Source of the DNA: Leptotrichia wadei
GTDB taxonomy: Bacteria; Fusobacteriota; Fusobacteriia; Fusobacteriales; Leptotrichiaceae
Length of the DNA stretch: 64,000 nt
NCBI RefSeq assembly: GCF_007990445.1
Contig: NZ_AP019841.1
Span: 1,364,001-1,428,000, forward strand
Reading direction: 5' to 3'
Numbering within the stretch: the first letter of the stretch is position 1; each line of letters begins with the position of its first letter. The position numbers and the translations under genes are program-made. Shown piece by piece: positions 1-64,000 of the stretch. The notes below the pieces were generated by a model, which was not told the origin of the DNA, searched no databases, and saw only the letters and a program-made list of their open reading frames with translations.

Positions 1-857
1 AACATTTCGATTGAAGAAAGTAGCAATGCAAGCGGATTTGCTTTATTTTGTCCTGCAATGTCAGGTGCTGATCCGTGTACTGCCTCAAAAATAGCGATAT
101 CATCTCCAATATTAGCCCCAGGTGCAACTCCAAGTCCTCCAACAAGTCCAGCTACTAAATCAGATAAAATATCTCCATATAAATTCATTGTAACAATTAC
201 TTTGAATCTTTCAGGATTTGTAACAAGTTGCATACACATATTGTCAATAATAAGTTCTTCTAGCTCAATGTTTTCATATTCTTTTGAAATTTCTCTTGCG
301 ATATCCAAAAACATTCCATCAGTGAATTTTAAAATATTTGCTTTATGAACAACTGTAACTTTTGAAATTCCATTATTTTTTGCATATTCAAAAGCACTTC
401 TAATAATTCTTTCGCTTCCTTTTCTCGTAATTCTTTTCACAGCAATTGCACTAGTTTTTTCTTCATTTTCATATTTTTCTTCACCAATATAGATTCCTTC
501 AGTATTTTCACGGAAAATAGCCAAATCAATATTATCATATCGAGTTTCAATTCCAGGCAAATTTCTAGAAGGTCTAAAATTTGTGTATAAATCGTATTTT
601 TTTCTAAGGTACACATTTATACTTCTAAAACCTTTTCCAATTGGTGTAGTAATAGGCCCCTTTATTGCAATTTTGTTTCTTTCAACGCTTTCATAAAGAC
701 TTTCAGGTATAAGTTCTCCAGTTTTTTCATAAACATCCGACCCCGCATTTTCAGTTTCAAATTCGACAGGAACTTTCGCTGCATCAAAGATTTTTACTAA
801 ACTTTCAGAGATTTCATATCCAATTCCATCTCCAGGTATTAATGTAATTTTTTTCAT
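1..857 (-). CDS. icd: isocitrate/isopropylmalate dehydrogenase family enzyme, probable NAD(P)-isocitrate dehydrogenase (C-terminus outside window)
   Basis: Partial gene: 285 codons are present and the C-terminal end lies beyond base 1. The product begins MKKITLIPGDGIG, the nucleotide-fold start of the decarboxylating dehydrogenase family. It has the substrate motif FRENTEG near residue 115 and the acidic metal-binding segment NLYGDILSD. FRENTEG, together with an aconitase gene 125 bases upstream in the same direction, favours isocitrate over isopropylmalate as substrate. The pair would carry citrate to 2-oxoglutarate, mainly for glutamate synthesis in a fermenter. The start at 857 has a GTGGAAG ribosome site. 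Isopropylmalate or tartrate dehydrogenase remains possible. Confidence 0.82.
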   Translation of the reverse strand, partial: MKKITLIPGDGIGYEISESLVKIFDAAKVPVEFETENAGSDVYEKTGELIPESLYESVERNKIAIKGPITTPIGKGFRSINVYLRKKYDLYTNFRPSRNLPGIETRYDNIDLAIFRENTEGIYIGEEKYENEEKTSAIAVKRITRKGSERIIRSAFEYAKNNGISKVTVVHKANILKFTDGMFLDIAREISKEYENIELEELIIDNMCMQLVTNPERFKVIVTMNLYGDILSDLVAGLVGGLGVAPGANIGDDIAIFEAVHGSAPDIAGQNKANPLALLLSSIEM

Positions 858-982
858 ATTATCTTCCACTCTTTCTAAATTATTTTTTTATATAAATTAC
901 AGTAATTCTAGTTTAAATAAAGAGCTAATTTATTCAAAATTTTTTGACTCAAAATCAAATTAGAACTACTGCTATTCACGTT

Positions 983-2935
983 TTAACTCAAAAATTCATC
1001 ACTTGTAGCGAATTTCAAATATCCACCAAATTTCAAGATTTTAAGTTCTCTTTCTGAACCATTGAATTTAGCAGGAAATTCGATATTTTTAGTAAGATTT
1101 TTAACAATAAATCTTCCATTTATCAATGAATTTGGAATATCTGATAATTGTAATTCGTCATATTCATCTATATTGTTGTAATCTTCTACATTTTCAAATT
1201 CTAATGGTATAATTCCACTGTTAATCAAGTTTGCTTTGTGAATTCTTGCAAATGATTTTGCAATAACAGCTTTTATACCAAGATAAAGTGGTAATAATGC
1301 AGCATGTTCACGGCTAGAACCTTGTCCATAATTTTCTCCACCGACAACGATTCCACCATCATTTTTTTCAGCTCTTTCTTTGAAATCTGGAATAATTGTT
1401 TCAAAACAGTGTTCAGATAATTTAGGAATATTTGAACGGAATGGCAATAACGCAGCATTCGATGGACAAATATCATCTGTTGTAATATTATCTCCTGTTT
1501 TTAAAATAACTTTTTTAGTAAAGCTGTCTTTTAATTCTTCTCCAATTGGGAATGGCTTAATATTAGGCCCCATAACAATTTTTACAGCTTCTCTTTCTTT
1601 TTTCGCTTCATCTTCATTAGGATTTGGGAAAATGAAATAATTATCTGAAACTTCAAATTTTTCTGGCTCATCAATAATAATTTCTGCTCCCAATTCTCTT
1701 GGATCTGTTAAATATCCTGTAATTGCTGATGCAGCAGCTGTTTCTGTACTAACTAAATAAACTCCAGCACTCATTGTTCCGCATCTTCCCTTGAAGTTTC
1801 TGTTAAATGTTCTAAGTGAGATTCCATCTGTTTTTGGTGCTTGTCCCATTCCGATACAAGGTCCACACGCAGCTTCTAGCAATCTCGCACCAGCTGCTAT
1901 AAATTTAGCCAATGCTCCATTTTCTGAAATCATTTTCATAATGTTACTTGAACCTGGCGATAAAACAAGACTCACATCTGGGTGAACTTTTTTCCCATCT
2001 AAAATTGCTGCAAGTTTCATAAAATCTGAATAAGATGAATTTGTACATGAACCAATTGCAATTTGATCAACTTTCAATTTTTTGTCTTTTGGAATTTCAT
2101 GCACATTATCAGGACTATGAGGAAAAGCTGCAAGTGGCACTAATTCATCCAAATTAACAACTAATTTTTCATCATAAACTGCATCCTCATCAGGCAATAA
2201 TTCTACAAAATCTTCTCCACGTGATTGTTTTTCCAAGAAAGTCTTAGTATTTTCATCACTTGGGAAAATTGAAGTTGTAGCTCCTAATTCAGCTCCCATA
2301 TTTGTAATAGTGGCTCTATCCTCAACAGATAGTGATTTTATACCTTCTCCAGTATATTCCATTACAAATCCAACTCCACCTTTTACTGTCAATTCTTTTA
2401 AAACATATAAAATTATATCCTTAGCTGATACCCAAGGTTGTAATTTTCCTCTAAGCTCGATGTTATAAACTTTTGGAACTTTCAAATAATAAAGTCCTCT
2501 TGCCATACCAATCGCAACATCAAGTCCACCTGCTCCAATTGCAAGCATTCCAAGTCCTCCACCAGTAGGTGTGTGACTGTCTGAACCAATCAATATTTTT
2601 CCTGGTTTACCAAATCTTTCCAAATGCAATCTATGACAAATCCCATTTCCAGGTTTTGAAAAAACAATATTATGCTTTTCAGCTGATGTTTTAATAAATT
2701 CATGATCATCTGCATTTTCAAAACTTGATTGTAACATATTGTGATCGACATAAGCCACAGAAATTTCCGTTGCTACTTTGTCAATATTCATCGCATTTAG
2801 CTGTAAATACGCCATCGTTCCCGTGGAATCTTGTGTAAGTGTTTGATTAACTCTTACGGCGATTTCGTTACCTGCTTTTAATTCTCCTTTTAGAAGATTT
2901 TTTTTCAAAATCTTATATGTTAAACTCATACCCAT
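983..2935 (-). CDS. acnA: aconitate hydratase (monomeric, AcnA/homoaconitase-like)
   Basis: Interconverts citrate and isocitrate using a 4Fe-4S cluster. The cluster ligands are visible as one cysteine in GSCTNSS and two in ACGPCIG. The C-terminal swivel domain carries GENYGQGSSREHAALLP. At 650 residues it matches the short bacterial aconitase class. An upstream in-frame ATG exists at 2977, but GGAGG sits 7 bases before the ATG at 2935, so 2935 is chosen as the start. It is the first gene of a leftward operon with isocitrate dehydrogenase and is served by a near-consensus promoter. Function is confident by motif; homoaconitase activity is unlikely given the neighbour. Confidence 0.93.
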   Translation of the reverse strand: MGMSLTYKILKKNLLKGELKAGNEIAVRVNQTLTQDSTGTMAYLQLNAMNIDKVATEISVAYVDHNMLQSSFENADDHEFIKTSAEKHNIVFSKPGNGICHRLHLERFGKPGKILIGSDSHTPTGGGLGMLAIGAGGLDVAIGMARGLYYLKVPKVYNIELRGKLQPWVSAKDIILYVLKELTVKGGVGFVMEYTGEGIKSLSVEDRATITNMGAELGATTSIFPSDENTKTFLEKQSRGEDFVELLPDEDAVYDEKLVVNLDELVPLAAFPHSPDNVHEIPKDKKLKVDQIAIGSCTNSSYSDFMKLAAILDGKKVHPDVSLVLSPGSSNIMKMISENGALAKFIAAGARLLEAACGPCIGMGQAPKTDGISLRTFNRNFKGRCGTMSAGVYLVSTETAAASAITGYLTDPRELGAEIIIDEPEKFEVSDNYFIFPNPNEDEAKKEREAVKIVMGPNIKPFPIGEELKDSFTKKVILKTGDNITTDDICPSNAALLPFRSNIPKLSEHCFETIIPDFKERAEKNDGGIVVGGENYGQGSSREHAALLPLYLGIKAVIAKSFARIHKANLINSGIIPLEFENVEDYNNIDEYDELQLSDIPNSLINGRFIVKNLTKNIEFPAKFNGSERELKILKFGGYLKFATSDEFLS

Positions 2936-2987
2936 TTTTTGTCCTCCAAACATAATTTCCTCTAATTTAATTTTCAACTATGTATTA

Positions 2988-3016
2988 ATTATAATACCAA
3001 TCGTAAATTGTGTCAA
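2988..3016 (-). promoter_or_regulatory. sigma-70 promoter of acnA-icd
   Basis: Reading the minus strand, a perfect TTGACA (3016 to 3011) and a perfect TATAAT (2993 to 2988) are separated by exactly 17 bases. They lie 52 bases upstream of the chosen aconitase start. Confidence 0.85.
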
Positions 3017-3018
3017 CG

Positions 3019-3063
3019 ATATATAATATATATTTTTTTTATGATTGCATATATATTATATAT
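3019..3063. repeat. AT-only 15-bp inverted repeat upstream of the acnA promoter
   Basis: ATATATAATATATAT at 3019-3033 is exactly complementary to 3049-3063, with a 15-base spacer. It begins three bases upstream of the -35 box, where a regulator or a DNA bend could act. Because it is made only of A and T in an AT-rich genome, chance origin is possible. Confidence 0.35.
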
Positions 3064-3067
3064 AATT

Positions 3068-3098
3068 AAAAAAAAGCCAATAAATATTGACTTTTTGT
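3068..3098. terminator. bidirectional hairpin terminator between acnA promoter and the IS element
   Basis: AGCCAATA (3075-3082) pairs with TATTGACT (3085-3092), allowing one G-T pair. A T run follows on the plus strand and an eight-T run follows on the minus strand. It would stop leftward transcription from tnpB before the acnA promoter. Confidence 0.6.
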
Positions 3099-3240
3099 AT
3101 TATCAGAGTTATTTATCCTATATAAATTTTTTTCATTTGTATATCAAACAAATCGGCTTTAAAAATATTTAATAATAAATTAAATTAAAAAATTTATTTT
3201 CTAAACAATTCTTTACAATTTGAGAAAGTTAGGTGAACTA

Positions 3241-3345
3241 CTCCCGCTTTTAGAAGCGGGAGCTTCTTGGGAAGTATCTGCTTCTGTTAGCCAAATATAT
3301 TTACCAAGCTCTTCGGGCAGTCCCTGCCCTGTTTTTTTTATTTTC
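3241..3345 (-). ncRNA. probable TnpB guide RNA (omega-RNA / right-end RNA)
   Basis: The 105 bases between the tnpB stop and the right-end hairpin are non-coding and strongly structured. A short stem GGCAG/CTGCC lies about 30 bases after the stop, and the perfect hairpin 3241-3262 closes the region. In the IS200/IS605 family the omega-RNA scaffold spans this junction and the tnpB 3' end, with the guide read from the flanking DNA past the hairpin. The assignment comes from position and structure only. Confidence 0.5.
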
Positions 3346-4443
3346 CTAATATTCCAACATCAATTTTCCAATGTTTTTTATATTCAGTGCCGCATTGTAA
3401 TCTCTATCAATTTCAATCCCACAGCACTCACATTTATAACTTCTTTCTGATAATTTCAGTTCCTCTTTAACATTTCCACATTTACTGCAAGTTTTCGATG
3501 ACGGAAACCACTTATCTATCTTCAAAAATTGTTTTCCTAAAAACATCAACTTATACTCAAGCATCCTCAAAAACATTCCCCACCCATTATCTCCTACACT
3601 TTTCCCAAAATTTAATGACTGGCTCATCCCTTTCATATTCAAATCCTCAACAACTACAGCATTATACTCTTTAGATAATTTTTTCGATAATTTATGCAAA
3701 AAATCTCTTCGGCAATTTTTGATATACTCATGCAATTTTGAGATTTTCGCTTTTTGCTTATACCAATTTTTAGAAAATTTCACTTTTCTCGATAATGATT
3801 TCTGTAATTTTTTCAATTCTTCTTCCAACATCCTAAAATATTTTGGATAATCAGCCCTTTGGTTTTCAGAACTGACAAATAATTCAGACATTGAAAAATC
3901 AAGTCCAATTACTTTATCTTTACTAACTACCTTTTGAATTTCTTTTTCAAATTCTGTCAAAACAGAAACATAATAATTTCCATTGCTATTTGTCAATGTT
4001 ACTGACTTTATCTTGTAATCCTTTGGTATTTCTCTATGATATTTCAATTTTACTTTTTTCAATTTTGGCAAAACCAAATATTTGTTTTCCTCAATTCGTA
4101 TCGAATTGTTCACACAATTTGTCGTGTAACTTTTAACATTATTCTTTTTAGATTTGAACCTTGGAAACTTCGTTCTTTTCTGAAAAAAATTCGTAAACGA
4201 TCGTTTTACATTCAATTGAGCATTTGAAAGTGCCAGACTGTCTACTTCTTTCAAAAATTGATTTTCACTTTTCAAACTGGCAGGTGTAATTATTTTATTT
4301 TTTCCAGTTTCTTCATAAATTTTATTCGCTGTATACAAAATTGTATTGTAAACAAAGCGAACACATCCAAAAGTCTTATTTATTAATAATTCCTGCTCTT
4401 TATTTGGATAAATTCTGTATTTGAATGCTAAATTATATTTCAT
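3346..4443 (-). CDS. tnpB: RNA-guided endonuclease TnpB (IS200/IS605 OrfB)
   Basis: 365 residues, full length for TnpB. The RuvC catalytic residues are in place: Asp182 in GLDFSMSE, Glu266 in VVVEDLNM, and the final acidic motif DRDYNAALNI near 346-353. The zinc-binding pair is present in CSKCG (about 319-323) and CECCG (about 338-342). The N-terminal helix-turn-helix part starts MKYNLAFKYRIYP. The start has AGGAGGTG eight bases upstream. Family members are guided nucleases that cut DNA carrying a flanking motif and so help the element persist. Here it looks intact and is transcribed toward the acnA terminator. Confidence 0.93.
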   Translation of the reverse strand: MKYNLAFKYRIYPNKEQELLINKTFGCVRFVYNTILYTANKIYEETGKNKIITPASLKSENQFLKEVDSLALSNAQLNVKRSFTNFFQKRTKFPRFKSKKNNVKSYTTNCVNNSIRIEENKYLVLPKLKKVKLKYHREIPKDYKIKSVTLTNSNGNYYVSVLTEFEKEIQKVVSKDKVIGLDFSMSELFVSSENQRADYPKYFRMLEEELKKLQKSLSRKVKFSKNWYKQKAKISKLHEYIKNCRRDFLHKLSKKLSKEYNAVVVEDLNMKGMSQSLNFGKSVGDNGWGMFLRMLEYKLMFLGKQFLKIDKWFPSSKTCSKCGNVKEELKLSERSYKCECCGIEIDRDYNAALNIKNIGKLMLEY

Positions 4444-4640
4444 AAAATTACACCTCCTTTTGATTTTGAATATTATTTCTAATTATTTCTTTAGAAATTT
4501 TATTATTTATAACTTCTTTTCGATATTTTATACAAAAATTATATCATGGATGTATCCTTTTTTCAATAAAAAAAGCAATTCATCTCCCACTTGTAGAAGT
4601 CGGAGACTTCTTGCTATCTTTTTGTTAAAAGTATTATAAA

Positions 4641-5330
4641 TTAGGCAACTTTTCTTTTAAAAATTCCAATATTAAGTTTTCTATAAAATGGAACAAAAAC
4701 TGGTCTTGCTTTTTTAGCTTTATTTCCAAATATTTTTTTATGCACAAATTTTGCGATAAAATATGAAAGAATAACACTTGCAACAACATCACTGCTCCAA
4801 TGACGTACCAAATAAATACGGCTCATTCCTACTAAAATTCCTAAGATGAATAACGGTATTTTTATTGCTTTACTTTTTATGATAAAAAATAAAATCCAAA
4901 TTGTTCCCCAAATAGTAATTGTATGTCCTGATGGAAAAGATACATAACTTCCTTTCCAAAATGAGCTATCTTTAATCATAGTCATGATTCCATAAAATTT
5001 ATCAGGATTTATAGTTATTGACGGTCTTGCTCTTGCGAATAATACTTTCATTATATTCACTGTAATTTGAGTGGAAAGCAAAGTAAAAATTATTGCTAAA
5101 ATATATTTTTTTAAATGATTGTATTTCTTTTTATTTATCAAAAAGAACGATAATAACACAACTGTCAATAACAATTCAAAATATCCTTCTCCAAATTTAG
5201 TAATAAAATGAAAAAATTTTTCAGTACTTTCTGAATGACGAAAAATACTCGAATCTGAAATATATGATAAATGTTTAAAAAAGAATTTATCTATAGAAAA
5301 AATATAATTTGTTGGTTTCAATTGTATCAC
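4641..5330 (-). CDS. PAP2-family membrane phosphatase
   Basis: 229-residue membrane protein with several hydrophobic helices and the three-part phosphatase signature: KVLFARARPS, FPSGHT and SRIYLVRHWSSD. Family members dephosphorylate lipid pyrophosphates such as undecaprenyl pyrophosphate, or phosphatidic acid, at the outer membrane face. The substrate cannot be chosen from sequence. It starts with GTG, with AGGAG just upstream. It is divergent from the two-component system that follows and is not obviously part of an operon. Confidence 0.87.
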   Translation of the reverse strand: MIQLKPTNYIFSIDKFFFKHLSYISDSSIFRHSESTEKFFHFITKFGEGYFELLLTVVLLSFFLINKKKYNHLKKYILAIIFTLLSTQITVNIMKVLFARARPSITINPDKFYGIMTMIKDSSFWKGSYVSFPSGHTITIWGTIWILFFIIKSKAIKIPLFILGILVGMSRIYLVRHWSSDVVASVILSYFIAKFVHKKIFGNKAKKARPVFVPFYRKLNIGIFKRKVA

Positions 5331-5498
5331 TTCTCCTTTTCTATTTAAATGAAAAAATTATTAGTTATTTAATTTATATCTTTTTATTTTTCTAAAATTA
5401 AGATATAATATTTTTAAGATAAGTAATATTAACATAAAAAATAAATTTTAAAATGAATTTAAACTGAATAAATTTTGGAGAGGAAAAATAAAAGAAAA

Positions 5499-6146
5499 AT
5501 GGGAAAGATATTAGTTGTTGAAGATGATAAAAAAATATCTAGAATTTTAAAATTACAGCTGGAGCGAAAAAATCACGAGATTACGGTAATTGAAAATGGA
5601 ATTGATGCTTTGAATGAGATTGATAAAAAGAGGGATTTTTATGATTTGATGCTTTTAGATTTGGGACTGCCTTTGATGGAAGGAAATGATGTCTGCAAAA
5701 ATGTTAGAAAAATATCAGAAGTTCCAATAATCGTTGTTTCTGCGAAAAATAACATTGAAGAAAAAGTTGATTTACTGAAATCGGGAGCGAGTGATTATGT
5801 TACGAAACCTTTTGATTTTCTTGAGCTTGACGCAAGAATTGACATAAATATTAGAAAAGAGAAAATTTCTGAAATTATTTATAAAACATTAAAGTTAAAT
5901 ACTGAAAATTATTCTGTTTATTTGGAAGAAAAACCTGTTTTATTGACAAAAACGGAATTTGAACTGGTTAAACTTTTGATTGAGAATAAAGAGGAAATTG
6001 TTTCACGAGATAGAATTGTTGAAAAAATATGGGGTTGGGAAGCTAGTGATAATCTGCTTGACAGTACGATAAAAAAAATTAGGCAAAAATTGGGAAAAGA
6101 AAAAATTAAAACTGTGAGAGGAATTGGGTATATTTTAAAAATATGA
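5499..6146 (+). CDS. OmpR/PhoB-family response regulator
   Basis: Receiver domain (about 1-115) with the acidic pair at residues 9-10, phospho-acceptor Asp54 in LLLDLGLP, and a Lys in YVTKPF. It is followed by a winged-helix DNA-binding domain ending VRGIGYILKI. A TTG at 5475 could lengthen the protein, but it overlaps the likely ribosome site GGAGAGG; ATG 5499 begins the conserved receiver MGKILVVEDD. The stop overlaps the start of the kinase gene, so the two are translationally coupled. The signal sensed is unknown. Confidence 0.92.
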   Translation: MGKILVVEDDKKISRILKLQLERKNHEITVIENGIDALNEIDKKRDFYDLMLLDLGLPLMEGNDVCKNVRKISEVPIIVVSAKNNIEEKVDLLKSGASDYVTKPFDFLELDARIDINIRKEKISEIIYKTLKLNTENYSVYLEEKPVLLTKTEFELVKLLIENKEEIVSRDRIVEKIWGWEASDNLLDSTIKKIRQKLGKEKIKTVRGIGYILKI

Positions 6147-7456
6147 AAAAAATAAAATTGAAAAAGATAAAAGACAAAATAATTTTTGCAAATACGATAA
6201 GTCTAGTTTTTATCTCATTTATAATTATATTGGGAATGACTATATTTTTAATTCATAAAGCTGTTGAAGCTGAAACTAAAGAAATGGATAAACTTGTCTT
6301 ATCTGCCATTGAAAAATTAAATAATGTTCCGACTGATAAATTGAAAGAAACTTACAAAAACTACGATTATGCTGATAAACAATATATTTCCCTTGCAGTT
6401 GAAAAAAATGGGAATTTTATTTATTTGACAGATGACGAAAATCATTCGGATTTTAAGAAAATTAAAGAGAATAAACTTGAAACAAAATGGGACAGATTTG
6501 TCTACAAAAGAATTTACACTGTGAATAATACAAAATATTATGCAATAAGAAATTTTGAATTTATGGAAGCACATGAAATTTTGTATGTTATGCTTTTAAT
6601 GTTTGTTTTAATTACAATTTCGATTATTGTAATTTCAAAAATCGTTGCTGAAAATGTGTTAAATCCTTTGACAAATATAATTTCCCAAAGTAAGGAAATG
6701 AATGAGCACAATATTGATGCACAATTGACAAAAACAAGAGATGATGAAATTGGAGAATTAATTGATGTATTAAACGAAACTTTTAAGAAAAAAGAGGAAA
6801 TTATAAAAAGTCAGAAAACATTTTCTTCTGATGTGTCACATGAATTGAAAACGCCACTTGCCATAATGAAAGGTTATTTGGATGTTTTAAAATGGGGGAA
6901 AGATGACGAAAAATTGTTAGAAGAAGCCATTGAAAATATGGATATTGAAGTAAAAAATCTTGAAAGAATTATAAATACACTATTTTTAAGTTCCAATCTT
7001 GAAAAAATTACTATAAAAAAAGAAGTTATCGATGTAAAACAACTTTTTGAAAAAATAAAAAAAGATTATGAACTTTTGAATATCAAAAGGGAAATTTTAG
7101 TAAAATCTGATGACAATGTGAATATTTTTGTTGATAAAAATTTGATTTCAGAAGTTTTGCGTGGATTGATTGACAATAGTATAAAATATTCTATTGGAAA
7201 TATTGAATTAGTTGCCAAAGAAAATGATATGGTCAAAATTATTGTAAGAAATTATGGAGAAGGAATTCCTGAAGAAGAAAAGAAAAAAATATTTAGTAGA
7301 AATTTTCAAGGTAAAAATGCTAAAAAAGGAGCAGGACTTGGACTTTCTATTATACGAGATATTATTTTATTAAATGATGGAGAAATTTATTTGGAAAATA
7401 GGAAAGATGGAGTTGATGTGAGAATGGAATTTAAAAAAATTGAAATTGAAGAATAA
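6143..7456 (+). CDS. sensor histidine kinase
   Basis: 437 residues with two membrane segments (about 13-38 and 147-167) enclosing a small extracytoplasmic sensor region. A HAMP linker follows, then the dimerisation/phospho-acceptor motif VSHELKTPL with His233, and an ATP-binding domain with GEGIPEEE and GAGLGLSI. It starts inside the stop codon of the regulator (ATGA overlap). Partner of the upstream OmpR-type regulator; nothing nearby reveals the stimulus. Confidence 0.93.
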   Translation: MKKIKLKKIKDKIIFANTISLVFISFIIILGMTIFLIHKAVEAETKEMDKLVLSAIEKLNNVPTDKLKETYKNYDYADKQYISLAVEKNGNFIYLTDDENHSDFKKIKENKLETKWDRFVYKRIYTVNNTKYYAIRNFEFMEAHEILYVMLLMFVLITISIIVISKIVAENVLNPLTNIISQSKEMNEHNIDAQLTKTRDDEIGELIDVLNETFKKKEEIIKSQKTFSSDVSHELKTPLAIMKGYLDVLKWGKDDEKLLEEAIENMDIEVKNLERIINTLFLSSNLEKITIKKEVIDVKQLFEKIKKDYELLNIKREILVKSDDNVNIFVDKNLISEVLRGLIDNSIKYSIGNIELVAKENDMVKIIVRNYGEGIPEEEKKKIFSRNFQGKNAKKGAGLGLSIIRDIILLNDGEIYLENRKDGVDVRMEFKKIEIEE

Positions 7457-7466
7457 AAATAAAAAA

Positions 7467-7503
7467 AGGCAATCTCAAGATTTTTGAGAAAGCCTATTTT
7501 TTT
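7467..7503. terminator. bidirectional terminator between kinase and HtrA gene
   Basis: AGGC (7467-7470) pairs with GCCT (7492-7495), with an inner CTCAA/TTGAG stem. An A run precedes and a T run follows, so it can end transcription from both convergent genes. Confidence 0.75.
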
Positions 7504-7517
7504 ACTTTTGATTTTAA

Positions 7518-8654
7518 TTATCTTCTTTGCTGTCTTGTTTGTTGTTGATAATTGAATGATTCTAACTTCATTGAAATATTTTTTTCTTTTCCATTTGATG
7601 CAACTTTCAAATTAACTGTTTCTCCAATTTTCTTAGCTGCAAGTTCCCCAATAAATGAACCAGCTGATGTCACAGGTTTTCCATTGATTTCAAGAATTAT
7701 GTCATTAGCTTTAAGCCCATATTTTGCCGCTGGCGAATTTGGATAAACTTGTTGCACTAAAATACCAGTTGAATAAGAAATTCTTCTTTCTTTCTTCAAT
7801 TCTGAGCTTAAATCAAGTACTGAAATTCCAATATATGGACGTTCATATTTTCCACTTTTTATAATTGAATCTCTTACATTTTCAGCCAAATTTGAAGGAA
7901 TTGCAAAACTTAATCCTACACTTCCACCATTTGGAGAATAAATAGCAGTATTTACACCAATAACATCTCCATTGATGTTAAGAAGCGGTCCACCACTATT
8001 CCCTTGATTAATAGAAGCATCTGTCTGGATAAAGTTTTCAACTTGCTCAATTCCAAGTGAACTTCTTCCAGAAGCTCCGATTACACCAACAGTCATCGAG
8101 CTGTTAAGTCCTAACGGATTTCCAAAGGCAATAGCCCAATGTCCTATTTTTATATTATCTGAATTTGCAAATTTCAATGGCTTAAATGTTCTGTTAGCAT
8201 TTACTTTTAAAATCGCAATATCGACTTCTGGCGATGTTCCAACTAATTTTGCCAAATATTCGTGTCCATCAGATAATTTTACATAAATTTCATCTGCTCC
8301 ATCAATAACGTGATTATTTGTCATCATATATCCGTCACTTGAAATTATGAATCCTGATCCCAAACTTCCAGACTCACGTCTTTGTTGTCTTACTCCAGAA
8401 GTTCCAAATAAAAATGCCTCAAGCGGATTATAAGTTTCTACGACAATTGTCTTTTTTGTTCTTATATTTACAACAGAGTCTTTAGCTTTATCATAAACAG
8501 AAGCGAAAGCATCTTGAGCACTGTACATATCTCCTGTAACATTTGTATTTTGAACAATTTGCTTATTTTGTAAAAAATCTGTCTTATTTACTGCTGCAGT
8601 TGCTGTTAGGGCAGCCGCCATAAATGATGTAGTTATAATTTTTTTTAATTTCAT
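7518..8654 (-). CDS. HtrA/DegP-like serine protease with PDZ domain
   Basis: 378 residues. A hydrophobic N-terminus (1-22) acts as a signal peptide or anchor. The trypsin-like domain has the triad His115 (NNHVIDG), Asp145 (EVDIAILK) and Ser220 (NQGNSGGPLL). One PDZ domain covers about 270-360. Members of this family degrade or hold misfolded envelope proteins. The C-terminus is Gln/Arg-rich. The gene is monocistronic, between a terminator and a 180-base gap. Confidence 0.92.
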   Translation of the reverse strand: MKLKKIITTSFMAAALTATAAVNKTDFLQNKQIVQNTNVTGDMYSAQDAFASVYDKAKDSVVNIRTKKTIVVETYNPLEAFLFGTSGVRQQRRESGSLGSGFIISSDGYMMTNNHVIDGADEIYVKLSDGHEYLAKLVGTSPEVDIAILKVNANRTFKPLKFANSDNIKIGHWAIAFGNPLGLNSSMTVGVIGASGRSSLGIEQVENFIQTDASINQGNSGGPLLNINGDVIGVNTAIYSPNGGSVGLSFAIPSNLAENVRDSIIKSGKYERPYIGISVLDLSSELKKERRISYSTGILVQQVYPNSPAAKYGLKANDIILEINGKPVTSAGSFIGELAAKKIGETVNLKVASNGKEKNISMKLESFNYQQQTRQQRR

Positions 8655-8837
8655 ATTTAAAATCTCCTTTTTTGTAAAATTTATATTTCAAAAACTATTT
8701 AATGTTAATTATTTTACTCCCTTTTTCTTAGAAAAAATAATATTCTCATTTTTTTTATTCTTAGATTTTATAAATTTTTATTTAATAAAGAACAAAACTA
8801 CCTTTCCAAAAAATATTTTTTTAATCAGGATTAAAAT

Positions 8838-9107
8838 TTAAAACATGCCTAATAAAACAGCTCTTACAAACATTTTCTTTATCATCTCTATAACCATAAG
8901 TCCCAAAATTGCAGAAATATCAAAATTCATATTCCCGATCGGAATTACTATTCTAAATATTCTTAAATACGGTTCTGTAATTTTTCTTACCCATTGAAAA
9001 ATTATTATTTGATTATATGGATCAATCCACGTTCCCAAAATATTTACTAAAATAAGAAGAGCATATAAATCAAATATTTTCAATATTAATTCTATAATAA
9101 TTTCCAA
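8838..9107 (-). CDS. YggT-family small membrane protein
   Basis: 89 residues with two hydrophobic segments around a conserved centre typical of YggT (SWIDPY-type motif, here GTWIDPYNQ, and ITEPYLRIFR). Members of this family are found near cell-division and envelope genes; their biochemical role is unclear. The start is TTG, with GGAGG six bases upstream. It lies 33 bases after pgsA and is probably cotranscribed with it. Confidence 0.83.
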   Translation of the reverse strand: MEIIIELILKIFDLYALLILVNILGTWIDPYNQIIIFQWVRKITEPYLRIFRIVIPIGNMNFDISAILGLMVIEMIKKMFVRAVLLGMF

Positions 9108-9140
9108 AATTTTCCTCCAAAAATTTAAAAGGTTTTTTTA

Positions 9141-9698
9141 TTATTTATTCAATATATTTTTACATTTTACAATGTATTCAATTCCTGAAACTACAGTCAA
9201 TATCAGTGGAATAAGCAACAAAATATTATTTATTGTAAAACTGAAAGGTATCAAAATTATTAACGTAAGTGCTACCATTTGAGTTGCAGTTTTCCATTTT
9301 CCAAGTCTATCTGCCGCAATTACAGCTCCTTCAGCCGCTACGATTGAACGAAGCCCTGTTATTAGCAATTCCCTAAAAATTATAATTATTACGAACCACA
9401 AGCTAACTTGATTAAACTTTGCAAGTGTAACTAAAGCTGAAATAACAAGAATTTTATCAGCCAATGGATCCAGCAGCTTTCCTAAATTTGTAATCATATT
9501 GTATTTTCTTGCAATTTTTCCATCATAATAATCTGTAATCGCCGCTCCTACGAAAATAGCCGCTGAAAATATTCTCAACATTATAGCAATTCCTGTATTT
9601 TCTGAAAATTCCAAAGCTAAACTTAAGAAAATCACAAACGGAATAACCAAAATGATTCTCAACGTTGCTAATTTGTTGGGTAAATTCATTTTCATCAT
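9141..9698 (-). CDS. pgsA: CDP-diacylglycerol--glycerol-3-phosphate 3-phosphatidyltransferase
   Basis: Makes phosphatidylglycerol phosphate at the membrane. The CDP-alcohol phosphotransferase signature is intact: DGKIAR, then G and two aspartates in GKLLDPLADK (residues about 59-85). Multiple hydrophobic helices follow, and the length (185 residues) is typical. ATG 9698 is preferred over the GTG at 9704 because AGGAG lies seven bases before it. It is followed by yggT in the same direction. Confidence 0.9.
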   Translation of the reverse strand: MMKMNLPNKLATLRIILVIPFVIFLSLALEFSENTGIAIMLRIFSAAIFVGAAITDYYDGKIARKYNMITNLGKLLDPLADKILVISALVTLAKFNQVSLWFVIIIIFRELLITGLRSIVAAEGAVIAADRLGKWKTATQMVALTLIILIPFSFTINNILLLIPLILTVVSGIEYIVKCKNILNK

Positions 9699-9781
9699 TT
9701 CCACACTCCTTTATAATTATTTTTAGTCATTTGTAAAATTCTAAAAATTACGACAAGCATTGTATTTTTTTTATGTTTCTG

Positions 9782-9803
9782 ACAAGGGGCCAAGACCCCT
9801 TGT
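9782..9803. repeat. dispersed palindromic repeat, copy 1
   Basis: ACAAGGGG and CCCCTTGT are 8-bp perfect arms around a 6-base loop CCAAGA. It is one member of a family found at five intergenic places in this window and lies between pgsA and pnp, which point the same way. Confidence 0.75.
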
Positions 9804-9910
9804 GATTATAAACACTGCTATTATTCAATCTTTATATTTTTTACTTCGACAATTGCCTAAATTTATTATTTTTACTTTTTTTAATATTCAAATACATTTA
9901 ATTATTTTGA

Positions 9911-9928
9911 CAAGGTTGAATCTCCTTG
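9911..9928. repeat. dispersed palindromic repeat, degenerate copy 2
   Basis: CAAGG and CCTTG arms around an 8-base loop, just downstream of pnp. It fits the family consensus only in the arms, so it is a weaker member. Confidence 0.4.
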
Positions 9929-9963
9929 CAGCAGAATATTTATTTTACATATAATCAAATCTA

Positions 9964-12063
9964 TTACAACAATGCTTTCATGCTTAAATTAAATTTATCT
10001 TCATTTTCCATCGAAATTACTTTAACTCTTACAATTTGCCCTTCTTTTAGTGCATCTTCAGTCTTTTCAACTCTCTTGTTGCTTATTTCTGAAATATGCA
10101 AAAGCCCTTCCTTTCCTGGTAATACTTCCACAAATGCACCAAATTTCATCAATTTTGTAACTTTTCCTTCATAAATTCCATTTAACTCAACAGACTGTGT
10201 CTGATTTTTTACAAGTTCCAATGCTTTTTTCATATTTTCAGAATCTTTTCCAAAAATTGAAACAGTTCCATCATCATCAATATCTATTGAAACTCCAGTT
10301 TCATCAATAATCGCTCTAATAACTTTTCCTCCAGGCCCAATAAGTCCCGCAATTTTATCAGGATTAATTTTAAGAACCTCAATTTTTGGCGCATTTTCAG
10401 AAACTTCAGCCCTAGGTTCGCTTATTACAGCTTCCATTTTATCAATAATGAACATTCTTCCTTCCAAAGCCTGTTTTAAAGCAATTTCCATTATTTCTCT
10501 TGTAATTCCTTCAATTTTTATATCCATTTGAATCGCAGTAATTCCATCTTTTGTACCTGCAACTTTAAAGTCCATATCTCCAAGATGATCTTCAAGTCCT
10601 TGAATATCAGTAAGTACAGTAAACGTGTCTCCTTCTTTTATAAGCCCCATTGCAATTCCTGCAACTGTTGATTTTATAGGCACTCCAGCTGCCATTAATG
10701 CAAGCGATCCTCCACAAATTGTCGCTTGTGATGAAGATCCGTTGGATTCTGTAATTTCAGAAACAAGTCTTACTGTATATGGGAATTTATCTTGATCTGG
10801 CATAACATGCTTTAATGCTCTTTCAGCTAAATTTCCATGTCCCAGTTCACGTCTTCCAGGCGCTCTCATAAATCCAGCTTCTCCAACTGAATATGGTGGG
10901 AAATTATAGTGCAGGAAGAATTTTTTACGTGTTTCATCTTCCATTCCGTCAATAATTTGCTCATCTTCTTTACTTCCAAGTGTCGCAACAACCAATGCCT
11001 GAGTTTCTCCACGTGTAAACAATGCTGAACCGTGTGGTACTGGAAGTGTATCTATTTCCACATCAATTGGACGGATTTCAGTAGTTTTTCTTCCATCAGC
11101 CCGATATTGCTTGTACAAAATAGCATCTCTCACAAGTCTTTTTTCCACATCTCTGTAATATTTTTTAAATTCCTTTTCAAGATTTTCGTCAATTTCTCTT
11201 TCTTCGCTTTCAAGTTTTTCAACATATCTTTCAAAAAGTTCTATTTCTAAATTATCAATCGCTTCATATTTTTCCAATTTACCAGGTGTCATAATCGCAT
11301 TTTCAACTTCATTTTCAAAGCTGTCAATAAACTCTTTAATTTCAGGCTCTACTTCCTTTTTTTCAAATTCATATTTTTTCACATCAAACTGTGACAAAAA
11401 TTTATCCTGCTCTGCACAAATTTCCTTAATTCTTTCGTGCCCAAACATAATAGCTTCCAGCATTACTTCCTCTGAAACTTCCTTAGCTCCAGCTTCTACC
11501 ATTGTTACCGCATCTTTTGTACCTGCAACTGATAATTGGATTTCACTTTCCAGAAGCTGTTCCCCTGTCGGATTCAAGATATATTCCCCATTAACATATC
11601 CAACTGTAACTCCAGCCACAGTTCCCGCAAACGGAATATCTGATAATCCCAATGCGGCAGAAACTCCGATTGTAGCCAGATTTTCAGGATAGTTCATTTC
11701 ATCATAAGAAAGAACTGTAATTACAATATGAACAGCATTTAAAAATCCTTCTGGAAATAACGGTCTTATCGGTCTGTCAATCAATCTTGAAATCAAGATT
11801 TCATCCGTTCCCGGCTTAGTTTCCCTTTTTATAAATCCTCCTGGAAATTTTCCAGATGCATAAAATTTTTCAATATAATCAACTGTAAGCGGGAAAAAAT
11901 CCTGCCCTTCCTTGACATCCTTACTTCTAGTCGCTGTAACTAAAAGCACAGTTCCCCCACATTGCACAATAACTGATCCCCCAGCCTGACGTGCAATTTT
12001 TCCAGTACTTATTTTAATTTGCCGGTTTCCTAAATTAAAACCGTAAGTCTTTTCATCAAACAT
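9964..12063 (-). CDS. pnp: polyribonucleotide nucleotidyltransferase (PNPase)
   Basis: Phosphorolytic 3'-to-5' exoribonuclease. The 699 residues comprise two RNase PH domains with the helical linker between them, including [14 protein letters not shown] and [14 protein letters not shown] in the second. A KH domain ([15 protein letters not shown], about 560-575) and a C-terminal S1 domain (about 625-695) follow. Full length. The ribosome site AGGAGG is six bases upstream. The 5' leader can fold into a long stem at the predicted transcript start, as in autoregulated pnp leaders. Confidence 0.96.
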
Positions 12064-12088
12064 TTTTCCTCCTAAAATTTTTTATTTT

Positions 12089-12188
12089 TTAAGAAGGGAG
12101 CAAATAATAGTAAAGTTCTTTAATTACCTGATTTACTATTCAAATTAATAAAAAACTTTACAATTACTTACTCAAAATACCTTCTTAA
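12089..12188 (-). promoter_or_regulatory. structured 5' leader of pnp
   Basis: Two nested stems: TTAAGAAGG (12089-12097) pairs with CCTTCTTAA (12180-12188), and GTAAAGTT (12110-12117) pairs with AACTTTAC (12154-12161). The outer stem starts a few bases after the predicted transcript start near 12192. In Escherichia coli a similar stem is cut by RNase III and PNPase then represses its own message; the parallel here is inference. Confidence 0.5.
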
Positions 12189-12198
12189 AATTTCTATA

Positions 12199-12227
12199 AT
12201 TATACCATTTTTTCTAAATTTTTACAA
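12199..12227 (-). promoter_or_regulatory. promoter of pnp
   Basis: On the minus strand TTGTAA (12227 to 12222), a 17-base spacer, then TGG-TATAAT (12204 to 12199), an extended -10 element. Confidence 0.65.
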
Positions 12228-12274
12228 ATTTTTTAAAATACATATTTAAAATATCAAAAAATAAAATAAATATC

Positions 12275-12303
12275 TTGAACATTTTCATAAATTAAAGTAA
12301 AAT
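12275..12303 (+). promoter_or_regulatory. promoter of deoD
   Basis: TTGAAC (12275-12280), 17 bases, TAAAAT (12298-12303), 55 bases before the deoD start. It is divergent from the pnp promoter. Confidence 0.65.
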
Positions 12304-12357
12304 ATACTTAAGTGAAAAACTTTTCAGAAAAACAAAAAAATTCAGGAGGTAAAAACA

Positions 12358-13068
12358 ATGGCTACACCACATATCGGAGCAAACAAAGGAGATATTGCAG
12401 AAACTATATTACTGCCAGGAGATCCGCTTAGAGCAAAATATATTGCAGAAACTTTTTTGGAGAATGTCGTTCAATATAACAATGTTCGTGGAATGTTGGG
12501 ATTTACAGGAACTTATAAAGGAAAAAAAGTGTCTGTTCAAGGGACTGGAATGGGAGTTCCTTCAATTGGAATTTATGCACATGAATTAATTGCAGAATTC
12601 GGAGTAAAAAATTTGATTAGAATTGGAACTGCTGGTTCTTATCAGGAAAATGTAAAAATAAGAGATGTTGTACTTGCCATGTCAGCTTCAACTGATTCAG
12701 CTATTAACAAACTTAGATTTAACGGAGCAGATTATGCGCCGACTGCAAACGCCGAAATGCTTTTTAAAGCACACGAAATCGCTAAACAAAAAGGGCTTAA
12801 TGTAAAAGCTGGAAATGTATTTACAAGTGACACTTTTTACGGAGATGACCCAAATGCTTGGAAAAAATGGGCAAAATTTGGAGTTTTATGTGTAGAAATG
12901 GAAACAGCTCAGCTTTATACAACTGCGGCTAAATTGGGAGCAAATGCATTAACTTTGCTTACAATAAGTGATTCGTTTATAACTCACGAAGTTACAAGTG
13001 CCGAAGAAAGACAGACTACTTTTAACGAAATGATTGAAGTTGCGCTTGAAACTGCTATATCGCTTTAA
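12358..13068 (+). CDS. deoD: purine-nucleoside phosphorylase, DeoD type
   Basis: Phosphorolysis of purine (deoxy)nucleosides for salvage. The 236 residues match the hexameric low-mass class, starting [20 protein letters not shown]. It has the phosphate loop RIGTAGSYQ, the substrate segment VEMETAQL and the catalytic Asp in TISDSF. AGGAGG lies before the start. A 49-codon gene follows within ten bases and is probably cotranscribed. Confidence 0.96.
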
Positions 13069-13077
13069 GGAGGGAAA

Positions 13078-13227
13078 ATGGAGTTTTATAAAAGACTGAT
13101 TATAAAAATTTTGGAACGCAGTTCAGTTGGTTCTGATAACAGAATTCTGAAAAAGTTAAAAAGCGGTTATGACTTGACTCAAAGGGAAATGGCTGAACTG
13201 GAAGAATTATTAGAGCATATTTTATAA
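13078..13227 (+). CDS. small protein of unknown function after deoD
   Basis: 49 codons starting ATG at 13078, with AAGGAGGG overlapping the end of deoD upstream. The peptide is charged and predicted helical (MEFYKRLIIKILER at the start, EMAELEELLEHIL at the end). Tight coupling to deoD and a strong ribosome site support expression. No family is recognised. Confidence 0.6.
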   Translation: MEFYKRLIIKILERSSVGSDNRILKKLKSGYDLTQREMAELEELLEHIL

Positions 13228-13311
13228 CAGGTTTATTTTTTACAATTTCAAGGTATACTTGTTCGGAAATTATATATATTTAGAACTTGATAAATAGAAT
13301 TGTTCTAAAGT

Positions 13312-13330
13312 AAGGGGTCTTGACCCCTTG
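13312..13330. repeat. dispersed palindromic repeat, copy 3
   Basis: AAGGGGTC and GACCCCTT are perfect arms around TT. It lies between the small gene and the dipeptidase gene. Confidence 0.75.
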
Positions 13331-13382
13331 TAAAAATAAAAAAACTTGGTTATAAAACAGGTTTAATGAAAGGAAAGATAAA

Positions 13383-14870
13383 ATGAAAATAGAGAATTTA
13401 TATCCTGAAAAGGTTTTTCAATATTTTAGTGAAATTTCTAAAATACCGAGAGGTTCAAATAAAGAAAAAAAAATTAGTGACTGGATTGTGGAATTTGCAA
13501 AAGAAAGAAATTTAGAAGTTGTTCAGGACAAGGCGTTCAATGTGTTCATAAGAAAGCCTGCAACAGCTGGATATGAAGAATATTCGCCACTTATTCTGCA
13601 AGGGCATATGGATATGGTCTGGGAAAAAAATAAAAATACACAGTTTGACTTTGAAACTCAAGGAATTGAACTTGTTGTAGAAGATGGATTTTTGAAGGCA
13701 AAAGGAACTACGCTTGGGGCAGATAACGGAATTGCAGTGGCTTATGCGCTTGCGATACTTGACAGTGATGACTTGAAACATCCAGAACTTGAAATAATTC
13801 TTACAACTGATGAAGAAGATGGAATGAGCGGAGTTAATAATCTTGACTTTGGGATTTTTTCTGGAAAGACGCTTATAAACTTGGATACTGAAGAATATGG
13901 TCAAGTTTATGTAAGCAGTGCAGGTGGAGCAAGAATTTTTAATGAATTTAACTTTGATGCTGAAAAACTTGAAGATGACGATACTGTGATAAGTGTTGAT
14001 GTGAAGGGGCTTCTTGGAGGACATTCTGGAGCTGAAATTCATTTGGGGCTTGGGAATTCTAATAAAATTTTGGCAGATGTTTTGAATCATTTGAATAAAA
14101 AATATACGCTTTCAATAATGGATATTGATGGTGGAGAAAAGACTAATGCAATTCCTAGGGAGGCTGTGGCATTACTTGCTGTGAAACTTGAAGATGAAGA
14201 AGTCAGCGATTTTGAAAGATTGGCAAAATTAGCTTTTGAAAACGTGACAAAAGATTTTAAAATAATTGATAAAAATCCTGTTATTGAAGTTAAAGAAATA
14301 AAAAAAGAAGAATTGAAAAATCAAGGAAAAATGTCAATTTCCAATACAAATGCCGTTATTTCGTTTTTCCATGAATTTCCAAATGGAGTTATTGCAATGA
14401 GCAAGGATATTGAAGGACTTGTGGAAACTTCAATAAATTTAGGAGTTATAAAAACTGAAAATAAAGACGGGAAAATTAATATAAAAGTTCAATCATTGCC
14501 TAGAAGTTCGGTAAATAAATCGCTTGAAAAATTATTGAACGATGTGAAGGAACTTTCTGAAAAATATGAAGTGGCTGTAAAAATAAATTCGCCATATCCA
14601 TCTTGGGAATATCGAAAAGATTCAAAAATCCGTGATATTGTGGTAAATTCATTTAAGAAAATAACAGGGAAAGACCCTGAAATCAAGGCAATTCATGCTG
14701 GACTAGAATGTGGAGTTTTTGACAATAATATGGAAAATGTCGATATTGTTTCAATTGGGCCTAATATTTACGGTGCTCATACACCTGAAGAAAGAATGGA
14801 AATAGATTCTGTTGGAAAAACTTGGGAATTACTTCTAAAAGCTATGGAAGATTATAATATAAAAAAATAA
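13383..14870 (+). CDS. pepD: aminoacyl-histidine dipeptidase (PepD, M20 family)
   Basis: Cytosolic metallodipeptidase. Zinc ligands and catalytic residues are visible: His75 and Asp77 in LQGHMDMVW, Asp114 in GADNGIA, and the Glu pair 144-145 in TTDEEDG. A late His lies in NIYGAHTPEERM. 495 residues is the usual PepD length. The ribosome site AAAGGA is upstream. It is followed 33 bases later by ribonuclease M5. Broad dipeptide specificity is typical; the precise substrate is not deducible. Confidence 0.93.
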   Translation: MKIENLYPEKVFQYFSEISKIPRGSNKEKKISDWIVEFAKERNLEVVQDKAFNVFIRKPATAGYEEYSPLILQGHMDMVWEKNKNTQFDFETQGIELVVEDGFLKAKGTTLGADNGIAVAYALAILDSDDLKHPELEIILTTDEEDGMSGVNNLDFGIFSGKTLINLDTEEYGQVYVSSAGGARIFNEFNFDAEKLEDDDTVISVDVKGLLGGHSGAEIHLGLGNSNKILADVLNHLNKKYTLSIMDIDGGEKTNAIPREAVALLAVKLEDEEVSDFERLAKLAFENVTKDFKIIDKNPVIEVKEIKKEELKNQGKMSISNTNAVISFFHEFPNGVIAMSKDIEGLVETSINLGVIKTENKDGKINIKVQSLPRSSVNKSLEKLLNDVKELSEKYEVAVKINSPYPSWEYRKDSKIRDIVVNSFKKITGKDPEIKAIHAGLECGVFDNNMENVDIVSIGPNIYGAHTPEERMEIDSVGKTWELLLKAMEDYNIKK

Positions 14871-14903
14871 AAAATTTTTAAAAGTAGAAAAAGGAAATAT
14901 TAA

Positions 14904-15488
14904 ATGGAAAAAAAGCCAAATACACAAAATAAAAAAATAAAAATAAAGGAAATTATAGTAGTCGAAGGGCGAGATGACATAACAGCCATAAAAAGAGTTG
15001 TAGATGCACATATTATCGCCCTAAACGGCTTTTCTGCATTATCCAAAAAAACAATAAATAAAATGGTTGAATTATCCCAAAATAACGATTTAATTTTATT
15101 TACAGATCCTGATTTTGCAGGGAAAAAAATTCGAGATACGTTAAAAAGATATATTCCAAATATAAAGCATGCCTTTGTCAGTCGAAAGGATGCGACTAGA
15201 AATGATAATATCGGAGTGGAAAATGCCAATGATGAAGCAATTTTAGATGCGTTAAAAAATGTTATTACGGCTCATCAAAATGTTGAAAACAGATTCAATA
15301 TCAGTGACTTGATTGATAATGGATTTGTTTCTGGAAATAATTCAAAAGAACGCAGAATAATGCTGGGAGACTTGTTAAAAATCGGCTATTATAATGCAAA
15401 GCAGCTTTTAAAGGCCCTTAATTCATTTAACATTTCACGGGAACAATTTGAAGAAGCGGTAAAAAAAATAAATGAGAAGAATATGTGA
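14904..15488 (+). CDS. rnmV: ribonuclease M5
   Basis: Processes 5S rRNA precursor in low-GC bacteria. The 194 residues carry an N-terminal Toprim domain with the catalytic Glu in VVEGRDD and the aspartates of LFTDPDFAGK. The C-terminal M5 part includes RRIMLGDLLKIGYYNAKQLL. It is often followed by ksgA, but here a repeat-filled gap and the convergent prfB come next. Confidence 0.9.
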   Translation: MEKKPNTQNKKIKIKEIIVVEGRDDITAIKRVVDAHIIALNGFSALSKKTINKMVELSQNNDLILFTDPDFAGKKIRDTLKRYIPNIKHAFVSRKDATRNDNIGVENANDEAILDALKNVITAHQNVENRFNISDLIDNGFVSGNNSKERRIMLGDLLKIGYYNAKQLLKALNSFNISREQFEEAVKKINEKNM

Positions 15489-15540
15489 ACTTATATTTTT
15501 TCCCATTGAAAGTAACGGATTTATTATAAATTCTATTTAA

Positions 15541-15560
15541 CAAGGGAATCTTGACCCTTT
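15541..15560. repeat. dispersed palindromic repeat, copy 4
   Basis: AAGGG and CCCTT arms around AATCTTGA; one side keeps the core TCTTGA shared with the better copies. It lies between rnmV and prfB. Confidence 0.55.
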
Positions 15561-15632
15561 ACCAGAAAATAGAAGTTTTAAACTTCTTAAAATCTGTCAT
15601 AGAAAACTATAATCAAAATAAATATTATAAAA

Positions 15633-15652
15633 CAAGGGATCTTGATCCCTTG
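15633..15652. repeat. dispersed palindromic repeat, copy 5 (best match)
   Basis: CAAGGGATC-TT-GATCCCTTG, a perfect 9-bp stem. With copy 3 it defines the family consensus. Confidence 0.8.
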
Positions 15653-15695
15653 CTAAAAAATTTCATAATAAATTTACTGTTTAAATAATAGAGAA

Positions 15696-15756
15696 TTTGT
15701 GTAAACTAACAGATAAATCCAGCAAATTCAGTACTTTGCTATTCTATTTACACAAA
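15696..15756. terminator. two-stem hairpin between convergent rnmV and prfB
   Basis: An outer 10-bp stem TTTGTGTAAA (15696-15705)/TTTACACAAA (15747-15756) encloses a 6-bp stem AGCAAA/TTTGCT (15721-15740). It sits 26 bases after the prfB stop, where a terminator is expected, but lacks a clean T run, so the role is uncertain. Confidence 0.45.
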
Positions 15757-15781
15757 AATTTTTATACTCTCAAATAACAAA

Positions 15782-16877
15782 TTAAGACTTAGCATATTTC
15801 AGATATTCATTTATAAATAAATCAATATCTCCATCCATAACTTTTTCAACATTTCCCTCTTCAGCCTTTGTCCTATGATCCTTAACCATTTTATAAGGCT
15901 GAAAAACATAAGAACGTATTTGACTTCCCCATTCGATTTTAGATTCAGTTCCCTTTAATTCTGCCATTTCCTTTTCCCGTTTTTCCAGTTCCAATTCAAA
16001 TAATTTAGATTTTAATATTTTCATTGCAGTTTCACGGTTTTTCAGCTGTGAACGCTCATTTTGGCAGGTAACTACGGTATTTGTTGGGATATGAGTGATT
16101 CTAACGGCTGAATCTGTTGTATTTACATGCTGCCCTCCAGCGCCACTTGCCCTATAAGTATCAATTTTCAAGTCTTCTGGACGAATATCAATTTCAACGT
16201 CATCTTCTATTTCAGGTGTAACATTCACTGCGGCAAATGAAGTATGCCGTCTGGCATTTGAATCAAATGGTGAAATTCTGACAAGTCTGTGAACTCCTTT
16301 TTCCCCTTTTAAATAGCCATAAGCATAGTTCCCCTTTATATTTAGCGTAATGCTTTTAATTCCAGCTTCTTCCCCAGCCAGGCTGTCAAGCACTTCAACC
16401 TTAAAATTATGCCGATTTGCCCATCTGTCATACATTCTGTAAAGCATTTCAGCCCAGTCACATGCCTCTGTCCCTCCAGCCCCTGAATTTATCGTAAGAA
16501 TCGCATTATTCATATCATATTCTTCATCCAGAAGCAATTTTGTCTTAAAATTGTCAATTTCATTTTTCAAATCCTGTGACTTCTGCTCAAGCTCATTTTC
16601 AAACGAATTATCTCCCATTTCAATAAATTCAATAATTGTAGAAACATCTTCAAATAGTCCATTTAACTTATCATACTCTTCAAGCAATTTTTTCTTTGCG
16701 CTAATATTTTTCAATATTTCCTGACTGTTATCCGTATTCCAGAAGTCTGCTTCAAATGTCCTTTTTTCCAATTCATTAATTTCATTTTTTAAATTTTCAA
16801 TGTCAAAGATGCCTCCTGATTTCTTCAATATTAACTTCATTTATTTCATTTTGTTTTTTTATTTCAAATAAATCCAT
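15782..16877 (-). CDS. prfB: peptide chain release factor 2, with programmed +1 frameshift
   Basis: Terminates translation at UGA and UAA. The first 24 codons start at ATG 16877 (MDLFEIKKQN) and reach an in-frame TGA at 16805-16803. A +1 shift at CTT-TGA-C joins them to the long frame, giving about 364 residues, normal for RF2. The long frame contains the GGQ peptidyl-hydrolysis motif in RASGAGGQHVN and the class I release-factor domains. An ATG at 16840 in the long frame would give a wrong N-terminus. The arrangement is the known RF2 autoregulation: low RF2 favours the shift. The ribosome site is GAGG, nine bases before the ATG at 16877. Confidence 0.96.
16802..16817 (-). promoter_or_regulatory. 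prfB programmed frameshift site
   Basis: Minus strand reads AGG AGG CAT CTT TGA C. The Shine-Dalgarno-like AGGAGG lies three bases before the CTT slip codon, and the UGA is followed by C, a weak termination context. All elements of the classical RF2 site are present. Confidence 0.95.
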
Positions 16878-17032
16878 ATTTTTTGCCTCTTTCTTTTTAT
16901 TTTTTTCTTTTTCAAAATTCTCTTTTTTTCAAAATTTTAGGAAAATATAAATATTAAAAGAAGCTGCTCTAAAAAAACAGCCTCTCTTTAAGTTTTTGGA
17001 AAATAAAAACTTTTTTATATTTCAGATAATAA

Positions 17033-18067
17033 TTATTTTCTTAAACCTTCAACAACTTTACCAGTTTCTTCGTTATACCAAACTTCATTTTTCAATGGTT
17101 CTTCTTTAACATAAGATAAGATGTTATTGAATGTTGCTTCAGCGATGTTATCCAATGCTTCTGTTGTTAGGAAGGCTTGGTGAGAAGTTAGCACAACATT
17201 GTTAAATGATAACAATCTAGCTAATAAATCATCTTCTAGCACACTTGCTGATTCATCTTCAAAGAAGTAGCTGCTTTCATTTTCATAAACATCAAGTCCA
17301 GCTCCACCAATTTTTTTATCTTTTAATCCTTCAACTAATGCTTCTGTATCAATTAATCCACCTCTGGCAGCATTAATGATAATAACACCGTCTTTCATCT
17401 TAGCAATAGTATCTTTGTTAATTGTATGTCTTGTTTCAGGGAATAATGGACAATGCAATGAAATTACATCAGATTTTGCAAATACTTCATCTAATGTCAC
17501 ATAAGTGAAATTTTCTTCTTTTGCAGCTTGTTCATTAGGGAATTTATCATAACCAATAACTTTCATTCCTAATCCATTTAAAATTCTTATGAAAATTCTT
17601 GCTATTCTACCAGTTCCTATAATTCCAGCTGTCTTACCATTCAAGTCCATTCCAGTTAATCCTGCTAGGCTGAAGTTTCCTTCTCTTGTTCTGTTATAAG
17701 CCTTGTGAGTTTTTCTATTTACTGACATAAGAAGTGCTAACGCATGTTCAGCAACAGCATACGGTGAGTATGCAGGAACTCTTAAAACGGTAATTCTGTT
17801 TTCACGGGCAGCTTTTAAATCAATATTGTTGTAACCAGCACATCTTGCCGCAATTACTCTAACTCCATTTTTTGAAAGTATATCCAATACTTTCGCATTT
17901 AAGTCATCATTTACGAATGTACATACAACATCTTGATATTTTGTAAGCATTACATTTTTCAAGCTTAATTTTTCCTCAAAATAAGTAATATTAGCTCCAA
18001 AAGTTTCATTCCATTTGTCAAAAAATTCGATATCATAAGGTTTTGCATCGAAAACTACAATTTTCAT
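17033..18067 (-). CDS. ldhA: D-lactate dehydrogenase (fermentative, 2-hydroxyacid dehydrogenase family)
   Basis: Reduces pyruvate to D-lactate with NADH. The 344 residues have the NAD-binding segment GIIGTGRIARIF (about 147-158). The active-site Arg is in NAARGGLIDTEAL, followed by an acidic residue in the GLDVYENES stretch and the catalytic His in TSHQAFLT. The N-terminus MKIVVFDAKPYD matches the LdhA subclass rather than generic members. Lactate is a main end product of Leptotrichia, so this fits the presumed host. Confidence 0.92.
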   Translation of the reverse strand: MKIVVFDAKPYDIEFFDKWNETFGANITYFEEKLSLKNVMLTKYQDVVCTFVNDDLNAKVLDILSKNGVRVIAARCAGYNNIDLKAARENRITVLRVPAYSPYAVAEHALALLMSVNRKTHKAYNRTREGNFSLAGLTGMDLNGKTAGIIGTGRIARIFIRILNGLGMKVIGYDKFPNEQAAKEENFTYVTLDEVFAKSDVISLHCPLFPETRHTINKDTIAKMKDGVIIINAARGGLIDTEALVEGLKDKKIGGAGLDVYENESSYFFEDESASVLEDDLLARLLSFNNVVLTSHQAFLTTEALDNIAEATFNNILSYVKEEPLKNEVWYNEETGKVVEGLRK

Positions 18068-18108
18068 TTCATATTCCTCCTAAAATTTATTATTATCTTT
18101 CTATGTTC

Positions 18109-18138
18109 ATTATAGCAAAAAAAAATAGATTAAGTCAA
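18109..18138 (-). promoter_or_regulatory. promoter of the D-lactate dehydrogenase gene
   Basis: Minus strand TTGACT (18138 to 18133), 18-base spacer, TATAAT (18114 to 18109). Confidence 0.7.
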
Positions 18139-18260
18139 ATAGTTTTGCAATATTTTCTTATTTTTTATTTAATCTAACTTATTCCCTAAAAATAAAAAAA
18201 TATTTTATTCATTTTTTACACTATTCTTCCACTTAAAATAGTGATTTTACTATTGTTATT

Positions 18261-18296
18261 CAAAAAAACAAAAAATGACTCATTTCTGAGTCATTT
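18261..18296 (-). terminator. terminator of the coiled-coil protein gene
   Basis: Perfect 10-bp stem AAATGACTCA (18273-18282)/TGAGTCATTT (18287-18296) with loop TTTC, followed on the minus strand by a T-rich run. Confidence 0.85.
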
Positions 18297-18303
18297 AACC
18301 GCC

Positions 18304-18960
18304 CTATCTTTTATTATTTTTATAGTAGCTGTCTCTTATTTCCTTTAAAATTCGTTGTGCCTTTTCACTTTCTTCCTTGGTATGTCTTATTGCTTCCACA
18401 TTTCCTTTACTGTCAGATTTTATTATGACTTTATCTGTGTTCTTTGGAGTTTTAGCAGGTTTTGCCGCTTTGTTTCCGCTCAGATAACTTGCTCTTGCTT
18501 CCTTTAATGCGTTCTTTGCTCTTCTAATTTCTTCCGGCGTTAATTCACGTTTTTCTGAAACTGGCGCTAGAGCTGTAACTTCTGGTTCAGAAACTGAAAC
18601 TGATGCCGCATTAGTAATTTTAACTTTTTCTCTTTTATCTTGTCTGTCCTGTTTATCCTGATCCCTTTGCAGTTTTTGTTCTGCTGCTTTTTGTCTTCTT
18701 TCATTTCTTTCTTCAGTTATACGTTTTTCCTTTTCTTCCTTTTCCTGTTGAATTTGTTTTTCTCTTTCTGCTTTTTCCTGAGCTAATCTTTGTTCTTTTT
18801 CAGCTCTCTCCTTAGCCTTTTCAGCTTCAATCTGTTGCTTTTGCACTTTATAGTAGTCATCTCTTGCCTTTTTCAGTATTGTCTGTGTGCTAATCGCAAA
18901 TAACGGAATTCCCACCGCCAAAATTGATGTTATAATTATTAATTTTTTTTTGTTTTTCAT
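18304..18960 (-). CDS. membrane-anchored or secreted coiled-coil protein, unknown function
   Basis: 218 residues. A lysine start and hydrophobic stretch (about 5-23) form a signal or anchor. A long Glu/Lys/Arg/Gln-rich helix follows (about 30-108, many EKAEREKQ-like heptads), then a linker with Ser/Val. Two related short blocks occur, ALKEARASYLSGNK and ILKEIRDSYYKNNK, so the C-terminal unit appears duplicated. No enzyme motif is seen. It has its own terminator and stands alone. Confidence 0.7.
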   Translation of the reverse strand: MKNKKKLIIITSILAVGIPLFAISTQTILKKARDDYYKVQKQQIEAEKAKERAEKEQRLAQEKAEREKQIQQEKEEKEKRITEERNERRQKAAEQKLQRDQDKQDRQDKREKVKITNAASVSVSEPEVTALAPVSEKRELTPEEIRRAKNALKEARASYLSGNKAAKPAKTPKNTDKVIIKSDSKGNVEAIRHTKEESEKAQRILKEIRDSYYKNNKR

Positions 18961-19412
18961 AATTTTCCTCCTAATTTGACCTTAAAAATTAAAATTGAAC
19001 ATATTTTAAGTATTATTTGTTATATAAATCACAAAAAACCTTAAATATTATTCCATGTTTATAATATCATAATTTCTCTATCTTTTCAATTTATTTTTAC
19101 TTAGTATTTTTTTAATACTATTTTTAATATATTTGTAGCTCAAAACTTTAAAAAATATAATTGATAGAATCAAAATAAAAACAGCGTACTGTAACGTAAC
19201 TACACAGGTTTTTATTAATATTAATCTAAAAATTTTTGAAATAAAAAATCTTAAATATCAAGCTAAATAATTTTTTTATTAAATCAAATGTGCAAATTAC
19301 CTTGCTTTTTTGCCTAGAATATGATATTCTTTGCTAGTAAAACATTGAAATTTATTAAAAAAAATAGTATATTAATAAAGTGAAGAAATTTTAGAGAAAA
19401 ATAGGAGGCAAT
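18961..19412. other. divergent intergenic region, mostly without recognisable features
   Basis: 452 bases between the divergent coiled-coil gene and aspartokinase gene. It is very AT-rich. Apart from the aspartokinase promoter at its right end no open frame, repeat or riboswitch was recognised; in particular no lysine-riboswitch core is evident. Confidence 0.5.
19345..19373 (+). promoter_or_regulatory. promoter of aspartokinase
   Basis: TTGAAA (19345-19350), 17 bases, TATATT (19368-19373), 40 bases before the start codon. Confidence 0.6.
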
Positions 19413-20675
19413 ATGGCTTTAATTATACAGAAATATGGTGGAACTTCCGTTGCTGATGCAGAACGTGTAAAGGAAGTGGCTAAACGGGTTGTAAGGTATA
19501 AAAAGGCTGGACATGATGTAATTGTCGTTGTATCTGCGCCAGCTGGAAGAACTGATGCATTGGTAAAAAGAGCTTATGAACTTTCAGATACACCGAATAA
19601 ACGTGAACTTGATATGCTTTTAACTTCTGGAGAGCAAATTTCTATTGCATCTCTTGCGATTGCAGTTGAGGAACTGGGAGAAAAGGCTGTTTCACTAAAT
19701 GCGTTTCAAGTTAATTTTAAAACAACGCCTGTACATACAAAGGCAAAAATAATTAACATTGATACACAGATTATACAGGAAAAATTAGATGAAGGAAATG
19801 TAGTAGTATTTGCAGGATTTCAAGGAATTACTGAAAATAATGAAATTACTACGCTTGGACGTGGCGGTTCTGATACGACTGCTGTTGCTTTGGGAGCGGC
19901 GCTTGAGGCTGATGAAGTGGAAATTTATACTGATGTTGACGGAGTTTACACTGCAGATCCAAGAATTGTTAAAAATGCAAGAAAATTAGAGACAATCTCT
20001 TACCAGGAAATGCTGGAGCTGGCTGCTTCCGGAGCAAAAGTTCTACATCCAAGATCAGTTGAAATTGCCGCAAAATATGGCATAAAAATACATTTACGTT
20101 CATCATTTGACGATTCTACCGGAACAATTGTTCAAAAGGATGAGGAATTTGAAAAATTGAAAAATCAAAATGTTGACACAGAAGGAGAAGCTATGGAAAA
20201 AGTAAAAATCGCAGGTATCACATCTTCTAAAAATGAAGGAAAAATCACGCTTTTTGGAGTGCCTGACAAGCCAGGAATTGCCGCAAAGGTATTTTCTAGA
20301 CTTGCAAAAGAAAAAATAAGCACTGATATAATTTTACAAAGTTCAAGTATTAACAAAGAATTAAATAACATTTCATTTACTGTAAAAATTGATGATTTAA
20401 AGGAAGCTGTGGCTATTTCAGAGCAAATTAAGGAAAAAATCGGAGCTGAAGGAGTTTCTTACAAAGAAAAAATTGCAAAAGTTTCCGTTGTTGGAATCGG
20501 TCTTAAGAGTCATTACGAAACTACTGCCGAAATTTTTGATACACTTGCTGAAAATGGAATAAACATTGATATGATTTCCTGCTCAGAAATTAATGTTTCT
20601 TGCATTATTCACGAAGATGATGTAAATAAAGCAGTAAATGCGTTACATAAAAGATTTATTGAAAATGAAGATTAA
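19413..20675 (+). CDS. lysC: aspartate kinase
   Basis: First step of the aspartate pathway to lysine, threonine and methionine. The 420 residues start with the kinase signature IQKYGGTSVADAERVK. The nucleotide region has GRGGSDTTAVALGAALEADE and the segment ASGAKVLHPRSVEIA. Two ACT domains (about 265-415) suggest allosteric control by an end-product amino acid. The ribosome site AGGAGG is seven bases upstream. Homoserine dehydrogenase follows 255 bases later in the same direction. Confidence 0.94.
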   Translation: MALIIQKYGGTSVADAERVKEVAKRVVRYKKAGHDVIVVVSAPAGRTDALVKRAYELSDTPNKRELDMLLTSGEQISIASLAIAVEELGEKAVSLNAFQVNFKTTPVHTKAKIINIDTQIIQEKLDEGNVVVFAGFQGITENNEITTLGRGGSDTTAVALGAALEADEVEIYTDVDGVYTADPRIVKNARKLETISYQEMLELAASGAKVLHPRSVEIAAKYGIKIHLRSSFDDSTGTIVQKDEEFEKLKNQNVDTEGEAMEKVKIAGITSSKNEGKITLFGVPDKPGIAAKVFSRLAKEKISTDIILQSSSINKELNNISFTVKIDDLKEAVAISEQIKEKIGAEGVSYKEKIAKVSVVGIGLKSHYETTAEIFDTLAENGINIDMISCSEINVSCIIHEDDVNKAVNALHKRFIENED

Positions 20676-20930
20676 TTAAAAAATTATAATTTAGAATTTG
20701 ATAGATAAATATTTTATATTTTTAAAAATTAGAAAGCGTTGTTTTTATCAGTTTTATTAAAGATAATCAAAATACATAAATTTATGAAATAGTGCAAGAA
20801 CACTCGCAATTTTAGTCGTGGGAGGTTCAGACTATTTGTTAAAGTAAAAAAGATTGTCAAATATATTATTTAAATAACTAAACTAAAAACAAATTAATAA
20901 TATTTATTGAAAGAAAGGACTTTAGAAAAT

Positions 20931-22130
20931 ATGAAAATAGGAATTATTGGATTGGGAACTGTTGGTGAAGGAGTTCTCAAAGTGCTAACAAAAGAAAAAG
21001 AAAGCATTTTTGAAAAATCAAGAGCTGATATTGAAGTAAAATATGCATGTGATTTAAATATAGATCGTGAATTTTCATTTGATTTTGATAAATCTATTCT
21101 TACAAATGACTATAAAAAGGTGTTAAACGATCCTGAAATCAAAATCGTTGTGGAACTTATCGGCGGAGAAACTATCGCAAAAAAAATAATCATTGAAGCA
21201 TTTCAAGCTAAAAAAAGTGTCGTTACAGCAAACAAGGCACTAATTGCAAAATTTGGAGTTGAATTATTTCAAATTGCAAAAGAAAATGGCGTATCATTCT
21301 TATTTGAAGCGGCTGTAGGTGGAGGAATTCCTATTGTTACGCCTTTAATGGAAAGTTTAGTTGCAAATACAATTACTGAAATCCGTGGAATTATGAACGG
21401 AACTTCAAATTACATTTTGACAAAAATGAAAGAAGACAACTTATCGTTTGACGAAGCATTAAAAATTGCCTCTGAAAAAGGATATGCAGAAGCTGATCCT
21501 ACATTTGACGTAGATGGAATTGATGCAGGACATAAAATTAACATTTTGGCTTCACTTGCCTATGGAGGTTCAATTAAATTCAAAGATATGCAGTTATCAG
21601 GAATTAGAGATATTAGCACAGTTGACATTTTCTCTGCAAACAAACTAAATTTGACTATAAAGTTAATCGCAAGTTCAAAATTATTATCTGAAAAATCAGC
21701 ACAAATTTCAGTTGAACCGACATTAATTCCAAGCAGTGAAATCTTAGCAAAGGTTGACGATGTCTACAATGCAATTGAAACAACAGGTTCTTATACAGAT
21801 AAGACTTTATTTTATGGAAAAGGTGCTGGAATGGATCCAACTGCTTCAGCAGTAGTAGCTGATATTGTAAAAATTGTAACAAGAAACCATATTGAATCAG
21901 ATTACTTCTTCAATTCTACAAAAGTATTTGAAATTGTAGATTCAAACACAGTAAAAGATTCTTACTATGTAAGAGTTTCAGATGATTTTGACATAGAAAA
22001 TTCACCATTTGAACTAATAAATCAAATTGAAAATTACTACATTATCTTGGCAGATAATCTTTCAAAAAATGAAATTAACGAAATTTTGAAAGATGCTAAA
22101 GAAAAACTTGTATTGAGAATTATGAAATAA
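20931..22130 (+). CDS. hom: homoserine dehydrogenase
   Basis: Reduces aspartate semialdehyde to homoserine. The chosen ATG gives 399 residues; a TTG at 20907 would add eight residues but coincides with the region of the AAAGGA ribosome site. It has the NAD(P) motif GIIGLGTVGEGVL at residues 3-15 and the conserved block GIMNGTSNYILTKM. The catalytic region is ADPTFDVDGIDAGHKI. A short C-terminal extension may be a reduced regulatory domain. It works with the aspartokinase just upstream. Confidence 0.93.
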   Translation: MKIGIIGLGTVGEGVLKVLTKEKESIFEKSRADIEVKYACDLNIDREFSFDFDKSILTNDYKKVLNDPEIKIVVELIGGETIAKKIIIEAFQAKKSVVTANKALIAKFGVELFQIAKENGVSFLFEAAVGGGIPIVTPLMESLVANTITEIRGIMNGTSNYILTKMKEDNLSFDEALKIASEKGYAEADPTFDVDGIDAGHKINILASLAYGGSIKFKDMQLSGIRDISTVDIFSANKLNLTIKLIASSKLLSEKSAQISVEPTLIPSSEILAKVDDVYNAIETTGSYTDKTLFYGKGAGMDPTASAVVADIVKIVTRNHIESDYFFNSTKVFEIVDSNTVKDSYYVRVSDDFDIENSPFELINQIENYYIILADNLSKNEINEILKDAKEKLVLRIMK

Positions 22131-22154
22131 AAATAATTGAAAAGGAAAAATCTT

Positions 22155-22481
22155 ATGAAAATTAGCAAATATGTACAGGGAGCAGTAAGACAATTTTCCT
22201 ATTGGTTTTTTAATGGAACTTTAGGTTATGATATACTTGAAAATATTGATTATTTATCAACTGTGAGGGAAGAACCTAGCTGTGGAGAATTAGCTTTTGC
22301 TATCTTTATGAATAATTTAGAAATTGATTCAGAAGGAAGAGTATTAAATTATAAATATTGTGAAAATCGTGCTGCAGAATACATTAAAAGGTATCATGAT
22401 CCTAACTTTATTATGAATCCTAAACTTGAAGAATGGGAAACATATCTTTATCCAGTTAGCGAAGAAAGTTACACTTATTAA
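22155..22481 (+). CDS. conserved small protein of unknown function
   Basis: 108 residues, start ATG 22155 with AAAGGA upstream; it follows hom by 24 bases and ends before a terminator, so it is probably the last gene of that transcript. It has aromatic-rich segments (AVRQFSYWFFNG) and a conserved-looking block CGELAFAIFMNNLEID. No signal peptide or membrane helix is seen. No function is claimed. Confidence 0.65.
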   Translation: MKISKYVQGAVRQFSYWFFNGTLGYDILENIDYLSTVREEPSCGELAFAIFMNNLEIDSEGRVLNYKYCENRAAEYIKRYHDPNFIMNPKLEEWETYLYPVSEESYTY

Positions 22482-22498
22482 ATAAAATAAAGTCAAAA

Positions 22499-22538
22499 AA
22501 ATCAGGAATATTATCAAATGTACTCCTGATTTTATTTT
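22499..22538. terminator. terminator between the hom transcript and the convergent dxs-like gene
   Basis: AAATCAGGA (22499-22507) pairs perfectly with TCCTGATTT (22524-22532), with T-rich sequence after it and an A run before it, so it can act on both strands. Confidence 0.8.
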
Positions 22539-22557
22539 ATCTTATTTAAATTTCAAA

Positions 22558-24333
22558 TTATTTAATAGCCATTAAAATATCCTCAACAATCTGTTCTTTC
22601 GTAAGTCTATTTTCCTCAAAAAATACATCATAAGGAACTTCATCAGTAAATTCTTTTTTAGCACCTACATTAAGCACTTTCATGTCAGAAGTACCGTAGA
22701 AACTAGAAATTTTCGTTCCAAATCCACCTTCTTTTTGACCACTTTCCAATGTAACTACCAATTTATGATTTTGTTTTAATTCATTTAATAAATTTTCATC
22801 AAGACCACTTATAAATCTAGGATTTATTAATGTTGCGTCAATTCCATCTTTTTCTTTCAACAATTCCTTCACTTCTTTACCTAACGCAAAAAATTCTCCC
22901 AATCCAACAATCGCCACATCTTTTCCTTTTTCCACAACTTTGTAACTATTCAAGTTAGAATAATCTTTATCCACATCAGTTTCAGAATGTTGAACTGCTC
23001 CACCAGGCACTTTTATAAATACTGGATTTTCATTTTGATCAATCGCCCAGTCAAGCATTGCTAAGTATTCTTCTTTTGTAGTTGGTGCCAAATACACGAT
23101 ATTCGGTATATTTGAAATCATTGGTATGTCAAAGTATCCCAAATGTGTTACATCGTTCATACCTTTTAATGTTCCACCAAATACTAAAGTAACTGTTGGT
23201 GCTTTATTTATTGCAATATCATTAGATATTTGGTCGTAAGTTCTTTGAACAAAAGTACTAATTACACCAAATACTGGTTTTGCACCATTTGTTGCCATTC
23301 CTGATGAAAAGGTTGTCGCATGTTCTTCAGCAATTCCAACATCAACATATTGTTTTCTCAGTTTATCCAATTTTTCTCTTCTGTCTTTTGTAAATCCAAA
23401 TCCCATAGGAACACCAGCATTAATAAATGTAACGGTAGGATCTTTTTCCATTTTATCTGTCAAGAAATCAAATGTTATTGTTCCAAAGTCCTCTTTTGGT
23501 TCAGGTTTAGTTTTTGGTTCACCTGTTTTTGGATCAAAGTTTGCATTATAATGCCAAGGTTCTCTATCTTTTTCAGCATATGGCAATCCTTTTCCTTTTA
23601 TTGTATGAATATGTAAAACTATTGGATGATCAATATCTCTCACTTCTTCAAATACTTCAATCAATTTATTAATATCATGTCCATCGGCCACATATCTATA
23701 ATCCAAACCAAGTGATTTAAAGAAATTGTTTGGTGCCTCACCATTACTTTCTCTCAATTCCCTTAAATTTTTATACAATCCACCATGATTTTCCGCAATT
23801 GACTGATCATTATCATTCGCAATAATTATCAGATTTCCTCCTTGTTCAGCAGCATTACTCAATCCTTCATAAGCAAGTCCTCCACTTAACGAACCATCTC
23901 CAATCAATGCAATTATATTTTCTTTAGCACCTCTCAAATCTCTAGCTTTTGCAAGTCCTGTCGCCAAACTAACTGATGTTGAAGTATGTCCAACCCTAAA
24001 GAAATCATGCTCACTTTCATCTTGATCAGTATATCCGTTAACAGTTTTAAATTTATCCTCATAAAGAAATCCAGCTTTTCTCCCTGTTAAAATTTTATGC
24101 GGATAAGCCTGATGCGACACATCAAACACAATTTTATCAATTGGCGAATTAAACACATAATGCAAAGCAATCGTCATTTCAACCACACCAAAATTAGGAC
24201 CTACATGTCCTCCTTTAGGATAATTCGTCAATCTATTTAATAACGCTTTTCTTATATCAGCCGCTAATTCAACCAACTCTTCTCTTTTTAATTTTTTTAA
24301 ATCTTTAGGTGAATTTACTTTCTCTAATGCCAT
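22558..24333 (-). CDS. 1-deoxy-D-xylulose-5-phosphate synthase-like thiamine-diphosphate enzyme
   Basis: 591 residues, a little shorter than standard Dxs. Dxs-like features include DVSHQAYPHKILTGR, the ThDP motif GDGSLSGGLAYEGLSNA with NDNDQSIAEN, and VGIAEEHATTFSSGMA in the second half. The region that in Dxs reads roughly DRAGxxGxDGxTHxG is instead FGGTLKGMNDVTHLG, so it is a divergent member. It may be the true DXP synthase for isoprenoids and thiamine, or a transketolase-like paralogue of different specificity. The gene is monocistronic with its own promoter. Confidence 0.75.
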   Translation of the reverse strand: MALEKVNSPKDLKKLKREELVELAADIRKALLNRLTNYPKGGHVGPNFGVVEMTIALHYVFNSPIDKIVFDVSHQAYPHKILTGRKAGFLYEDKFKTVNGYTDQDESEHDFFRVGHTSTSVSLATGLAKARDLRGAKENIIALIGDGSLSGGLAYEGLSNAAEQGGNLIIIANDNDQSIAENHGGLYKNLRELRESNGEAPNNFFKSLGLDYRYVADGHDINKLIEVFEEVRDIDHPIVLHIHTIKGKGLPYAEKDREPWHYNANFDPKTGEPKTKPEPKEDFGTITFDFLTDKMEKDPTVTFINAGVPMGFGFTKDRREKLDKLRKQYVDVGIAEEHATTFSSGMATNGAKPVFGVISTFVQRTYDQISNDIAINKAPTVTLVFGGTLKGMNDVTHLGYFDIPMISNIPNIVYLAPTTKEEYLAMLDWAIDQNENPVFIKVPGGAVQHSETDVDKDYSNLNSYKVVEKGKDVAIVGLGEFFALGKEVKELLKEKDGIDATLINPRFISGLDENLLNELKQNHKLVVTLESGQKEGGFGTKISSFYGTSDMKVLNVGAKKEFTDEVPYDVFFEENRLTKEQIVEDILMAIK

Positions 24334-24384
24334 TTTTCCCTCCTACATTTATTCAATTAATTTTTTTTAAAACTTTCTGATAGA

Positions 24385-24413
24385 ATTGTAGCAAATCTCT
24401 TTTATAATTTCAA
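24385..24413 (-). promoter_or_regulatory. promoter of the dxs-like gene
   Basis: Minus strand TTGAAA (24413 to 24408), 17-base spacer, TACAAT (24390 to 24385). Confidence 0.6.
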
Positions 24414-24647
24414 ATGCTTTTTTCTCATAACTCACTATGTGTTTTAGTTATAATTATTATAATAAATTTATTACTTAATACTCGAACCTATTTAAAAAAA
24501 ATATAAAAAAATTATATAAATTCAGGATTTTAGTAAACCAGCCATAGCCTTTAAGTTTTGTTTATAAGTTTAGTTTTATTATAAATAAAAAATAACATAA
24601 ATTACTTTATTGCAGGAAAAATTATGTAAAAAATCAAGGAAATTCAC

Positions 24648-24676
24648 TTGACAAGTGTGATAAAATAATATATAAT
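24648..24676 (+). promoter_or_regulatory. strong promoter of rplM-rpsI
   Basis: Perfect TTGACA (24648-24653), 17 bases, perfect TATAAT (24671-24676). The leader of about 68 bases to the GTG start contains a GC-richer stretch (24687-24712) that could be a ribosomal-protein leader, but no known L13-leader fold could be confirmed by eye. Confidence 0.9.
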
Positions 24677-24750
24677 TAACTAATATGAGCCTTTCCCACA
24701 AAGGACCGTTATTCTATAAATATTAGAGAATAAAAACAGGAGGAAACAAA

Positions 24751-25185
24751 GTGAGTAAATACACTGTAATGCAAAAAAAAGAAGAAGTTGTAAGAAACTG
24801 GTATGAGATAGATGCAGAAGGAAAAGTACTTGGAAAATTAGCTACTGAAATCGCAGTAAGATTAATGGGTAAACATAAACCAAGCTACACACCGCACGTT
24901 GACGGAGGAGATTTTGTTATCGTATTAAACGCTGATAAAATCGCTGTAACTGGAAATAAATTATTAGACAAGAAATATTACAGACATAGTGGATATCCAG
25001 GTGGATTGAAAGTAAGAAGTTTAGAAGAAATGTTACAAAAACAACCTACTGAAGTAATCAGAAAAGCTGTAGAAAGAATGTTGCCTAAAAACAAATTAGG
25101 AAGCCAAATGATTAACAGATTGAGATTATTCACAGGATCTGAACATGCACATACAGCACAAAAACCAGAAAGAATAGAGTTATAG
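24751..25185 (+). CDS. rplM: 50S ribosomal protein L13
   Basis: 144 residues with the L13 signature around LGKLATEIAVRLMGKHKPSY and AVERMLPKNKLG. GTG start with AGGAGG eight bases upstream. It forms the usual operon with rpsI, 13 bases apart. Confidence 0.97.
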   Translation: MSKYTVMQKKEEVVRNWYEIDAEGKVLGKLATEIAVRLMGKHKPSYTPHVDGGDFVIVLNADKIAVTGNKLLDKKYYRHSGYPGGLKVRSLEEMLQKQPTEVIRKAVERMLPKNKLGSQMINRLRLFTGSEHAHTAQKPERIEL

Positions 25186-25198
25186 GAGGTAAATTTTC

Positions 25199-25597
25199 GT
25201 GGCAGAAAAAATTCAATATTTAGGAACTGGAAGAAGAAAAACTTCAGTAGCAAGAGTAAGATTAGTACCAGGTGAAACTGGAGTGACAATTAATGGAAAA
25301 GATATGAGAGAATATTTTGGTGGAAGAGAAATCTTAGCTAAAATCGTAGAACAACCATTAGAATTAACAGAAACTTTAAACAAATTTGGAGTAAAAGTTA
25401 ATGTAAACGGTGGTGGAAATACAGGTCAAGCAGGAGCTATCAGACACGGTGTTTCAAGAGCATTATTAGAAGCTGACGCTGAATTAAGAGGAGCTTTAAA
25501 AGAAGCAGGATTCTTAACAAGAGATTCAAGAATGGTTGAAAGAAAGAAATACGGGAAAAAGAAAGCAAGAAGAAGCCCACAATTCTCAAAAAGATAA
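25199..25597 (+). CDS. rpsI: 30S ribosomal protein S9
   Basis: 132 residues, beginning [15 protein letters not shown] and ending with the basic tail [12 protein letters not shown] that reaches the ribosomal P site. GTG start, AGGAGG upstream. The prophage begins within about 100 bases of its stop; the gene is undamaged. Confidence 0.97.
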
Positions 25598-25612
25598 TTG
25601 TATTATTTTATA

Positions 25613-25648
25613 TACCCTTGGAAACATTGGTTTTCAGGGGTTTTTATT
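25613..25648 (+). terminator. terminator of rplM-rpsI
   Basis: A hairpin made of CCCTTGGAAAC and GTTTTCAGGG, allowing G-T pairs, around a short loop. It is followed by a T-rich run. Confidence 0.75.
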
Positions 25649-25685
25649 TTGGAAAAAGTATGGAAAAGTATAGAAATGTATGCTT

Positions 25686-25716
25686 ACAATATACACACAA
25701 TATACAAGCAATATAC
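25686..25716. repeat. three direct repeats next to integrase, candidate arm-type attachment sites
   Basis: ACAATATAC at 25686 and 25697 and GCAATATAC at 25708 are spaced exactly 11 bases apart, on the same face of the helix. Short repeats beside an integrase gene commonly bind its N-terminal domain or excisionase. The core crossover site would lie nearby, between 25,600 and 25,720. Confidence 0.5.
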
Positions 25717-25722
25717 AAAATA

Positions 25723-26749
25723 CTATATCTTTTCCACCGCTTTTCTCAGCTCTTCAATGTCCTTGTGAGTATAAAATTTTTCAGTTGTTGTATAACTGTT
25801 GTGTCCTATTAATTTCTTAACTGATGTTTTATTTGCGTCTGCATTACTTAGTAATGTTGCAAATGTATGTCTAGTATCGTGTGGCTTATGATTCATTCCA
25901 AGTTCTTCCATAATAGGTTTAAATTTTTCTTTGTAATAATTATCATATTTCATTTGTTTGCCTTTGAAGTTTACAATCAAGTATTCGTTTTTGGTATTCA
26001 TCCTATTTTCAACAAGTTTTAGTATTTTAGAATGGATAGGAACTAGTCTATCTTTACCAGCTTCTGTTTTCAGTCCACCTTTAATGATTCTATCTTTCAA
26101 ATCAATATCACTATTTTTAATTTCCAGCAATTCTCCAATTCTAAATCCTGTATAAATAAGAATTAGAATAGTGTCAATCCAGTCATTTTCATCCAGCAAA
26201 TCCCACAATCTTTCAATCTCTTTATTTGTAAAAGGCTTTCTTGTGTTTTCTTCCGTATTTTTTCCGATATCTATATATTTGCTATAATCTTTTGAGATGA
26301 TATCATTTTTCATAGCATAAGCGTATAGCTGATTAAAAGAATCTTAATTTTTTCTTCGAACCATATTTGATTTTAGTGCTGGAAAAAACTTCTTGCAAAT
26401 CAGAAGATTTTAAATTTACAAATCGTAATTGGTGTAAAATTTTAGAGTTCTTAAATGCAGCAATATATCCTAATTGTGATGAACGACCAATTGTATCAAA
26501 TTTTTCTGTTTTCCATTTTTCGTAAACTTCCGAAAATGTGAGACTTTGAACATCTACATTATACGGATGTTCATTATAATAAAATAATTGTTGATTAGCT
26601 TCTTTTTGAGTTTTATAATAACCTATATATTTATATTGTTGTTTACCAGTCTTATCCCAATGAGTTGTAACCCTTACAGCAAAAGGTTTTCTTCTTTTGC
26701 CTCTTAATCTAATTACAGAACCATAACCGTTCGGATTTCTCATTTTCAT
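25723..26749 (-). pseudogene. int: tyrosine integrase, split by a frameshift
   Basis: The N-terminal part (26749 to 26333) has the arm-binding start MKMRNPNGYGSVIRLRGK and core-binding helices. The catalytic part (frame ending at 25723) has Arg in YTGFRIGEL, HDTRHTFATLL, the second His in LIGHNSYTT and Tyr in EKFYTHKD, so all active-site residues are present. The parts are in different frames; the joint near 26340 is an A-rich run, and removing one base restores one protein of about 341 residues. Would catalyse site-specific integration and excision. It lies at the end of the leftward operon. Damage may be real or a sequence error. Confidence 0.85.
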
Positions 26750-26753
26750 ACCG

Positions 26754-26969
26754 CTACCTCATTTTTAAAAAATCCTCATAGCTTATTCCCATATATTTTT
26801 CAGCTCTTTTTATAGGGATGTGGTACTTATATCTAGGTTTATTATTTATAACTTTTGTAATTATTGCACTTCCTATATCTAAAGTTCCGCTAATCAATCC
26901 ACTTTTCAAAGTTCTTTCGTTCATTTGAAGAAAAGAGCAAGCTTCTTCCACATTTAACAGTAATTTCAT
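26754..26969 (-). CDS. excisionase-like / helix-turn-helix DNA-binding protein
   Basis: 71 residues. The start MKLLLNVEEACSFLQMNERTL resembles the winged-helix excisionase or MerR-type DNA-binding fold, in which VEEACSFL is the first helix. It is immediately upstream of the integrase, where excisionases usually sit. Xis is inferred from size and place. Confidence 0.6.
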   Translation of the reverse strand: MKLLLNVEEACSFLQMNERTLKSGLISGTLDIGSAIITKVINNKPRYKYHIPIKRAEKYMGISYEDFLKMR

Positions 26970-26976
26970 TTTTTTG

Positions 26977-27171
26977 TTATCCCTCCATTTCTGTCATATC
27001 AAAGTAATTTGATATAACGTATTCTTTGCTTATTAAATATTCAACAACTTTTTCTAAATAACTGCTGCTAAAACTATCTATCATTTCGTCTCTATAAGTG
27101 ACATACATTTTTGCTACATATCTTGTTTCATTTTCAATTTTGATTTTGTGTATCTCAGCATATTTTATCAT
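26977..27171 (-). CDS. small phage protein, unknown function
   Basis: 64 residues, mixed alpha/beta-looking and acidic at the end. The start overlaps the stop of the preceding 35-codon gene (ATGA), so it is translationally coupled in the leftward early operon. No family is recognised. Confidence 0.55.
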   Translation of the reverse strand: MIKYAEIHKIKIENETRYVAKMYVTYRDEMIDSFSSSYLEKVVEYLISKEYVISNYFDMTEMEG

Positions 27172-27275
27172 TGATCCATCCTTTTCCAGTCTTCAACTAA
27201 ATCAATAACTTCGGCATTCGTAGAATAGATATTTGCTCTGCTGTTTACATAAAATCCTACCTTGTATTTACTCAC
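27168..27275 (-). CDS. 35-codon phage peptide
   Basis: GTG start with AGGAGG upstream; the peptide starts MSKYKVGFYVNSRANIYS and ends DWKRMDQ. Its stop overlaps the next start by ATGA. The strong ribosome site and coupling support a real gene. Function unknown. Confidence 0.55.
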   Translation of the reverse strand: MSKYKVGFYVNSRANIYSTNAEVIDLVEDWKRMDQ

Positions 27276-27327
27276 TTGTTTTCCTCCTGTTTTGTTATAA
27301 AGTGCCCTCAATTAACCCTTGCTTTTT

Positions 27328-28209
27328 TTAAAACAAATCTTCTGAATTAAAATTCTCAACTATTTCATTATCACTTTGAGTATCGTTATCTGCTGTTTCC
27401 TCTTCGACAATATCGCTTGCATTGTCAGGACTGTCTACATATTCAACTTCCACGTTTCCGTTTGGCTCGACTTCTTTTATAACAGCCTGATCTACTTTCT
27501 GTGCTGTCTGCATTTCAATGCTTAGAATTCCAAATTTACTCAACAATAATTTTAATACAGTTTTCTTTGCCATACTGTCAAAATTTGTTTGCCAACTTGA
27601 AGAACTTTTAAGAAATGTTTTACTGAATTTCTTAGCATGTTCTCTTACTTCTTCCTTGCTCATTACATTGTATTTCTCGAATCCATTTGTGGTTTGAAAA
27701 TATGCAATATAATGAGTTACTTCATCGCTTATTTTTCCATCAAGATTATATTTAAGCTCATCAGTAATTGGATCATAGCTTTCAAACTGTCCTTCGTAAA
27801 GTTCTGTAACATTAATTTTTTTATATTGTCCAGTTCTAATTGCAAGCTGTATAAATCCTTTGTAGCCCAATTGAAATTGTGCCTCGTTCTTTTCTTGCCA
27901 GTTGCCGCGATTATCTTTGTATTTTCTTTTGTAAGGCACAACATAGGCGAAACCTAAATTTGGATCAATTGGTAAATCCAATGTTGCAGCTATTGCTCCA
28001 GCCTTCAAAACGCTTTGTGGCTCTGCTTCCTGTAATTGTTTATTTCCATTTGTAGTATTCAGCAGTGAAGTTAAGAATCCAGCTGCCTTGTTTCCTAGTA
28101 ATTCTTTGAATTTATTTTTTGTTCTTTCATCATTTATCATTGATTTTAGTGTAGCTGCACCTACTATCCCTTTTGTTTGTTTTTTAGGATTTGTTAAAGT
28201 TCCTGCCAT
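27328..28209 (-). CDS. recT: RecT-family single-strand annealing protein
   Basis: 293 residues with RecT family landmarks: the conserved helix region LKAGAIAATLDLPIDPNLGFAYVVPY and FQLGYKGFIQLAIRTGQYK. The acidic C-terminal tail is rich in Glu/Asp/Asn. It promotes annealing of homologous single strands and works with the YqaJ exonuclease two genes upstream. The ribosome site AAGGAG overlaps the end of the preceding gene. Confidence 0.9.
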   Translation of the reverse strand: MAGTLTNPKKQTKGIVGAATLKSMINDERTKNKFKELLGNKAAGFLTSLLNTTNGNKQLQEAEPQSVLKAGAIAATLDLPIDPNLGFAYVVPYKRKYKDNRGNWQEKNEAQFQLGYKGFIQLAIRTGQYKKINVTELYEGQFESYDPITDELKYNLDGKISDEVTHYIAYFQTTNGFEKYNVMSKEEVREHAKKFSKTFLKSSSSWQTNFDSMAKKTVLKLLLSKFGILSIEMQTAQKVDQAVIKEVEPNGNVEVEYVDSPDNASDIVEEETADNDTQSDNEIVENFNSEDLF

Positions 28210-28210
28210 T

Positions 28211-29129
28211 TTATTTCATCTCCTTAAAATATTTTATGTTATTTTTATCTAAAAATCGTTTTAATTCTAACGCTATCTCTTTAGAAAGCCCGTTAACTTT
28301 TATGCAAATGTAAGTATCCTTTTTTTGAGTATTATCTGTTTCTTTTTGCTCTTTTTCTTGAAGAGCTCTAGCAATTGCTTCTTGCTTTTCAATTTCTCTT
28401 TTCTTTCAAGTTCAGCGATTTCTCTTTGTTTTCTTCTTCTGCTCTTATTCTTAAATTTTCTTCAGTTTGCTTAATTTCATTCATTTTATCATTTATCGCT
28501 TTAGAAATGACTGTATAGTCTTCTTGAATTAAATATTTCATGCTTTCAAATACAATTTTGAATTTAATTTCTTTATTTGCTTTTTCAATTTCCTGTTTTA
28601 TAAAATCTTCTTTTCTGATTAATTCATCGTATTGTCGCTGCATTTCAGTTTCAATATCATCCTCTTTAAATGTTTTGTTTTCCCATTTTTTATTTTCTAC
28701 TAAATAAACTAAGTACTCTGGTCTATATTTAAATACAAATTCTTTTATTGATTTTATTTTTTCTCTTTTAGCGTTATCTAATTCTTTTTCTTTGTCATGT
28801 AAATATTTTCTGACTGCATCAACTCTCTTGATTAAATTAATAAGTTTTTGATTGATTTCTTTTGTGTCAGCTGTTAAATAATCCATCAAATCCTTTTTAA
28901 ATTTTTCAGCACTTGATTTTGTGCTCGCTACTTCTTCTCTATATTTCTTGATGTCTTTTACATCCGTAAATACAATATTATAAAGTTTTTCTATTTCTTC
29001 AACTTTTTGTTCAGCCTTTTCAAAATCAATCATATCTTTATCAATTTTGGCTGGGGTTATTTTTTCACTGTCAAAAACAAACTCCATTTTAGGTAATGCA
29101 ACTAATGATGTTTCAATTATTTTTTCCAT
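28211..29129 (-). pseudogene. DUF1351-like phage protein, two frameshifts near the C-terminus
   Basis: Start ATG 29129 (MEKIIETSLVALPKMEF) with GGAGG seven bases upstream. The protein is a long charged helical product like the DUF1351 proteins that accompany RecT. The open frame stops at 28389. A fitting C-terminus (IARALQEKEQKE, then TYICIKVNGLSKEIALEL) continues to a stop at 28211, just before recT. Adding one A to each of two A runs (about 28,415 and 28,435) joins all three pieces. The role is likely accessory to YqaJ/RecT recombination. Confidence 0.65.
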
Positions 29130-29131
29130 TT

Positions 29132-29812
29132 TTAACCTCCATAACTTTTTATCATTCTTGGTTCTGTATCGTTTTTGACACATTCCCAAAATTCAATTTC
29201 TTTATTTAAAAGTTCCTGTATCTCATCTTCCCAATCTGACCTATTGATTACAATTGTCTGCAACCTTTTATCCAGATCAAACGGTGTTGTATCTTCGTTT
29301 TTAAAACATTCAAATTTTATTTCAGCAACTAATACGGCGTATTCATAGCCAGTCACCAAAAAGTAATGTAAAATTTGATATAAATAGGTTTCAGGAATAT
29401 TGTTCTGCCATTCCTCAACATATTTATTCCACTTATTTATTGTAGTTGTCTTTATTTCAAGTATCCCTTTTTTATCCTGATAAACAATTTCTCCATCTAA
29501 ATTAGCCCGTATGAAGTCATATTTTGGATGGATGTACATTTTATTGACTTCTAATATTTTTTTATCGAGATTGTCTTCTTTGTAGGAATTAAATATATTT
29601 TTTTCAAGGTTCTTACCTCTTTGAGCTGCAGGGCTTGCGAAATTATTTTGTATTCTTCCAGTTTTATCTTTCCAAACATCAATAATATTTCTATATTTAT
29701 TCTTTCCCATTATCGCTCCTGCATCGCTTCCACCAATCCCTTTTTTTCTTATGCTTAGCCATTCTTCTTCGTTTTTATAACTTATTGCTTTATAGTTCAC
29801 TTTCTTCTCCAT
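29132..29812 (-). CDS. YqaJ-family phage exonuclease
   Basis: 226 residues. It has WLSIRKKGIGGSDAGAIMG near the start, RGKNLEKNIF, and the nuclease metal site spread over DGEIVYQDKKGILEIKTTT. The fold is that of lambda exonuclease: it resects double-strand ends and loads RecT on the 3' strand. The pairing with recT makes a Red-type recombination module. The stop falls within the ribosome site of the next gene. Confidence 0.87.
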   Translation of the reverse strand: MEKKVNYKAISYKNEEEWLSIRKKGIGGSDAGAIMGKNKYRNIIDVWKDKTGRIQNNFASPAAQRGKNLEKNIFNSYKEDNLDKKILEVNKMYIHPKYDFIRANLDGEIVYQDKKGILEIKTTTINKWNKYVEEWQNNIPETYLYQILHYFLVTGYEYAVLVAEIKFECFKNEDTTPFDLDKRLQTIVINRSDWEDEIQELLNKEIEFWECVKNDTEPRMIKSYGG

Positions 29813-29821
29813 TTCTTTTAT

Positions 29822-30568
29822 CTATGCCCTGCTCCTAAGTTTCAATGCCTGTTTCCTGCTATAACCAGCCCATTTTATCTTGAATCCCGCTTCCTCAAAC
29901 TTTAGAAGTTCCAGCATATCTTTTTCAAAGTCTGTTTTTTCATTTTCTTTGATAACTTCCTCTATTTCCTTAAATTTTCTGTTCGTTTTTGTGATTAATG
30001 TTTTTAAGTACATTCCAGTTATCTTGCTAAACTTTCTTTGTTCGACTTCTCTTTTAAAGATCTTGTAATAAGCAAAGATTATAAACATTTGATGTAAAGC
30101 AGTTTCAGTCGTATTGTATCTAGTTTTTGAATATATCTTAAACTTAGATTTTATTTCCATGAGTTCTTGCTCAAACATCTTTCTGAAATGTACAATGATA
30201 AATTCGTTCTTAAAATCTTTGATAACAGTCTGCTCAGGATTATGTAAATCTTCAAATTCAAATTCATTAATCAGTCTTGTCAAAGCTCTGAAGCTTCTTT
30301 GTATAATATCTTCAAGACTGAAAGTGCACCAAAGTGTTTGTTCCTCTGTTATCTTTTCTATTTTGGTGTCACCACTTTCAAGATTTTTGTCAGTTATTTT
30401 TGGAATCTTGAAATAATTTCTGTAACTTTTGCATAAGTTCGACAGAGACATCATAATCATTATTTTTGATTTCCTGTTTTCATCTTTAAAAATTTCCTTT
30501 GTAGTGACAGCTTTCTCTATAATTTCCTTTCTAATTTTTTTCTTTTTTGCTTTTTTTAGTACTCCCAA
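29822..30568 (-). CDS. phage protein of unknown function
   Basis: 248 residues, basic N-terminus (KKAKKKKIRKEI) then predicted all-helical. The start is TTG at 30568, with AGGAGG eight bases upstream. It ends with a basic patch (GYSRKQALKLRSRA). It lies in the recombination operon next to the YqaJ nuclease. No domain is recognised. Confidence 0.6.
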   Translation of the reverse strand: MGVLKKAKKKKIRKEIIEKAVTTKEIFKDENRKSKIMIMMSLSNLCKSYRNYFKIPKITDKNLESGDTKIEKITEEQTLWCTFSLEDIIQRSFRALTRLINEFEFEDLHNPEQTVIKDFKNEFIIVHFRKMFEQELMEIKSKFKIYSKTRYNTTETALHQMFIIFAYYKIFKREVEQRKFSKITGMYLKTLITKTNRKFKEIEEVIKENEKTDFEKDMLELLKFEEAGFKIKWAGYSRKQALKLRSRA

Positions 30569-30598
30569 AACACATCCTCCTGTTCTCTTAAATTGCCC

Positions 30599-30787
30599 CT
30601 ATTTACAAGACCCCATAAATTCCTTTACTGCTCTAGGACACCACCACAGCAGCATGACCACTAAAAATGGAAAAGCCACATTGCCTCCAATTATCCAATG
30701 CCCTTTGGCTTCAATTGTTGCGATCTGCATTAGAGCAGTTGCTACAATTAAAATTATTGATTTTATCAAATTTTTTTCTGACGTCAT
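30599..30787 (-). CDS. small membrane protein
   Basis: 62 residues starting MTSEKNLIK, with GGAGG five bases upstream; a GTG at 30793 overlaps that site and is disfavoured. It has two hydrophobic segments, LIKSIILIVATALMQIA and WIIGGNVAFPFLVVMLLW. It is an early-operon gene, so a lysis role is unlikely; function unknown. Confidence 0.5.
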   Translation of the reverse strand: MTSEKNLIKSIILIVATALMQIATIEAKGHWIIGGNVAFPFLVVMLLWWCPRAVKEFMGSCK

Positions 30788-30796
30788 TTCCACCTC

Positions 30797-30994
30797 CTAC
30801 TTTTTAAACCCTGCATCGATACCGTATTCTTTTTGAACGTAGTATCTTAAGTTTTGCTCCATCAATTTTTTTATATTTTCATCAATTTCGCTGTCGTTTT
30901 TAATTTTCTCTATCATTTCATTCATTTTTCCTAATTTGTTACTTGCACCTGCAATTTTTCTTTTCATCGCAGGCAATTTTCTAAAATTTTGCAT
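30797..30994 (-). CDS. small phage protein, unknown function
   Basis: 65 residues, lysine-rich and helical (MQNFRKLPAMKRKIAG). TAAGGAGATAATAAA precedes the ATG. It is first in the segment of the leftward operon that lies after the structured non-coding region. Confidence 0.5.
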   Translation of the reverse strand: MQNFRKLPAMKRKIAGASNKLGKMNEMIEKIKNDSEIDENIKKLMEQNLRYYVQKEYGIDAGFKK

Positions 30995-31030
30995 TTTATT
31001 ATCTCCTTATTTTTTATATTTACAATGTCC

Positions 31031-31259
31031 TAATCAGTAATATTCGATCTGCTTTAAATGCTCTTAGATAAGCTCTTTTGTTGCTCAGAAATGCTTTTTT
31101 TGATACTGATTAAGAATATTGTATTAATTTAATCGTGCCATCTATACAGTTAAAAATTAAATAAATATTAGAAAAGAAGACTCATTATGACATTTCTGCA
31201 TATTCTAGTAGCTATGCCTTGTGCAAAAATATGCAGTGACATAGATGGCGCGATTAAAT
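31031..31259. ncRNA. structured non-coding region in the early operon, unknown role
   Basis: The element has three inverted repeats. TAATCAGTA (31031-31039) pairs with TACTGATTA (31104-31112). A 19-base arm at 31127-31145 pairs with 31241-31259 (one T-G pair if read as plus-strand RNA, otherwise perfect). Inside it, CTGCATAT (31196-31203) pairs with ATATGCAG (31229-31236). No good open frame occupies it. The T-G pair, tolerated only in plus-strand RNA, hints at a plus-strand transcript, antisense in direction to the operon. An origin, an antitermination signal or a small element are alternatives. Confidence 0.45.
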
Positions 31260-31312
31260 CAACATTGTTGATTTTATTTGTGTTTTATAGACTTTAGCAC
31301 CTGTCTTCTGTT

Positions 31313-31627
31313 TTAAAATATGTACCAATCATCGTTTCCAACAAACTCCTCATAGGAGAATACTGGCAAGAATTCTTTATACGCTAACTCTATTCCTGCT
31401 TTATTAAAAATTTTTGTTTCAAATGCAGGTTCTCCATATTTCTGATCCCATCCACGATATTCTGAGATTATTGTCAGCCCTTTTAACTCCTTTATTTCTT
31501 TTGTTCCTATTTCTTCATCGTATGCGAAATTTCCGCAATTTTGTTTTACAAATTTTTCTATTTTTTTAATTCTTTTCTCATTCTGTTTCCTCCTATTTTT
31601 TTTTATTAATATCTTATCCAAACCCAC
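31313..31627 (-). CDS. small phage protein, start disrupted
   Basis: The open frame gives 104 residues from a GTG at 31627 without a ribosome site. AGGAGG with ATG at 31581 is one frame off, and adding one A to the A7 run near 31,565 would connect it to the conserved-looking body (FVKQNCGNFAYDEEIGTKE). The likely real gene is 31313-31581 with a missing base. It is an acidic soluble protein; no family is recognised. Confidence 0.5.
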   Translation of the reverse strand: MGLDKILIKKNRRKQNEKRIKKIEKFVKQNCGNFAYDEEIGTKEIKELKGLTIISEYRGWDQKYGEPAFETKIFNKAGIELAYKEFLPVFSYEEFVGNDDWYIF

Positions 31628-31662
31628 TGCAATATTTACAATGAGCTTGATAAAACATCAAT

Positions 31663-31809
31663 TTATTTCCAGTCTGGATTTAAAATTAGTCGCTTTGGCT
31701 GTTTTTTGTTAAATAGCTTTTTGATTCTGTTTTTAAATTTCTTTGCTTCAATTTCTTCTCTTGCTTTTTGACTGTTTTCGTTTACTATTTTCAATGCTCC
31801 AAATTTCAT
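31663..31809 (-). CDS. 48-residue basic phage protein
   Basis: ATG 31809 with GGAGG upstream. It starts MKFGALKIVNENSQKAREEI and ends basic (KKQPKRLILNPDWK). It overlaps the end of the previous small frame. Unknown function. Confidence 0.5.
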   Translation of the reverse strand: MKFGALKIVNENSQKAREEIEAKKFKNRIKKLFNKKQPKRLILNPDWK

Positions 31810-31976
31810 CTCTCTACCTCCATTTTGTAATTATTTTTCTTAGCCATATCCATTAAATCAGTATATGATATATAAATATTTTTTATTCACAAAGATTTTA
31901 TAAGATACATTTTTATGGGATAAAAATGTTTTCTCTGCATAATAAACTTGTCGTCTTTGTATAAAGTGTATTTCAT
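31806..31976 (-). CDS. small phage protein, interrupted by an in-frame TGA
   Basis: ATG 31976 is coupled to the preceding stop (ATGA) with GAGG upstream. It reads 29 codons (MKYTLYKDDKFIMQRKHFY) to TGA at 31889-31887. It then stays open in the same frame for 26 more codons, to a stop overlapping the next start. It is either a 29-residue peptide or a 55-residue protein with a nonsense mutation. Confidence 0.4.
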
Positions 31977-32176
31977 TTTGTAACCTCGTTTTTTAAAAAT
32001 TTTATATTTGTATTGTTCTCTAAAAGACGTTCTATAAGTTCACAAGTTTCATTTACCGTTAACTTGCATCTTTTAGAAATTGTTAAAACCTCAAATCCGC
32101 TTAGCCCTTTCCTTATCTCACACTTTGTGAGCTTTAAATCACTTATAGTTTTTGCAAGTTCACACATCTTGTCCAT
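31973..32176 (-). CDS. small phage protein, unknown function
   Basis: 67 residues, starting MDKMCELAKTISDLKLTK. The start overlaps the upstream stop by one base and the stop overlaps the downstream start, so it is coupled at both ends. It is probably a helix-turn-helix-sized protein but has no confident match. Confidence 0.5.
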   Translation of the reverse strand: MDKMCELAKTISDLKLTKCEIRKGLSGFEVLTISKRCKLTVNETCELIERLLENNTNIKFLKNEVTK

Positions 32177-32523
32177 TACATTTCTCCTAAACTAAATTTT
32201 CGTTTTCTTCCTACAATTACACATTTTATATTCGATACATTGTGAATCATATCGGATTTTTTCATAATCTTTATCAAATCTTCGTTTCCGTACTCTGATG
32301 GGCTTAATTCGTATTCATCATATATTCCGTCGTATTCAAAACCTTTTATTTCATCTTCTGTTACATCAGGAATTCTCTTTTTCAGTTCTTTAAAACCGCT
32401 TTCATAGTATTCCATTTTTGCTATGCCTTGCTGTGGATAACCAAAGCAATTTTCTTCTGCCCATTCTCTTATTATTTTTTTTCTTGCTCCTTCTTCATAT
32501 TTTAATCCTTCGCTAAAACTCAT
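32176..32523 (-). CDS. first gene of the leftward early operon, unknown function
   Basis: 115 residues from ATG 32523 (MSFSEGLKYEEGARKKI), chosen because AGGAG is nine bases upstream; ATG 32532 touches that site. Acidic overall. It lies directly downstream of the repressed leftward promoter, the place where phages often keep anti-repressor, antiterminator or Gam-like proteins, but sequence alone does not say which. Confidence 0.55.
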   Translation of the reverse strand: MSFSEGLKYEEGARKKIIREWAEENCFGYPQQGIAKMEYYESGFKELKKRIPDVTEDEIKGFEYDGIYDEYELSPSEYGNEDLIKIMKKSDMIHNVSNIKCVIVGRKRKFSLGEM

Positions 32524-32549
32524 TTTTATCATCTCCTGCTATATTTTTT

Positions 32550-32565
32550 CTTGCAATAATGCAAG
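32550..32565. promoter_or_regulatory. operator copy 1
   Basis: CTTGCAATAATGCAAG, a palindrome with 6-bp arms, downstream of the leftward promoter start and before the first early gene. Confidence 0.75.
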
Positions 32566-32618
32566 ATAATTTTTAAAAAAATATAGATGTTTATTGGCTT
32601 TTTTCCATCTACAAAACT

Positions 32619-32647
32619 ATTATACCACATAACTTGCAATAATGCAA
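32619..32647 (-). promoter_or_regulatory. leftward early promoter (PL-like)
   Basis: Minus strand TTGCAT (32647 to 32642), 17 bases, TATAAT (32624 to 32619). The -35 box lies inside operator copy 2, so repressor binding would block it. Confidence 0.75.
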
Positions 32648-32648
32648 G
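32633..32648. promoter_or_regulatory. operator copy 2
   Basis: CTTGCAATAATGCAAG, identical to copy 1, covering the -35 box and part of the spacer of the leftward promoter. Confidence 0.8.
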
Positions 32649-32665
32649 ATATTTTTTTAAAAAAA

Positions 32666-32681
32666 GTTGCAACTATGCAAT
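32666..32681. promoter_or_regulatory. operator copy 3, in the repressor promoter
   Basis: GTTGCAACTATGCAAT matches 12 of 16 positions. It contains the -35 box of the rightward promoter, so repressor autoregulation is likely. Confidence 0.65.
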
Positions 32682-32696
32682 TTTTTAAGGTATAAT
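32667..32696 (+). promoter_or_regulatory. repressor (lysogenic) promoter
   Basis: TTGCAA (32667-32672), 18 bases, TATAAT (32691-32696), 33 bases before the repressor ATG. Confidence 0.65.
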
Positions 32697-32728
32697 ATAC
32701 TATAAAATTCAGATTAGGAGTAACAGAT

Positions 32729-33148
32729 ATGGAAGACAAGGAAAAATTGAGAAAGATTATAAAAGAAACTAGGTTGCAAAAAAATATAGCTAGGGATAAA
32801 ATATCTGAATTACTGAAAAAAAGAGGGATAAAATATGCCGAATCTTCATTATCACGTTATGAAAACGGTATAACAGAAAGCATAAAGGCAGAAGTATTGA
32901 AAGGGATTTCAGAGATATTAGGGCTTGATGTAATTGAAATGTATAAATTGGCAGGATTGCTAAATGAAAACGAAGATATAAGATTTGCTAAATTAAATAA
33001 AAGAGAACGTGATCAGTATAGTGAAATTGAAAAAGGGGCAGCCTACTTTTTTAACGATAATAGCATAAGTGATGAAGATAAGAAAAGATTGCATGATAGT
33101 TTGCAAGAACTTTTTTTTGACGCTAAAATGAAAAACAAAAGAAAATAG
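32729..33148 (+). CDS. phage repressor, XRE-family helix-turn-helix (ImmR/cI-like)
   Basis: 139 residues. The N-terminal helix-turn-helix includes ARDKISELLKKRGIKYAESSLSRYENGIT, about residues 20-50; SSLSRYENG is the recognition helix. The C-terminal helical part is likely for oligomerisation; there is no LexA-type protease domain. Because an ImmA-type metalloprotease follows by nine bases, this is the ImmR/ImmA arrangement known from ICEBs1 and many prophages: the protease destroys the repressor to induce. The operators are probably its binding sites. Confidence 0.85.
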   Translation: MEDKEKLRKIIKETRLQKNIARDKISELLKKRGIKYAESSLSRYENGITESIKAEVLKGISEILGLDVIEMYKLAGLLNENEDIRFAKLNKRERDQYSEIEKGAAYFFNDNSISDEDKKRLHDSLQELFFDAKMKNKRK

Positions 33149-33157
33149 AGGTTTTAT

Positions 33158-33580
33158 ATGAGAAAACGTAGAAATATGAAACTCAGAGTAAAAAATTTGG
33201 TAGAGAAATATAATACTAGTAATCCGTATATATTGTGTGAAAAATTAAACATTGAAATAAGATACTTTTATTACGAAGGTATAAAAGGCTTCTTTAGGCG
33301 AATATTAAAAAGAAAATACATTGTTATAAATGAAAAACTGGACGAATATTCAAAGTTAGTTGTGCTGTGCCACGAATTAGGACATGCGATTTATCACAGT
33401 TCAAAAAATAAACTTCTTATGAAAATTAATTTTTTTAATTATAATCCAGAGTTGGAAAACGAAGCAAATGAATTTGCAGCAGAATTAATGAAATATCAAG
33501 AAGAAGTTAGTTATGAAGTTGCTAGAAATTGTGATTTAGGATTGCAAGTGTTGGAAGAAATGAAAAGATATATAAAATAA
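33158..33580 (+). CDS. ImmA/IrrE-family metallopeptidase
   Basis: 140 residues with the zinc motif HELGH in VVLCHELGHAIYH (about residues 74-78) and a following Glu in NEANEFAAELM. Members of this family cleave the XRE repressor encoded beside them. It is cotranscribed with the repressor. The N-terminal basic segment (MRKRRNMKLR) may be over-extended; an ATG at residue 7 is an alternative. Confidence 0.87.
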   Translation: MRKRRNMKLRVKNLVEKYNTSNPYILCEKLNIEIRYFYYEGIKGFFRRILKRKYIVINEKLDEYSKLVVLCHELGHAIYHSSKNKLLMKINFFNYNPELENEANEFAAELMKYQEEVSYEVARNCDLGLQVLEEMKRYIK

Positions 33581-33633
33581 TAAAATTTGGGGTTAATTTT
33601 GGTTTCGGAATATAAAAAGATGGAGGAATCAAA

Positions 33634-33819
33634 ATGAAAAAATTATTTGTAATTTTGACATTAGCATTTATCAGTACTAATGCATTTACGGAAACATTAT
33701 ATTTTAAAAATTGTAAGGAAGCTAGATCAAAAGGCTATAAAAATATCAAAAAGGGTGAGCCTGGATATGCAAGACATTTAGACAGGGATAGAGATGGGAT
33801 CGCTTGTGAAAGTAAATAA
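33634..33819 (+). CDS. secreted excalibur-domain protein
   Basis: 61 residues. The signal peptide is about 1-19 (MKKLFVILTLAFISTNAFT). An excalibur-type calcium-binding domain follows, with YFKNCKEARSKGY and the loop DRDRDGIACE. Such domains occur on surface proteins and secreted nucleases. Here it stands alone within the lysogenic transcript, so it could be a lysogenic-conversion factor changing the host surface. Confidence 0.78.
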   Translation: MKKLFVILTLAFISTNAFTETLYFKNCKEARSKGYKNIKKGEPGYARHLDRDRDGIACESK

Positions 33820-33846
33820 TTTATAAAATATAAATGGAGGAAATTT

Positions 33847-34516
33847 ATGAAAAAAATGCTGTTGATTTTGTGTTTAGGTGTTTTAATCGCATCATGCGGA
33901 GATGGAAAAGGGGTAGAACTCAAAGAAACTAAAGCAAATAAAAAAGTAGAAAAAGAAAACACTCAAACAGAAGCCTATGAAGTTGAATTATCTGCAGGAC
34001 ATTATGTTGTAGGAGTAGATATTCCTGCTGGGATTTACGATATAACTGCTATTAAGGGTACTGGAAATGTTTCAAGTAGTAACATGTATGATGGGGGAAT
34101 CAATCAGGTGATGGGAACACAAGATGATGGTGTAAGTGTTAAAGAATTTAAAAATTTAAAATTAGATAAAAAAGATATTTCTATTACAGTAAATGGCACT
34201 GCAGTTATAAAACTTTCAAGTAAGGCTGCACAAACCAAAAATTTAAAACCCAAAGAAAATCCAGCCAAAAAAGAATATACTTTCAGTAGTGGTAACTATG
34301 TTGTTGGAAAGGATATTGAACGTGGAATTTACGATGTTATCGCAGTAAAAGGAAATGGGAATATTTCATCAGATAATATGTTTGAGGGTGGTATCAACGA
34401 AGTTTTGGTACGAGCGGGGACGGATTCTATGTAAAAGAATTTAAAATGCCTATTTTAATGATGATGTCCAATTAACAGTTTCAGGTGTCACTATTAAATT
34501 AGTTCCAAGCAAATAG
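33847..34516 (+). pseudogene. lipoprotein with two repeat domains, frameshifted near the C-terminus
   Basis: Lipoprotein signal MKKMLLILCLGVLIASCG with lipobox Cys. Two related units of about 45 residues start HYVVGVDIPAGIYDIT and NYVVGKDIERGIYDV and share GGINQV/GGINEV. The frame stops at 34434. Adding one G near 34,417 and one A near 34,445 restores an ending (YVKEFKNAYF, then LTVSGVTIKLVPSK) that matches the end of the first unit, to a stop at 34516. Surface-anchored in lysogens; exclusion of other phages is one possibility, not shown. Confidence 0.72.
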
Positions 34517-34582
34517 TGTCAGTAAAATTGATTTTTATAGAGTTATTTCAAAATTGGAATAACTCTTTTTATTCAAAAAATT

Positions 34583-34598
34583 CTTGCATTAACGCAAG
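34583..34598. promoter_or_regulatory. operator copy 4, in the rightward lytic promoter
   Basis: CTTGCATTAACGCAAG matches 14 of 16. It contains a TTGCAT -35 box; TATCAT at 34607-34612 is a candidate -10, 16 bases on, 20 bases before the next gene start. Confidence 0.7.
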
Positions 34599-34631
34599 AA
34601 TTGTGGTATCATAATACAGAGGTGGTGAAAA

Positions 34632-34787
34632 ATGAAAATTGATAAATATACACAAATCAGAATGAAAATGATAGAAAAAAAAATTTACTGGAAAGATATA
34701 ATGGATAAAATTGGGTATTCTAACTGGGGATTAAGGCTGGCAATAAAAAATAATAATTCTGAAATAATTAAAAAAGTTGAAAAATAA
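34632..34787 (+). CDS. small Cro-like DNA-binding candidate
   Basis: 51 residues, starting MKIDKYTQIRMKMIEKKIYW, with GGTGG upstream. It is short, basic and helical. WKDIMDKIGYSNWGLRLAI could form a helix-turn-helix. It is the first gene after an operator-controlled promoter, and another operator copy follows it. Position and size are Cro-like; sequence identity to Cro is not evident. Confidence 0.55.
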   Translation: MKIDKYTQIRMKMIEKKIYWKDIMDKIGYSNWGLRLAIKNNNSEIIKKVEK

Positions 34788-34818
34788 TAGATGACTTTTA
34801 ATTTTTTTTGAAAATTTC

Positions 34819-34834
34819 ATTGCGTTAATGCAAG
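34819..34834. promoter_or_regulatory. operator copy 5
   Basis: ATTGCGTTAATGCAAG matches 13 of 16 of the operator palindrome. It lies just downstream of the Cro-like gene. Confidence 0.6.
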
Positions 34835-34867
34835 AAAAAATTCAGGAATCGAGGGAGGAGGTGTGAG

Positions 34868-35055
34868 ATGAAAATAAAAAACTATGGATAAAGATTATAT
34901 CCATAGTGGCTGAATTTTGGATTAATATACTGCTGTTTCATATACCTGTAAGATTTAAGAGGTTTTTCTTTGTAAATATTTACAAAATAGTGATGGCGAG
35001 TATATTAATCGTTTTAGGAATTATAACGTATTTTATTTTAAAATTCTTAATATAA
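34868..35055 (+). pseudogene. small membrane protein, frameshifted after four codons
   Basis: GGGAGGAGGTGTGAG precedes ATG 34868, but the frame stops after seven codons. Adding one A to the A6 run gives a 62-residue protein with two hydrophobic stretches (WINILLFHIP, IVMASILIVLGIITYFIL). It is another case of a missing homopolymer base. Confidence 0.5.
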
Positions 35056-35125
35056 ATTTATAAATCTAAGAAGTGAAGGAGATTTAGCGTATTGAGATGA
35101 AAATAAGAGTTAAGAAAGGAGAGAA

Positions 35126-35266
35126 ATGAAAGATATAATAGCATTGATAATTTCTATGATAATTTATCATTTTTTTCAGGAAAAAATTAAAAAGATAGTG
35201 ATGTATTCACTACCTTTTGCAATGTTGTATTTATTGATTAAATCAATTTTGTACGTTACTTTTTAG
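35126..35266 (+). CDS. 46-residue membrane peptide
   Basis: AAAGGAGAGAA precedes the ATG. The product is mostly hydrophobic (MKDIIALIISMIIYHFF; YSLPFAMLYLLIK). It overlaps the end of the convergent minus-strand gene by 11 bases. Function unknown. Confidence 0.5.
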   Translation: MKDIIALIISMIIYHFFQEKIKKIVMYSLPFAMLYLLIKSILYVTF

Positions 35267-35890
35267 AAAGCTTTCTAAAAATAAAAGAAATAAAAGCAGG
35301 AGTTCCAATAGAAAAAGTAAGCTCAGCAAATTTCTTTGGAGTTTTATATTCCAAAACGATAACACCAAAAGATTTTAAAACTTCAACAATCCATTTGAGA
35401 ACTTCTAATAAAACAGGCTCTAAAGCAGGAACAAATGTCGCATATGGTGCAAGCCAAAGAAAAATATAACTTGCAAATCCTAAATAAACAGAAATATTTT
35501 CAGGAATTTCCAAGTTTTGAAATATCCTGATATATTCATTTAATCGAGGTTTCAAAAAAATAACTGGAAAATTTTCGATAACAACTTCAAATTCCTCTTC
35601 TTGAGTAGAATTGTAAGCACCGATAGCTGAACTTATAATATTGTTCCAATTATACGTTTTTGAATAAACTTCAGAATAATTTTTTATAATTTGCAATTGG
35701 GAATCCATTATTTGAATCGGCATTTGAATATTCAAATTACTATAATAAACTTTTTCCCTGAACTCGTTTATTTTTGGATAGTTGTCAAATATTTGCTGCA
35801 TTCTTTGGACGCTTGGGTAATTCATCATTAATTGCATTTTTTGGATATTAGGATTATTCAGCAATTTTGAAGGCTTTCAGGTAAAGGCAT
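35256..35890 (-). CDS. unknown minus-strand gene with CIRCE-like control, one frameshift at the start
   Basis: The long frame (35864 to 35256, 202 codons) lacks a ribosome site. AAGAAAGGGGG precedes ATG 35890, and adding one base to an A4 run near 35,866 links it (MPLPESLQ + LLNNPNIQKM). The N-terminus has short repeats (NNPNIQKMQ, NYPSVQRMQ, NYPKINEFR). The C-terminal third is hydrophobic (YLGFASYIFLWLAPYATF; FSIGTPAFISFIF), so membrane location is likely. It is opposite in direction to the lytic genes, as in cargo genes expressed from a lysogen. No family recognised. Confidence 0.6.
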
Positions 35891-35917
35891 AAAAAGTACC
35901 CCCTTTCTTTTAGGATG

Positions 35918-35944
35918 TTAGCACTCAATTTAAGATATTGCTAA
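35918..35944. promoter_or_regulatory. CIRCE-like element (HrcA operator)
   Basis: TTAGCACTC, nine bases, TATTGCTAA. The published CIRCE consensus is TTAGCACTC-N9-GAGTGCTAA: the first arm is perfect, the second matches 7 of 9, and the spacing is exact. It lies just downstream of the -10 of the minus-strand promoter, the usual place for HrcA repression. Confidence 0.6.
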
Positions 35945-35951
35945 CACAGAA

Positions 35952-35980
35952 AGTATATCATAGTAAATTATAAATTTCAA
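35952..35980 (-). promoter_or_regulatory. promoter of the CIRCE-associated gene
   Basis: Minus strand TTGAAA (35980 to 35975), 17 bases, TATACT (35957 to 35952), followed within eight bases by the CIRCE-like element. Confidence 0.65.
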
Positions 35981-35989
35981 GGAGGATAA

Positions 35990-36211
35990 ATGTTTAAAGA
36001 ATTTTTAGAGAAATGTCTGAGATATGAAAATTTGTATATCTTAGAAGAAACAGGGAATAGGGAAAAGATTAAGAGGGTTAGCAAGAGGCACGGAAAAGTA
36101 ACAGGAGCAAGTATATTATTATTTGATTCCAGGACAAAAAGAACGACAGTAAACGAAATATACTTTAACAGTCAGGGATATTTCATAATAAGGGGATCAG
36201 AAAAAGATTGA
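35990..36211 (+). CDS. small phage protein, unknown function
   Basis: 73 residues, AAGGAGGAT upstream, starting MFKEFLEKCLRYENLYIL. Basic middle, probably beta-rich C-terminus. It lies divergent to the CIRCE-controlled gene and upstream of the replication genes. Confidence 0.55.
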   Translation: MFKEFLEKCLRYENLYILEETGNREKIKRVSKRHGKVTGASILLFDSRTKRTTVNEIYFNSQGYFIIRGSEKD

Positions 36212-36229
36212 GACTGGGAAAATTTAATT

Positions 36230-36256
36230 AACAAAAAAAGCACTCCGAAGAGTGCT
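36230..36256 (-). terminator. hairpin with minus-strand T run
   Basis: AGCACTC-CGAA-GAGTGCT (36239-36256); on the minus strand a run of seven T follows, so it would stop leftward transcription coming from the replication region. On the plus strand there is no T run. Confidence 0.6.
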
Positions 36257-36271
36257 AGAAAATAAAAGATA

Positions 36272-36322
36272 CTATATATTGTGTTTATTATAACATAGTA
36301 TGTTTAAAAACACAATATATAG
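36272..36322. repeat. 15-bp perfect inverted repeat before the replication gene
   Basis: CTATATATTGTGTTT (36272-36286) and AAACACAATATATAG (36308-36322) with a 21-base spacer, ending 13 bases before the replication gene start. It is distinct from the repressor operators, so it is a candidate site for a second regulator. Confidence 0.55.
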
Positions 36323-36335
36323 GGAGAGGGAAAAG

Positions 36336-37181
36336 ATGAGATTTTCAACATATTTAAACAATGCGAAATGTATGGAGTGGCAAATAAAAGCTACTCAAGG
36401 AATTTTATTTTCTTTGCTTTACGAGGCACCTGCTTGGGCAAAAGAAGAAATTATTGAGAATAAAACATATTATTTTGTATCAAGAAATTTGATATTAGAT
36501 GAACTGCCAATGTTTTTTGAAAAGTCTGATACTGTTTACAGAAATTTGAAAGCACTACAAGAAAAAGGACTTATTGAATATATTAAACAAGGTAAAAAGG
36601 ATTTAATAAGAATTACTGCAAAAGGTAAAACTTGGAATGAATTTAAAGAAAATAATTCGGAAAAAAATCCGTCTTTTGAAGAAAACTCGGAAAAAAATCC
36701 GAATAATCTCGGAAAAAAATCCGAAAAAGAGTCAAAAAACTCGGAAAAAAATCCGACAAATAATAATACTATATATAATTATAATAATACTAATATATTA
36801 AATAATATATATAGTTCGGTGATAGATTATTTGAACAGAAAAACAGAACGTACAGGAAAAGAAAAATATAGTTCAACATCACCTAAAACACAAAAACTAA
36901 TAAAAGCAAGGCTAAGAGAAAAATATGAGCTGGAAGACTTTAAAACCGTTATAGACAAGAAGTGCAAAGAATGGCTAGGCACAGATATGGAGAAATATTT
37001 GCGTCCAGAAACGCTTTTTGGAAACAAGTTTGAGAGTTATTTAAAACAAAAAACAGGAGGAAATAACAATGGAAACACAAGGAATAAGAGAAGCTATACA
37101 GGAAATGCTGAGAAAAAAGGGTTTGACAAGCACAATGATTATAAGCCAGACTACTCAAAGGGATTCGATGACTGGAATTAG
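36336..37181 (+). CDS. phage replication initiator (winged helix plus conserved phage C-terminal domain)
   Basis: 281 residues from ATG 36336, with GGGAGAGGG upstream; ATG 36300 lies inside the inverted repeat. The N-terminal winged helix is about 20-105. A linker contains repeated SEKNP units encoded by the iterons. The C-terminal domain is recognisable by SSTSPKTQKLIKARLREKY, VIDKKCKEWLGTDMEKYLRP and TLFGNKFESYL. Such proteins bind origin repeats inside their own gene and recruit the helicase via the DnaC-like protein that follows. Confidence 0.82.
   Translation: MRFSTYLNNAKCMEWQIKATQGILFSLLYEAPAWAKEEIIENKTYYFVSRNLILDELPMFFEKSDTVYRNLKALQEKGLIEYIKQGKKDLIRITAKGKTWNEFKENNSEKNPSFEENSEKNPNNLGKKSEKESKNSEKNPTNNNTIYNYNNTNILNNIYSSVIDYLNRKTERTGKEKYSSTSPKTQKLIKARLREKYELEDFKTVIDKKCKEWLGTDMEKYLRPETLFGNKFESYLKQKTGGNNNGNTRNKRSYTGNAEKKGFDKHNDYKPDYSKGFDDWN
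36657..36755. repeat. four replication iterons, likely phage origin
   Basis: TCGGAAAAAAATCCG occurs exactly four times: 36657-36671, 36687-36701, 36709-36723 and 36741-36755. Each copy has CGGA/TCCG arms. Immediately downstream, 36757-36815 is almost pure A and T, a candidate unwinding element. The arrangement resembles lambda ori inside gene O. Confidence 0.75.
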
Positions 37182-37833
37182 TGCTCCAAGTGTATCAGCT
37201 AGTATTTTTAAAGAGAAAGAAATTGAAAAATATATGGGCTTATCAAAATTAATGGAACAGGATTGGCATAAGAGATTTGAAAATGCAGAAGTCAAATCAA
37301 CCAAGGAAATGGAATTTAAAAAGTCATTTGAGAAGTATTGCAAAAACTTTGAAATAATCAAACAAAAAGGGCTTGGGATATTAATGAGCGGTAATCCTGG
37401 AACTGGCAAAACTTATTATACAACTTGCATAATGAATGTTTTGAATCAAAAATATCTTGTTTACAAGACAACTTTATCTGATTTGCTAGAAGAAATCAGA
37501 AAAAGCTATAAAAGTTTTGAAAATGAGAATGATGATTTTTTATTCAGCAGATTATCCAAAGCGGAATTGATAATTTTTGATGACCTGGGAAATGAATTTT
37601 TAAGCGACTGGGGAAAAGAAAAAATGTTTATGATCCTGAATTTCATTTATGAGAACAATAAGCCTCTAATAATAAACACAAATTTAGATGCTAAGCAATT
37701 ATCAAGTTTTTTTAACATAAACGGCAGCGATAAATTATTAGACAGAATCCGCAGTAAATGTAAAACATATATTTTTAGCTGGGAAAGCCGAAGAAAAGAT
37801 TTATACAAAAAAGACTTTGAGGAATTATATTAG
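37168..37833 (+). CDS. DnaC-like helicase loader ATPase
   Basis: 221 residues from ATG 37168 (MTGISAPSVSASIF), preceded by AAAGGG. It overlaps the upstream gene by 14 bases. An alternative ATG at 37069 with GGAGG nine bases upstream would give 254 residues but a 113-base overlap. Walker A is SGNPGTGKTY, Walker B is LIIFDDLG, and an arginine sits in DRIRSKC. It loads the host DnaB helicase at the phage origin. Confidence 0.85.
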   Translation: MTGISAPSVSASIFKEKEIEKYMGLSKLMEQDWHKRFENAEVKSTKEMEFKKSFEKYCKNFEIIKQKGLGILMSGNPGTGKTYYTTCIMNVLNQKYLVYKTTLSDLLEEIRKSYKSFENENDDFLFSRLSKAELIIFDDLGNEFLSDWGKEKMFMILNFIYENNKPLIINTNLDAKQLSSFFNINGSDKLLDRIRSKCKTYIFSWESRRKDLYKKDFEELY

Positions 37834-37841
37834 GAGGAATA

Positions 37842-38135
37842 ATGGATAAAATAAATCAATTGGAAGGTAAAGTAATATGTTTTAAAGGTCTTCCAGAAGA
37901 TTTTTTTGAACAGACAGAAAAACTAAAAAAAATATTTGAAGAAAAAAATATGAAAAAAGAAGAATTGGTTTTTATTTTAGAAACATTGGAATTGCAAGAA
38001 ATAAAAGCAGAAAAAAGTGTTGAACAAAGATCTTTGATTTATAAAGAAATTTTATTTTTAATTTTTTTATCAATAGTGATTGCTATTATTACAACAATCA
38101 CTATATTGTTAGTAAGAAAATTACTTATTCTTTAA
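37842..38135 (+). CDS. small protein with C-terminal membrane anchor
   Basis: 97 residues: soluble acidic helical part then one strong membrane helix (LIFLSIVIAIITTITILLV). AGGAGG upstream. Its end overlaps the convergent minus gene by 15 bases. Function unknown. Confidence 0.55.
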   Translation: MDKINQLEGKVICFKGLPEDFFEQTEKLKKIFEEKNMKKEELVFILETLELQEIKAEKSVEQRSLIYKEILFLIFLSIVIAIITTITILLVRKLLIL

Positions 38136-38486
38136 TATTTTTATTAAATCAAAAATAAAATCTTTAAGTTTGTTATTAAAAATGCTGAAACGAGATTTTT
38201 TTAAAATTTTTTTTGATAAATTTGATAAAAAATAGAATTCTGTTTCGACATAGGAGATTTTACCAAAAGAATTTTTGTGTTTTTTATATAATCTACAAAT
38301 ATATGGGACACCAAAAATTGAAATATCATTAATTTGAATACTATCAAATTTTTCGAGATTTTCCAATCGAAAAGATGTATCAAATTTATATTCTGGAAAT
38401 TTCTTGAAAATTTTATGTCGTGGAACAACTTCATATTTATTAATAAATTTTAAAATCTTTATATCAATATTGTCTATGAAAAACAC
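38121..38486 (-). CDS. minus-strand gene of unknown function, possibly a winged-helix protein
   Basis: 121 residues, GTG start with AAAGGGG upstream (MFFIDNIDIKILKFINKYEV). The first 60 residues look like a winged helix (ILKFINKYEVVPRHKIFKKF). Opposite direction to the replication operon, so it is perhaps expressed in the lysogen. No named family. Confidence 0.5.
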   Translation of the reverse strand: MFFIDNIDIKILKFINKYEVVPRHKIFKKFPEYKFDTSFRLENLEKFDSIQINDISIFGVPYICRLYKKHKNSFGKISYVETEFYFLSNLSKKILKKSRFSIFNNKLKDFIFDLIKILKNK

Positions 38487-38599
38487 CCCTTTCTGTATAA
38501 AATTATTGTCGCTAATATTATATCACAAAGGGAGAATATATAGAATGGTGGAGAAAATGATGAAAGTCAAGATGAAATAAAATAAGGAGGAAATAAAAA

Positions 38600-38851
38600 A
38601 TGCTAAAAGAAAATGTAAAAGCAAAAGTAATAGTGATAGATTTTAATGACCGCAAAGGGTGGAAATTGTATCACAACGAGGACTTATATGGAAACACAGA
38701 GATTGCAGATGACAGATTCTGGAACGATGTGCAGGAGGGGTATTACAAGTTCAGCAAGGGGACAACTTTAATTGCTGATATTAAATGCCCCTGGAAAATT
38801 GAAGAGCCTTTAAAAATTCTGAAGGTACATGAGGTGATTTATGGTGATTAG
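38600..38851 (+). CDS. phage protein of unknown function
   Basis: 83 residues with AGGAGG upstream (MLKENVKAKVIVIDFNDRKG). Aromatic-rich and beta-looking. It overlaps the resolvase gene by 11 bases, so it belongs to the replication/recombination transcript. Confidence 0.55.
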   Translation: MLKENVKAKVIVIDFNDRKGWKLYHNEDLYGNTEIADDRFWNDVQEGYYKFSKGTTLIADIKCPWKIEEPLKILKVHEVIYGD

Positions 38852-39233
38852 GTTGGAATTACCAGTTTACTGGAACGTAAATAAAAAACAGCAGACACTT
38901 ATCGGTATGAACTGGTATCAAAGAGCAAACGGATTTCAAATTAATGAAGTCAAGAAAGCGTATCACGAATTAATCAGATTGAAGCTACTCAGCAACAAAG
39001 AAAAAATAAAAGGAAGCTATCAAGTAAGGTATAAATATTTTTATAAAAATGATAATTCTGATTTAAAAAACGTAACATCTGTTATTGATAAATTTTTTAA
39101 CGATGCCTTGCAGGAACTTGGGATTGTTAAAAATGACAATGTAAAATATTTTAAAGAATCAATTGACCGAGTTGGTGGAATGGATAAGAAAAATCCGAGA
39201 GTTGAAATAGAAGTGGAGGAAATAAAAAAATGA
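38841..39233 (+). CDS. RusA-like Holliday-junction resolvase
   Basis: 130 residues. The C-terminal half has the RusA-like pattern of an Asp-Leu-x-Asn motif then Lys/Asp spacing: SDLKNVTSVIDKFFNDALQE, then GIVKNDNVKYF and DKKNPRVEIEV. The start MVIRLELPVYWNVNKK also fits phage RusA relatives. It would resolve recombination intermediates made by YqaJ/RecT. Its stop overlaps the next start (ATGA). Confidence 0.65.
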   Translation: MVIRLELPVYWNVNKKQQTLIGMNWYQRANGFQINEVKKAYHELIRLKLLSNKEKIKGSYQVRYKYFYKNDNSDLKNVTSVIDKFFNDALQELGIVKNDNVKYFKESIDRVGGMDKKNPRVEIEVEEIKK

Positions 39234-39709
39234 TAAATGCAGAAATATTAGATTTAAAAAAAATGGATATAAGATATTTGGAGAAAATGAAAAAACTTGT
39301 CAAGGAGTTCTATGTGGCTTTTGGACAAGAGAAATATCTGAACAAGGAAGTATATAGAGCAACAAGCATTGAGCGGATGAAATTAAGAAATAGATTGTTT
39401 GATGAAGAACTAAAGGAATTTTTAGAAGCTGAGACAGATGTAGAGAAATTAGATGCTATTTGTGATATGTATTATATAGCGATAGGCACAACACTTGAAC
39501 TAGGGGCATACGGCAACCAGTTTTTTGTAATTGATTATTACAAACAAAGAACTTGGTTTAACGATGAACTAATTTTGGAAGCATTCGAGGAAGTCCACAG
39601 AAGCAATATGTCAAAACTTGAAAATGGAGAAGCTGTTTTCAGGGAAGATGGAAAGATAATAAAAGGTAAAAATTATTTTAGACCTAATTTGAAACAATTT
39701 ATTGAATAA
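39230..39709 (+). CDS. MazG/HisE-like nucleotide pyrophosphohydrolase
   Basis: 159 residues. The metal-binding EExxE...ExxD pattern of all-alpha NTP pyrophosphatases is visible in FDEELKEFLEAETD and LDAICDMYYIAIG. The ending (NMSKLENGEAVFREDGKIIKG) is typical of phage members. It is likely to clean non-canonical nucleotides or ease stringent signalling during phage growth; the substrate is not known. Confidence 0.7.
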   Translation: MINAEILDLKKMDIRYLEKMKKLVKEFYVAFGQEKYLNKEVYRATSIERMKLRNRLFDEELKEFLEAETDVEKLDAICDMYYIAIGTTLELGAYGNQFFVIDYYKQRTWFNDELILEAFEEVHRSNMSKLENGEAVFREDGKIIKGKNYFRPNLKQFIE

Positions 39710-39727
39710 AAAATAGGAGGAATATTA

Positions 39728-40341
39728 ATGAACGAATTAATAAACATAGAAGCTAAAAATACATTGACAAGTTTAGAAGTGGCGGAAATAACAGGAAAAG
39801 ATCACAAAAGTATTTTAAGAGATATCAGGGATGAAATAGATAAATTGGGAGAAGAAAGAGGTCGGCTCATTTTGTGCCGACTGAATATACGGATAATTTT
39901 AACAGAAAACAGCCTGCCTTTTTATTAAATTACAAAGGTGTCTTGCAGCTTGGAGCAAGATATAATGCTGAAACAAGGTTTAAGCTTATCGAAAAAATCG
40001 AACAGCTTCAAAAACCAATGACAGTAGAAGATATGATCATATTGCAGGCAAATGAAATGAAGAGCGTTAAGCATAGAATTGACATCGTGGAAAACAAAGT
40101 TGATAACGAGATAAGAATAGATCATACAGAACAAAGAAAGTTACAAAAAGCAGTATCTATAAGAGTATTTCAAAGACTTGACGTAGTAGATGCAGAAAGA
40201 AAATTAATGTTTTCAGCAATATACAGAGATTTGAAAGACAGATTTGGAGTTGCGAGTTACCGTGATGTGAAGAGAAAAGATTTGAAAAATGCCTTACTGT
40301 ATGTTCAGAACTGGATAGAAAAAGCAGAATTGAGGAATTGA
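39728..40341 (+). pseudogene. Rha/ORF6C-type antirepressor, broken by one frameshift
   Basis: The N-terminal frame (39728-39928, AGGAGG upstream) is a Rha-type DNA-binding domain (SLEVAEITGKDHKSILRDIR). The frame opening at 39874 continues with VPTEYTDNFNRKQPAFLLN and an ORF6C-like C-terminus (RVFQRLDVVDAERKLMFSAI, NALLYVQNWIEKAEL). Adding one T to the T4 run near 39,875 restores a single protein of about 204 residues. Antirepressors of this type control phage induction; function is lost if the shift is real. Confidence 0.75.
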
Positions 40342-40342
40342 G

Positions 40343-40531
40343 ATGGATGAAAAAGAGAAAACATTTAAAAGAATAAAAGAAAAGATATTATGCAATACAG
40401 AAATGAACAACCGTGATATTGAATTTGCAAAACTTAATGCCAATTTATTTAAGGGTATTAAATTTATTAAAAAAAGGAAGGCTAAAAATAAATGGCTTAC
40501 ACAGAAATCGACAGAGAAAATAAGAAAATAA
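40343..40531 (+). CDS. small basic phage protein
   Basis: 62 codons (MDEKEKTFKRIKEKILCN), starting two bases after the antirepressor. Overlaps the HNH gene by 40 bases; the last codons may be out of frame. Unknown function. Confidence 0.4.
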   Translation: MDEKEKTFKRIKEKILCNTEMNNRDIEFAKLNANLFKGIKFIKKRKAKNKWLTQKSTEKIRK

Positions 40532-41268
40532 GGCTTTTTTATCCAACTAACAAGCCAGCAAAGAGGATAAAAGAGTGGCAGGAAGAACTGAAAGGATATG
40601 ATATAGAGATAATACCACAGAACACTATAACAGATGACCAGATGAAACTTTGCTATGTCCTATTTGACCAGTTCGCAAATTCAAAAGGCTGGGGTTTGGA
40701 TTATACAAAAAACTATTTCAAAGCCCTGTTCGGAACAGTATACGAAATAAGTAACTTCAGCCTGTCACCGATGAAAAAGAATGCCTTGACTTTGGAACAG
40801 GCGACAAACTTTATACAGTTTATAATTGAGTTTGCAATAGAGCAAGATGTAAATTTGTATATATTAGATTCAAAGGATAAAAGAGCAAGGCACATAAGGG
40901 AAATAGTGCCAGATATACAGAGATACGTTATAAGTTGTTTGAGAAAAAGAATATGCTGTGTATGCGGAAGACCTCATAATGAATACAATACAGTCGACTT
41001 GGAGCATTACGATAATGTAAATGAAATTGGTGGCTATGAGTTCGATACAGGATTAGAAACAAGATTTTTGAGCTTATGTAGACATCACCATACGGAGATA
41101 CATAACATTCCTAAGCAGGAATTTTTGGAGAAATACCATCTAGAGCCTGTTTACTTGAACGAAAGATTGGTTTATGAGCTTTTAGAAGTTTATCCCAATC
41201 ACTTTAAGTTATTTAGAAAGAGGCTTAAAGATGGGTATTATAGAGGGATTATTAAGGAGGAAAAATAA
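40492..41268 (+). CDS. putative phage HNH nuclease
   Basis: 258 residues. The C-terminal part has a zinc-bound HNH arrangement: CCVCGRPHNEYNTVDLEHYD, then LSLCRHHHTEIHNI. The N-terminal half (KRIKEWQEELKGYDIEIIPQ) is the part shared by replication-region putative HNH proteins of Firmicute-type phages. AGGAAGG precedes the start. Its stop overlaps the next gene. It may serve in recombination or DNA processing. Confidence 0.75.
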   Translation: MAYTEIDRENKKIRLFYPTNKPAKRIKEWQEELKGYDIEIIPQNTITDDQMKLCYVLFDQFANSKGWGLDYTKNYFKALFGTVYEISNFSLSPMKKNALTLEQATNFIQFIIEFAIEQDVNLYILDSKDKRARHIREIVPDIQRYVISCLRKRICCVCGRPHNEYNTVDLEHYDNVNEIGGYEFDTGLETRFLSLCRHHHTEIHNIPKQEFLEKYHLEPVYLNERLVYELLEVYPNHFKLFRKRLKDGYYRGIIKEEK

Positions 41269-41486
41269 TGGAAATATTATATAAAATAACAGGAGTGATC
41301 TTTTCAGTTTCTATTATGGCATTTTCGATATTGTTTATGACAGCTTGCTTTAATAGTGCTATTTATGAATACAAGGAGGCAAAAAACAAAACAAGTTACT
41401 TGCTTTCACTATATATTACACTTTTAATTTCAGGTACTTTAATATTTTTAGCAGCAGTAGGAATAAAAGTAATAGTGTTAGCGTAG
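41268..41486 (+). CDS. small membrane protein
   Basis: 72 residues with two membrane helices (IFSVSIMAFSILFMTACF and YITLLISGTLIFLAAVGI). The start overlaps the nuclease stop, so it is coupled. Function unknown. Confidence 0.5.
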   Translation: MEILYKITGVIFSVSIMAFSILFMTACFNSAIYEYKEAKNKTSYLLSLYITLLISGTLIFLAAVGIKVIVLA

Positions 41487-41531
41487 TTCAGTAGAAAAAG
41501 GTTAGGAAGAAAAATAAAAAAAGGAGAAAGT

Positions 41532-41642
41532 ATGAAAAATAAGGATAGAATGCAGTTTAATTTAAAAAACTGGGAAAAACGTGGTTTCTTTGGAAATCTT
41601 TGGAGTAAAATGATAAAAGAGCAACTTTTGAGAAGATATTAA
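41532..41642 (+). CDS. 36-residue basic phage peptide
   Basis: ATG with AAAAGGAGAAAGT upstream. It starts MKNKDRMQFNLKNWEKRG. The strong ribosome site supports translation. Unknown function. Confidence 0.45.
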   Translation: MKNKDRMQFNLKNWEKRGFFGNLWSKMIKEQLLRRY

Positions 41643-41677
41643 ATAAAGACAAGTATAAAAAGAAATGAGGAAATAAA

Positions 41678-42058
41678 ATGAAACTTATTGAATTATATGG
41701 AATAAAGATAAAAGAATTAACTGAAATATTGAAAGATGAAAGAGTAAGAAAATTTGAAATAAAAGAACACACAAATTACATAGATTATTTCATTATATCG
41801 TTTGAGTTAAATTATGAAAAGAAAATACAGTTTGATATACGTTTAAGTGATATGAAAGATTATCAAAGTTGGGATTTATCAATAGAAGAAATAAGTTCTC
41901 AATTTGATAAAAAATTTACAAAATTAAAAGAATACTTAGAAAGCAAAAATAAAGGTGAGCTTAAAGAACTAGAGAATAAAATATCTGAGTATGAAGCAGA
42001 ACTTAAAAAGGCAAAAGAGCAATATGATAAAATAAACGATTATGGTGAGAACTTATAA
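41678..42058 (+). CDS. phage protein with C-terminal coiled coil
   Basis: 126 residues: an alpha/beta first part (MKLIELYGIKIKELTEIL) and a helix rich in Lys/Glu (about 85-120). GAGG before the ATG. Function unknown. Confidence 0.5.
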   Translation: MKLIELYGIKIKELTEILKDERVRKFEIKEHTNYIDYFIISFELNYEKKIQFDIRLSDMKDYQSWDLSIEEISSQFDKKFTKLKEYLESKNKGELKELENKISEYEAELKKAKEQYDKINDYGENL

Positions 42059-42073
42059 AGTTAGGAGGAATAA

Positions 42074-42388
42074 ATGGCAGAAAAAACAATATTAGACGGA
42101 ATAATTTTGAAAATAGACAACGGTTATCCGTTGTTGCAAGTTGAATACAAAACACTTCTTGAAAAACTTCCTATCATAAAAAAGGAAGAAAGTGTTGGAG
42201 ATTGGCATAGTGGAACAATAAATTATAGAAATGTTAAAAAAGAATACTATGTGGTAGGAAATTCAGAAAAAGGTTATTTTTGGTTTTATCACGCTAAAAG
42301 TGAATGGGTTGTAGATGGATATTTTGATATTAAAAGAGTTCAAAGAAAATCTGAACAAGTCACAGAAACAAGAGTTTGGTATGAATAA
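42074..42388 (+). CDS. phage protein of unknown function
   Basis: 104 residues, AGGAGG upstream, starting MAEKTILDGIILKIDNGYP. Aromatic-rich, soluble. It overlaps no neighbour and is followed 19 bases later by the lipoprotein gene. Confidence 0.5.
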   Translation: MAEKTILDGIILKIDNGYPLLQVEYKTLLEKLPIIKKEESVGDWHSGTINYRNVKKEYYVVGNSEKGYFWFYHAKSEWVVDGYFDIKRVQRKSEQVTETRVWYE

Positions 42389-42407
42389 AAAAAGAAAGGA
42401 AATTAAA

Positions 42408-42680
42408 ATGAAGAAATTATTATTAGGAATTGTAATTTTAGGATCGTTAGGAAGTTGTGCAAGATGGGAAGACAGTCGAAAAGATTGGAAAAGCGATACA
42501 AGTGGATTAAAAAGAATTGTAAGGGTTTATACTCTTGATGGGAAAGTCTTAAAAGAATATAAAGGAATGATAAGGGTAAGAGATTCAAATAAGAGTGGAA
42601 GAATATCGTTAAATTTAATAAACGAAAACAATCGTAGAGTTACAATTGACAATGCAATCGTGATAACAGAGGAGGAATAA
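42408..42680 (+). CDS. phage lipoprotein (DUF5052-like)
   Basis: 90 residues from ATG 42408 (AAAGGAA upstream). Signal MKKLLLGIVILGSLGSC with lipobox Cys17. The mature part has WKSDTSGLKRIVRVYTLDGK, then LKEYKGMIRVRDS and ends IVITEEE. The layout resembles DUF5052 lipoproteins found in phage early regions. Some phage lipoproteins block entry of superinfecting phage DNA; that role is inference here. Confidence 0.6.
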   Translation: MKKLLLGIVILGSLGSCARWEDSRKDWKSDTSGLKRIVRVYTLDGKVLKEYKGMIRVRDSNKSGRISLNLINENNRRVTIDNAIVITEEE

Positions 42681-42902
42681 ATGGAAATAATAATGAGAAT
42701 GATAAGTGGACTAATTACATTAACGGCTGTATTAGCGCTGGTAAGATACATCTATGGATTAGTTATTGTATATAAAAACAAGGCAAAGAGATTCAGATTC
42801 AATATAAGCAATGTAATAATATTTTTAGTTGCTACAATAATAAATTTATTCGTGATTTATGGATTGATTTGGATTATAAGTTTTTTTTCGATTAGAGTAT
42901 AA
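42681..42902 (+). CDS. small membrane protein
   Basis: 73 residues with two membrane helices (MISGLITLTAVLALVRYIYG; VIIFLVATIINLFVIYGLIW). It begins at the base after the lipoprotein stop, with GGAGG overlapping that gene's end, so they are coupled and may act together at the envelope. Confidence 0.5.
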   Translation: MEIIMRMISGLITLTAVLALVRYIYGLVIVYKNKAKRFRFNISNVIIFLVATIINLFVIYGLIWIISFFSIRV

Positions 42903-42949
42903 AGAGGTATAATTAATTATAATAAAAAGGTATTTAAGGAGGATAAAGA

Positions 42950-43192
42950 ATGAATAATTTAATAGCAGATGAAGTGTTTATTTTAAGAAAAAATTTGAAC
43001 CGAGTTAATAGTGAAATAGAAGAAATAGAAAGAGATTTTGAAATAAAATATCCAAACTCGGTGGTAATAATTAATTCTGAATTAAATGATTTATATAAAA
43101 AAAGAAATCGTTTAAGTACAACTTTAGCAGAAATTGAAAGAATATTCGGTCCTGGTCAAATTAAGATAGTAGTTTGGAAACATAGCGATTAA
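42950..43192 (+). CDS. small helical phage protein
   Basis: 80 residues, AAGGAGG upstream. Charged coiled-coil-like sequence (NRVNSEIEEIERDFEIKY). Function unknown. Confidence 0.5.
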   Translation: MNNLIADEVFILRKNLNRVNSEIEEIERDFEIKYPNSVVIINSELNDLYKKRNRLSTTLAEIERIFGPGQIKIVVWKHSD

Positions 43193-43231
43193 AGTGTAGA
43201 ACGAAGAAAATGGAAATTTATAGAGAAAAGG

Positions 43232-43552
43232 ATGTTGAAAATGCAAGAGTTTATTTTTAAAAAAATGAATGAATGGGAATTTTTAAAATTAAAAAATAAA
43301 AGAGAAAGTTTAAAATTTGAATTAAGAGAAATAAATCAAAAGATACAAAGAGAAGAGGAAATAAGGGAAAGAATAGAAGTAAAGGAGCAGTTAAGAGATG
43401 TTGAAATAAAGAAAGTATCAAATATTTTAAAAGTTTTAAACGCAAGAGGAGAATACGAAAATATTTTTTTAGATTGTAAACATGAGGATTACGAAATAGA
43501 ACTAAAAAGAGTGTTGAAACAATATTTAGATTTTTTAGAATATTACTTATAA
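43232..43552 (+). CDS. helical phage protein
   Basis: 106 residues, rich in Glu, Lys and Arg, likely coiled coil (REINQKIQREEEIRERIEVK). Weak ribosome site (GAAAAGGATG). ATG 43241 is an alternative start. Function unknown. Confidence 0.45.
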   Translation: MLKMQEFIFKKMNEWEFLKLKNKRESLKFELREINQKIQREEEIRERIEVKEQLRDVEIKKVSNILKVLNARGEYENIFLDCKHEDYEIELKRVLKQYLDFLEYYL

Positions 43553-43596
43553 ATACTTGAAAATATTGATAAAATAAGGTATAATAAGGAGGTAAA

Positions 43597-43764
43597 ATGG
43601 ATAAAAAATATGAAACCTTAATTGAAGATGATGTTGAAGTTAAATATTTACTTGACGATATTTTGGCTTTAAAAAAAACAAAGAAAGAATGTGAAATACG
43701 AATTGTTTTCAACAAAGGTAAACTTAATAAAAAAAGATATATAGTGAGAAGTTTATATCGTTAA
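43597..43764 (+). CDS. 55-residue phage protein
   Basis: AAGGAGGTAAA precedes the ATG. It starts MDKKYETLIEDDVEVKYLLD and ends basic. Last gene before the terminator at 43.8 kb. Function unknown. Confidence 0.5.
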   Translation: MDKKYETLIEDDVEVKYLLDDILALKKTKKECEIRIVFNKGKLNKKRYIVRSLYR

Positions 43765-43797
43765 ATTACAATTGAATAGGCAAGACTATAGATATAT

Positions 43798-43855
43798 GAG
43801 CCATTAGATAGATAGATTTTAAAATGAGTCTATTTATTTAATGGCTCTTTTTTTG
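43798..43855 (+). terminator. terminator between early/middle and late genes
   Basis: GAGCCATTA (43798-43806) pairs with TAATGGCTC (43839-43847), enclosing AT-rich sequence. It is followed directly by a seven-T run. It separates the small-gene cluster from the packaging operon. Confidence 0.8.
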
Positions 43856-43881
43856 TCTAAAAATCAAAGAAAGGGGGCAAG

Positions 43882-44415
43882 ATGAAGATTGAGAAAATAA
43901 ATATCAATGAAATAATTGAGTATTCAGGAAATGCTAAAGAACATCCTGAATGGCAAATTGAACAGATTAAAAACAGTATTCAAAAATTCGGATTCAATGA
44001 TCCGATTGCGATTGATGAAAAAAATATTATTATCGAAGGACACGGAAGATATTTGGCATTAAAAGAACTTGGATATACAGAAGTTGAAGTAATCAGATTA
44101 AATCATTTAACAGAGGAGCAGAAAACAGCTTATGCTATTGCTCACAATAAATTAACTATGAATACAGAGTTCGATATTGAAAAATTGCAGTACGAGTTGA
44201 ATAAGCTGGAGGTAAATGATTTTGATTTAAGTGTGCTTGGTTTTGAACAGTCTGAACTTGATGAGATTTTGCAAGAGGAAATGGAAGAGCTAGAAATTGA
44301 AGATGAAGATACAGATAACACAGAAGTCAAACGTACTAAATTAATTTGTCCCTGCTGTAATCATATTGCTGAAAAGAGCGAATTTAAGGAGGTAATGGAT
44401 GGCGAAGATACATAA
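43882..44415 (+). CDS. ParB-like nuclease-domain protein
   Basis: 177 residues. N-terminal ParB/Srx fold: INEIIEYSGNAKEHPEWQ, then FNDPIAIDEKNIIIEGHGRY, where the GHGR loop is the phosphate-binding motif. The C-terminal part is acidic, then a possible zinc knuckle (LICPCCNH). Phage genes of this type often precede a methyltransferase and terminase. It overlaps the methyltransferase by 17 bases. Confidence 0.78.
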   Translation: MKIEKININEIIEYSGNAKEHPEWQIEQIKNSIQKFGFNDPIAIDEKNIIIEGHGRYLALKELGYTEVEVIRLNHLTEEQKTAYAIAHNKLTMNTEFDIEKLQYELNKLEVNDFDLSVLGFEQSELDEILQEEMEELEIEDEDTDNTEVKRTKLICPCCNHIAEKSEFKEVMDGEDT

Positions 44416-45199
44416 TGACAAATATTATACTCCTGATCCAGTTGTAAGAAAAGTGATTGAAGTTCTTGAAAAAGATGTGATGCCAATCAATAAGTTTTCA
44501 AGAATTATTGAGCCAAGTGCAGGTGCCGGAGCGTTTCTTAAAAGACTTCCTAAAATTGCGGTTGGATACGATATAGAGCCACAAGGTGAAAATATCATAA
44601 AAGGCGATTATCTTAAACAGAATGTTCCATATATGAAAAACAGCCTTGTAATTGGAAATCCGCCTTTTGGAAGTAGTGGAAATTTGCATACAGAGTTTAT
44701 AAAGAAAAGTATGGAACATTCTGACTATGTGGCATTTGTGCTTCCAGGTGATATGTATAAGAAAGATAAATTTGAAAATATTGAATTATATAAGTCGTAT
44801 ATGTTGCCAGCGGTCAAATACAGCGGAGTTAAGTTAAAATGCTGTTTCAATATTTATCGCAAGAGAAAAGGCAAATTAAAAGAAAAGAATATCAAAGATG
44901 CTGAAATTTTAACATTTTCTAAAACTAAGAGTACTACAAAACAGCAGGAATTGTATTGGTTAAATATAAAGTCTGATTTCAGATTCATAGCATTTGGAAC
45001 AATAAGATTGCTAAAAAGCACAGATAAAAGAGTACGAGCGAAAGAAATAAAAATAATCTTGAAGAAAAAGGTTAATTTAAAACCAGTTTTGGAAAAGTAT
45101 TTGAAGAATAGGGCTAAAGTTGCAGTATCAACTCCGAATGTAAGCAAAAAAGAAATCGTTGAGTTAATATATGATAATTTTCCACAATTGAGGGAATAA
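44399..45199 (+). CDS. phage DNA N6-adenine methyltransferase
   Basis: 266 residues. SAM-binding motif in IIEPSAGAGAFLKRL and catalytic motif IV NPPFGSSGN, the signature of N6-adenine methyltransferases. No restriction enzyme is beside it, so it is an orphan enzyme that may protect phage DNA or mark it for packaging. Overlaps the ParB-like gene; GGAGG is upstream. Confidence 0.78.
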   Translation: MAKIHNDKYYTPDPVVRKVIEVLEKDVMPINKFSRIIEPSAGAGAFLKRLPKIAVGYDIEPQGENIIKGDYLKQNVPYMKNSLVIGNPPFGSSGNLHTEFIKKSMEHSDYVAFVLPGDMYKKDKFENIELYKSYMLPAVKYSGVKLKCCFNIYRKRKGKLKEKNIKDAEILTFSKTKSTTKQQELYWLNIKSDFRFIAFGTIRLLKSTDKRVRAKEIKIILKKKVNLKPVLEKYLKNRAKVAVSTPNVSKKEIVELIYDNFPQLRE

Positions 45200-45201
45200 A
45201 C

Positions 45202-45924
45202 ATGACTAAAAAATTATTACTGAACGAATGGGAAGAACTTGGAGGAGAAAATGCTGCAAAAGGAACTTTAAAGAAACTGGCTGACAAATATGGTGTCCCC
45301 GGGGGGACTGTGAGGCGCTGGAAGAGTGAATATTTAAAGAAGAATAAGGCGGCGAATGTTCGGAATAAAAAGCGAACGAACAGCGAACGTTCAAACGAAC
45401 GTGACATTCAAGTAAAAAAAGATATTTTAAATGGTATTCCAAAAGAGGAAGTTATGAGAAAAAATGAGATTTCAAACGCAACTTATTACAGAAAAGAAAA
45501 AAATATAAGACAACTTAGGTTAGAAAAAACAGAAGAGCAGTTGGATGATATTCTTTTAAAAGTTTATTCTGATTTAGGGGATGTACTAAAGAATGTGGAA
45601 ATTTCAAAACGTAACTTAGTAATAAGGATGGCTAAGGAAATCTCAAAAGATGAAACGCTAGATGCCAAAAGACTCCAAATAATTGACAAGGCTTACGTAA
45701 CTATTAAAAAAATGGGAAACGATTTAATGAGGACTGGTAAAATGTTGACTGCGTATGAATTATTAGAAGTCGACAAGCAACTTGCAGAAGAAGCGTTGCA
45801 ACAAGAGAAATTAGAAATTGAAAAATCTAAAATTAAAAAAGATGACGAAAAGGAAATTGAAAAAGAAAATGAAATGATTGAATTGTTAAAAAATATAACA
45901 AAGAAGGTTGAAAAAAATGAATGA
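45202..45924 (+). CDS. terminase small subunit
   Basis: 240 residues. An N-terminal helix-turn-helix (GTLKKLADKYGVPGGTVRRW, about 20-40) is followed by a second DNA-binding repeat (ILNGIPKEEVMRKNEISNAT) and a long helical, charged C-terminus. This architecture and the adjacent large subunit define it. It recognises the phage packaging site. The stop overlaps the large-subunit start. Confidence 0.82.
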   Translation: MTKKLLLNEWEELGGENAAKGTLKKLADKYGVPGGTVRRWKSEYLKKNKAANVRNKKRTNSERSNERDIQVKKDILNGIPKEEVMRKNEISNATYYRKEKNIRQLRLEKTEEQLDDILLKVYSDLGDVLKNVEISKRNLVIRMAKEISKDETLDAKRLQIIDKAYVTIKKMGNDLMRTGKMLTAYELLEVDKQLAEEALQQEKLEIEKSKIKKDDEKEIEKENEMIELLKNITKKVEKNE

Positions 45925-47119
45925 TTTAACACCAAAACAGTATGAAGTGTTAGAAGTATTTAATAAAGAACAGCCAAGAATCACAATTTTGACAGGAGCA
46001 AAAAGAAGTGGAAAAACATTTTTAAATAATTTTCTTATGTTATCACACATAGCAACATTGGCTAATCAAAATCTTAATTTTATTGTAATTGGAGCAACAA
46101 GTGGAAGTATTTGGCGGAATGTTCTAAACGATTGGGAAGTTATGTTAGGAAAGCAATTTAAGCCAAAAAAAGATGGAAGTTTTAAGCTATTCGGAAACAA
46201 TGTTTATTTATTTGGCGGAGAAAAGGCGGATAGCTGGAAGAAAATGAGAGGGATGACTTCTCACGGCACTTATATAAATGAGGCAACAGCATTACATCAA
46301 ACTTTTATAACTGAAGCATTTTCAAGAACATCTGGGGAAGGAGCTAAGATATTTATTGATACAAATCCAGATAATCCAGCTCACTTTGTTAAAAAAGATT
46401 ATATCGACAATGCTGGAGATAGATTGGAAAACGGCAGATTGAATATTCTAGTTAGTAATTTTAAGCTAGACGATAATGTTTTTCTTAATAAGGAATATGT
46501 GGATTCTATTAAAAAGACAACTCCACGAGGAGCAACTTATGACAGAGATATTTTAGGATTATGGGTAGCTCAAGAAGGAGTTGTATTTGCAGATTTTTCA
46601 GAAAAAGAAAATGTAATTGAAAGTATAGATAATGTTGAGATAAAGGAATATTACATTGGAGTCGACTGGGGATTCGAACATTACGGAACTTTGATAGTTA
46701 TCGGAGTGGATTTTGAGGAAAGTTATTATATTGTCGAAGTAATAGCAAAACAACATAAATATTTTGATTATTGGAAAATGCTAATTTTACAGAAATATAA
46801 AGAATATAGGGCCTCAAGAGTATTTTGTGATAGTGCTAGAGCTGAGTATGTACAAGGACTTTTAGATTTTGGGATAAACGCAGAAAACGCTAAAAAAGAT
46901 GTAAAAGAAGGTATTGATTTGGTTGGGGCTATGTATAAAAGGAATAAGCTAAAAATTACAAAGAAAGCATTCAAAGGAAAGTTTGAGAGTGAGATATACT
47001 CGTATGTTTGGGGTAAAAATGATGAACCGCTTAAAGAAAATGACGATGTAATGGATGCGATAAGATATGTTTTGTATAGCTTGAAAAAAGATGAAGGTGG
47101 AATTGCTTATTTATATTAG
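45917..47119 (+). CDS. terminase large subunit
   Basis: 400 residues from ATG 45917. Walker A is GAKRSGKT (residues 27-34), and GTYINEATALH fits the Walker B region. The RNase H-like nuclease domain has Asp in YIGVDWGFEHYG and FCDSARAEYV, with the last acidic site in NDDVMDAIRYVLYS. It is the packaging motor and headful or site-specific nuclease; full length and intact. Confidence 0.94.
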   Translation: MNDLTPKQYEVLEVFNKEQPRITILTGAKRSGKTFLNNFLMLSHIATLANQNLNFIVIGATSGSIWRNVLNDWEVMLGKQFKPKKDGSFKLFGNNVYLFGGEKADSWKKMRGMTSHGTYINEATALHQTFITEAFSRTSGEGAKIFIDTNPDNPAHFVKKDYIDNAGDRLENGRLNILVSNFKLDDNVFLNKEYVDSIKKTTPRGATYDRDILGLWVAQEGVVFADFSEKENVIESIDNVEIKEYYIGVDWGFEHYGTLIVIGVDFEESYYIVEVIAKQHKYFDYWKMLILQKYKEYRASRVFCDSARAEYVQGLLDFGINAENAKKDVKEGIDLVGAMYKRNKLKITKKAFKGKFESEIYSYVWGKNDEPLKENDDVMDAIRYVLYSLKKDEGGIAYLY

Positions 47120-47131
47120 AAAGGAGGGCTA

Positions 47132-48364
47132 ATGAATAAAGAAGAGAGAACAAGAGTAAAAACTTATTACGACAGAGAACAATATAGCAAATCTAATTTG
47201 AGTAAGAATATGCCGGGATTGTTTGAAGGAACGGTTGAAATTTTTAATCCGATTAGAGATATTGTTAAGGCCCTTTCGAACACAGCTTTAAAAGATTTGA
47301 ACATAGACAATGATAAATTGAAAAAAATTTGGGAAATTAATCAAATGACAACATTTAGTAAAAAGATAGCTAAAGAGATGTACTTAAATGAAGAAGTATT
47401 CGTCGAGGTTATATTAACACCTGATGAGCAGATTAGGTATCTTTTGCATAGTGTAGATGACATCGAATATGTGGAAGTGTTTGGGGAGATAAAAAGGTTT
47501 AAGGTCGAAGGCGAGCAAGTCTATTATGATGAAAATGGAGAAGAGCAGAGTAGAGAGTATTCAAGAGAGTATATAAAACTCGATAATGGAACTGTTAAAA
47601 GAGTTGAAAAAATAGAAGGGGATGTTATTGAAACGCCTTTTATTTTAGAAAAAATACCTGTTTCAAGATTTAAGAATGACAGTAATATTATTGAAGCCTT
47701 GAACATTATAGATAAAATCAATGAAACAGAATGTTATATTGGAAAAATCTTTGGGATACATGGTGATCCGTTACTGCATGCAGATAACATTAAGCAATTT
47801 GCAGATGTAAATACAAGTAATTCTAAAATTAAGAAAAATGCGCAGCTTTTAGAAGAAGCAAGATATAAGAGAAAGAGAATCATAAACACTTATAACACGA
47901 AAGACTTACAAGCTAATTTTAAATATATCGAGTTGACAAATCCACTTATTAGTGAAATGCAAAACGATATAGCGAGGTTAGAAAAGAGATTATCTAATTT
48001 GTTTCCGGAGTATCTTTTGGTAGATACAGCGACACAAAATGTCAGCGAAGAAACTTATTTGTTAAAAAATAACGGGCTTAAGACTAAAGTCGCAAGCTTC
48101 AGAGAAGATTTTATAAAAAGTTTGCTGGAATTAGACAAAATAGCGTTGGAATTATCAGGAAGTTCTGAGGAATTAACTGAAACAAGTTACACATATTTTG
48201 ATACTTTTTTGGAAAATGAAAAGAGCGCTAAATTAACAACTTTATCATTAGCTCTTGATATAATAAACAAAGCAAAAGATATTGATGAGGAGTATAAACT
48301 TAAAAATTTAATAAATAAAATAACGGACGATACTTTACAAGATTTGAGTGGTTTGTATGATTAA
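47132..48364 (+). CDS. phage portal protein
   Basis: 410 residues, directly after the terminase, AAAGGAGGG upstream. It resembles SPP1-type portals in its mixed N-terminal part (PGLFEGTVEIFNPIRDIVKA), a central region and the long C-terminal helix containing EMQNDIARLEKRLSNLFPEY. It forms the dodecameric ring at the head vertex. Assigned by place, size and pattern. Confidence 0.78.
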   Translation: MNKEERTRVKTYYDREQYSKSNLSKNMPGLFEGTVEIFNPIRDIVKALSNTALKDLNIDNDKLKKIWEINQMTTFSKKIAKEMYLNEEVFVEVILTPDEQIRYLLHSVDDIEYVEVFGEIKRFKVEGEQVYYDENGEEQSREYSREYIKLDNGTVKRVEKIEGDVIETPFILEKIPVSRFKNDSNIIEALNIIDKINETECYIGKIFGIHGDPLLHADNIKQFADVNTSNSKIKKNAQLLEEARYKRKRIINTYNTKDLQANFKYIELTNPLISEMQNDIARLEKRLSNLFPEYLLVDTATQNVSEETYLLKNNGLKTKVASFREDFIKSLLELDKIALELSGSSEELTETSYTYFDTFLENEKSAKLTTLSLALDIINKAKDIDEEYKLKNLINKITDDTLQDLSGLYD

Positions 48365-48932
48365 GATAAATTTTGAATGGAATCATAGAGTCGAAAAAAG
48401 ATTATTTATTTTTTTAAAAAAGATAGCTTTTTCGATTTTTAATGATAAAAAAATAAATGTTAATTACTCAAATTTGCTGAAGACATTTATTAATTATAGT
48501 GTGAATTTTGAAAAAGAGTATAAAAGCAAAAAGAATATTGATGTTGAAAAGCATTTAGAATTAGCAAAAAAACAAATAAAAGAAATTAAAGAATGGCAGA
48601 ATAATTTAAACAATTATGTTGAAAATAATAAACAAAAATCAAATTTAAAGGATATATTAAAAAATAATGCAAAATTCAGAGCAAGAAACATGCTTGGAAA
48701 TTACTATAAAGATTTTTTAAAAGAAATAATTGCTGGAGAAAGTGAATATTTCGAATGGAATACAATGGGAGATGAAAGAGTTAGACCCACGCACGAAGCA
48801 AGAGATGGAAAAATTTATAACTGGGATAATGCCGAAATAGTCCCTGGAGAAGAGCCGGGTTGCAGATGTTGGGCTACTGTTTATTTTCCTAATTCGCAGG
48901 AAGAAATTAATGACATAAATCAAAATTCTTGA
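48357..48932 (+). CDS. minor head protein (Mu gpF / SPP1 gp7-like)
   Basis: 191 residues from ATG 48357, overlapping the portal end. The C-terminal motif TMGDERVRPTHEARDGKIY, then GEEPGCRCWATVYF, is the hallmark of phage head-morphogenesis proteins. The N-terminal part is shorter than in Mu gpF. Confidence 0.82.
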   Translation: MIKINFEWNHRVEKRLFIFLKKIAFSIFNDKKINVNYSNLLKTFINYSVNFEKEYKSKKNIDVEKHLELAKKQIKEIKEWQNNLNNYVENNKQKSNLKDILKNNAKFRARNMLGNYYKDFLKEIIAGESEYFEWNTMGDERVRPTHEARDGKIYNWDNAEIVPGEEPGCRCWATVYFPNSQEEINDINQNS

Positions 48933-48946
48933 GAGTTGAAGTATTA

Positions 48947-49024
48947 TAAATCATTTATGAGTTATTTGATGTCGAATCTCAAAAATTTTATAGAGTATCA
49001 ATATTCTAAATCATTTATGAGTTA
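48947..49024. repeat. two 18-bp direct repeats between minor head and scaffold genes
   Basis: TAAATCATTTATGAGTTA occurs at 48947-48964 and 49007-49024, exactly 60 bases apart, with looser similarity around them. This suggests an old tandem duplication in the 118-base gap. Confidence 0.6.
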
Positions 49025-49050
49025 GAACAAATAATCTAAAGGAGTGAAAA

Positions 49051-49671
49051 ATGTTTTTAGGACAAGATTTATTAGAAAGAATGAAATTAAATTATGACAC
49101 TACAACGGAAACAACAGGTGGTGCAGGAGCAAGTAATACTGGTGAAAATAATGGGACACAATCAAATAGTGAAGCTAATGAAACAATAGAAAACTTAAAG
49201 GCCCAAATTGAAAAGATAACAAATGATACTAATAAAGAAATCAATTCTTTGAAATCACAATTAGGTCATGCAAATAAGCAAATTGAAGATTATCAAAAAA
49301 ATGGGAAAAGCGCTGAGGAATTAGCAAAAATGGAAAAAGAAAAATTAGAACAAGAACTCGCTGAAGCTAAAAAACAGTTGAATTTAACAGCGTTGTTAAC
49401 TAAAAAAAGTGAGTTAGTTGCGCAATTAAAAATTAGTCCGCAGTTTGCTGATTTAGTACAAATTACACCAGATATGACACTTGAGAGATTAGAAACAGCT
49501 GTTAAAGATGTAGCAGCGAAAGAAAAAGAGTTTACAACAGAATTTTTGAAAAAAAACTCTATAACAAACGGAGGTTTTAATTCGAAAGATAAGAAAAGAG
49601 ATGAAAAAGATTTTGTTGATAGAATGATTGAAAAAAACAAAAATAACGAAACAGATCTTACAAAATTTTAG
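49051..49671 (+). CDS. capsid scaffolding protein (DUF4355-like)
   Basis: 206 residues: Thr/Gly/Asn-rich start, long coiled coil (about 45-125, NEINSLKSQLGHANKQIEDY), and a helical end. This composition and its place just before decoration and capsid genes match phage scaffolds. AAAGGAG upstream. Confidence 0.8.
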   Translation: MFLGQDLLERMKLNYDTTTETTGGAGASNTGENNGTQSNSEANETIENLKAQIEKITNDTNKEINSLKSQLGHANKQIEDYQKNGKSAEELAKMEKEKLEQELAEAKKQLNLTALLTKKSELVAQLKISPQFADLVQITPDMTLERLETAVKDVAAKEKEFTTEFLKKNSITNGGFNSKDKKRDEKDFVDRMIEKNKNNETDLTKF

Positions 49672-49680
49672 GAGGTTGGG

Positions 49681-50073
49681 ATGTTAAAAAGAACAGTTAT
49701 GCACAAGGAAAAGTTAAATGTGCAAATTAAAATATTAAAATCTGATTTTGCTAACTATATTTACAAAGATAAAAATACAAACAAAGAATATTTGTTAGCT
49801 GGAGCTTTGATTAAAGCAAAAAATGGCGAAGATTTAAGAGAAACAGGGGCCTTTGTAATACCGAGTGGAACTGGTACTAGAGCCGATGGTGTGTTAGTTC
49901 ATGATGTTGAATTTAAATACTACAACGACAATGAACAAGCGACAGTTGCAATCGAAGGTGTGGCTTATTTGGATAAATTAATCGAGGTAGGGAAAGAATA
50001 CACTGCACCAGTCACAATAACAAAAGCGGAATTACCAGAAGGTGTGACTTATATTTATAAGGATAGAAAATAG
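49681..50073 (+). CDS. head decoration protein, probable
   Basis: 130 residues, beta-rich, with GAFVIPSGTGTRADGVLVHD typical of small proteins encoded between scaffold and major capsid. AGGAGG upstream. Role by position and pattern. Confidence 0.6.
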   Translation: MLKRTVMHKEKLNVQIKILKSDFANYIYKDKNTNKEYLLAGALIKAKNGEDLRETGAFVIPSGTGTRADGVLVHDVEFKYYNDNEQATVAIEGVAYLDKLIEVGKEYTAPVTITKAELPEGVTYIYKDRK

Positions 50074-50082
50074 GAGGTTGAA

Positions 50083-51138
50083 ATGGCAATAAGTTTAACG
50101 GATTTATTAAATGCGAAAAGTTTAAATAAGTATTATGCAGGAGTGAAGGGCACTACTTTAGTAGAAGCAATGTTTCCAGCTGGGTTCTCAAATAATTTTG
50201 ATATAAATGTTTTTGTGAGTTTAGACGGTGGAACAGTTGAAGTATTGCAAAGCAGTCAGCTAGATGCAGATGTAATGTTTAGAGATTGGGATTTGAAAAC
50301 AGCAACTAAAGGGGATAAACAATTTTTCAGAGAAGCCATGACATTAGATGAAAAGCGTAGAAAAGAGTTGCTGGAAATTTTAAACACCGGGAATCAAACG
50401 GTAATTGATAATTATTCAAAACAAATTTTTGATAAGTTTGCAGGAGCAAAAGGATTTTTGGCAAGTCCTCGAGCAATCGCATCTTATGCAGCAGCTCAAT
50501 TTTTATCAACAGCAAAAGTTATATTTCCAAATGAAAATGGTGGCGGTCAAACGATTAATTATAAGTTAGCTGATAAATATAAAGAAACATTAGCTGGGAC
50601 TAATATTTGGAGTGCAGCAACTGCTAAACCGCTTGAAGATTTAGAGAGATGGAAAGAAATTGCTGAAGAAGACGGCGGAACAGTTGAAATTGCTTTGATG
50701 TCAAAAGCTACTTTTAATATGTTGAAAAAACACGATACAGTAAAGGAATTATTTAAAAATACAACTGTTACAGTTACTCCAGCGTTAGTTAAAGCAACAA
50801 TTGAAGAAGTGATTGGAATGACTATATTAGTTTGGAATGAAAAAATAAAAGTTGGTAAAACAACAAAAAATGTATTTCCTGATAATGTAGTAACATTAAT
50901 TCCAAATGGTCAATTAGGAGTAATGGAATATGGGCCTACTCCGACAAAAACCGATGAATTACTTGGAATGTTAGGAGATAGAGACGTGGTTGATATTGCT
51001 GGAACATTTTCGACTGTTGAGGTTGTAGCAGAATCAAAATCAGCTGGAGTTGTAAATAATGTGAATGTAGTCATTGAGGACTTGGTAGCTCCAAATCCAT
51101 CTATTATGGATGGCATGTTTATAGCAACAGTAGGGTAG
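50083..51138 (+). CDS. major capsid protein (lambda gpE-like)
   Basis: 351 residues, intact. It has the gpE-family landmarks EAMTLDEKRRKELLEIL near residue 87 and LVWNEKIKVGK, with the conserved ending AESKSAGVVNNVNVVIEDL. It follows scaffold and decoration genes. AGGAGG upstream. It self-assembles into the icosahedral shell. Confidence 0.85.
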   Translation: MAISLTDLLNAKSLNKYYAGVKGTTLVEAMFPAGFSNNFDINVFVSLDGGTVEVLQSSQLDADVMFRDWDLKTATKGDKQFFREAMTLDEKRRKELLEILNTGNQTVIDNYSKQIFDKFAGAKGFLASPRAIASYAAAQFLSTAKVIFPNENGGGQTINYKLADKYKETLAGTNIWSAATAKPLEDLERWKEIAEEDGGTVEIALMSKATFNMLKKHDTVKELFKNTTVTVTPALVKATIEEVIGMTILVWNEKIKVGKTTKNVFPDNVVTLIPNGQLGVMEYGPTPTKTDELLGMLGDRDVVDIAGTFSTVEVVAESKSAGVVNNVNVVIEDLVAPNPSIMDGMFIATVG

Positions 51139-51147
51139 GTGAATTAA

Positions 51148-51321
51148 ATGGCGAAAGAGAATAAAAAGGAAGAGGTAAAAGCTATTGTTGAAGCAGTAGC
51201 TTTAACACCTTTGAGATACAACGATGTTAGATATGAAATTGGTGATAAGTTGGAATTAACTGAGGCAGAATTTGAAATTTTGTCAAAAAATAAACTTGTC
51301 GGCGAAAGAGTTGATGAGTAA
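51148..51321 (+). CDS. small head protein, DUF7210-like
   Basis: 57 residues, starting MAKENKKEEVKAIVEAVALT. LRYNDVRYEIGDKLELTEAE resembles small proteins that follow major capsid genes. Its stop TAA overlaps the next ATG by one base. Weak ribosome site (AGGTGAAT). Confidence 0.6.
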   Translation: MAKENKKEEVKAIVEAVALTPLRYNDVRYEIGDKLELTEAEFEILSKNKLVGERVDE

Positions 51322-51632
51322 TGACGGATGAAACTTTGGAGGAACTGAAAAAATATATTCCTGAAACTTCTGATTTTGATTTACAAGTGGTTGAGCAATT
51401 TTATGAAGTTGCTGAAGAAAAGCACAGTACAGAGAGAGAAAAGCTGCTCAAAATATTTTTGTTTGGTTATTTATTAACTTCGTTAAATGATTTTGATTTT
51501 ACGAAAGTCCAAATTTCAAATATTGTTGTCGAAGAAGCAAATGGAAATAATCCTTATCTTAGGATGTATCAGCAATTATTAAAAACTCTTGATGTTGAAG
51601 AAAATGAAAGTGTAACTATATCAATATTTTAA
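51321..51632 (+). CDS. head-tail connector protein, probable
   Basis: 103 residues, all-helical (LEELKKYIPETSDFDLQVVE), the size and place of gp6-type adaptors that bind the portal. Assigned mainly by position. Confidence 0.55.
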   Translation: MTDETLEELKKYIPETSDFDLQVVEQFYEVAEEKHSTEREKLLKIFLFGYLLTSLNDFDFTKVQISNIVVEEANGNNPYLRMYQQLLKTLDVEENESVTISIF

Positions 51633-51642
51633 AGGAGTTGAA

Positions 51643-51924
51643 ATGTTTAATTTTAAAAACAAAGAAAAAGAAGAAATATTACTTGTTGAGTTGAATCATA
51701 TACTTTTAAATGTTGGTGACAATGAATTAGATTTGACTCAACGAAGAGTAAATATTGCAAAACAGGAGATAGAAAAAAGAAAATTAAAAATAGAGATTAT
51801 AAATTTAGGTGATAAAGATGCCTTGCAAACTAACAGTGAAACAGAAACCAAAAAACAAAAATTTGGAGAAGTTGTTGGCAATGAATCCTCAAAAGATAGA
51901 AGTGGGAACGGTAACGAATTATAG
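51643..51924 (+). CDS. small head-region protein, C-terminus uncertain
   Basis: 93 codons. It overlaps the next gene by 107 bases, and its last 35 codons are low-complexity, while in the other frame that stretch encodes a convincing N-terminus. A shifted frame would end at TGA just before ATG 51818, so a frameshift in an A run near 51,785 is suspected. AAAGGAG upstream. Confidence 0.45.
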   Translation: MFNFKNKEKEEILLVELNHILLNVGDNELDLTQRRVNIAKQEIEKRKLKIEIINLGDKDALQTNSETETKKQKFGEVVGNESSKDRSGNGNEL

Positions 51925-52297
51925 TGTCAAAGGTGGATTTGATGCTTTTGGATTATCAAATGTATTGGATAGTGGTTCAAGTCGTGGAGTTCCTGGGTGG
52001 AATTATAACCAAAAAGCTTTTGAACAATTTAATCCAATGGCTGCTAGATACTTTAAAGAAGGAGTTGCTAGGATTATAAACGGAAGTTTTGATGTTGCAG
52101 CAATGACGAATAAAATTGGAACCGAAGCTAGTACAAGATATAAATCAATGATTGAAAGGATAAAAAGTCCTCCAAATAGTCCTGTGACGATCGCAAGAAA
52201 AGGATTTAATAATCCAATGATTGAAACTGGGCATTTTAAGAGCAATATTGCAGCTAAAATTAACGGGGGGAGAATTGTCGGTAGAGGTGGTGGATAA
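51818..52297 (+). CDS. minor head/connector protein, unknown family
   Basis: 159 residues from ATG 51818, with AGGTGAT upstream. Basic start (MPCKLTVKQKPKNKNLEKLL) and a C-terminal MIETGHFKSNIAAKINGG. Size and place suggest an HK97 gp10-like neck protein, but this is not certain. Confidence 0.55.
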   Translation: MPCKLTVKQKPKNKNLEKLLAMNPQKIEVGTVTNYSVKGGFDAFGLSNVLDSGSSRGVPGWNYNQKAFEQFNPMAARYFKEGVARIINGSFDVAAMTNKIGTEASTRYKSMIERIKSPPNSPVTIARKGFNNPMIETGHFKSNIAAKINGGRIVGRGGG

Positions 52298-52677
52298 TGG
52301 ATAGGAAAACAAAATCAGCTATTAAAAAAACTTTGAAAGTTATAGAAAAGCTGTCAGATGATGTGATTGTGTATTCAGAAAATTCTGAGATTGAATTTGA
52401 CGAAATGGGCAATCCTATTCAAAACAAAATAGAAAAGACAGTAAAAATGGCTATACTGACACCTAAACACAATTCATCGTTTCCACAAAGTATGGACGGG
52501 AGTTTTTTATCGAATAAAAAAGAGGGATATTATATTTTGGATGATAATCAAGATTTTAAAGTATCGGAAGGTATAAAAATAAAGCATAAAGATGTGATTT
52601 ACAGGGTTTTAAATATTGAGGAAAATTATGGGGAATTTTTGAGAATGGAGCTGAATATAGATGACAAGCGAAATTAA
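52297..52677 (+). CDS. head-closure protein, probable
   Basis: 126 residues, beta-rich in the second half (YYILDDNQDFKVSEGIKIKH). The place between connector and tail completion genes fits head closure. It overlaps both neighbours. Confidence 0.5.
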   Translation: MDRKTKSAIKKTLKVIEKLSDDVIVYSENSEIEFDEMGNPIQNKIEKTVKMAILTPKHNSSFPQSMDGSFLSNKKEGYYILDDNQDFKVSEGIKIKHKDVIYRVLNIEENYGEFLRMELNIDDKRN

Positions 52678-53125
52678 AAAAGAACTTGTGACCGATATAA
52701 AAGAGTTCTGCAAAAAGTTTGGTATAAATCAAATCATAAATGAAGATAAAAGAGACGAGATACTTGCTGAGCAATATGAAAAACTCAAATTTCCAATTGT
52801 TTTTTATAATATATACATTGAAGACGCAGGGAATCCAATTCCTTTCGGCAATGATGAATATTGTTATGACGAAGAAATACAAGTTATCTTGACGTTAGAA
52901 TCAAGAGAAAAACATAATGATTTCGATGTGCTTTATTTATTTTTAGCTAATACAAAAGCAACAAATGATTACTTTGGTGAAAGAAAACATAAAAGGAAAG
53001 TTAGAAAAGTATACAAAATCCAGGAAACAACTTTTAATTTTATGGGTAGAAGATATTACAAGGAAGTTTTGCAGTTTAGTTATTTCGCAGAACATTATAT
53101 AAATAAAAATTTTAAGGAGGAATAA
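52661..53125 (+). CDS. tail completion/terminator protein, probable
   Basis: 154 residues, alpha/beta (EEIQVILTLESREKHNDFD). It lies directly before the sheath gene, where the tail terminator is encoded in contractile phages. One-base overlap with the sheath start. Confidence 0.5.
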   Translation: MTSEIKKELVTDIKEFCKKFGINQIINEDKRDEILAEQYEKLKFPIVFYNIYIEDAGNPIPFGNDEYCYDEEIQVILTLESREKHNDFDVLYLFLANTKATNDYFGERKHKRKVRKVYKIQETTFNFMGRRYYKEVLQFSYFAEHYINKNFKEE

Positions 53126-54273
53126 TGGCAATACAGAGAAATGATTTAAATACTTTGAATAATGTACAAATTAAATCAGAAAATAACAGAGCTTTTTATG
53201 CTGATGTCAGAAGTTTGATGTTTTTTACAAAAGATTTTGCAATATCGCCGACATTTATTACAGAACCTGGCGATTTATTGGAATTAAACATCAGTGGATT
53301 AAATGAAAATCATAATTTTTATAAATTAATAGCTAGTGCATATTCGCAAGCGTATACACCGTTAAATGTAGTTGTTTATGGGAATAATACAGCAGCAACA
53401 TTTACAGAACTTATGAATACATATATAAATCATGAGGACGCTTTTGAAGTCACTAACTGGATTACTAACATGGATATTGTTTCTGAAAAAACGTATATTA
53501 ACAGTATAGTATCTTATGCAAAAACTGATAAGGATAAACAATTTTTTATAGCTGTTGATTATGAAAAAGTAGGAAGTGCAGCTGAAGCTGTAAAATTACA
53601 AACAGAAAATAATGTGAACAACGTTGCGTTTGTAATTGAAGGAACTAAAAATTTAGCTAAAGGAAATTGGCTTACAGGAGCCTTGGTTGGTGGAACAATA
53701 GGATATAAAGATTTAGGAAGTTATATTGTTCATTCGACTCAAATAACTGGTTTTGTCCAAGAAAATTTTACAAAAACTGAGCAAAAATCTTTTTGGGACG
53801 CTGGATTAAATTACTTATCTAAACCAACTCAAGGTTATTTTCATATTGTAAATGGACTTAATTCTGATAATAAAACATTTATCGAATTGAAATTAATTGA
53901 AATTTGGTTGAGAGATGGTTTAAAAAAAGATTTAACAATATTCCAGGTGAGAAAAGACAAAATACCTTTGAATGATATTGGAAGATTAATGATTGAATCA
54001 ATCATTAGAGAACGTTGTAGACAAGGGGCAAGTGCTGGAATGTTTATGGTTGATAATGCTGGAAGTTATTTTGGAACAATAATGCAAAAAGATAAAAACG
54101 GTAATGAGTTTAGTATAAAATTAGGTCATTTAACAGTTAGTGAATTAACACAAGAATCAATTAGAGAAGGTAAGTTCAAATTTGATTTAAGAGTAACTTT
54201 TCTAAATGGTGTGAGAAATTTAGCATTAACAGGAACAATCACAACAGATGGAGAAATTGTATTCGATAAATAA
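53125..54273 (+). CDS. tail sheath protein
   Basis: 382 residues. The C-terminal part resembles contractile sheath proteins in its arrangement (RLMIESIIRERCRQGASAG, then TVSELTQESIREGKFKFDLR, and FLNGVRNLALTGTI). It is followed by a tube-type gene. AAGGAGG upstream. The sheath marks this as a contractile-tailed phage. Intact. Confidence 0.75.
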   Translation: MAIQRNDLNTLNNVQIKSENNRAFYADVRSLMFFTKDFAISPTFITEPGDLLELNISGLNENHNFYKLIASAYSQAYTPLNVVVYGNNTAATFTELMNTYINHEDAFEVTNWITNMDIVSEKTYINSIVSYAKTDKDKQFFIAVDYEKVGSAAEAVKLQTENNVNNVAFVIEGTKNLAKGNWLTGALVGGTIGYKDLGSYIVHSTQITGFVQENFTKTEQKSFWDAGLNYLSKPTQGYFHIVNGLNSDNKTFIELKLIEIWLRDGLKKDLTIFQVRKDKIPLNDIGRLMIESIIRERCRQGASAGMFMVDNAGSYFGTIMQKDKNGNEFSIKLGHLTVSELTQESIREGKFKFDLRVTFLNGVRNLALTGTITTDGEIVFDK

Positions 54274-54288
54274 AAGGGGGTAAATTAA

Positions 54289-54720
54289 ATGTCAACAAAA
54301 CAATATAATGTGGATAACGTTAAAATTGTGTTAACTGCTGCAGGTATTCCTTACGCAATTACTTGCAGACATGAAGATGGTTTTGAGGATGATCCAAACA
54401 CAGAAAGTTCGAGCTCAACAATTGCGAGTTGTGGGCAAAAGGTTGTTAATGTATCAGTCGACGAGAGTGTATCTATCACATTAAGTTTACTTTACGGAAG
54501 CAGCGAGCACAGAACAATGGAAAGATTGCACAAACTTTGGAAAGCAAATAAAGGACCGTTTCCAATGTTTATGGTAATAACTGATACAAATACAAATGAA
54601 ACTTATATATATAATGGTGTTTCATTTAAGAAAAAAGCTGCGTTAAAATATGCAAACGAAAGTGGAACTGAAGCAAGAGCATGGGAGTTTGAAGCAGAAA
54701 GCAGAGAACTTGTAATGTAG
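54289..54720 (+). CDS. tail tube protein
   Basis: 143 residues, beta-sandwich-like (YNVDNVKIVLTAAGIPYAIT, NETYIYNGVSFKKKAALKYA), right after the sheath gene as usual. AAGGGGGT upstream. Intact. Confidence 0.7.
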   Translation: MSTKQYNVDNVKIVLTAAGIPYAITCRHEDGFEDDPNTESSSSTIASCGQKVVNVSVDESVSITLSLLYGSSEHRTMERLHKLWKANKGPFPMFMVITDTNTNETYIYNGVSFKKKAALKYANESGTEARAWEFEAESRELVM

Positions 54721-54816
54721 AAAAATTATTTAACAAAGGAAATAAAATCATAAGGACAATGGCAATTGAATAATGACTGTGAAAACTAAAATATTTGTTT
54801 TTTAAGTTTGGGATAA

Positions 54817-54866
54817 TGGTATAATTAAAATTATTCTTTAATTTCTCTTAGAAATAGTGTATAATA
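54817..54866 (+). promoter_or_regulatory. internal promoter(s) before the inserted membrane-protein gene
   Basis: Two -10-like boxes occur in the 179-base gap after the tube gene. TGGTATAAT (extended -10) lies around 54817-54825, and GTGTATAAT lies about 37 bases further on. The -35 boxes are weak, so this is tentative. Confidence 0.4.
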
Positions 54867-54899
54867 TAGTAAATTATTTTTAAGGAGGAATGATATTAA

Positions 54900-55586
54900 A
54901 TGTTTTTAATATTTTGGATAGCCTGTATATATTTCTATGTTAGGGTAATTAGATTCAGCTTGAAAGAAATTCCTAAAATTAAAGAATACAGAAAAACTAT
55001 GAGCAAGAAAGAGGCAAAAAAGAAAATTAAAAGCGAAAGAACTAAAAGGGATAAACTGGATTCCGTATTAGCAGTTGTATTTTTGTTTTTAGCGATGGTT
55101 AGTTCTCCAAATTCAGGGAATAAAACTGAAACAGCAGAGAAAAAAGAAGTTAAGAAAGTCGAAGCCAAAAAGGAAGAGGTTAAGAAAGAAGAGCCAAAGG
55201 CTGAAGCAAAAGCAACTGAAGTCGAAACAGACCCTTACAAAGAAATTGAAGATAATATAAAAAGAAAGTTTCCAAAAACTAGAAAGATAGTAGCTACTGA
55301 TGTAGGTGTTGTATTAGAAATTCAAGCAAAGGGTGGTTTTACCAAAAATATGATGGTTAAAGAAATGTTTAGAGATGCCAGAAAATATATAAATGAAATT
55401 AACAAACAGTATAAAATGAGAAACTTAAAATATGAAAGTATGGCACTACAATTTTTTTATCCTATGAGTGATGGTGAAACAAGTGGAAATATGAAAATAC
55501 TACAATTGGATGTTGATAATGATATGATTGAAGTTGGATTTGTAATGCCTACAATCGCTGAAGAAGTGAAACAAAATTTTAAATAA
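54900..55586 (+). CDS. membrane-anchored protein, probable cargo (moron) gene
   Basis: 228 residues. Hydrophobic segment 1-20, basic helix, second hydrophobic segment about 60-71 (AVVFLFLAMVSS), then a Lys/Glu/Ala-rich stretch of repeats (KKEVKKVEAKKEEVKKEE). A folded C-terminal domain follows (FPKTRKIVATDVGVVLEIQA). AAGGAGG upstream and its own promoter region. Not a known tail gene; it sits between tube and chaperones like an inserted gene. Confidence 0.6.
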   Translation: MFLIFWIACIYFYVRVIRFSLKEIPKIKEYRKTMSKKEAKKKIKSERTKRDKLDSVLAVVFLFLAMVSSPNSGNKTETAEKKEVKKVEAKKEEVKKEEPKAEAKATEVETDPYKEIEDNIKRKFPKTRKIVATDVGVVLEIQAKGGFTKNMMVKEMFRDARKYINEINKQYKMRNLKYESMALQFFYPMSDGETSGNMKILQLDVDNDMIEVGFVMPTIAEEVKQNFK

Positions 55587-55604
55587 AAATTTTTAAAAAA
55601 GTTC

Positions 55605-55633
55605 TTGACTTTTTACGTGTAAACGTGTAAAAT
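55605..55633 (+). promoter_or_regulatory. promoter with tandem 8-bp operator
   Basis: TTGACT (55605-55610), 17 bases, TAAAAT (55628-55633). The spacer and -10 hold two tandem copies of ACGTGTAA (55615-55622 and 55623-55630), a likely binding site for the ribbon-helix-helix protein encoded next. Confidence 0.65.
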
Positions 55634-55654
55634 ATAAAAGTCAGGAGGTTAAAG

Positions 55655-55798
55655 ATGGAAAATAAGAAAAATATATCATTTAAAGTAGATTCGGAATTAC
55701 ACAAAAATATTAAATTGAAAGCTACAAATATGGGAATAGGGATAAAAGAATATATTTTAAATTTGATAAAAAAAGATTTGGAAAGTGAGGAGAAATAA
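55655..55798 (+). CDS. ribbon-helix-helix regulator
   Basis: 47 residues, CAGGAGG upstream. The strand KNISFKVDSELHKNIKLKA is followed by two helices (IGIKEYILNLIKKDL), an Arc/MetJ-like layout. It has its own promoter with a tandem repeat, so autoregulation is likely. No toxin gene is adjacent. Confidence 0.65.
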   Translation: MENKKNISFKVDSELHKNIKLKATNMGIGIKEYILNLIKKDLESEEK

Positions 55799-55801
55799 AA
55801 A

Positions 55802-55829
55802 ATAAGACCTCTTTGCAAAGAAGTCTTAT
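55802..55829. other. strong hairpin after the ribbon-helix-helix gene
   Basis: ATAAGAC (55802-55808) pairs with GTCTTAT (55823-55829), with an inner TCTTTG/CAAAGA stem. No T run on either side worth calling, so it may be a terminator, a processing site or an operator. Confidence 0.45.
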
Positions 55830-55900
55830 GGTATTTCTACCTCATCAATAGAATTATACCATATTGACTTCTAAAAAACAATATTTTAGGAGGAAATTTA

Positions 55901-56449
55901 ATGGAAAACATTATGGATTTAGTAAAAGTAGAAAGACATGAAAATTACGGATTAGTTGTAAGTAGTAGAGTTATTGCAAGAGCATTGGATAAAAGGCACG
56001 AAAAAGTTTTAAGAGACATTGATAAAATTTTAATCAACCCAGATTTGGGTAGATTGATTTTCACAAGTAATTACAAGGATAGCAGAAATAGAAACTATCG
56101 TGAATATCTTTTAACCAAGGACGGATTTATCCTTTATATGTTCAATATACAAGGACACAACAAATTCAAACTGGCTTACATAAACGAATTTAACAGAATG
56201 GAAAGATTGTTAAATCAGCAAAGATTGTTACCAATGCCAAAAAGTGACAAAGTTTCAATACCACTTGATAAAGCAGTTCATTGGGCTAAGATAAAAGAAA
56301 TCGCAAACAAGGCTAATGAAGTAAGAAGTGATACTTATAGAAAAATATGTAAACTTTCTCAGGACTTGGCAATGATAACAAATCAGATTGACGAGCTTTC
56401 TGGAATGACATTTGAAGTTGAAAATTTACTAGACCAAATTGAAAATTAA
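55901..56449 (+). CDS. Rha-family phage regulatory protein
   Basis: 182 residues, AGGAGG upstream. The Rha domain is clear: VVSSRVIARALDKRHEKVLR, YLLTKDGFILYMFNIQG and AYINEFNRMERLL. It is a second, intact member besides the broken one at 39.7 kb, placed unusually within the tail operon. Rha proteins interfere with phage growth or act as antirepressors. Confidence 0.8.
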   Translation: MENIMDLVKVERHENYGLVVSSRVIARALDKRHEKVLRDIDKILINPDLGRLIFTSNYKDSRNRNYREYLLTKDGFILYMFNIQGHNKFKLAYINEFNRMERLLNQQRLLPMPKSDKVSIPLDKAVHWAKIKEIANKANEVRSDTYRKICKLSQDLAMITNQIDELSGMTFEVENLLDQIEN

Positions 56450-56534
56450 ATAGAAACACTAAATCACAGTCATTAATTTGATTGTGATTTTTTTATTACA
56501 AAAAATAAAATTAAAATATATAAGGAGAAATAAA

Positions 56535-56753
56535 ATGAATTTAGAAAGAAAATATAATGAAGAAGAAGAAAAAGCAATTAATATGTCAAGAGAAATGGCT
56601 GGATTGCCACCTATTACACAAGATAATGAAAATATAACAGTTGAAAATAAAGAAGTTAAGAATGAAGCAGCAACGATTGAAGCTATTGCAACAGAGGAAA
56701 CGGCTAAAGGGAAGTTAAAAAAAGAAGAAATGAAGCCGAAAGAAGAAGAATAA
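56535..56753 (+). CDS. tail assembly chaperone, first frame
   Basis: 72 residues from ATG 56535, AAGGAG upstream. Acidic and Ala/Thr-rich (EEEEKAINMSREMAGLPPIT). It lies between tube/regulators and the tape measure gene, where chaperone pairs sit. The codons TTA AAA AAA G at 56715-56724 form an A7 slippery run, and the -1 frame stays open from there into the next piece. Confidence 0.5.
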   Translation: MNLERKYNEEEEKAINMSREMAGLPPITQDNENITVENKEVKNEAATIEAIATEETAKGKLKKEEMKPKEEE

Positions 56754-57312
56754 AACAGCAAGGTGGCTTAAGACCTAGACAAATATTTAAGCACACTTTG
56801 GTTGACTGGGACGGAAAACCAAAGGATGTGATTTGTACATATCCCACTACAAAGCAAGCGTCAAAATATTCAAAAATGGATTTTGATCCAGTAACTGGAA
56901 AAGGAGTACTTGATTTTGGCGATATAGTTGATTGTTTTTATAATGATGACTTGTTACCACGATTTAACATTGAGGATTTTCCATCAAGCGAAATCATTGG
57001 ATTAGGTGTATTTTTATTGGAAGTGGTAAGAAATCCCTTCCTTAAATAGGAATCCGGCATTTTTTCATGAAGGGAAAATATATTTTAATAAAGACGAAAT
57101 GTTAAAAGATATAACAGAAATTGAAAATTTAGCATTTCAATTGGAAATAAATGACAATTTTAAAAGTTTTAATTCTTTTGTTTTTTAAAAAATATAATGA
57201 AAATAAAATCTCTGAAAAAGAGTTTGAAACTTTTTTGAAAATGTGTTTTTATGATACAGAAATCCAAAAAGCAAAAGAAAAAGAACTAAAAAAGATTAAG
57301 AAAGGGAAATAA
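56723..57312 (+). pseudogene. tail assembly chaperone, second frame; further broken downstream
   Basis: The -1 frame from the A7 run reads through KQQGGLRPRQIFKHT and LVDWDGKPKDVICTYP, then FGDIVDCFYNDDLLPRF, to a TAG at 57047-57049. A different frame then gives NPAFFHEGKIYFNKDEM and EIENLAFQLEINDN. After another shift near 57,187 it gives ENKISEKEFETFL and a basic end, stopping 57312 just before the tape measure start. The first junction could be programmed; the other two look like indels. Confidence 0.5.
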
Positions 57313-60210
57313 ATGGCTAGTGGAGTAGGAGTTACTTATGAATTAGAGTTTGTTATTAAAGATAAAAATGCAAAGCAATGGATACAATCAATGCAAAAAG
57401 AAGCTGAAAAACTAGCTAAAACATTAGATAAGGTTAGTTTAAATAATTTTAATAAGCAGATGCAACATATGCAAAAGCACTTGCAGGCACAAGGGGATAA
57501 ACTCAAATCTCAAATGAAAATGGCTCAGGATATGATGAAAACTCTTGGAACTGGCAAAACTGTAAAAAGTGGATTGGATAACGTAAAAAAAGAAACACAA
57601 GAAGCTAAAAAGAAAATGGATGATTTGAACAAAGTCAAAGAAGCAGTTGGAAAGTCGGTTAAGAATCCTCTTGGAAACGTGGCTAAAGGTGCTGACAGTG
57701 CAATAAAAAAAGTTAAAGGGCTTTTAAATAAAGTTCGGGATGGAGCATTGTATAAGGCAGGAAGTTTTATTACACAGGCTGGAATGGAAGCGTTGCAGGA
57801 ATATGGACAAACTGATTATGAATTACGTGGCGCTTCTGCCAAAACAGGTGGATATGGTGTTGATTTAAAAGAGTATAGGCGACTACCAAAAAAAGTTGGT
57901 GGAGATACAAAATTTAATAACTTAGATGTTGCACAGGCTATTAATGCTGGAGCAACGTTAGGAATTAAAAAAGACGAAATGAAACAAATCATACCAGCAG
58001 CTGCTAATTTGGCACAAGCGTTTAATTCGGATATAACACCAGCTCTTGAAATGGTTAAAATGCACATGAACTCTTATCAATTATCTGCGAAAGAGGCTCA
58101 AAAAGTTACTGATATGATAGCTGTTACATCTAAAAATACAGCTGCTGATTTACCTAGATTGGCAGAAGGATTTAAGTATGTTGGAGCGTCTGGGAAAGCA
58201 TTAGGAGTGCCACTTGAAACAGTTTATGCGATGTTAGGAAAATGAATGACAACGGATTAACAGGGTCAACAGCAGGTACTGGATTAAATCAAATGTTTGA
58301 AAGTTTAAAAGATTTTAAAAAACGTGGGAAACTTGAAGATTTAATTGGTAAGGTTACAGATGAAAAGGTAATTTACAAGATATGGTTTCAATTATTGAAA
58401 GATTAAAAGGTGTAACTGACAAAATGGGTAACGCGGATAAAGCTGGAGTATTAAAAGCTATATTCGAGTACAAGGAGGTAGAGCCGCCAATACGCTATTG
58501 AATGGAAGTATAGAAGACTTAAAAAAACTTCAAAACGAAATAAAAAATAGTAGTAGCTAAGCAATTGAGTGACTTTATGATGCAAGGAAGTGCAGGAGCG
58601 GTTGAAACTTTAATGGGAACAATGTCAAGCACGTTTGCAGCGGTATTTGATTCATTAGAGCCTTTATTAGTTCCGGTTGCAGGGTTATTTATGGGAATAG
58701 CTGAAGCAATTGGACAGGTAGCAGAAAAGCGCCTTGGCTGTTGCAATTAGTTTCTATTTTGGGAGCTTTAGTAATTGGAGAAATGGTATTTAATAAAATG
58801 AAGTCAAGCATTGGGCCTTTCATTTCTGGGATAAAAGAAGCTATTGCAAGTGTTAGCTTATTAAAAATAGTTCTTTACGGACTATTGGCGATTGGTTTAG
58901 TAGTTATATTTAATATGTTTAAGCAATGGCAAGATTATTTGCAACAAAATGCTGACGTAAACAAAGTGTGGACGGCTACATTGCAAAGTTTAGGAAGTGC
59001 ATTAGGAGCAATCAGCGACTTGATAATGGCTGTTGTAGGTGCGTTATTTGGATTTAGTACAAAATCAGAAGATGCAAAAGATAAAACGCAAATTTGGGGA
59101 ATGACAGCTGATGAAGTTAAACAAAAATTAGAATCTTTTAAAGAAAAAGTAGATAAATTTTCAGAAAGAGTCCGCGAAATGACCAAATGGGTCGAAGAAA
59201 ACAAAGAGACTGTTAAATTCTGGGGAACTGTATTTTTAGGATTAGCTGTTGGAATAGGTATATTATGGGCTTTAACTGCGGCACAATCAGCATTTAATGC
59301 AGTTGCAGCTTTAAATCCATACGTTTTAATAGCAATGGCAATAATAGGTGCTATAATGCTAATTTGGACGGGACTTACTTGGCTATATAATAACGTATCT
59401 TGGTTTAGAGATGGTGTTAATATGGCTTGGGATTTTATAAAAGAACACTGGATAATGATATTGTCTTATTTAGGAGGTTTTTTAATAGGCGGACCAATCG
59501 GTATAGCACTTGTTTGGTTATATAACAACGTGAGTTGGTTTAGAGAGTGTTAATGCAATTTGGGATCAGATAAAAGAACATTGGGAAATGGCGGTAGGAG
59601 CAATCGCCGGTCTTTTATTAGGAGGTCCAATCGGGCTGCGATCGGGCTTTTATTGGCTGGCTTGTTGAGCTTTATAATAAAACGAAACTTTTAGAAATGC
59701 GGTTAATACAGTTTGGAATGCTGCCAAAAAATTATTTCAGAGGCTTGTTCAGTAATTGCAGGAGCGATTGGAGGAGTTATTAGTATTTTAGGAACTGCAA
59801 TATCGAGAATGGCAGAATTTCTTGCAAAATCTAAAACTGCTTCACAGCAAAAGCAATAGGAGTAGCGTTCACTCCGCAGCCTTTAACATATCAAAGTGCA
59901 AGTTTAGGTAATTTAGGACATAAAGCGGTGGGAACTAATAATTTCCAGCACAAGGTGGTGGGGAATGACTACTATCGATGAGCATGGAGATGAAGCTATT
60001 TGGTTGCCAAACGGCTCAATGGTTGCAAGAAACACAACAACTAACGATATGTTAAACAATTTAAAATCTATTAAAGCTAATACTCGTGGTGGACTGAAAG
60101 ACAGTGGAACAGTTGTTACAAATAATAATCATTTTGTATTTAATGTTAATGGAAATGATGAAACACTAAACGAATTAAAAAATGAACTTGAAAAATTAGG
60201 AATAGTTTAG
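57313..60210 (+). pseudogene. tail tape measure protein, fragmented by many frameshifts
   Basis: The first 310 codons are intact: coiled-coil start (QWIQSMQKEAEKLAKTLDKV), then a conserved core (DYELRGASAKTGGYGVDLKE, ITPALEMVKMHMNSYQLSAK). After 58245 the reading continues through about ten frame changes. The pieces remain recognisable: GSAGAVETLMGTMSS; the hydrophobic block 58741-59553 with two copies of WLYNNVSWFR; and the end TTIDEHGDEAIWLPNGSMVA. Sense is restored by single inserted bases, mostly in A or G runs. It would set tail length and span the membrane on injection. Confidence 0.8.
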
Positions 60211-60220
60211 GAGGTATAGA

Positions 60221-60809
60221 ATGCAAGTATTAGATTTTTAAAAAAGCAATTGCAGGATTTGAAGCACAAAAGATAGACTTGAAAAATGTATTTAAAATAT
60301 TTTGGCATAAAACCTAATGGATTTTTAGGTACTATACCTCTTTTAGTAATTTCGACCGATTATAGTCAAGATAATGAAATAACAGGCTACAAATCGTATT
60401 TAAAAGATAATTTTAATGAAAATATGTTTGTGAATCCATATACATTAAAAATTGAGGTAATTTTACACGGTAAAGAATGGAAAGATGAACTCGAGAAATT
60501 AGTTAAAGAATCAAAAAAAAGAAATTATACAACATTTATGTATACTAAATTTGATAAGGTTTATGCTCCACTTGCAATAACTAGTGTCAGTTACTCGAAA
60601 ATTATCAAAATTATACTAGTATAAAAGTTTCGATAAATTTAAAAGAAGTAAACTTGTTAAAATTTACTACAACTGACGGAAAGACTACAACGAGTGCTTA
60701 TGATCCAGAGACTAATACCCAAAATCGAGAAATGTCTGAAGTTTCGATGAGTGAATCAATGAAAGGTGGACTTGGAGATGATCCTAGAACAGGAGATATT
60801 AAAGCATGA
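60221..60809 (+). pseudogene. tail protein after tape measure, frameshifted
   Basis: ATG 60221 with AGGAGG upstream. One extra T after six codons, another shift near 60,293, and a third near 60,600 break a protein. Its main piece reads YFGIKPNGFLGTIPLLVIST to YAPLAITSVSYSK, ending in MKGGLGDDPRTGDIKA. Possibly a baseplate or LysM-less tube-tip protein; family not recognised. Confidence 0.5.
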
Positions 60810-61139
60810 GAAAATTATATAGTTTTGATATTTTATATAAGAAAAATAAAAAAAGTAGTTACAGAATTTTATTAGACGATGGAGAAGAAACGTTGTTAGT
60901 TATATTGGAAATTTACAATATAAAGAACTTTGGTATTTAGATGTAAATACTGATAACGAAAATTTACATATGGGTCAAAGAATTAATGCATACGAAGATT
61001 TGTTCTTATTGTGCAGAAGACGATATAAAGAATCCCAAATGTTAAAATGATAGCTTTGCCAATTAATTTGAATGGCTTTGATGTTGAGTTTACAACAGAG
61101 ACAGCTGGAATATTACAGGATATTATGGTGGTGGTTTAA
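60806..61139 (+). pseudogene. small tail/baseplate protein, frameshifted
   Basis: Starts within the stop of the preceding gene (ATGA): MRKLYSFDILYKKNKKSS. Pieces in other frames follow (GNLQYKELWYLDVNTDNE; MIALPINLNGFDVEFTTETA), and its end TAATG overlaps the next start. At least three indels. Function unknown. Confidence 0.45.
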
Positions 61140-62304
61140 TGGCTGAGAACACAGGAAATGATAATTACTATATTTTGTGGGACAGATATGCAAAAGTAAC
61201 TTTTAAAGTAAAAATGGAGATGAAACAGAGGAAATTGAATTTGAAAGATTTCAAATTGAAAATGGAGTTGATTATTCGCCAGATTTCGAGATACAAACTG
61301 AATTTGATATAACAGAAAGCACTAATATTGCTAAAATAGTTATTTATAATTTAACAGATGAAATGATTAAAAATTAAAAAAAGGTGTTGAAGTAGTTATT
61401 GAAGCTGGGTATTGGAATGATGGAGTAAATAAAGATATTGGTGTTATCTATAAAGGGATTATCGAGAGTTTGAAAGGAAGTTGGAGCAACGCTGATAAGA
61501 AATTTGAGATAACTTGTAATACTTATAATGATGAATACAAGGATACAAAAATAAATCTTAAAACTGGAAAAGGGACAAAAGCTAGCACAATAATAAAATT
61601 AATTTTATCAAAATTGGATAAATTAAAAGCTGGGACAATAGAGCTTGGTAAGGATATTGATTATAAAGACGGAAAAACAATGCATAACAACGTAAAACAC
61701 ATCTTTAAAGAAATAGCAAAAGATACTAAAAGTGTTTTTTTATAACAAATGGAGTTGTCACTTTTCAACCACGAGATAAGATAAATAGAGGTATTTTAGA
61801 ATTTGATCCGAATCGATTTCAAGATGTAAAAGAAAATGACGGTACTTATACATTGAAAAGTATATTTGATCATAGATTTCAAGAAGGTTTTAAGATTAAT
61901 TTAGATTTAAAAAAGGAATTTGAGCAACTTGAAATTAAAGGAGAGTATCTTATCACAAAAGGTAAGCACGTTATTAATTTTAAAAGCGATGCATATACAG
62001 AGTTGGAAATAAAACTAAATTTGATGATGAAGAAGCTAAGAAAGCTAATGAAATCGAAATTGTTTCTGGAAAAAAAGGGAAAATGAGAAAGCATCTAAAA
62101 ATAAAAGAAAAAAAGCAAAAAAAAAAAGACGATAAAAGAGTAAGAAAAATGAAAAAATACTAAAAAAACAAGCAAAAAGAAAACGAGGTTAAAAATCTAA
62201 TAACACAGAAACTAAAAAAACTACTACAAAAAGTAGCGGAAATAAAAAGAAAAAAAGACTGGGATAGAATAGTGAGAACATATGGAGTAGGAGGTAAAAA
62301 GTGA
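61139..62304 (+). pseudogene. baseplate hub / late control D-like protein, frameshifted
   Basis: Starts MAENTGNDNYYILWDRYAKV. Middle pieces read FQIENGVDYSPDFEIQTEFD, IAKIVIYNLTDEM and GVIYKGIIESLKGSWSNADK. The tail is lysine-rich, then ends DWDRIVRTYGVGGKK at the stop 62302-62304. The beta-rich 'YKGIIES' pattern and place match XkdQ/gpD-type hub proteins. About six indels. Confidence 0.55.
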
Positions 62305-62332
62305 GAAAAAAACAGGAGATCATATAGAATCA

Positions 62333-62881
62333 ATGATAAGTGGAAGATTTGATAATTTGAATACTTTTGCAATAGCTAAAATTGTTGAAGTAGATAACTC
62401 TAACATGAGCTGTAGTATACAAATGTTAGATATTCCTGAACTTTTTGGCACACGTGATGAAGTTGAAATAATTGAAAATGTTCCAATTGCTCCGATTTTT
62501 TGGGGGTGTAAATGCAAAGTAAATGCTCCATTGGCTGCGAATGATAAGGTTTTAGTAGCTTTTTGCCAACATGATACATTTAATGCAAGAAACGCTTCTG
62601 AACCTTGCGAGCCGAACTCTAGTGCAAAATTTGATATAAATAATGCCGTTGTAGTTGGACAAATAACAAGTGATGCAGAAAAGAACATATCTAACGACTT
62701 CTATATCACTTATGGTGGAACGCTTGTAACAATAAATGATAGCGGTGTCAATATAAAAGGTGGTTCAATCAGTATAAGTGGGCCTGTTAAAGTTGACGGA
62801 AGTTTAGAAGTTAGTGGAGACGCTACAATTGGTGGAAAGTCATTTTTAACTCATACAAATGGTGGATTACCATTGGATTAG
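62333..62881 (+). CDS. baseplate spike protein (gpV/Gp138-like)
   Basis: 182 residues: an OB-fold-like domain (FAIAKIVEVDNSNMSCSIQM, APIFWGCKCKVNAPLAANDK), then a beta-helix tip (GVNIKGGSISISGPVKVDGS). This is the layout of the membrane-puncturing spike. The annotated ATG has no ribosome site; GTG 62301 with GGAGG upstream is one A short of being in frame, so the N-terminus may be about ten residues longer. Confidence 0.72.
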   Translation: MISGRFDNLNTFAIAKIVEVDNSNMSCSIQMLDIPELFGTRDEVEIIENVPIAPIFWGCKCKVNAPLAANDKVLVAFCQHDTFNARNASEPCEPNSSAKFDINNAVVVGQITSDAEKNISNDFYITYGGTLVTINDSGVNIKGGSISISGPVKVDGSLEVSGDATIGGKSFLTHTNGGLPLD

Positions 62882-62890
62882 GAGGATATC

Positions 62891-63268
62891 ATGGAGAGTG
62901 TAGAAAGTTGGCTAACAGAAAAAAATGATGATAAAGAAATAGATGTTGCAATCGGTAAAAATATTATATTAAGTTCAGAATTAGAAAAAATAAGATTACG
63001 TTTGGAAAATAAATTAAGGTTATTTTTTAACGAATGGTTTTTGCATAAGAATGAAGGTATTTATTGGCTTAAAAGAAATGAAAATAATGGACAAATAGGA
63101 AATTTATTAGAAAAATTTAATATAGAGGCCCAGGTCAAAGAAACGATTTTGTCGGATGAAGATGTGGCAGAAATAACAAAGTTTGAAAGTGATTTTGAAA
63201 ATAGAAATGGAAACTATAATTTTAAAGTGGAAATGTTATTGAAAAATGGAAAGACTTTAGCGTTTTAG
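62891..63268 (+). CDS. baseplate wedge protein (gp25/DUF2634-like)
   Basis: 125 residues with AGGAGG upstream. It lies between spike and baseplate J genes, the normal place of the gp25/W-like wedge protein. The sequence (DVAIGKNIILSSELEKIRLR) has the early conserved pattern of that group. Intact. Confidence 0.65.
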   Translation: MESVESWLTEKNDDKEIDVAIGKNIILSSELEKIRLRLENKLRLFFNEWFLHKNEGIYWLKRNENNGQIGNLLEKFNIEAQVKETILSDEDVAEITKFESDFENRNGNYNFKVEMLLKNGKTLAF

Positions 63269-63280
63269 AAAGGAGGAACG

Positions 63281-64000
63281 ATGGATTTCGGAGTAACAGA
63301 AAAGGGATTTGTGTTAAAAAGTTTTACAGATATTATGAAAGATATAGAAAATAGGTACAAAGCAAGATTACAAGATAATAATTATATTTTAGATTTTAAT
63401 ACTCCTGAAGGGATTCATTCTGAAGCGATAGGCTATGAATTATCACAAATATGGGAAGAATTGTTAGAATTTAATAATCAAATGAATCTAAATACAGCAA
63501 CAGGAATATATTTAGATTTCTTTGGAACTTTACTGAGAACTCCACGGGAAGCAGGGCTTATGCAACCGGACAGGTTAAAATAATAGGAGAAAAGAATAGA
63601 GTTATACCAGCACAAACAATTATTAAATATGCTGAAAAGAATATAGACTATTATCAAACGTTGCGTTGGATAAATTAGATAATAATGAGTATTACGGAAT
63701 AGGATTTATTCAGGCTCTTGAAATCGGAGAAGAAAGCAATATCACAAGTGATGTTACTTTTACGACTGAATATGAAGGAGTTGCTAAAATTACAAATGAT
63801 GCGGATGTAACTGGTGGTGCAAATAATGAGAGTGATAGTCTTTATAGGGAAAGACTTAAAAGAAAGGAAACAGTTGAACAAACCGCTACACATGCAGCAT
63901 TATATAACGGATTAATGGCTTTGGAAAATATTAAAATGTGTTGATATTAGATCCTGAAACTGAGCCAGCTACTGAAGCTGGAACAGTTAAAATATTTTAG
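63281..64000 (+). pseudogene. baseplate J-like protein, frameshifted and cut by the window end
   Basis: N-terminal 100 codons (FTDIMKDIENRYKARLQDNN, TPEGIHSEAIGYELSQIWEE, YLDFFGTLLRTPREAG) identify baseplate J/gp47. Later pieces occur in other frames: KIIGEKNRVIPAQTIIKYA; then ITNDADVTGGANNESDSLYR with RLKRKETVEQTATHAAL; then LILDPETEPATEAGTVKIF at the edge. At least three indels in 720 bases. Confidence 0.78.

Follow-up and report, generated by a model that had tools for sequence, protein, structure and literature searches.

In phage early mRNAs, RNase III sites are found in T7 and in the lambda N leader, and RNase III accepts stems of more than 20 bp. Small RNAs can act on translation through a different kind of motif, as in Listeria, where the LhrC RNAs use CU-rich motifs in single-stranded regions to pair with ribosome sites. 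In phage HK022, the put RNAs, about 70 nt in length, lie close to the early promoter (PMC9378689). For icaR of Staphylococcus aureus, pairing of the 3'-UTR with the 5'-UTR and the involvement of RNase III are outlined in the published account (PMC3868564). Other motifs are described in the main text of a survey whose species included Leptotrichia buccalis (PMC11109978).

In this study we describe an element that sits in a defined slot of a prophage left operon, where cargo genes are exchanged, and that consists of a long branched hairpin, H1, and a shorter hairpin, H2, directly ahead of the ribosome site of the next gene. Comparison of homologous sequences gives good support to the existence of a genuine, apparently uncatalogued structured RNA. 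What is new is apparently a phage-encoded structured RNA family of narrow distribution that has comparative support in Fusobacteriota.

A structured gap in the prophage left operon

The window analysed is the whole 64-kb stretch G000:C1:1364001-1428000, part of a 2.4-Mb genome in four contigs. The left (early) operon of a prophage occupies 25.7-32.6 kb of it on the minus strand, with genes for an integrase, RecT and a YqaJ-type exonuclease as well as small genes, and it is adjoined by a plus-strand HTH regulator at 32729. The integrase is apparently split at 25723-26749 (minus) into two ORFs of 138 aa and 196 aa; that of the homologous prophage L044 is intact at 349 aa. Two other contigs of the genome, C2 (31 kb) and C3 (30 kb), are mostly copies of the window prophage at ~98-99% identity with several small indels, so that the genome holds three near-identical copies of the element. 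The C2 copy lacks ~14.7 kb (window 36242-50947) and the C3 copy a similar stretch; these contigs may represent additional prophages, plasmid forms or products of the assembly.

Within the operon, a gap of 318 bases separates 30994, the start of a 65-aa ORF, from 31313, the end of a 104-aa ORF, both on the minus strand. The gap holds no ORF of useful size, and a search of both of its strands yielded no intrinsic-terminator-like site. Its features and flanking genes are as follows.

30797-30994, minus strand: downstream ORF of 65 aa, swapped for other genes in homologues; its ribosome site, ~31003-31008, follows H2
31026-31115, minus strand: H2, the second hairpin, with closing stem 31104-31112 paired to 31031-31039 (model R2; 54/54 cells paired in six sequences)
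31067-31086, minus strand: most conserved stretch of H2, GAGYAACAAAAGAGCTTATC
31114-31266, minus strand: H1, the long branched hairpin, comprising a 133-base unit and stem ends (model R1, alignments A4 and A6)
31241-31264, minus strand: 5' arm (minus-strand reading) of P1, the closing stem of H1; 24 pairs, six with double changes, 95.3% of cells paired
31122-31145, minus strand: 3' arm of P1, with the same pairing count
31228-31236, minus strand: 5' arm of P2, the inner hairpin of H1; 8 pairs counted, 100% paired, three with double changes
31196-31204, minus strand: 3' arm of P2, pairing with the 5' arm
31168-31181, minus strand: pyrimidine-rich linker GTCTTCTTTTCTAA; homologues have CUCCUUUCU here, like the 16S rRNA tail, and the likeness is weak in the window
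31313-31627, minus strand: upstream cargo ORF of 104 aa; no family and, on searching, no relatives found

The preliminary description of this DNA had reported a 19-bp inverted repeat at 31127-31145 with 31241-31259, which is indeed present, with 18 of its 19 positions Watson-Crick (the exception is T31136-G31250), and can be extended to 22 nt at 91%. For its class (arms 19 nt or longer, no more than one mismatch, spacer up to 200) this repeat is unique in the window, and 12 dinucleotide shuffles contained no such place. A separate 9-bp pair, 31031-31039 with 31104-31112, was likewise recovered, and the inner hairpin lies at 31196-31204 with 31228-31236, its length being 9 bp and not the 8 bp first given. 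The gap as a whole, folded as 313 nt, gave z of -3.2 on the minus strand and -2.3 on the plus strand. On the operon strand, H1 reached z of -4.7 to -8.7 in all ten homologues, none of 150 shuffles being as good, and its plus strand likewise folds well. The folding energy of H2 alone is weaker (z -1.7 to -2.3), and its support comes from comparison.

A CACA motif is kept in the apical part of the H1 inner hairpin, which is followed by the pyrimidine tract, and P1 usually retains one A-C position. The plus-strand sequence of the H2 core at 31067-31086, GATAAGCTCTTTTGTTGCTC, begins with a resemblance to bacterial boxA (GCTCTTT), possibly by coincidence.

Comparative evidence and the probable RNA strand

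Homologues of H1 were collected from ten distinct prophages, one of them distant, and of H2 from six, always at one and the same position within the left early operon. A DNA search of the genus gave copies in G007, G004 and G008; a pattern search of IMG/VR added L044, L056 and L045, a near copy of G004; and the covariance models R1 (for H1) and R2 (for H2) added G006, G009, G003 and the distant G010. Across 98 Fusobacteriia genomes, confident H1 matches are limited to one genus, where they occur in 8 of 13 genomes; one borderline match fell in G043 (28 bits), and L087 gave a match of 25 bits. No match was found in the phage records of INPHARED or in plasmid records, and further IMG/VR contigs caught by arm and H3 patterns carried no H1. 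Pattern matches in G024 (a ttcA-like gene), L054, L055, L057, L058 and L102-L104 were rejected as chance, most of them apparently lying inside genes, and weak opposite-strand R1 matches at true elements as mirrors of the same hairpin.

In a MAFFT alignment of nine H1 sequences, 9 of the 32 pairs of the operon-strand structure show double changes and 96.5% of cells are paired; the covariation score was reached by none of 500 shuffles, and sliding the pairing partner by 1-3 columns reduced pairing to below 40%. H2 is paired in 100% of its cells, with a covariation score reached by 5 of 500 shuffles. Neither strand has a conserved reading frame, and the coding explanation was dropped, since the short frames differ among homologues. 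The preliminary description would have given up the structured element had its homologues lacked compensatory changes or encoded a protein; compensatory changes are seen, and no frame is conserved. Its view that the structure fits no annotated feature is borne out too: the window contains no Rfam 15 match above the gathering threshold, the best sub-threshold ones being implausible, and a literature search of main texts found no match to the motif.

A single T-G pair had led the preliminary description to favour a plus-strand RNA. One wobble pair on its own says little about strand, and this one is outweighed by the wobbles of the homologues, which point to the minus strand, the sense strand of the operon. 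Nine pair columns of H1 have G-U wobbles possible on the minus strand only versus three on the plus strand only, and in P1 alone the columns number six versus three, counts that may lean toward the minus strand because R1 and R2 were derived on it, although the main stems are those that had already been named. H2 is fully paired when read on the minus strand, whereas a plus-strand reading turns its wobbles into C-A. What chiefly speaks for the plus strand is one P1 position: read on the minus strand it is C-A in 8 of 9 homologues, and read on the other it would be U-G; the window's own P1 C-A lies two positions away. Judged from these alignments, it is fairly well supported that the minus (operon) strand carries the RNA.

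Modularity, genetic context and the pyrimidine tract

H1 is always located in the interval from fam2, a conserved tiny basic ORF, to fam1, a membrane ORF of 60 aa. Exchanged cargo genes usually flank it on both sides, and some of these are antisense. The gene downstream of the element varies (a 65-aa ORF, a 93-aa ORF, a DNA methylase, Rha, a 121-aa ORF or a membrane ORF), and the homologues thus share no constant downstream gene of the kind that a riboswitch or gene-specific leader would have. Antisense cargo genes beside H1 include L040:8596-9066, L056:4033-4488 and a 134-aa gene in G003, one of them with DUF2513, and some are near promoter-like or terminator-like sequence. Another cargo ORF, L039:8444-8755 (minus), matches PADLOC Unk_01 (E 2.3e-21), a small protein that in some cases is fused to CARF.

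The two hairpins are separable modules. H1 occurs without H2 in G003, G009 and L056, and an H2-like hairpin occurs without H1 in L093, L094 and L154, at the weak similarity of 21.7, 17.7 and 21.7 bits, respectively. In these three loci (L093:3147-3300, L094:3212-3360 and L154:3862-3948) the H2-like hairpin follows H3, described below, and has a different closing stem, AGATTTTTACAGC/GCTGTTAAAAATCT; its homology is uncertain. Neither module is present in L090, L091, L092 or L098, the last being the second prophage of the window's own genome. With ~10 operons carrying H1 and 11 lacking it, about half of the related operons do without, and H1 is therefore dispensable.

Most of these left operons also encode fam2, a basic ORF of 35-48 aa resembling MKFEALTIVNENNKKVLKEREAKKLKNRIKKLFKK (window 31663-31809, minus), which gave no PHROGs match and no significant Pfam match. 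After this tiny ORF, most related left operons have a further conserved hairpin, H3, AATTGATGTTTTAYCAAGCYCAY..RTGRGTTTGGATAAGATATTAATT (window 31605-31664, minus), whose consensus fold is -22.3 kcal/mol on the operon strand versus -4.7 on the other. H3 is a candidate second RNA element, perhaps better sited for antitermination.

The host 16S genes read GGATGGATCACCTCCTTTCTAAGG near their 3' end. A tract of 8-12 nt like the 16S tail, a motif noticed post hoc, is present in 8 of 10 homologues: the match at the tract is 8-9 nt in G007, G004, L056, G009 and G003 and 12 nt, exact, in G010, and G008 and G006 have 8 nt at another place. In the window and L044 it is only 7 nt. Predicted pairing of the tract to a Shine-Dalgarno site clearly exceeds that of shuffles only in G003, G009 and G010. 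If the likeness were functional, it would give the phage a direct route to influence ribosome choice; that H1 serves as an anti-Shine-Dalgarno decoy by exposing a replica of the 16S rRNA 3' tail, shifting the mRNA choice of ribosomes after induction of the early operon, strikes us as decidedly improbable.

A proposed processing and tuning role, and its rivals

In broad terms, the element probably influences the cutting or the translation of the messenger RNA. Our best specific explanation, offered tentatively and short of probable, is a two-module RNA within the minus-strand left-operon mRNA that combines an RNase III cut with tuning of the neighbours' translation by the tract. H1 and H2 would be transcribed inside the polycistronic early mRNA; upon expression of the operon, RNase III would cut the long H1 stem and so separate the mRNA of the exchanged cargo genes from that of the downstream genes; and the pyrimidine tract would pair in cis with Shine-Dalgarno sites, tuning the translation of the adjoining genes. 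Cutting and tract pairing are both steps that we infer. With its 24 pairs, P1 would, assuming a transcript, have the ~20 bp or more of an RNase III site, and the host has a gene for this enzyme. A sense-strand module cut by this enzyme is favoured because H1 carries the CACA motif and the pyrimidine tract and the host has RNase III, and the fixed slot with its changing neighbours is more readily expected of a general role in processing or insulation than of a switch serving one gene. The weak tract in the window and L044, the predicted Shine-Dalgarno pairing that stands out from shuffles in three homologues only, the P1 C-A position and the absence of H1 from about half of the operons count against it. 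The preliminary description had listed a processing structure or antitermination element among its suggestions, and this is possible.

The foremost rival, itself unlikely, is a trans-acting small RNA processed from the operon mRNA, whose CUCCUUUCU tract and CACA loop would pair with ribosome sites of the host or phage. It would account for a function not bound to one neighbouring gene and for unpaired motifs kept beside variable stems, but neither a dedicated promoter nor a dedicated terminator was found, its place in the operon is fixed, and the tract is poorly kept in the window.

We regard as improbable a factor-independent antitermination RNA like HK022 put, in which the nascent RNA would bind polymerase and allow read-through of the cargo genes. 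Such a role agrees with the presence of two hairpin modules in a left operon of a phage whose cargo is in part antisense, with terminator-like hairpins; however, H1 and H2 together span ~230 nt, and over 1 kb separates them from the presumed promoter, which places them after the cargo and not before it. The upstream H3 would suit the role better.

The plus-strand antisense RNA to the operon that the preliminary description had proposed becomes less likely on the strand evidence, and we now hold it highly improbable: the P1 C-A would become U-G and the plus strand folds well, but the wobble columns mostly favour the minus strand and H2 breaks on the plus. Its further suggestion of a small non-autonomous element, mobile and bounded by terminal inverted repeats, has barely a chance. 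Terminal repeats are present, H1 and H2 are separable, and sites without the element do exist, differing much in their flanking genes; yet the 98 genomes contain no dispersed copies, each prophage has one copy, always in the same operon slot, and the stems covary as in RNA. Least credible of all is a plus-strand type I toxin mRNA with terminal pairing around the ribosome site of a short frame, since the short plus-strand frames (one of 36 aa in the window, and one of 22 aa in G003 that has a good ribosome site) and their peptides are not common to the homologues and the strand evidence points to minus.

Set against known systems, H1 would share with the LhrC RNAs a CU-rich motif for pairing to ribosome sites, but it differs from them in that they are multicopy chromosomal RNAs with promoters and terminators of their own. 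It resembles the RNase III sites of T7 and the lambda N leader as a long hairpin between genes of an early polycistronic mRNA, but it keeps additional branched structure and unpaired motifs, and its cleavage is putative. Like the put RNAs, H1 and H2 form a structured RNA of two stem-loops in a phage early operon; put, however, is ~70 nt and lies just downstream of the early promoters, whereas H1 and H2 measure ~230 nt and lie more than 1 kb in, so that on size and position membership in the put family is not supported, although working in a similar way is possible. The manA-II and fhsA motifs are likewise structured RNAs of Leptotrichia or with members there, but they stand beside metabolic genes, and the main text of that survey contains no phage motif (PMC11109978). 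The icaR system, as outlined in its published account, concerns a chromosomal gene lacking a branched conserved hairpin and is experimentally proven, whereas for H1 pairing and cutting would be predicted steps; what the two would have in common is the pairing of a Shine-Dalgarno site to a distant pyrimidine motif, together with a part played by RNase III (PMC3868564).

Follow-up and report, generated by a model that had tools for sequence, protein, structure and literature searches.

A probable phage immunity region with five operator-like palindromes in Leptotrichia, and its recurrence with other operator words among Fusobacteriota relatives

The DNA examined here (the window, 64 kb in length) spans positions 1364001 to 1428000 of the 2.34-Mb Leptotrichia chromosome contig and contains part of a prophage, the left end of which is marked by a near-duplicate att core directly past rpsI (about 25581 to 25648) and the right end of which lies about 7.6 kb outside the window. 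The left operon, on the minus strand, comprises the integrase pieces, RecT (27328 to 28209; TIGR00616, E 2.9e-56), a nuclease of the YqaJ/lambda-exonuclease family (29132 to 29812; TIGR03033, E 2.7e-29) and, as its first gene, a 118-aa protein from the open reading frame list with no function assigned in family searches (32176 to 32532). The right operon, on the plus strand, comprises a Cro-like gene, the genes of an O-like replication initiation protein (36300 to 37181; phrog_428, E 4.9e-50) and a DnaC-like helicase loader (37069 to 37833; phrog_50, E 4.8e-46), and terminase. This gene content, recombination on the left and replication on the right, counts in favor of an immunity region in between.

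Some further features of the prophage and its surroundings could be noticed. The O-like gene carries three copies of the iteron TCGGAAAAAAATCCGA (36687, 36709, and 36741), likely the phage replication origin, as for lambda O, and the relative G076b likewise has three iterons. The integrase is split into two open reading frames (25723 to 26749), and the frame of a lipoprotein gene is also broken (33847 to 34515); since the integrase is open over the first break in C2, a contig of the same assembly considered below, at least that break may be a sequencing error. Two near-identical 365-aa proteins, which we take to be OrfB-type transposase-like, lie some 21 kb to the left of the prophage (window 3346 to 4443) and just past its right att site (L006, 7818 to 8915). 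The small extra contig C4 (L005, 8,150 bases) contains an 86-bp tandem repeat and shows no kinship to the prophage beyond a weak 80-bp match.

Between the two operons, on the plus strand, lies the repressor operon. Its first gene encodes a 139-aa protein (32729 to 33148) with a helix-turn-helix (HTH) domain and a short C-terminal part, matching HTH_19 (E 9.7e-6) and HTH_3 (E 3.9e-4), both under Pfam's curated cutoff, as well as PHROG transcriptional repressor families. The Pfam and PHROG searches gave HTH hits only, with no match to the S24 self-cleaving domain. The AlphaFold model of the repressor is poor (pLDDT 49), neither it nor the adjacent protease matched PDB sequences (for kinship with ImmR, no hit at E 0.1), and nothing useful was retrieved from viral contigs and phage sequences; the closest named relative found by sequence search is in L. 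hongkongensis. The second gene (33158 to 33580) encodes an M78/ImmA-type metalloprotease with the HEXXH motif H-E-L-G-H (Peptidase_M78, PF06114, E 3.1e-16; phrog_87 metallo-protease, 2e-21). The window presents two elements of an ImmR/ImmA-type switch, namely, a short HTH repressor devoid of a self-cleaving domain and an adjacent M78/IrrE metalloprotease, and, since the protease adjoins the repressor, induction probably proceeds by proteolysis, with the M78 protein as the probable antirepressor. Two cargo genes follow, for an exported Excalibur-domain protein (33634 to 33819; PF05901, E 7.9e-18) and for the lipoprotein, which has a repeated domain and a frame broken near its end (33847 to 34434, from the open reading frame list; phrog_32160, function unknown), and a terminator-like hairpin found by the hairpin scan closes the operon (34539 to 34566, plus strand). 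Downstream, the Cro-like gene (34632 to 34787) encodes a 51-aa four-helix protein (model pLDDT 88.9) with homologues likewise placed in relatives; protein family searches gave no match, and its Foldseek hits, most of them HTH proteins including 434 Cro, SinR, and DdrO, are weak (none at an E value of ≤0.001).

Five palindromes, with the half-site T-T-G-C-R and 6 bp between TTGC and GCAA, are arranged around these genes. The sequence-only reading had reported an exact word at two positions and three variants; direct reading bore out CTTGCAATAATGCAAG at 32550 and 32633, with four mismatches (12/16) at 32666, two (14/16) at 34583, and three (13/16) at 34819. It had also claimed that copies overlap the −35 boxes of a leftward, a repressor, and a rightward promoter, and this holds on sequence inspection. 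In particular, O_L1 (32633 to 32648) covers the −35 of the leftward promoter P_L (32619 to 32647, minus strand; TTGCAT-17-[TGG]TATAAT), with its half-site TTGCAT being the −35 itself; the weaker O_RM (32666 to 32681), of sequence GTTGCAACTATGCAAT and identical in the relatives G076 and G071, covers that of the repressor promoter P_RM (32667 to 32696, plus strand; TTGCAA-18-TATAAT); and O_R1 (34583 to 34598), a match to CTTGCRNNNNYGCAAG, covers that of the rightward promoter P_R (34584 to 34612, plus strand; TTGCAT-17-[TGG]TATCAT). P_L and P_R, which were read from the sequence, have a TG before the −10 (extended −10), and relatives share their geometry, with the sites at fixed promoter distances. 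A generic promoter scan listed P_RM alone of the three, the other two being missed because TTGCAT agrees with TTGACA at only 3/6 positions. All five positions and match counts as first described are correct. The two copies other than these three lie in transcribed leaders, where inspection revealed no promoter overlap: O_L2 (32550 to 32565) is placed between P_L and the first gene of the left operon, and occurs in the two close relatives at −178/−179 relative to the start of the repressor, and O_R2 (34819 to 34834) is placed 31 bp beyond the cro stop, ahead of the next ribosome site, with no promoter or −10 visible by inspection.

The 14-mer half-site form TTGCRNNNNYGCAA has five matches in the 64 kb, at 32551, 32634, 32667, 34584, and 34820, while shuffled windows gave a mean of 0.31 and a maximum of 2, five being reached in 0 of 100. 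Elsewhere on the chromosome contig it occurs at seven places, for a chance forecast of 0.31 × 36.5 = 11. The 16-mer CTTGCRNNNNYGCAAG is found on the chromosome without mismatch only at 32550, 32633, and 34583, so that the confinement of the exact 16-mers to this region was confirmed by the full-chromosome scan, and the many equal copies that would speak against it are absent. Among 13 genomes of the genus, CTTGCRNNNNYGCAAG occurs in the 3 that possess this repressor HTH, always at this cassette and at three places per genome, circular copies in the same assembly aside. The latter qualification concerns contigs C2 (31.2 kb) and C3 (29.6 kb), whose operator set is identical since both contigs are this prophage in circular form: they are 97 to 99% identical to it over long aligned pieces, gaps far outnumber mismatches (e.g., 64 versus 11), and they are self-closing, with attR joined to attL. 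Relative to the chromosome, each has one internal gap (window 36242 to 50947 and 43104 to 59278, respectively). We rejected their TTGC sets as evidence of independent homoimmune elements given this identity and att junction, and they add nothing to the case for the operators; the contigs suggest either spontaneous excision with deletion forms or products of the assembly.

A repressor search over 98 Fusobacteriota genomes gave matches in 32, and 40 stretches around them were fetched, with G071b and G070c, devoid of a usable HTH reading frame, being left out of a de novo scan for palindromes that recur both to the left and to the right of the repressor start (39 loci, 8 shuffles each). The shuffles were exceeded in 19 of the 39 loci and not in the other 20. 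Three candidates above the shuffles were rejected as operator sets, namely, G015 (a CRISPR-like direct repeat), G090a (a terminator-like stem), and G088c51, and three loci not above them (G024, G029, and G028b) were classed via the TTGCRNNNNYGCAA pattern. An operator set was thus assigned in 19/39 loci, and none was assignable in twenty. The words are CTTGC (3 loci), TTTGC (6, two with S24 repressors), TGTAACn6GTTACA (4), GTAACTn7AGTTAC (3), and, in single loci, ATACGTn5ACGTAT, TTTCCGn7CGGAAA, and ACTCTGn5CAGAGT; CTTGC and TTTGC, which both contain TTGCR, are counted separately, and phages Funu2 and phiFN37 add AGTTGAn6TCAACT. The GTAAC word that we forecast for G093 and G094 from their HTH did not appear. 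In G090 (L058), the repressor has an HTH 51% like that of the window, an S24 tail, and Excalibur and Cro-like neighbors, with degenerate operator-like sites only; its word has possibly diverged, and G090a was left unclassed for these reasons.

The layout of the window recurs among these relatives with seven further words. All five sites are present in G076 and G071 at the window distances (−179, −95, and −62) with changed centers, the right-hand pair being 237 and 239 bp apart, and TTTGC-type sites, some with one mismatch, occupy matching places in G027, G024, G029, and G028b. Counting one-mismatch sites, 10 of 21 loci have five sites (the window, G076a, G071, G027, G029, G028b, G054, G060, G019, and phiFN37), and the remaining ones have two to four each. 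The right-hand pair is 222 to 280 bp apart in the 17 loci, window included, where both sites were seen; a small open reading frame lies inside it in 14 of 15 loci (G085 has none of at least 35 aa), and Funu2 and phiFN37 have an annotated coding sequence there. Since a leader operator is kept on each side in loci with unrelated words, these sites may serve a function beyond promoter covering. G076 hosts two prophages, and their operator words differ.

To follow what the word travels with, each repressor was split into the HTH and the C-terminal part (percentages below are HTH/C terminus/M78). HTH similarity is at least 0.69 in same-word pairs and at most 0.57 in different-word pairs. The window and G071 (89/40/44%) share a word, as do G085 and G070a (72/42/50%), while the words differ between G071 and G070a (35/92/93%), between the window and G074 (no alignable HTH/75/91%), and between G024 and G019 (no alignable HTH/80/88%). 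G027 and G054 share a word with an HTH of 57% and unrelated C termini, that of G054 being S24; indeed, G054 and G060 have an S24 self-cleaving tail on a TTTGC-group HTH, together with the operators of that group. In Mantel tests on 15 loci, the p values of which are indicative because only operator-assigned loci enter and related sequences are nonindependent, the C terminus correlated with M78 (rho 0.746, p 0.0005), the HTH with neither M78 (0.009) nor the C terminus (−0.041), and the word with the HTH (0.551, p 0.0005), with M78 weakly (rho 0.20, p 0.0175), and with the C terminus at 0.102 (p 0.14); the set consists of loci with an assigned operator, excluding G028b (a copy of G029), G054, G060, and G090a (no M78), and G070b. 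The comparison thus indicates that the word goes with the repressor HTH and not with its C terminus, and that the C terminus, unlike the HTH, goes with the protease. The Cro-like gene is exchanged jointly with the word, so that Cro probably also reads it. We suggest that swapping the word together with the DNA-reading part of the repressor, within a kept layout, is probably how related phages change immunity.

The operator reading is strongly supported by this comparison, as position and half-sites are kept in two Leptotrichia relatives with varying centers and the words change with the repressor HTH class, and the five palindromes are almost certainly sites for the phage's own repressor. Starting from the established sites, promoter geometry, conservation, and HTH-operator and C terminus-protease linkages, we put at roughly 0.88 the probability that the region as a whole serves an integrated temperate Leptotrichia phage as its immunity region, in which we infer repressor binding, cleavage, and the role of the leader sites as follows. 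Dimers of the repressor would bind the five palindromes; occupancy of O_L1 and O_R1 would mask the −35 boxes of both lytic promoters, P_L and P_R, keeping the recombination and the cro/replication operons off, and occupancy of O_RM would limit the repressor's own promoter. O_L2 and O_R2 may strengthen repression, either by acting as roadblocks or by bridging both ends, and the evidence favors neither. The active M78 protease would probably cut the C-terminal part of the repressor, as ImmA does with ImmR, and after induction the Cro-like protein would probably bind the same sites. The two exported proteins would be cargo expressed in the lysogen.

It is possible, if unlikely, that derepression is not proteolytic, with the M78 protein acting structurally or as an unrelated partner, as its sequence has no match among solved chains and the cleavage is deduced. 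However, the protein has the HELGH motif and a Peptidase_M78 match, it covaries with the repressor C terminus (rho 0.75) and not with the HTH, which fits ImmA-type cleavage in the C-terminal region, and at G054 and G060, where the repressor is of the S24 type, no M78 hit was present within the fetched stretch. We consider it very improbable that the main reader of the sites is the Cro-like protein, or else a host factor, while the 139-aa repressor reads something else: the Cro-like gene does swap along with the word, but the word tracks the repressor HTH, O_RM sits on the repressor promoter, site copies do not occur host-wide, and no other comparable two-sided palindrome set was found near the window repressor, the only other repeated palindrome being in the O-like gene with no left-side copy. 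That the palindromes are terminator or leader-RNA hairpins is scarcely credible, even though terminator-like stem-loops with T runs are listed at 32549 to 32566, 32633 to 32648, and 34602 to 34579, as three copies coincide with −35 boxes, conservation extends to the half-site but not to the stem (at 34583 an A faces a C beside the loop, and 32666 lacks the outer pair), and the word, found across loci at constant distances from the promoters, gives way to another upon HTH swap.

The repressor-operator reading can be placed beside known switches. Lambdoid immunity has reportedly been surveyed by Degnan and colleagues. In lambda, operators flank the repressor operon, with recombination genes to the left, cro and replication genes to the right, and cargo beside the repressor; the window agrees in all these respects, including the covering of one lytic promoter on each side. 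Different from lambda, which has three operators per lytic promoter, the window has one per lytic promoter and one per leader. Moreover, the lambda repressor is transcribed away from cro, its promoter being located at the right operator, whereas here repressor and cro are both on the plus strand; the arrangement is not that of lambda, because P_RM (at 32667) adjoins the left operators and transcription of the repressor operon runs toward cro. Finally, the lambda repressor is self-cleaving (S24, RecA stimulated); an S24 match is present in the relatives G054 and G060 but not in the window repressor.

ICEBs1 (PMC8960796) likewise pairs a short HTH repressor with a metallopeptidase antirepressor encoded after it, with ImmA cutting the C-terminal region of ImmR at F95-M96, and has six repressor sites in promoter regions, as the window has several; the window differs in that the switch belongs to a phage from another phylum, the cassette is flanked by two lytic promoters, and the cleavage is predicted from sequence. 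In TP901-1 (PMC7250872), the distal part of mor contains a third CI operator (OD), at the far end of this Cro-like gene, as O_R2 is past cro, and lactococcal and streptococcal switches are described as having a common topology with differing operator words; however, cI and mor diverge from back-to-back promoters, whereas the window repressor and cro are codirectional, with 1.5 kb between them, and the left promoter is a separate one. Pneumococcal prophages are reported to carry either C1-type or ImmAR-type regulators (PMC12637031), a swap of the whole locus, while here it falls inside the repressor gene. Like the window, Funu2 and phiFN37 have sites at about −168 and −96 (in phiFN37 also −64) and a right pair 226 to 229 bp apart, but their repressors (235 and 228 aa) have an S24-like tail, as judged from sequence, and the word differs; the examined stretches of their records contain no annotated operators. 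A search of titles and abstract openings, with subscription papers largely outside its scope, found no description of operators in Leptotrichia or Fusobacterium phages.

The cargo slot, that is, the segment between the protease and P_R, holds type I restriction-modification-like genes in G071 and, in G077, PDC-M24A/M24B, a candidate defense pair by PADLOC (L043, 3981 to 5260). From these contents, the slot probably carries lysogen-expressed defense and surface genes; ten slot proteins were examined by PADLOC and ten by Pfam, a subset of those listed.

The switch itself is ordinary in kind, and its interest lies in a phylum-wide layout with independently exchanged parts. What sets this variant apart is the repressor promoter at the left operators, the conserved post-cro operator, and the separate exchange of specificity and induction parts. 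We lean toward the view that the temperate phages of Fusobacteriota share one immunity chassis with a fixed five-site layout, post-cro and leader operators that bridge or roadblock, and three independently plugged parts, namely, specificity (HTH, operators, and Cro), induction (an ImmA-cleavable C terminus with M78, or an S24 tail), and a cargo slot, often with antiphage genes. If this is true, the domain swaps that set immunity partners apart from the induction trigger already exist in nature. Operator words and repressor groups would allow a sequence-based forecast of mutually immune Fusobacteriota prophages, and the natural chimeras provide matched pairs (one HTH combined with different inducers, and one inducer with different HTHs) with which the determinant of DNA specificity and the recognition target of the M78 protease may be tested.
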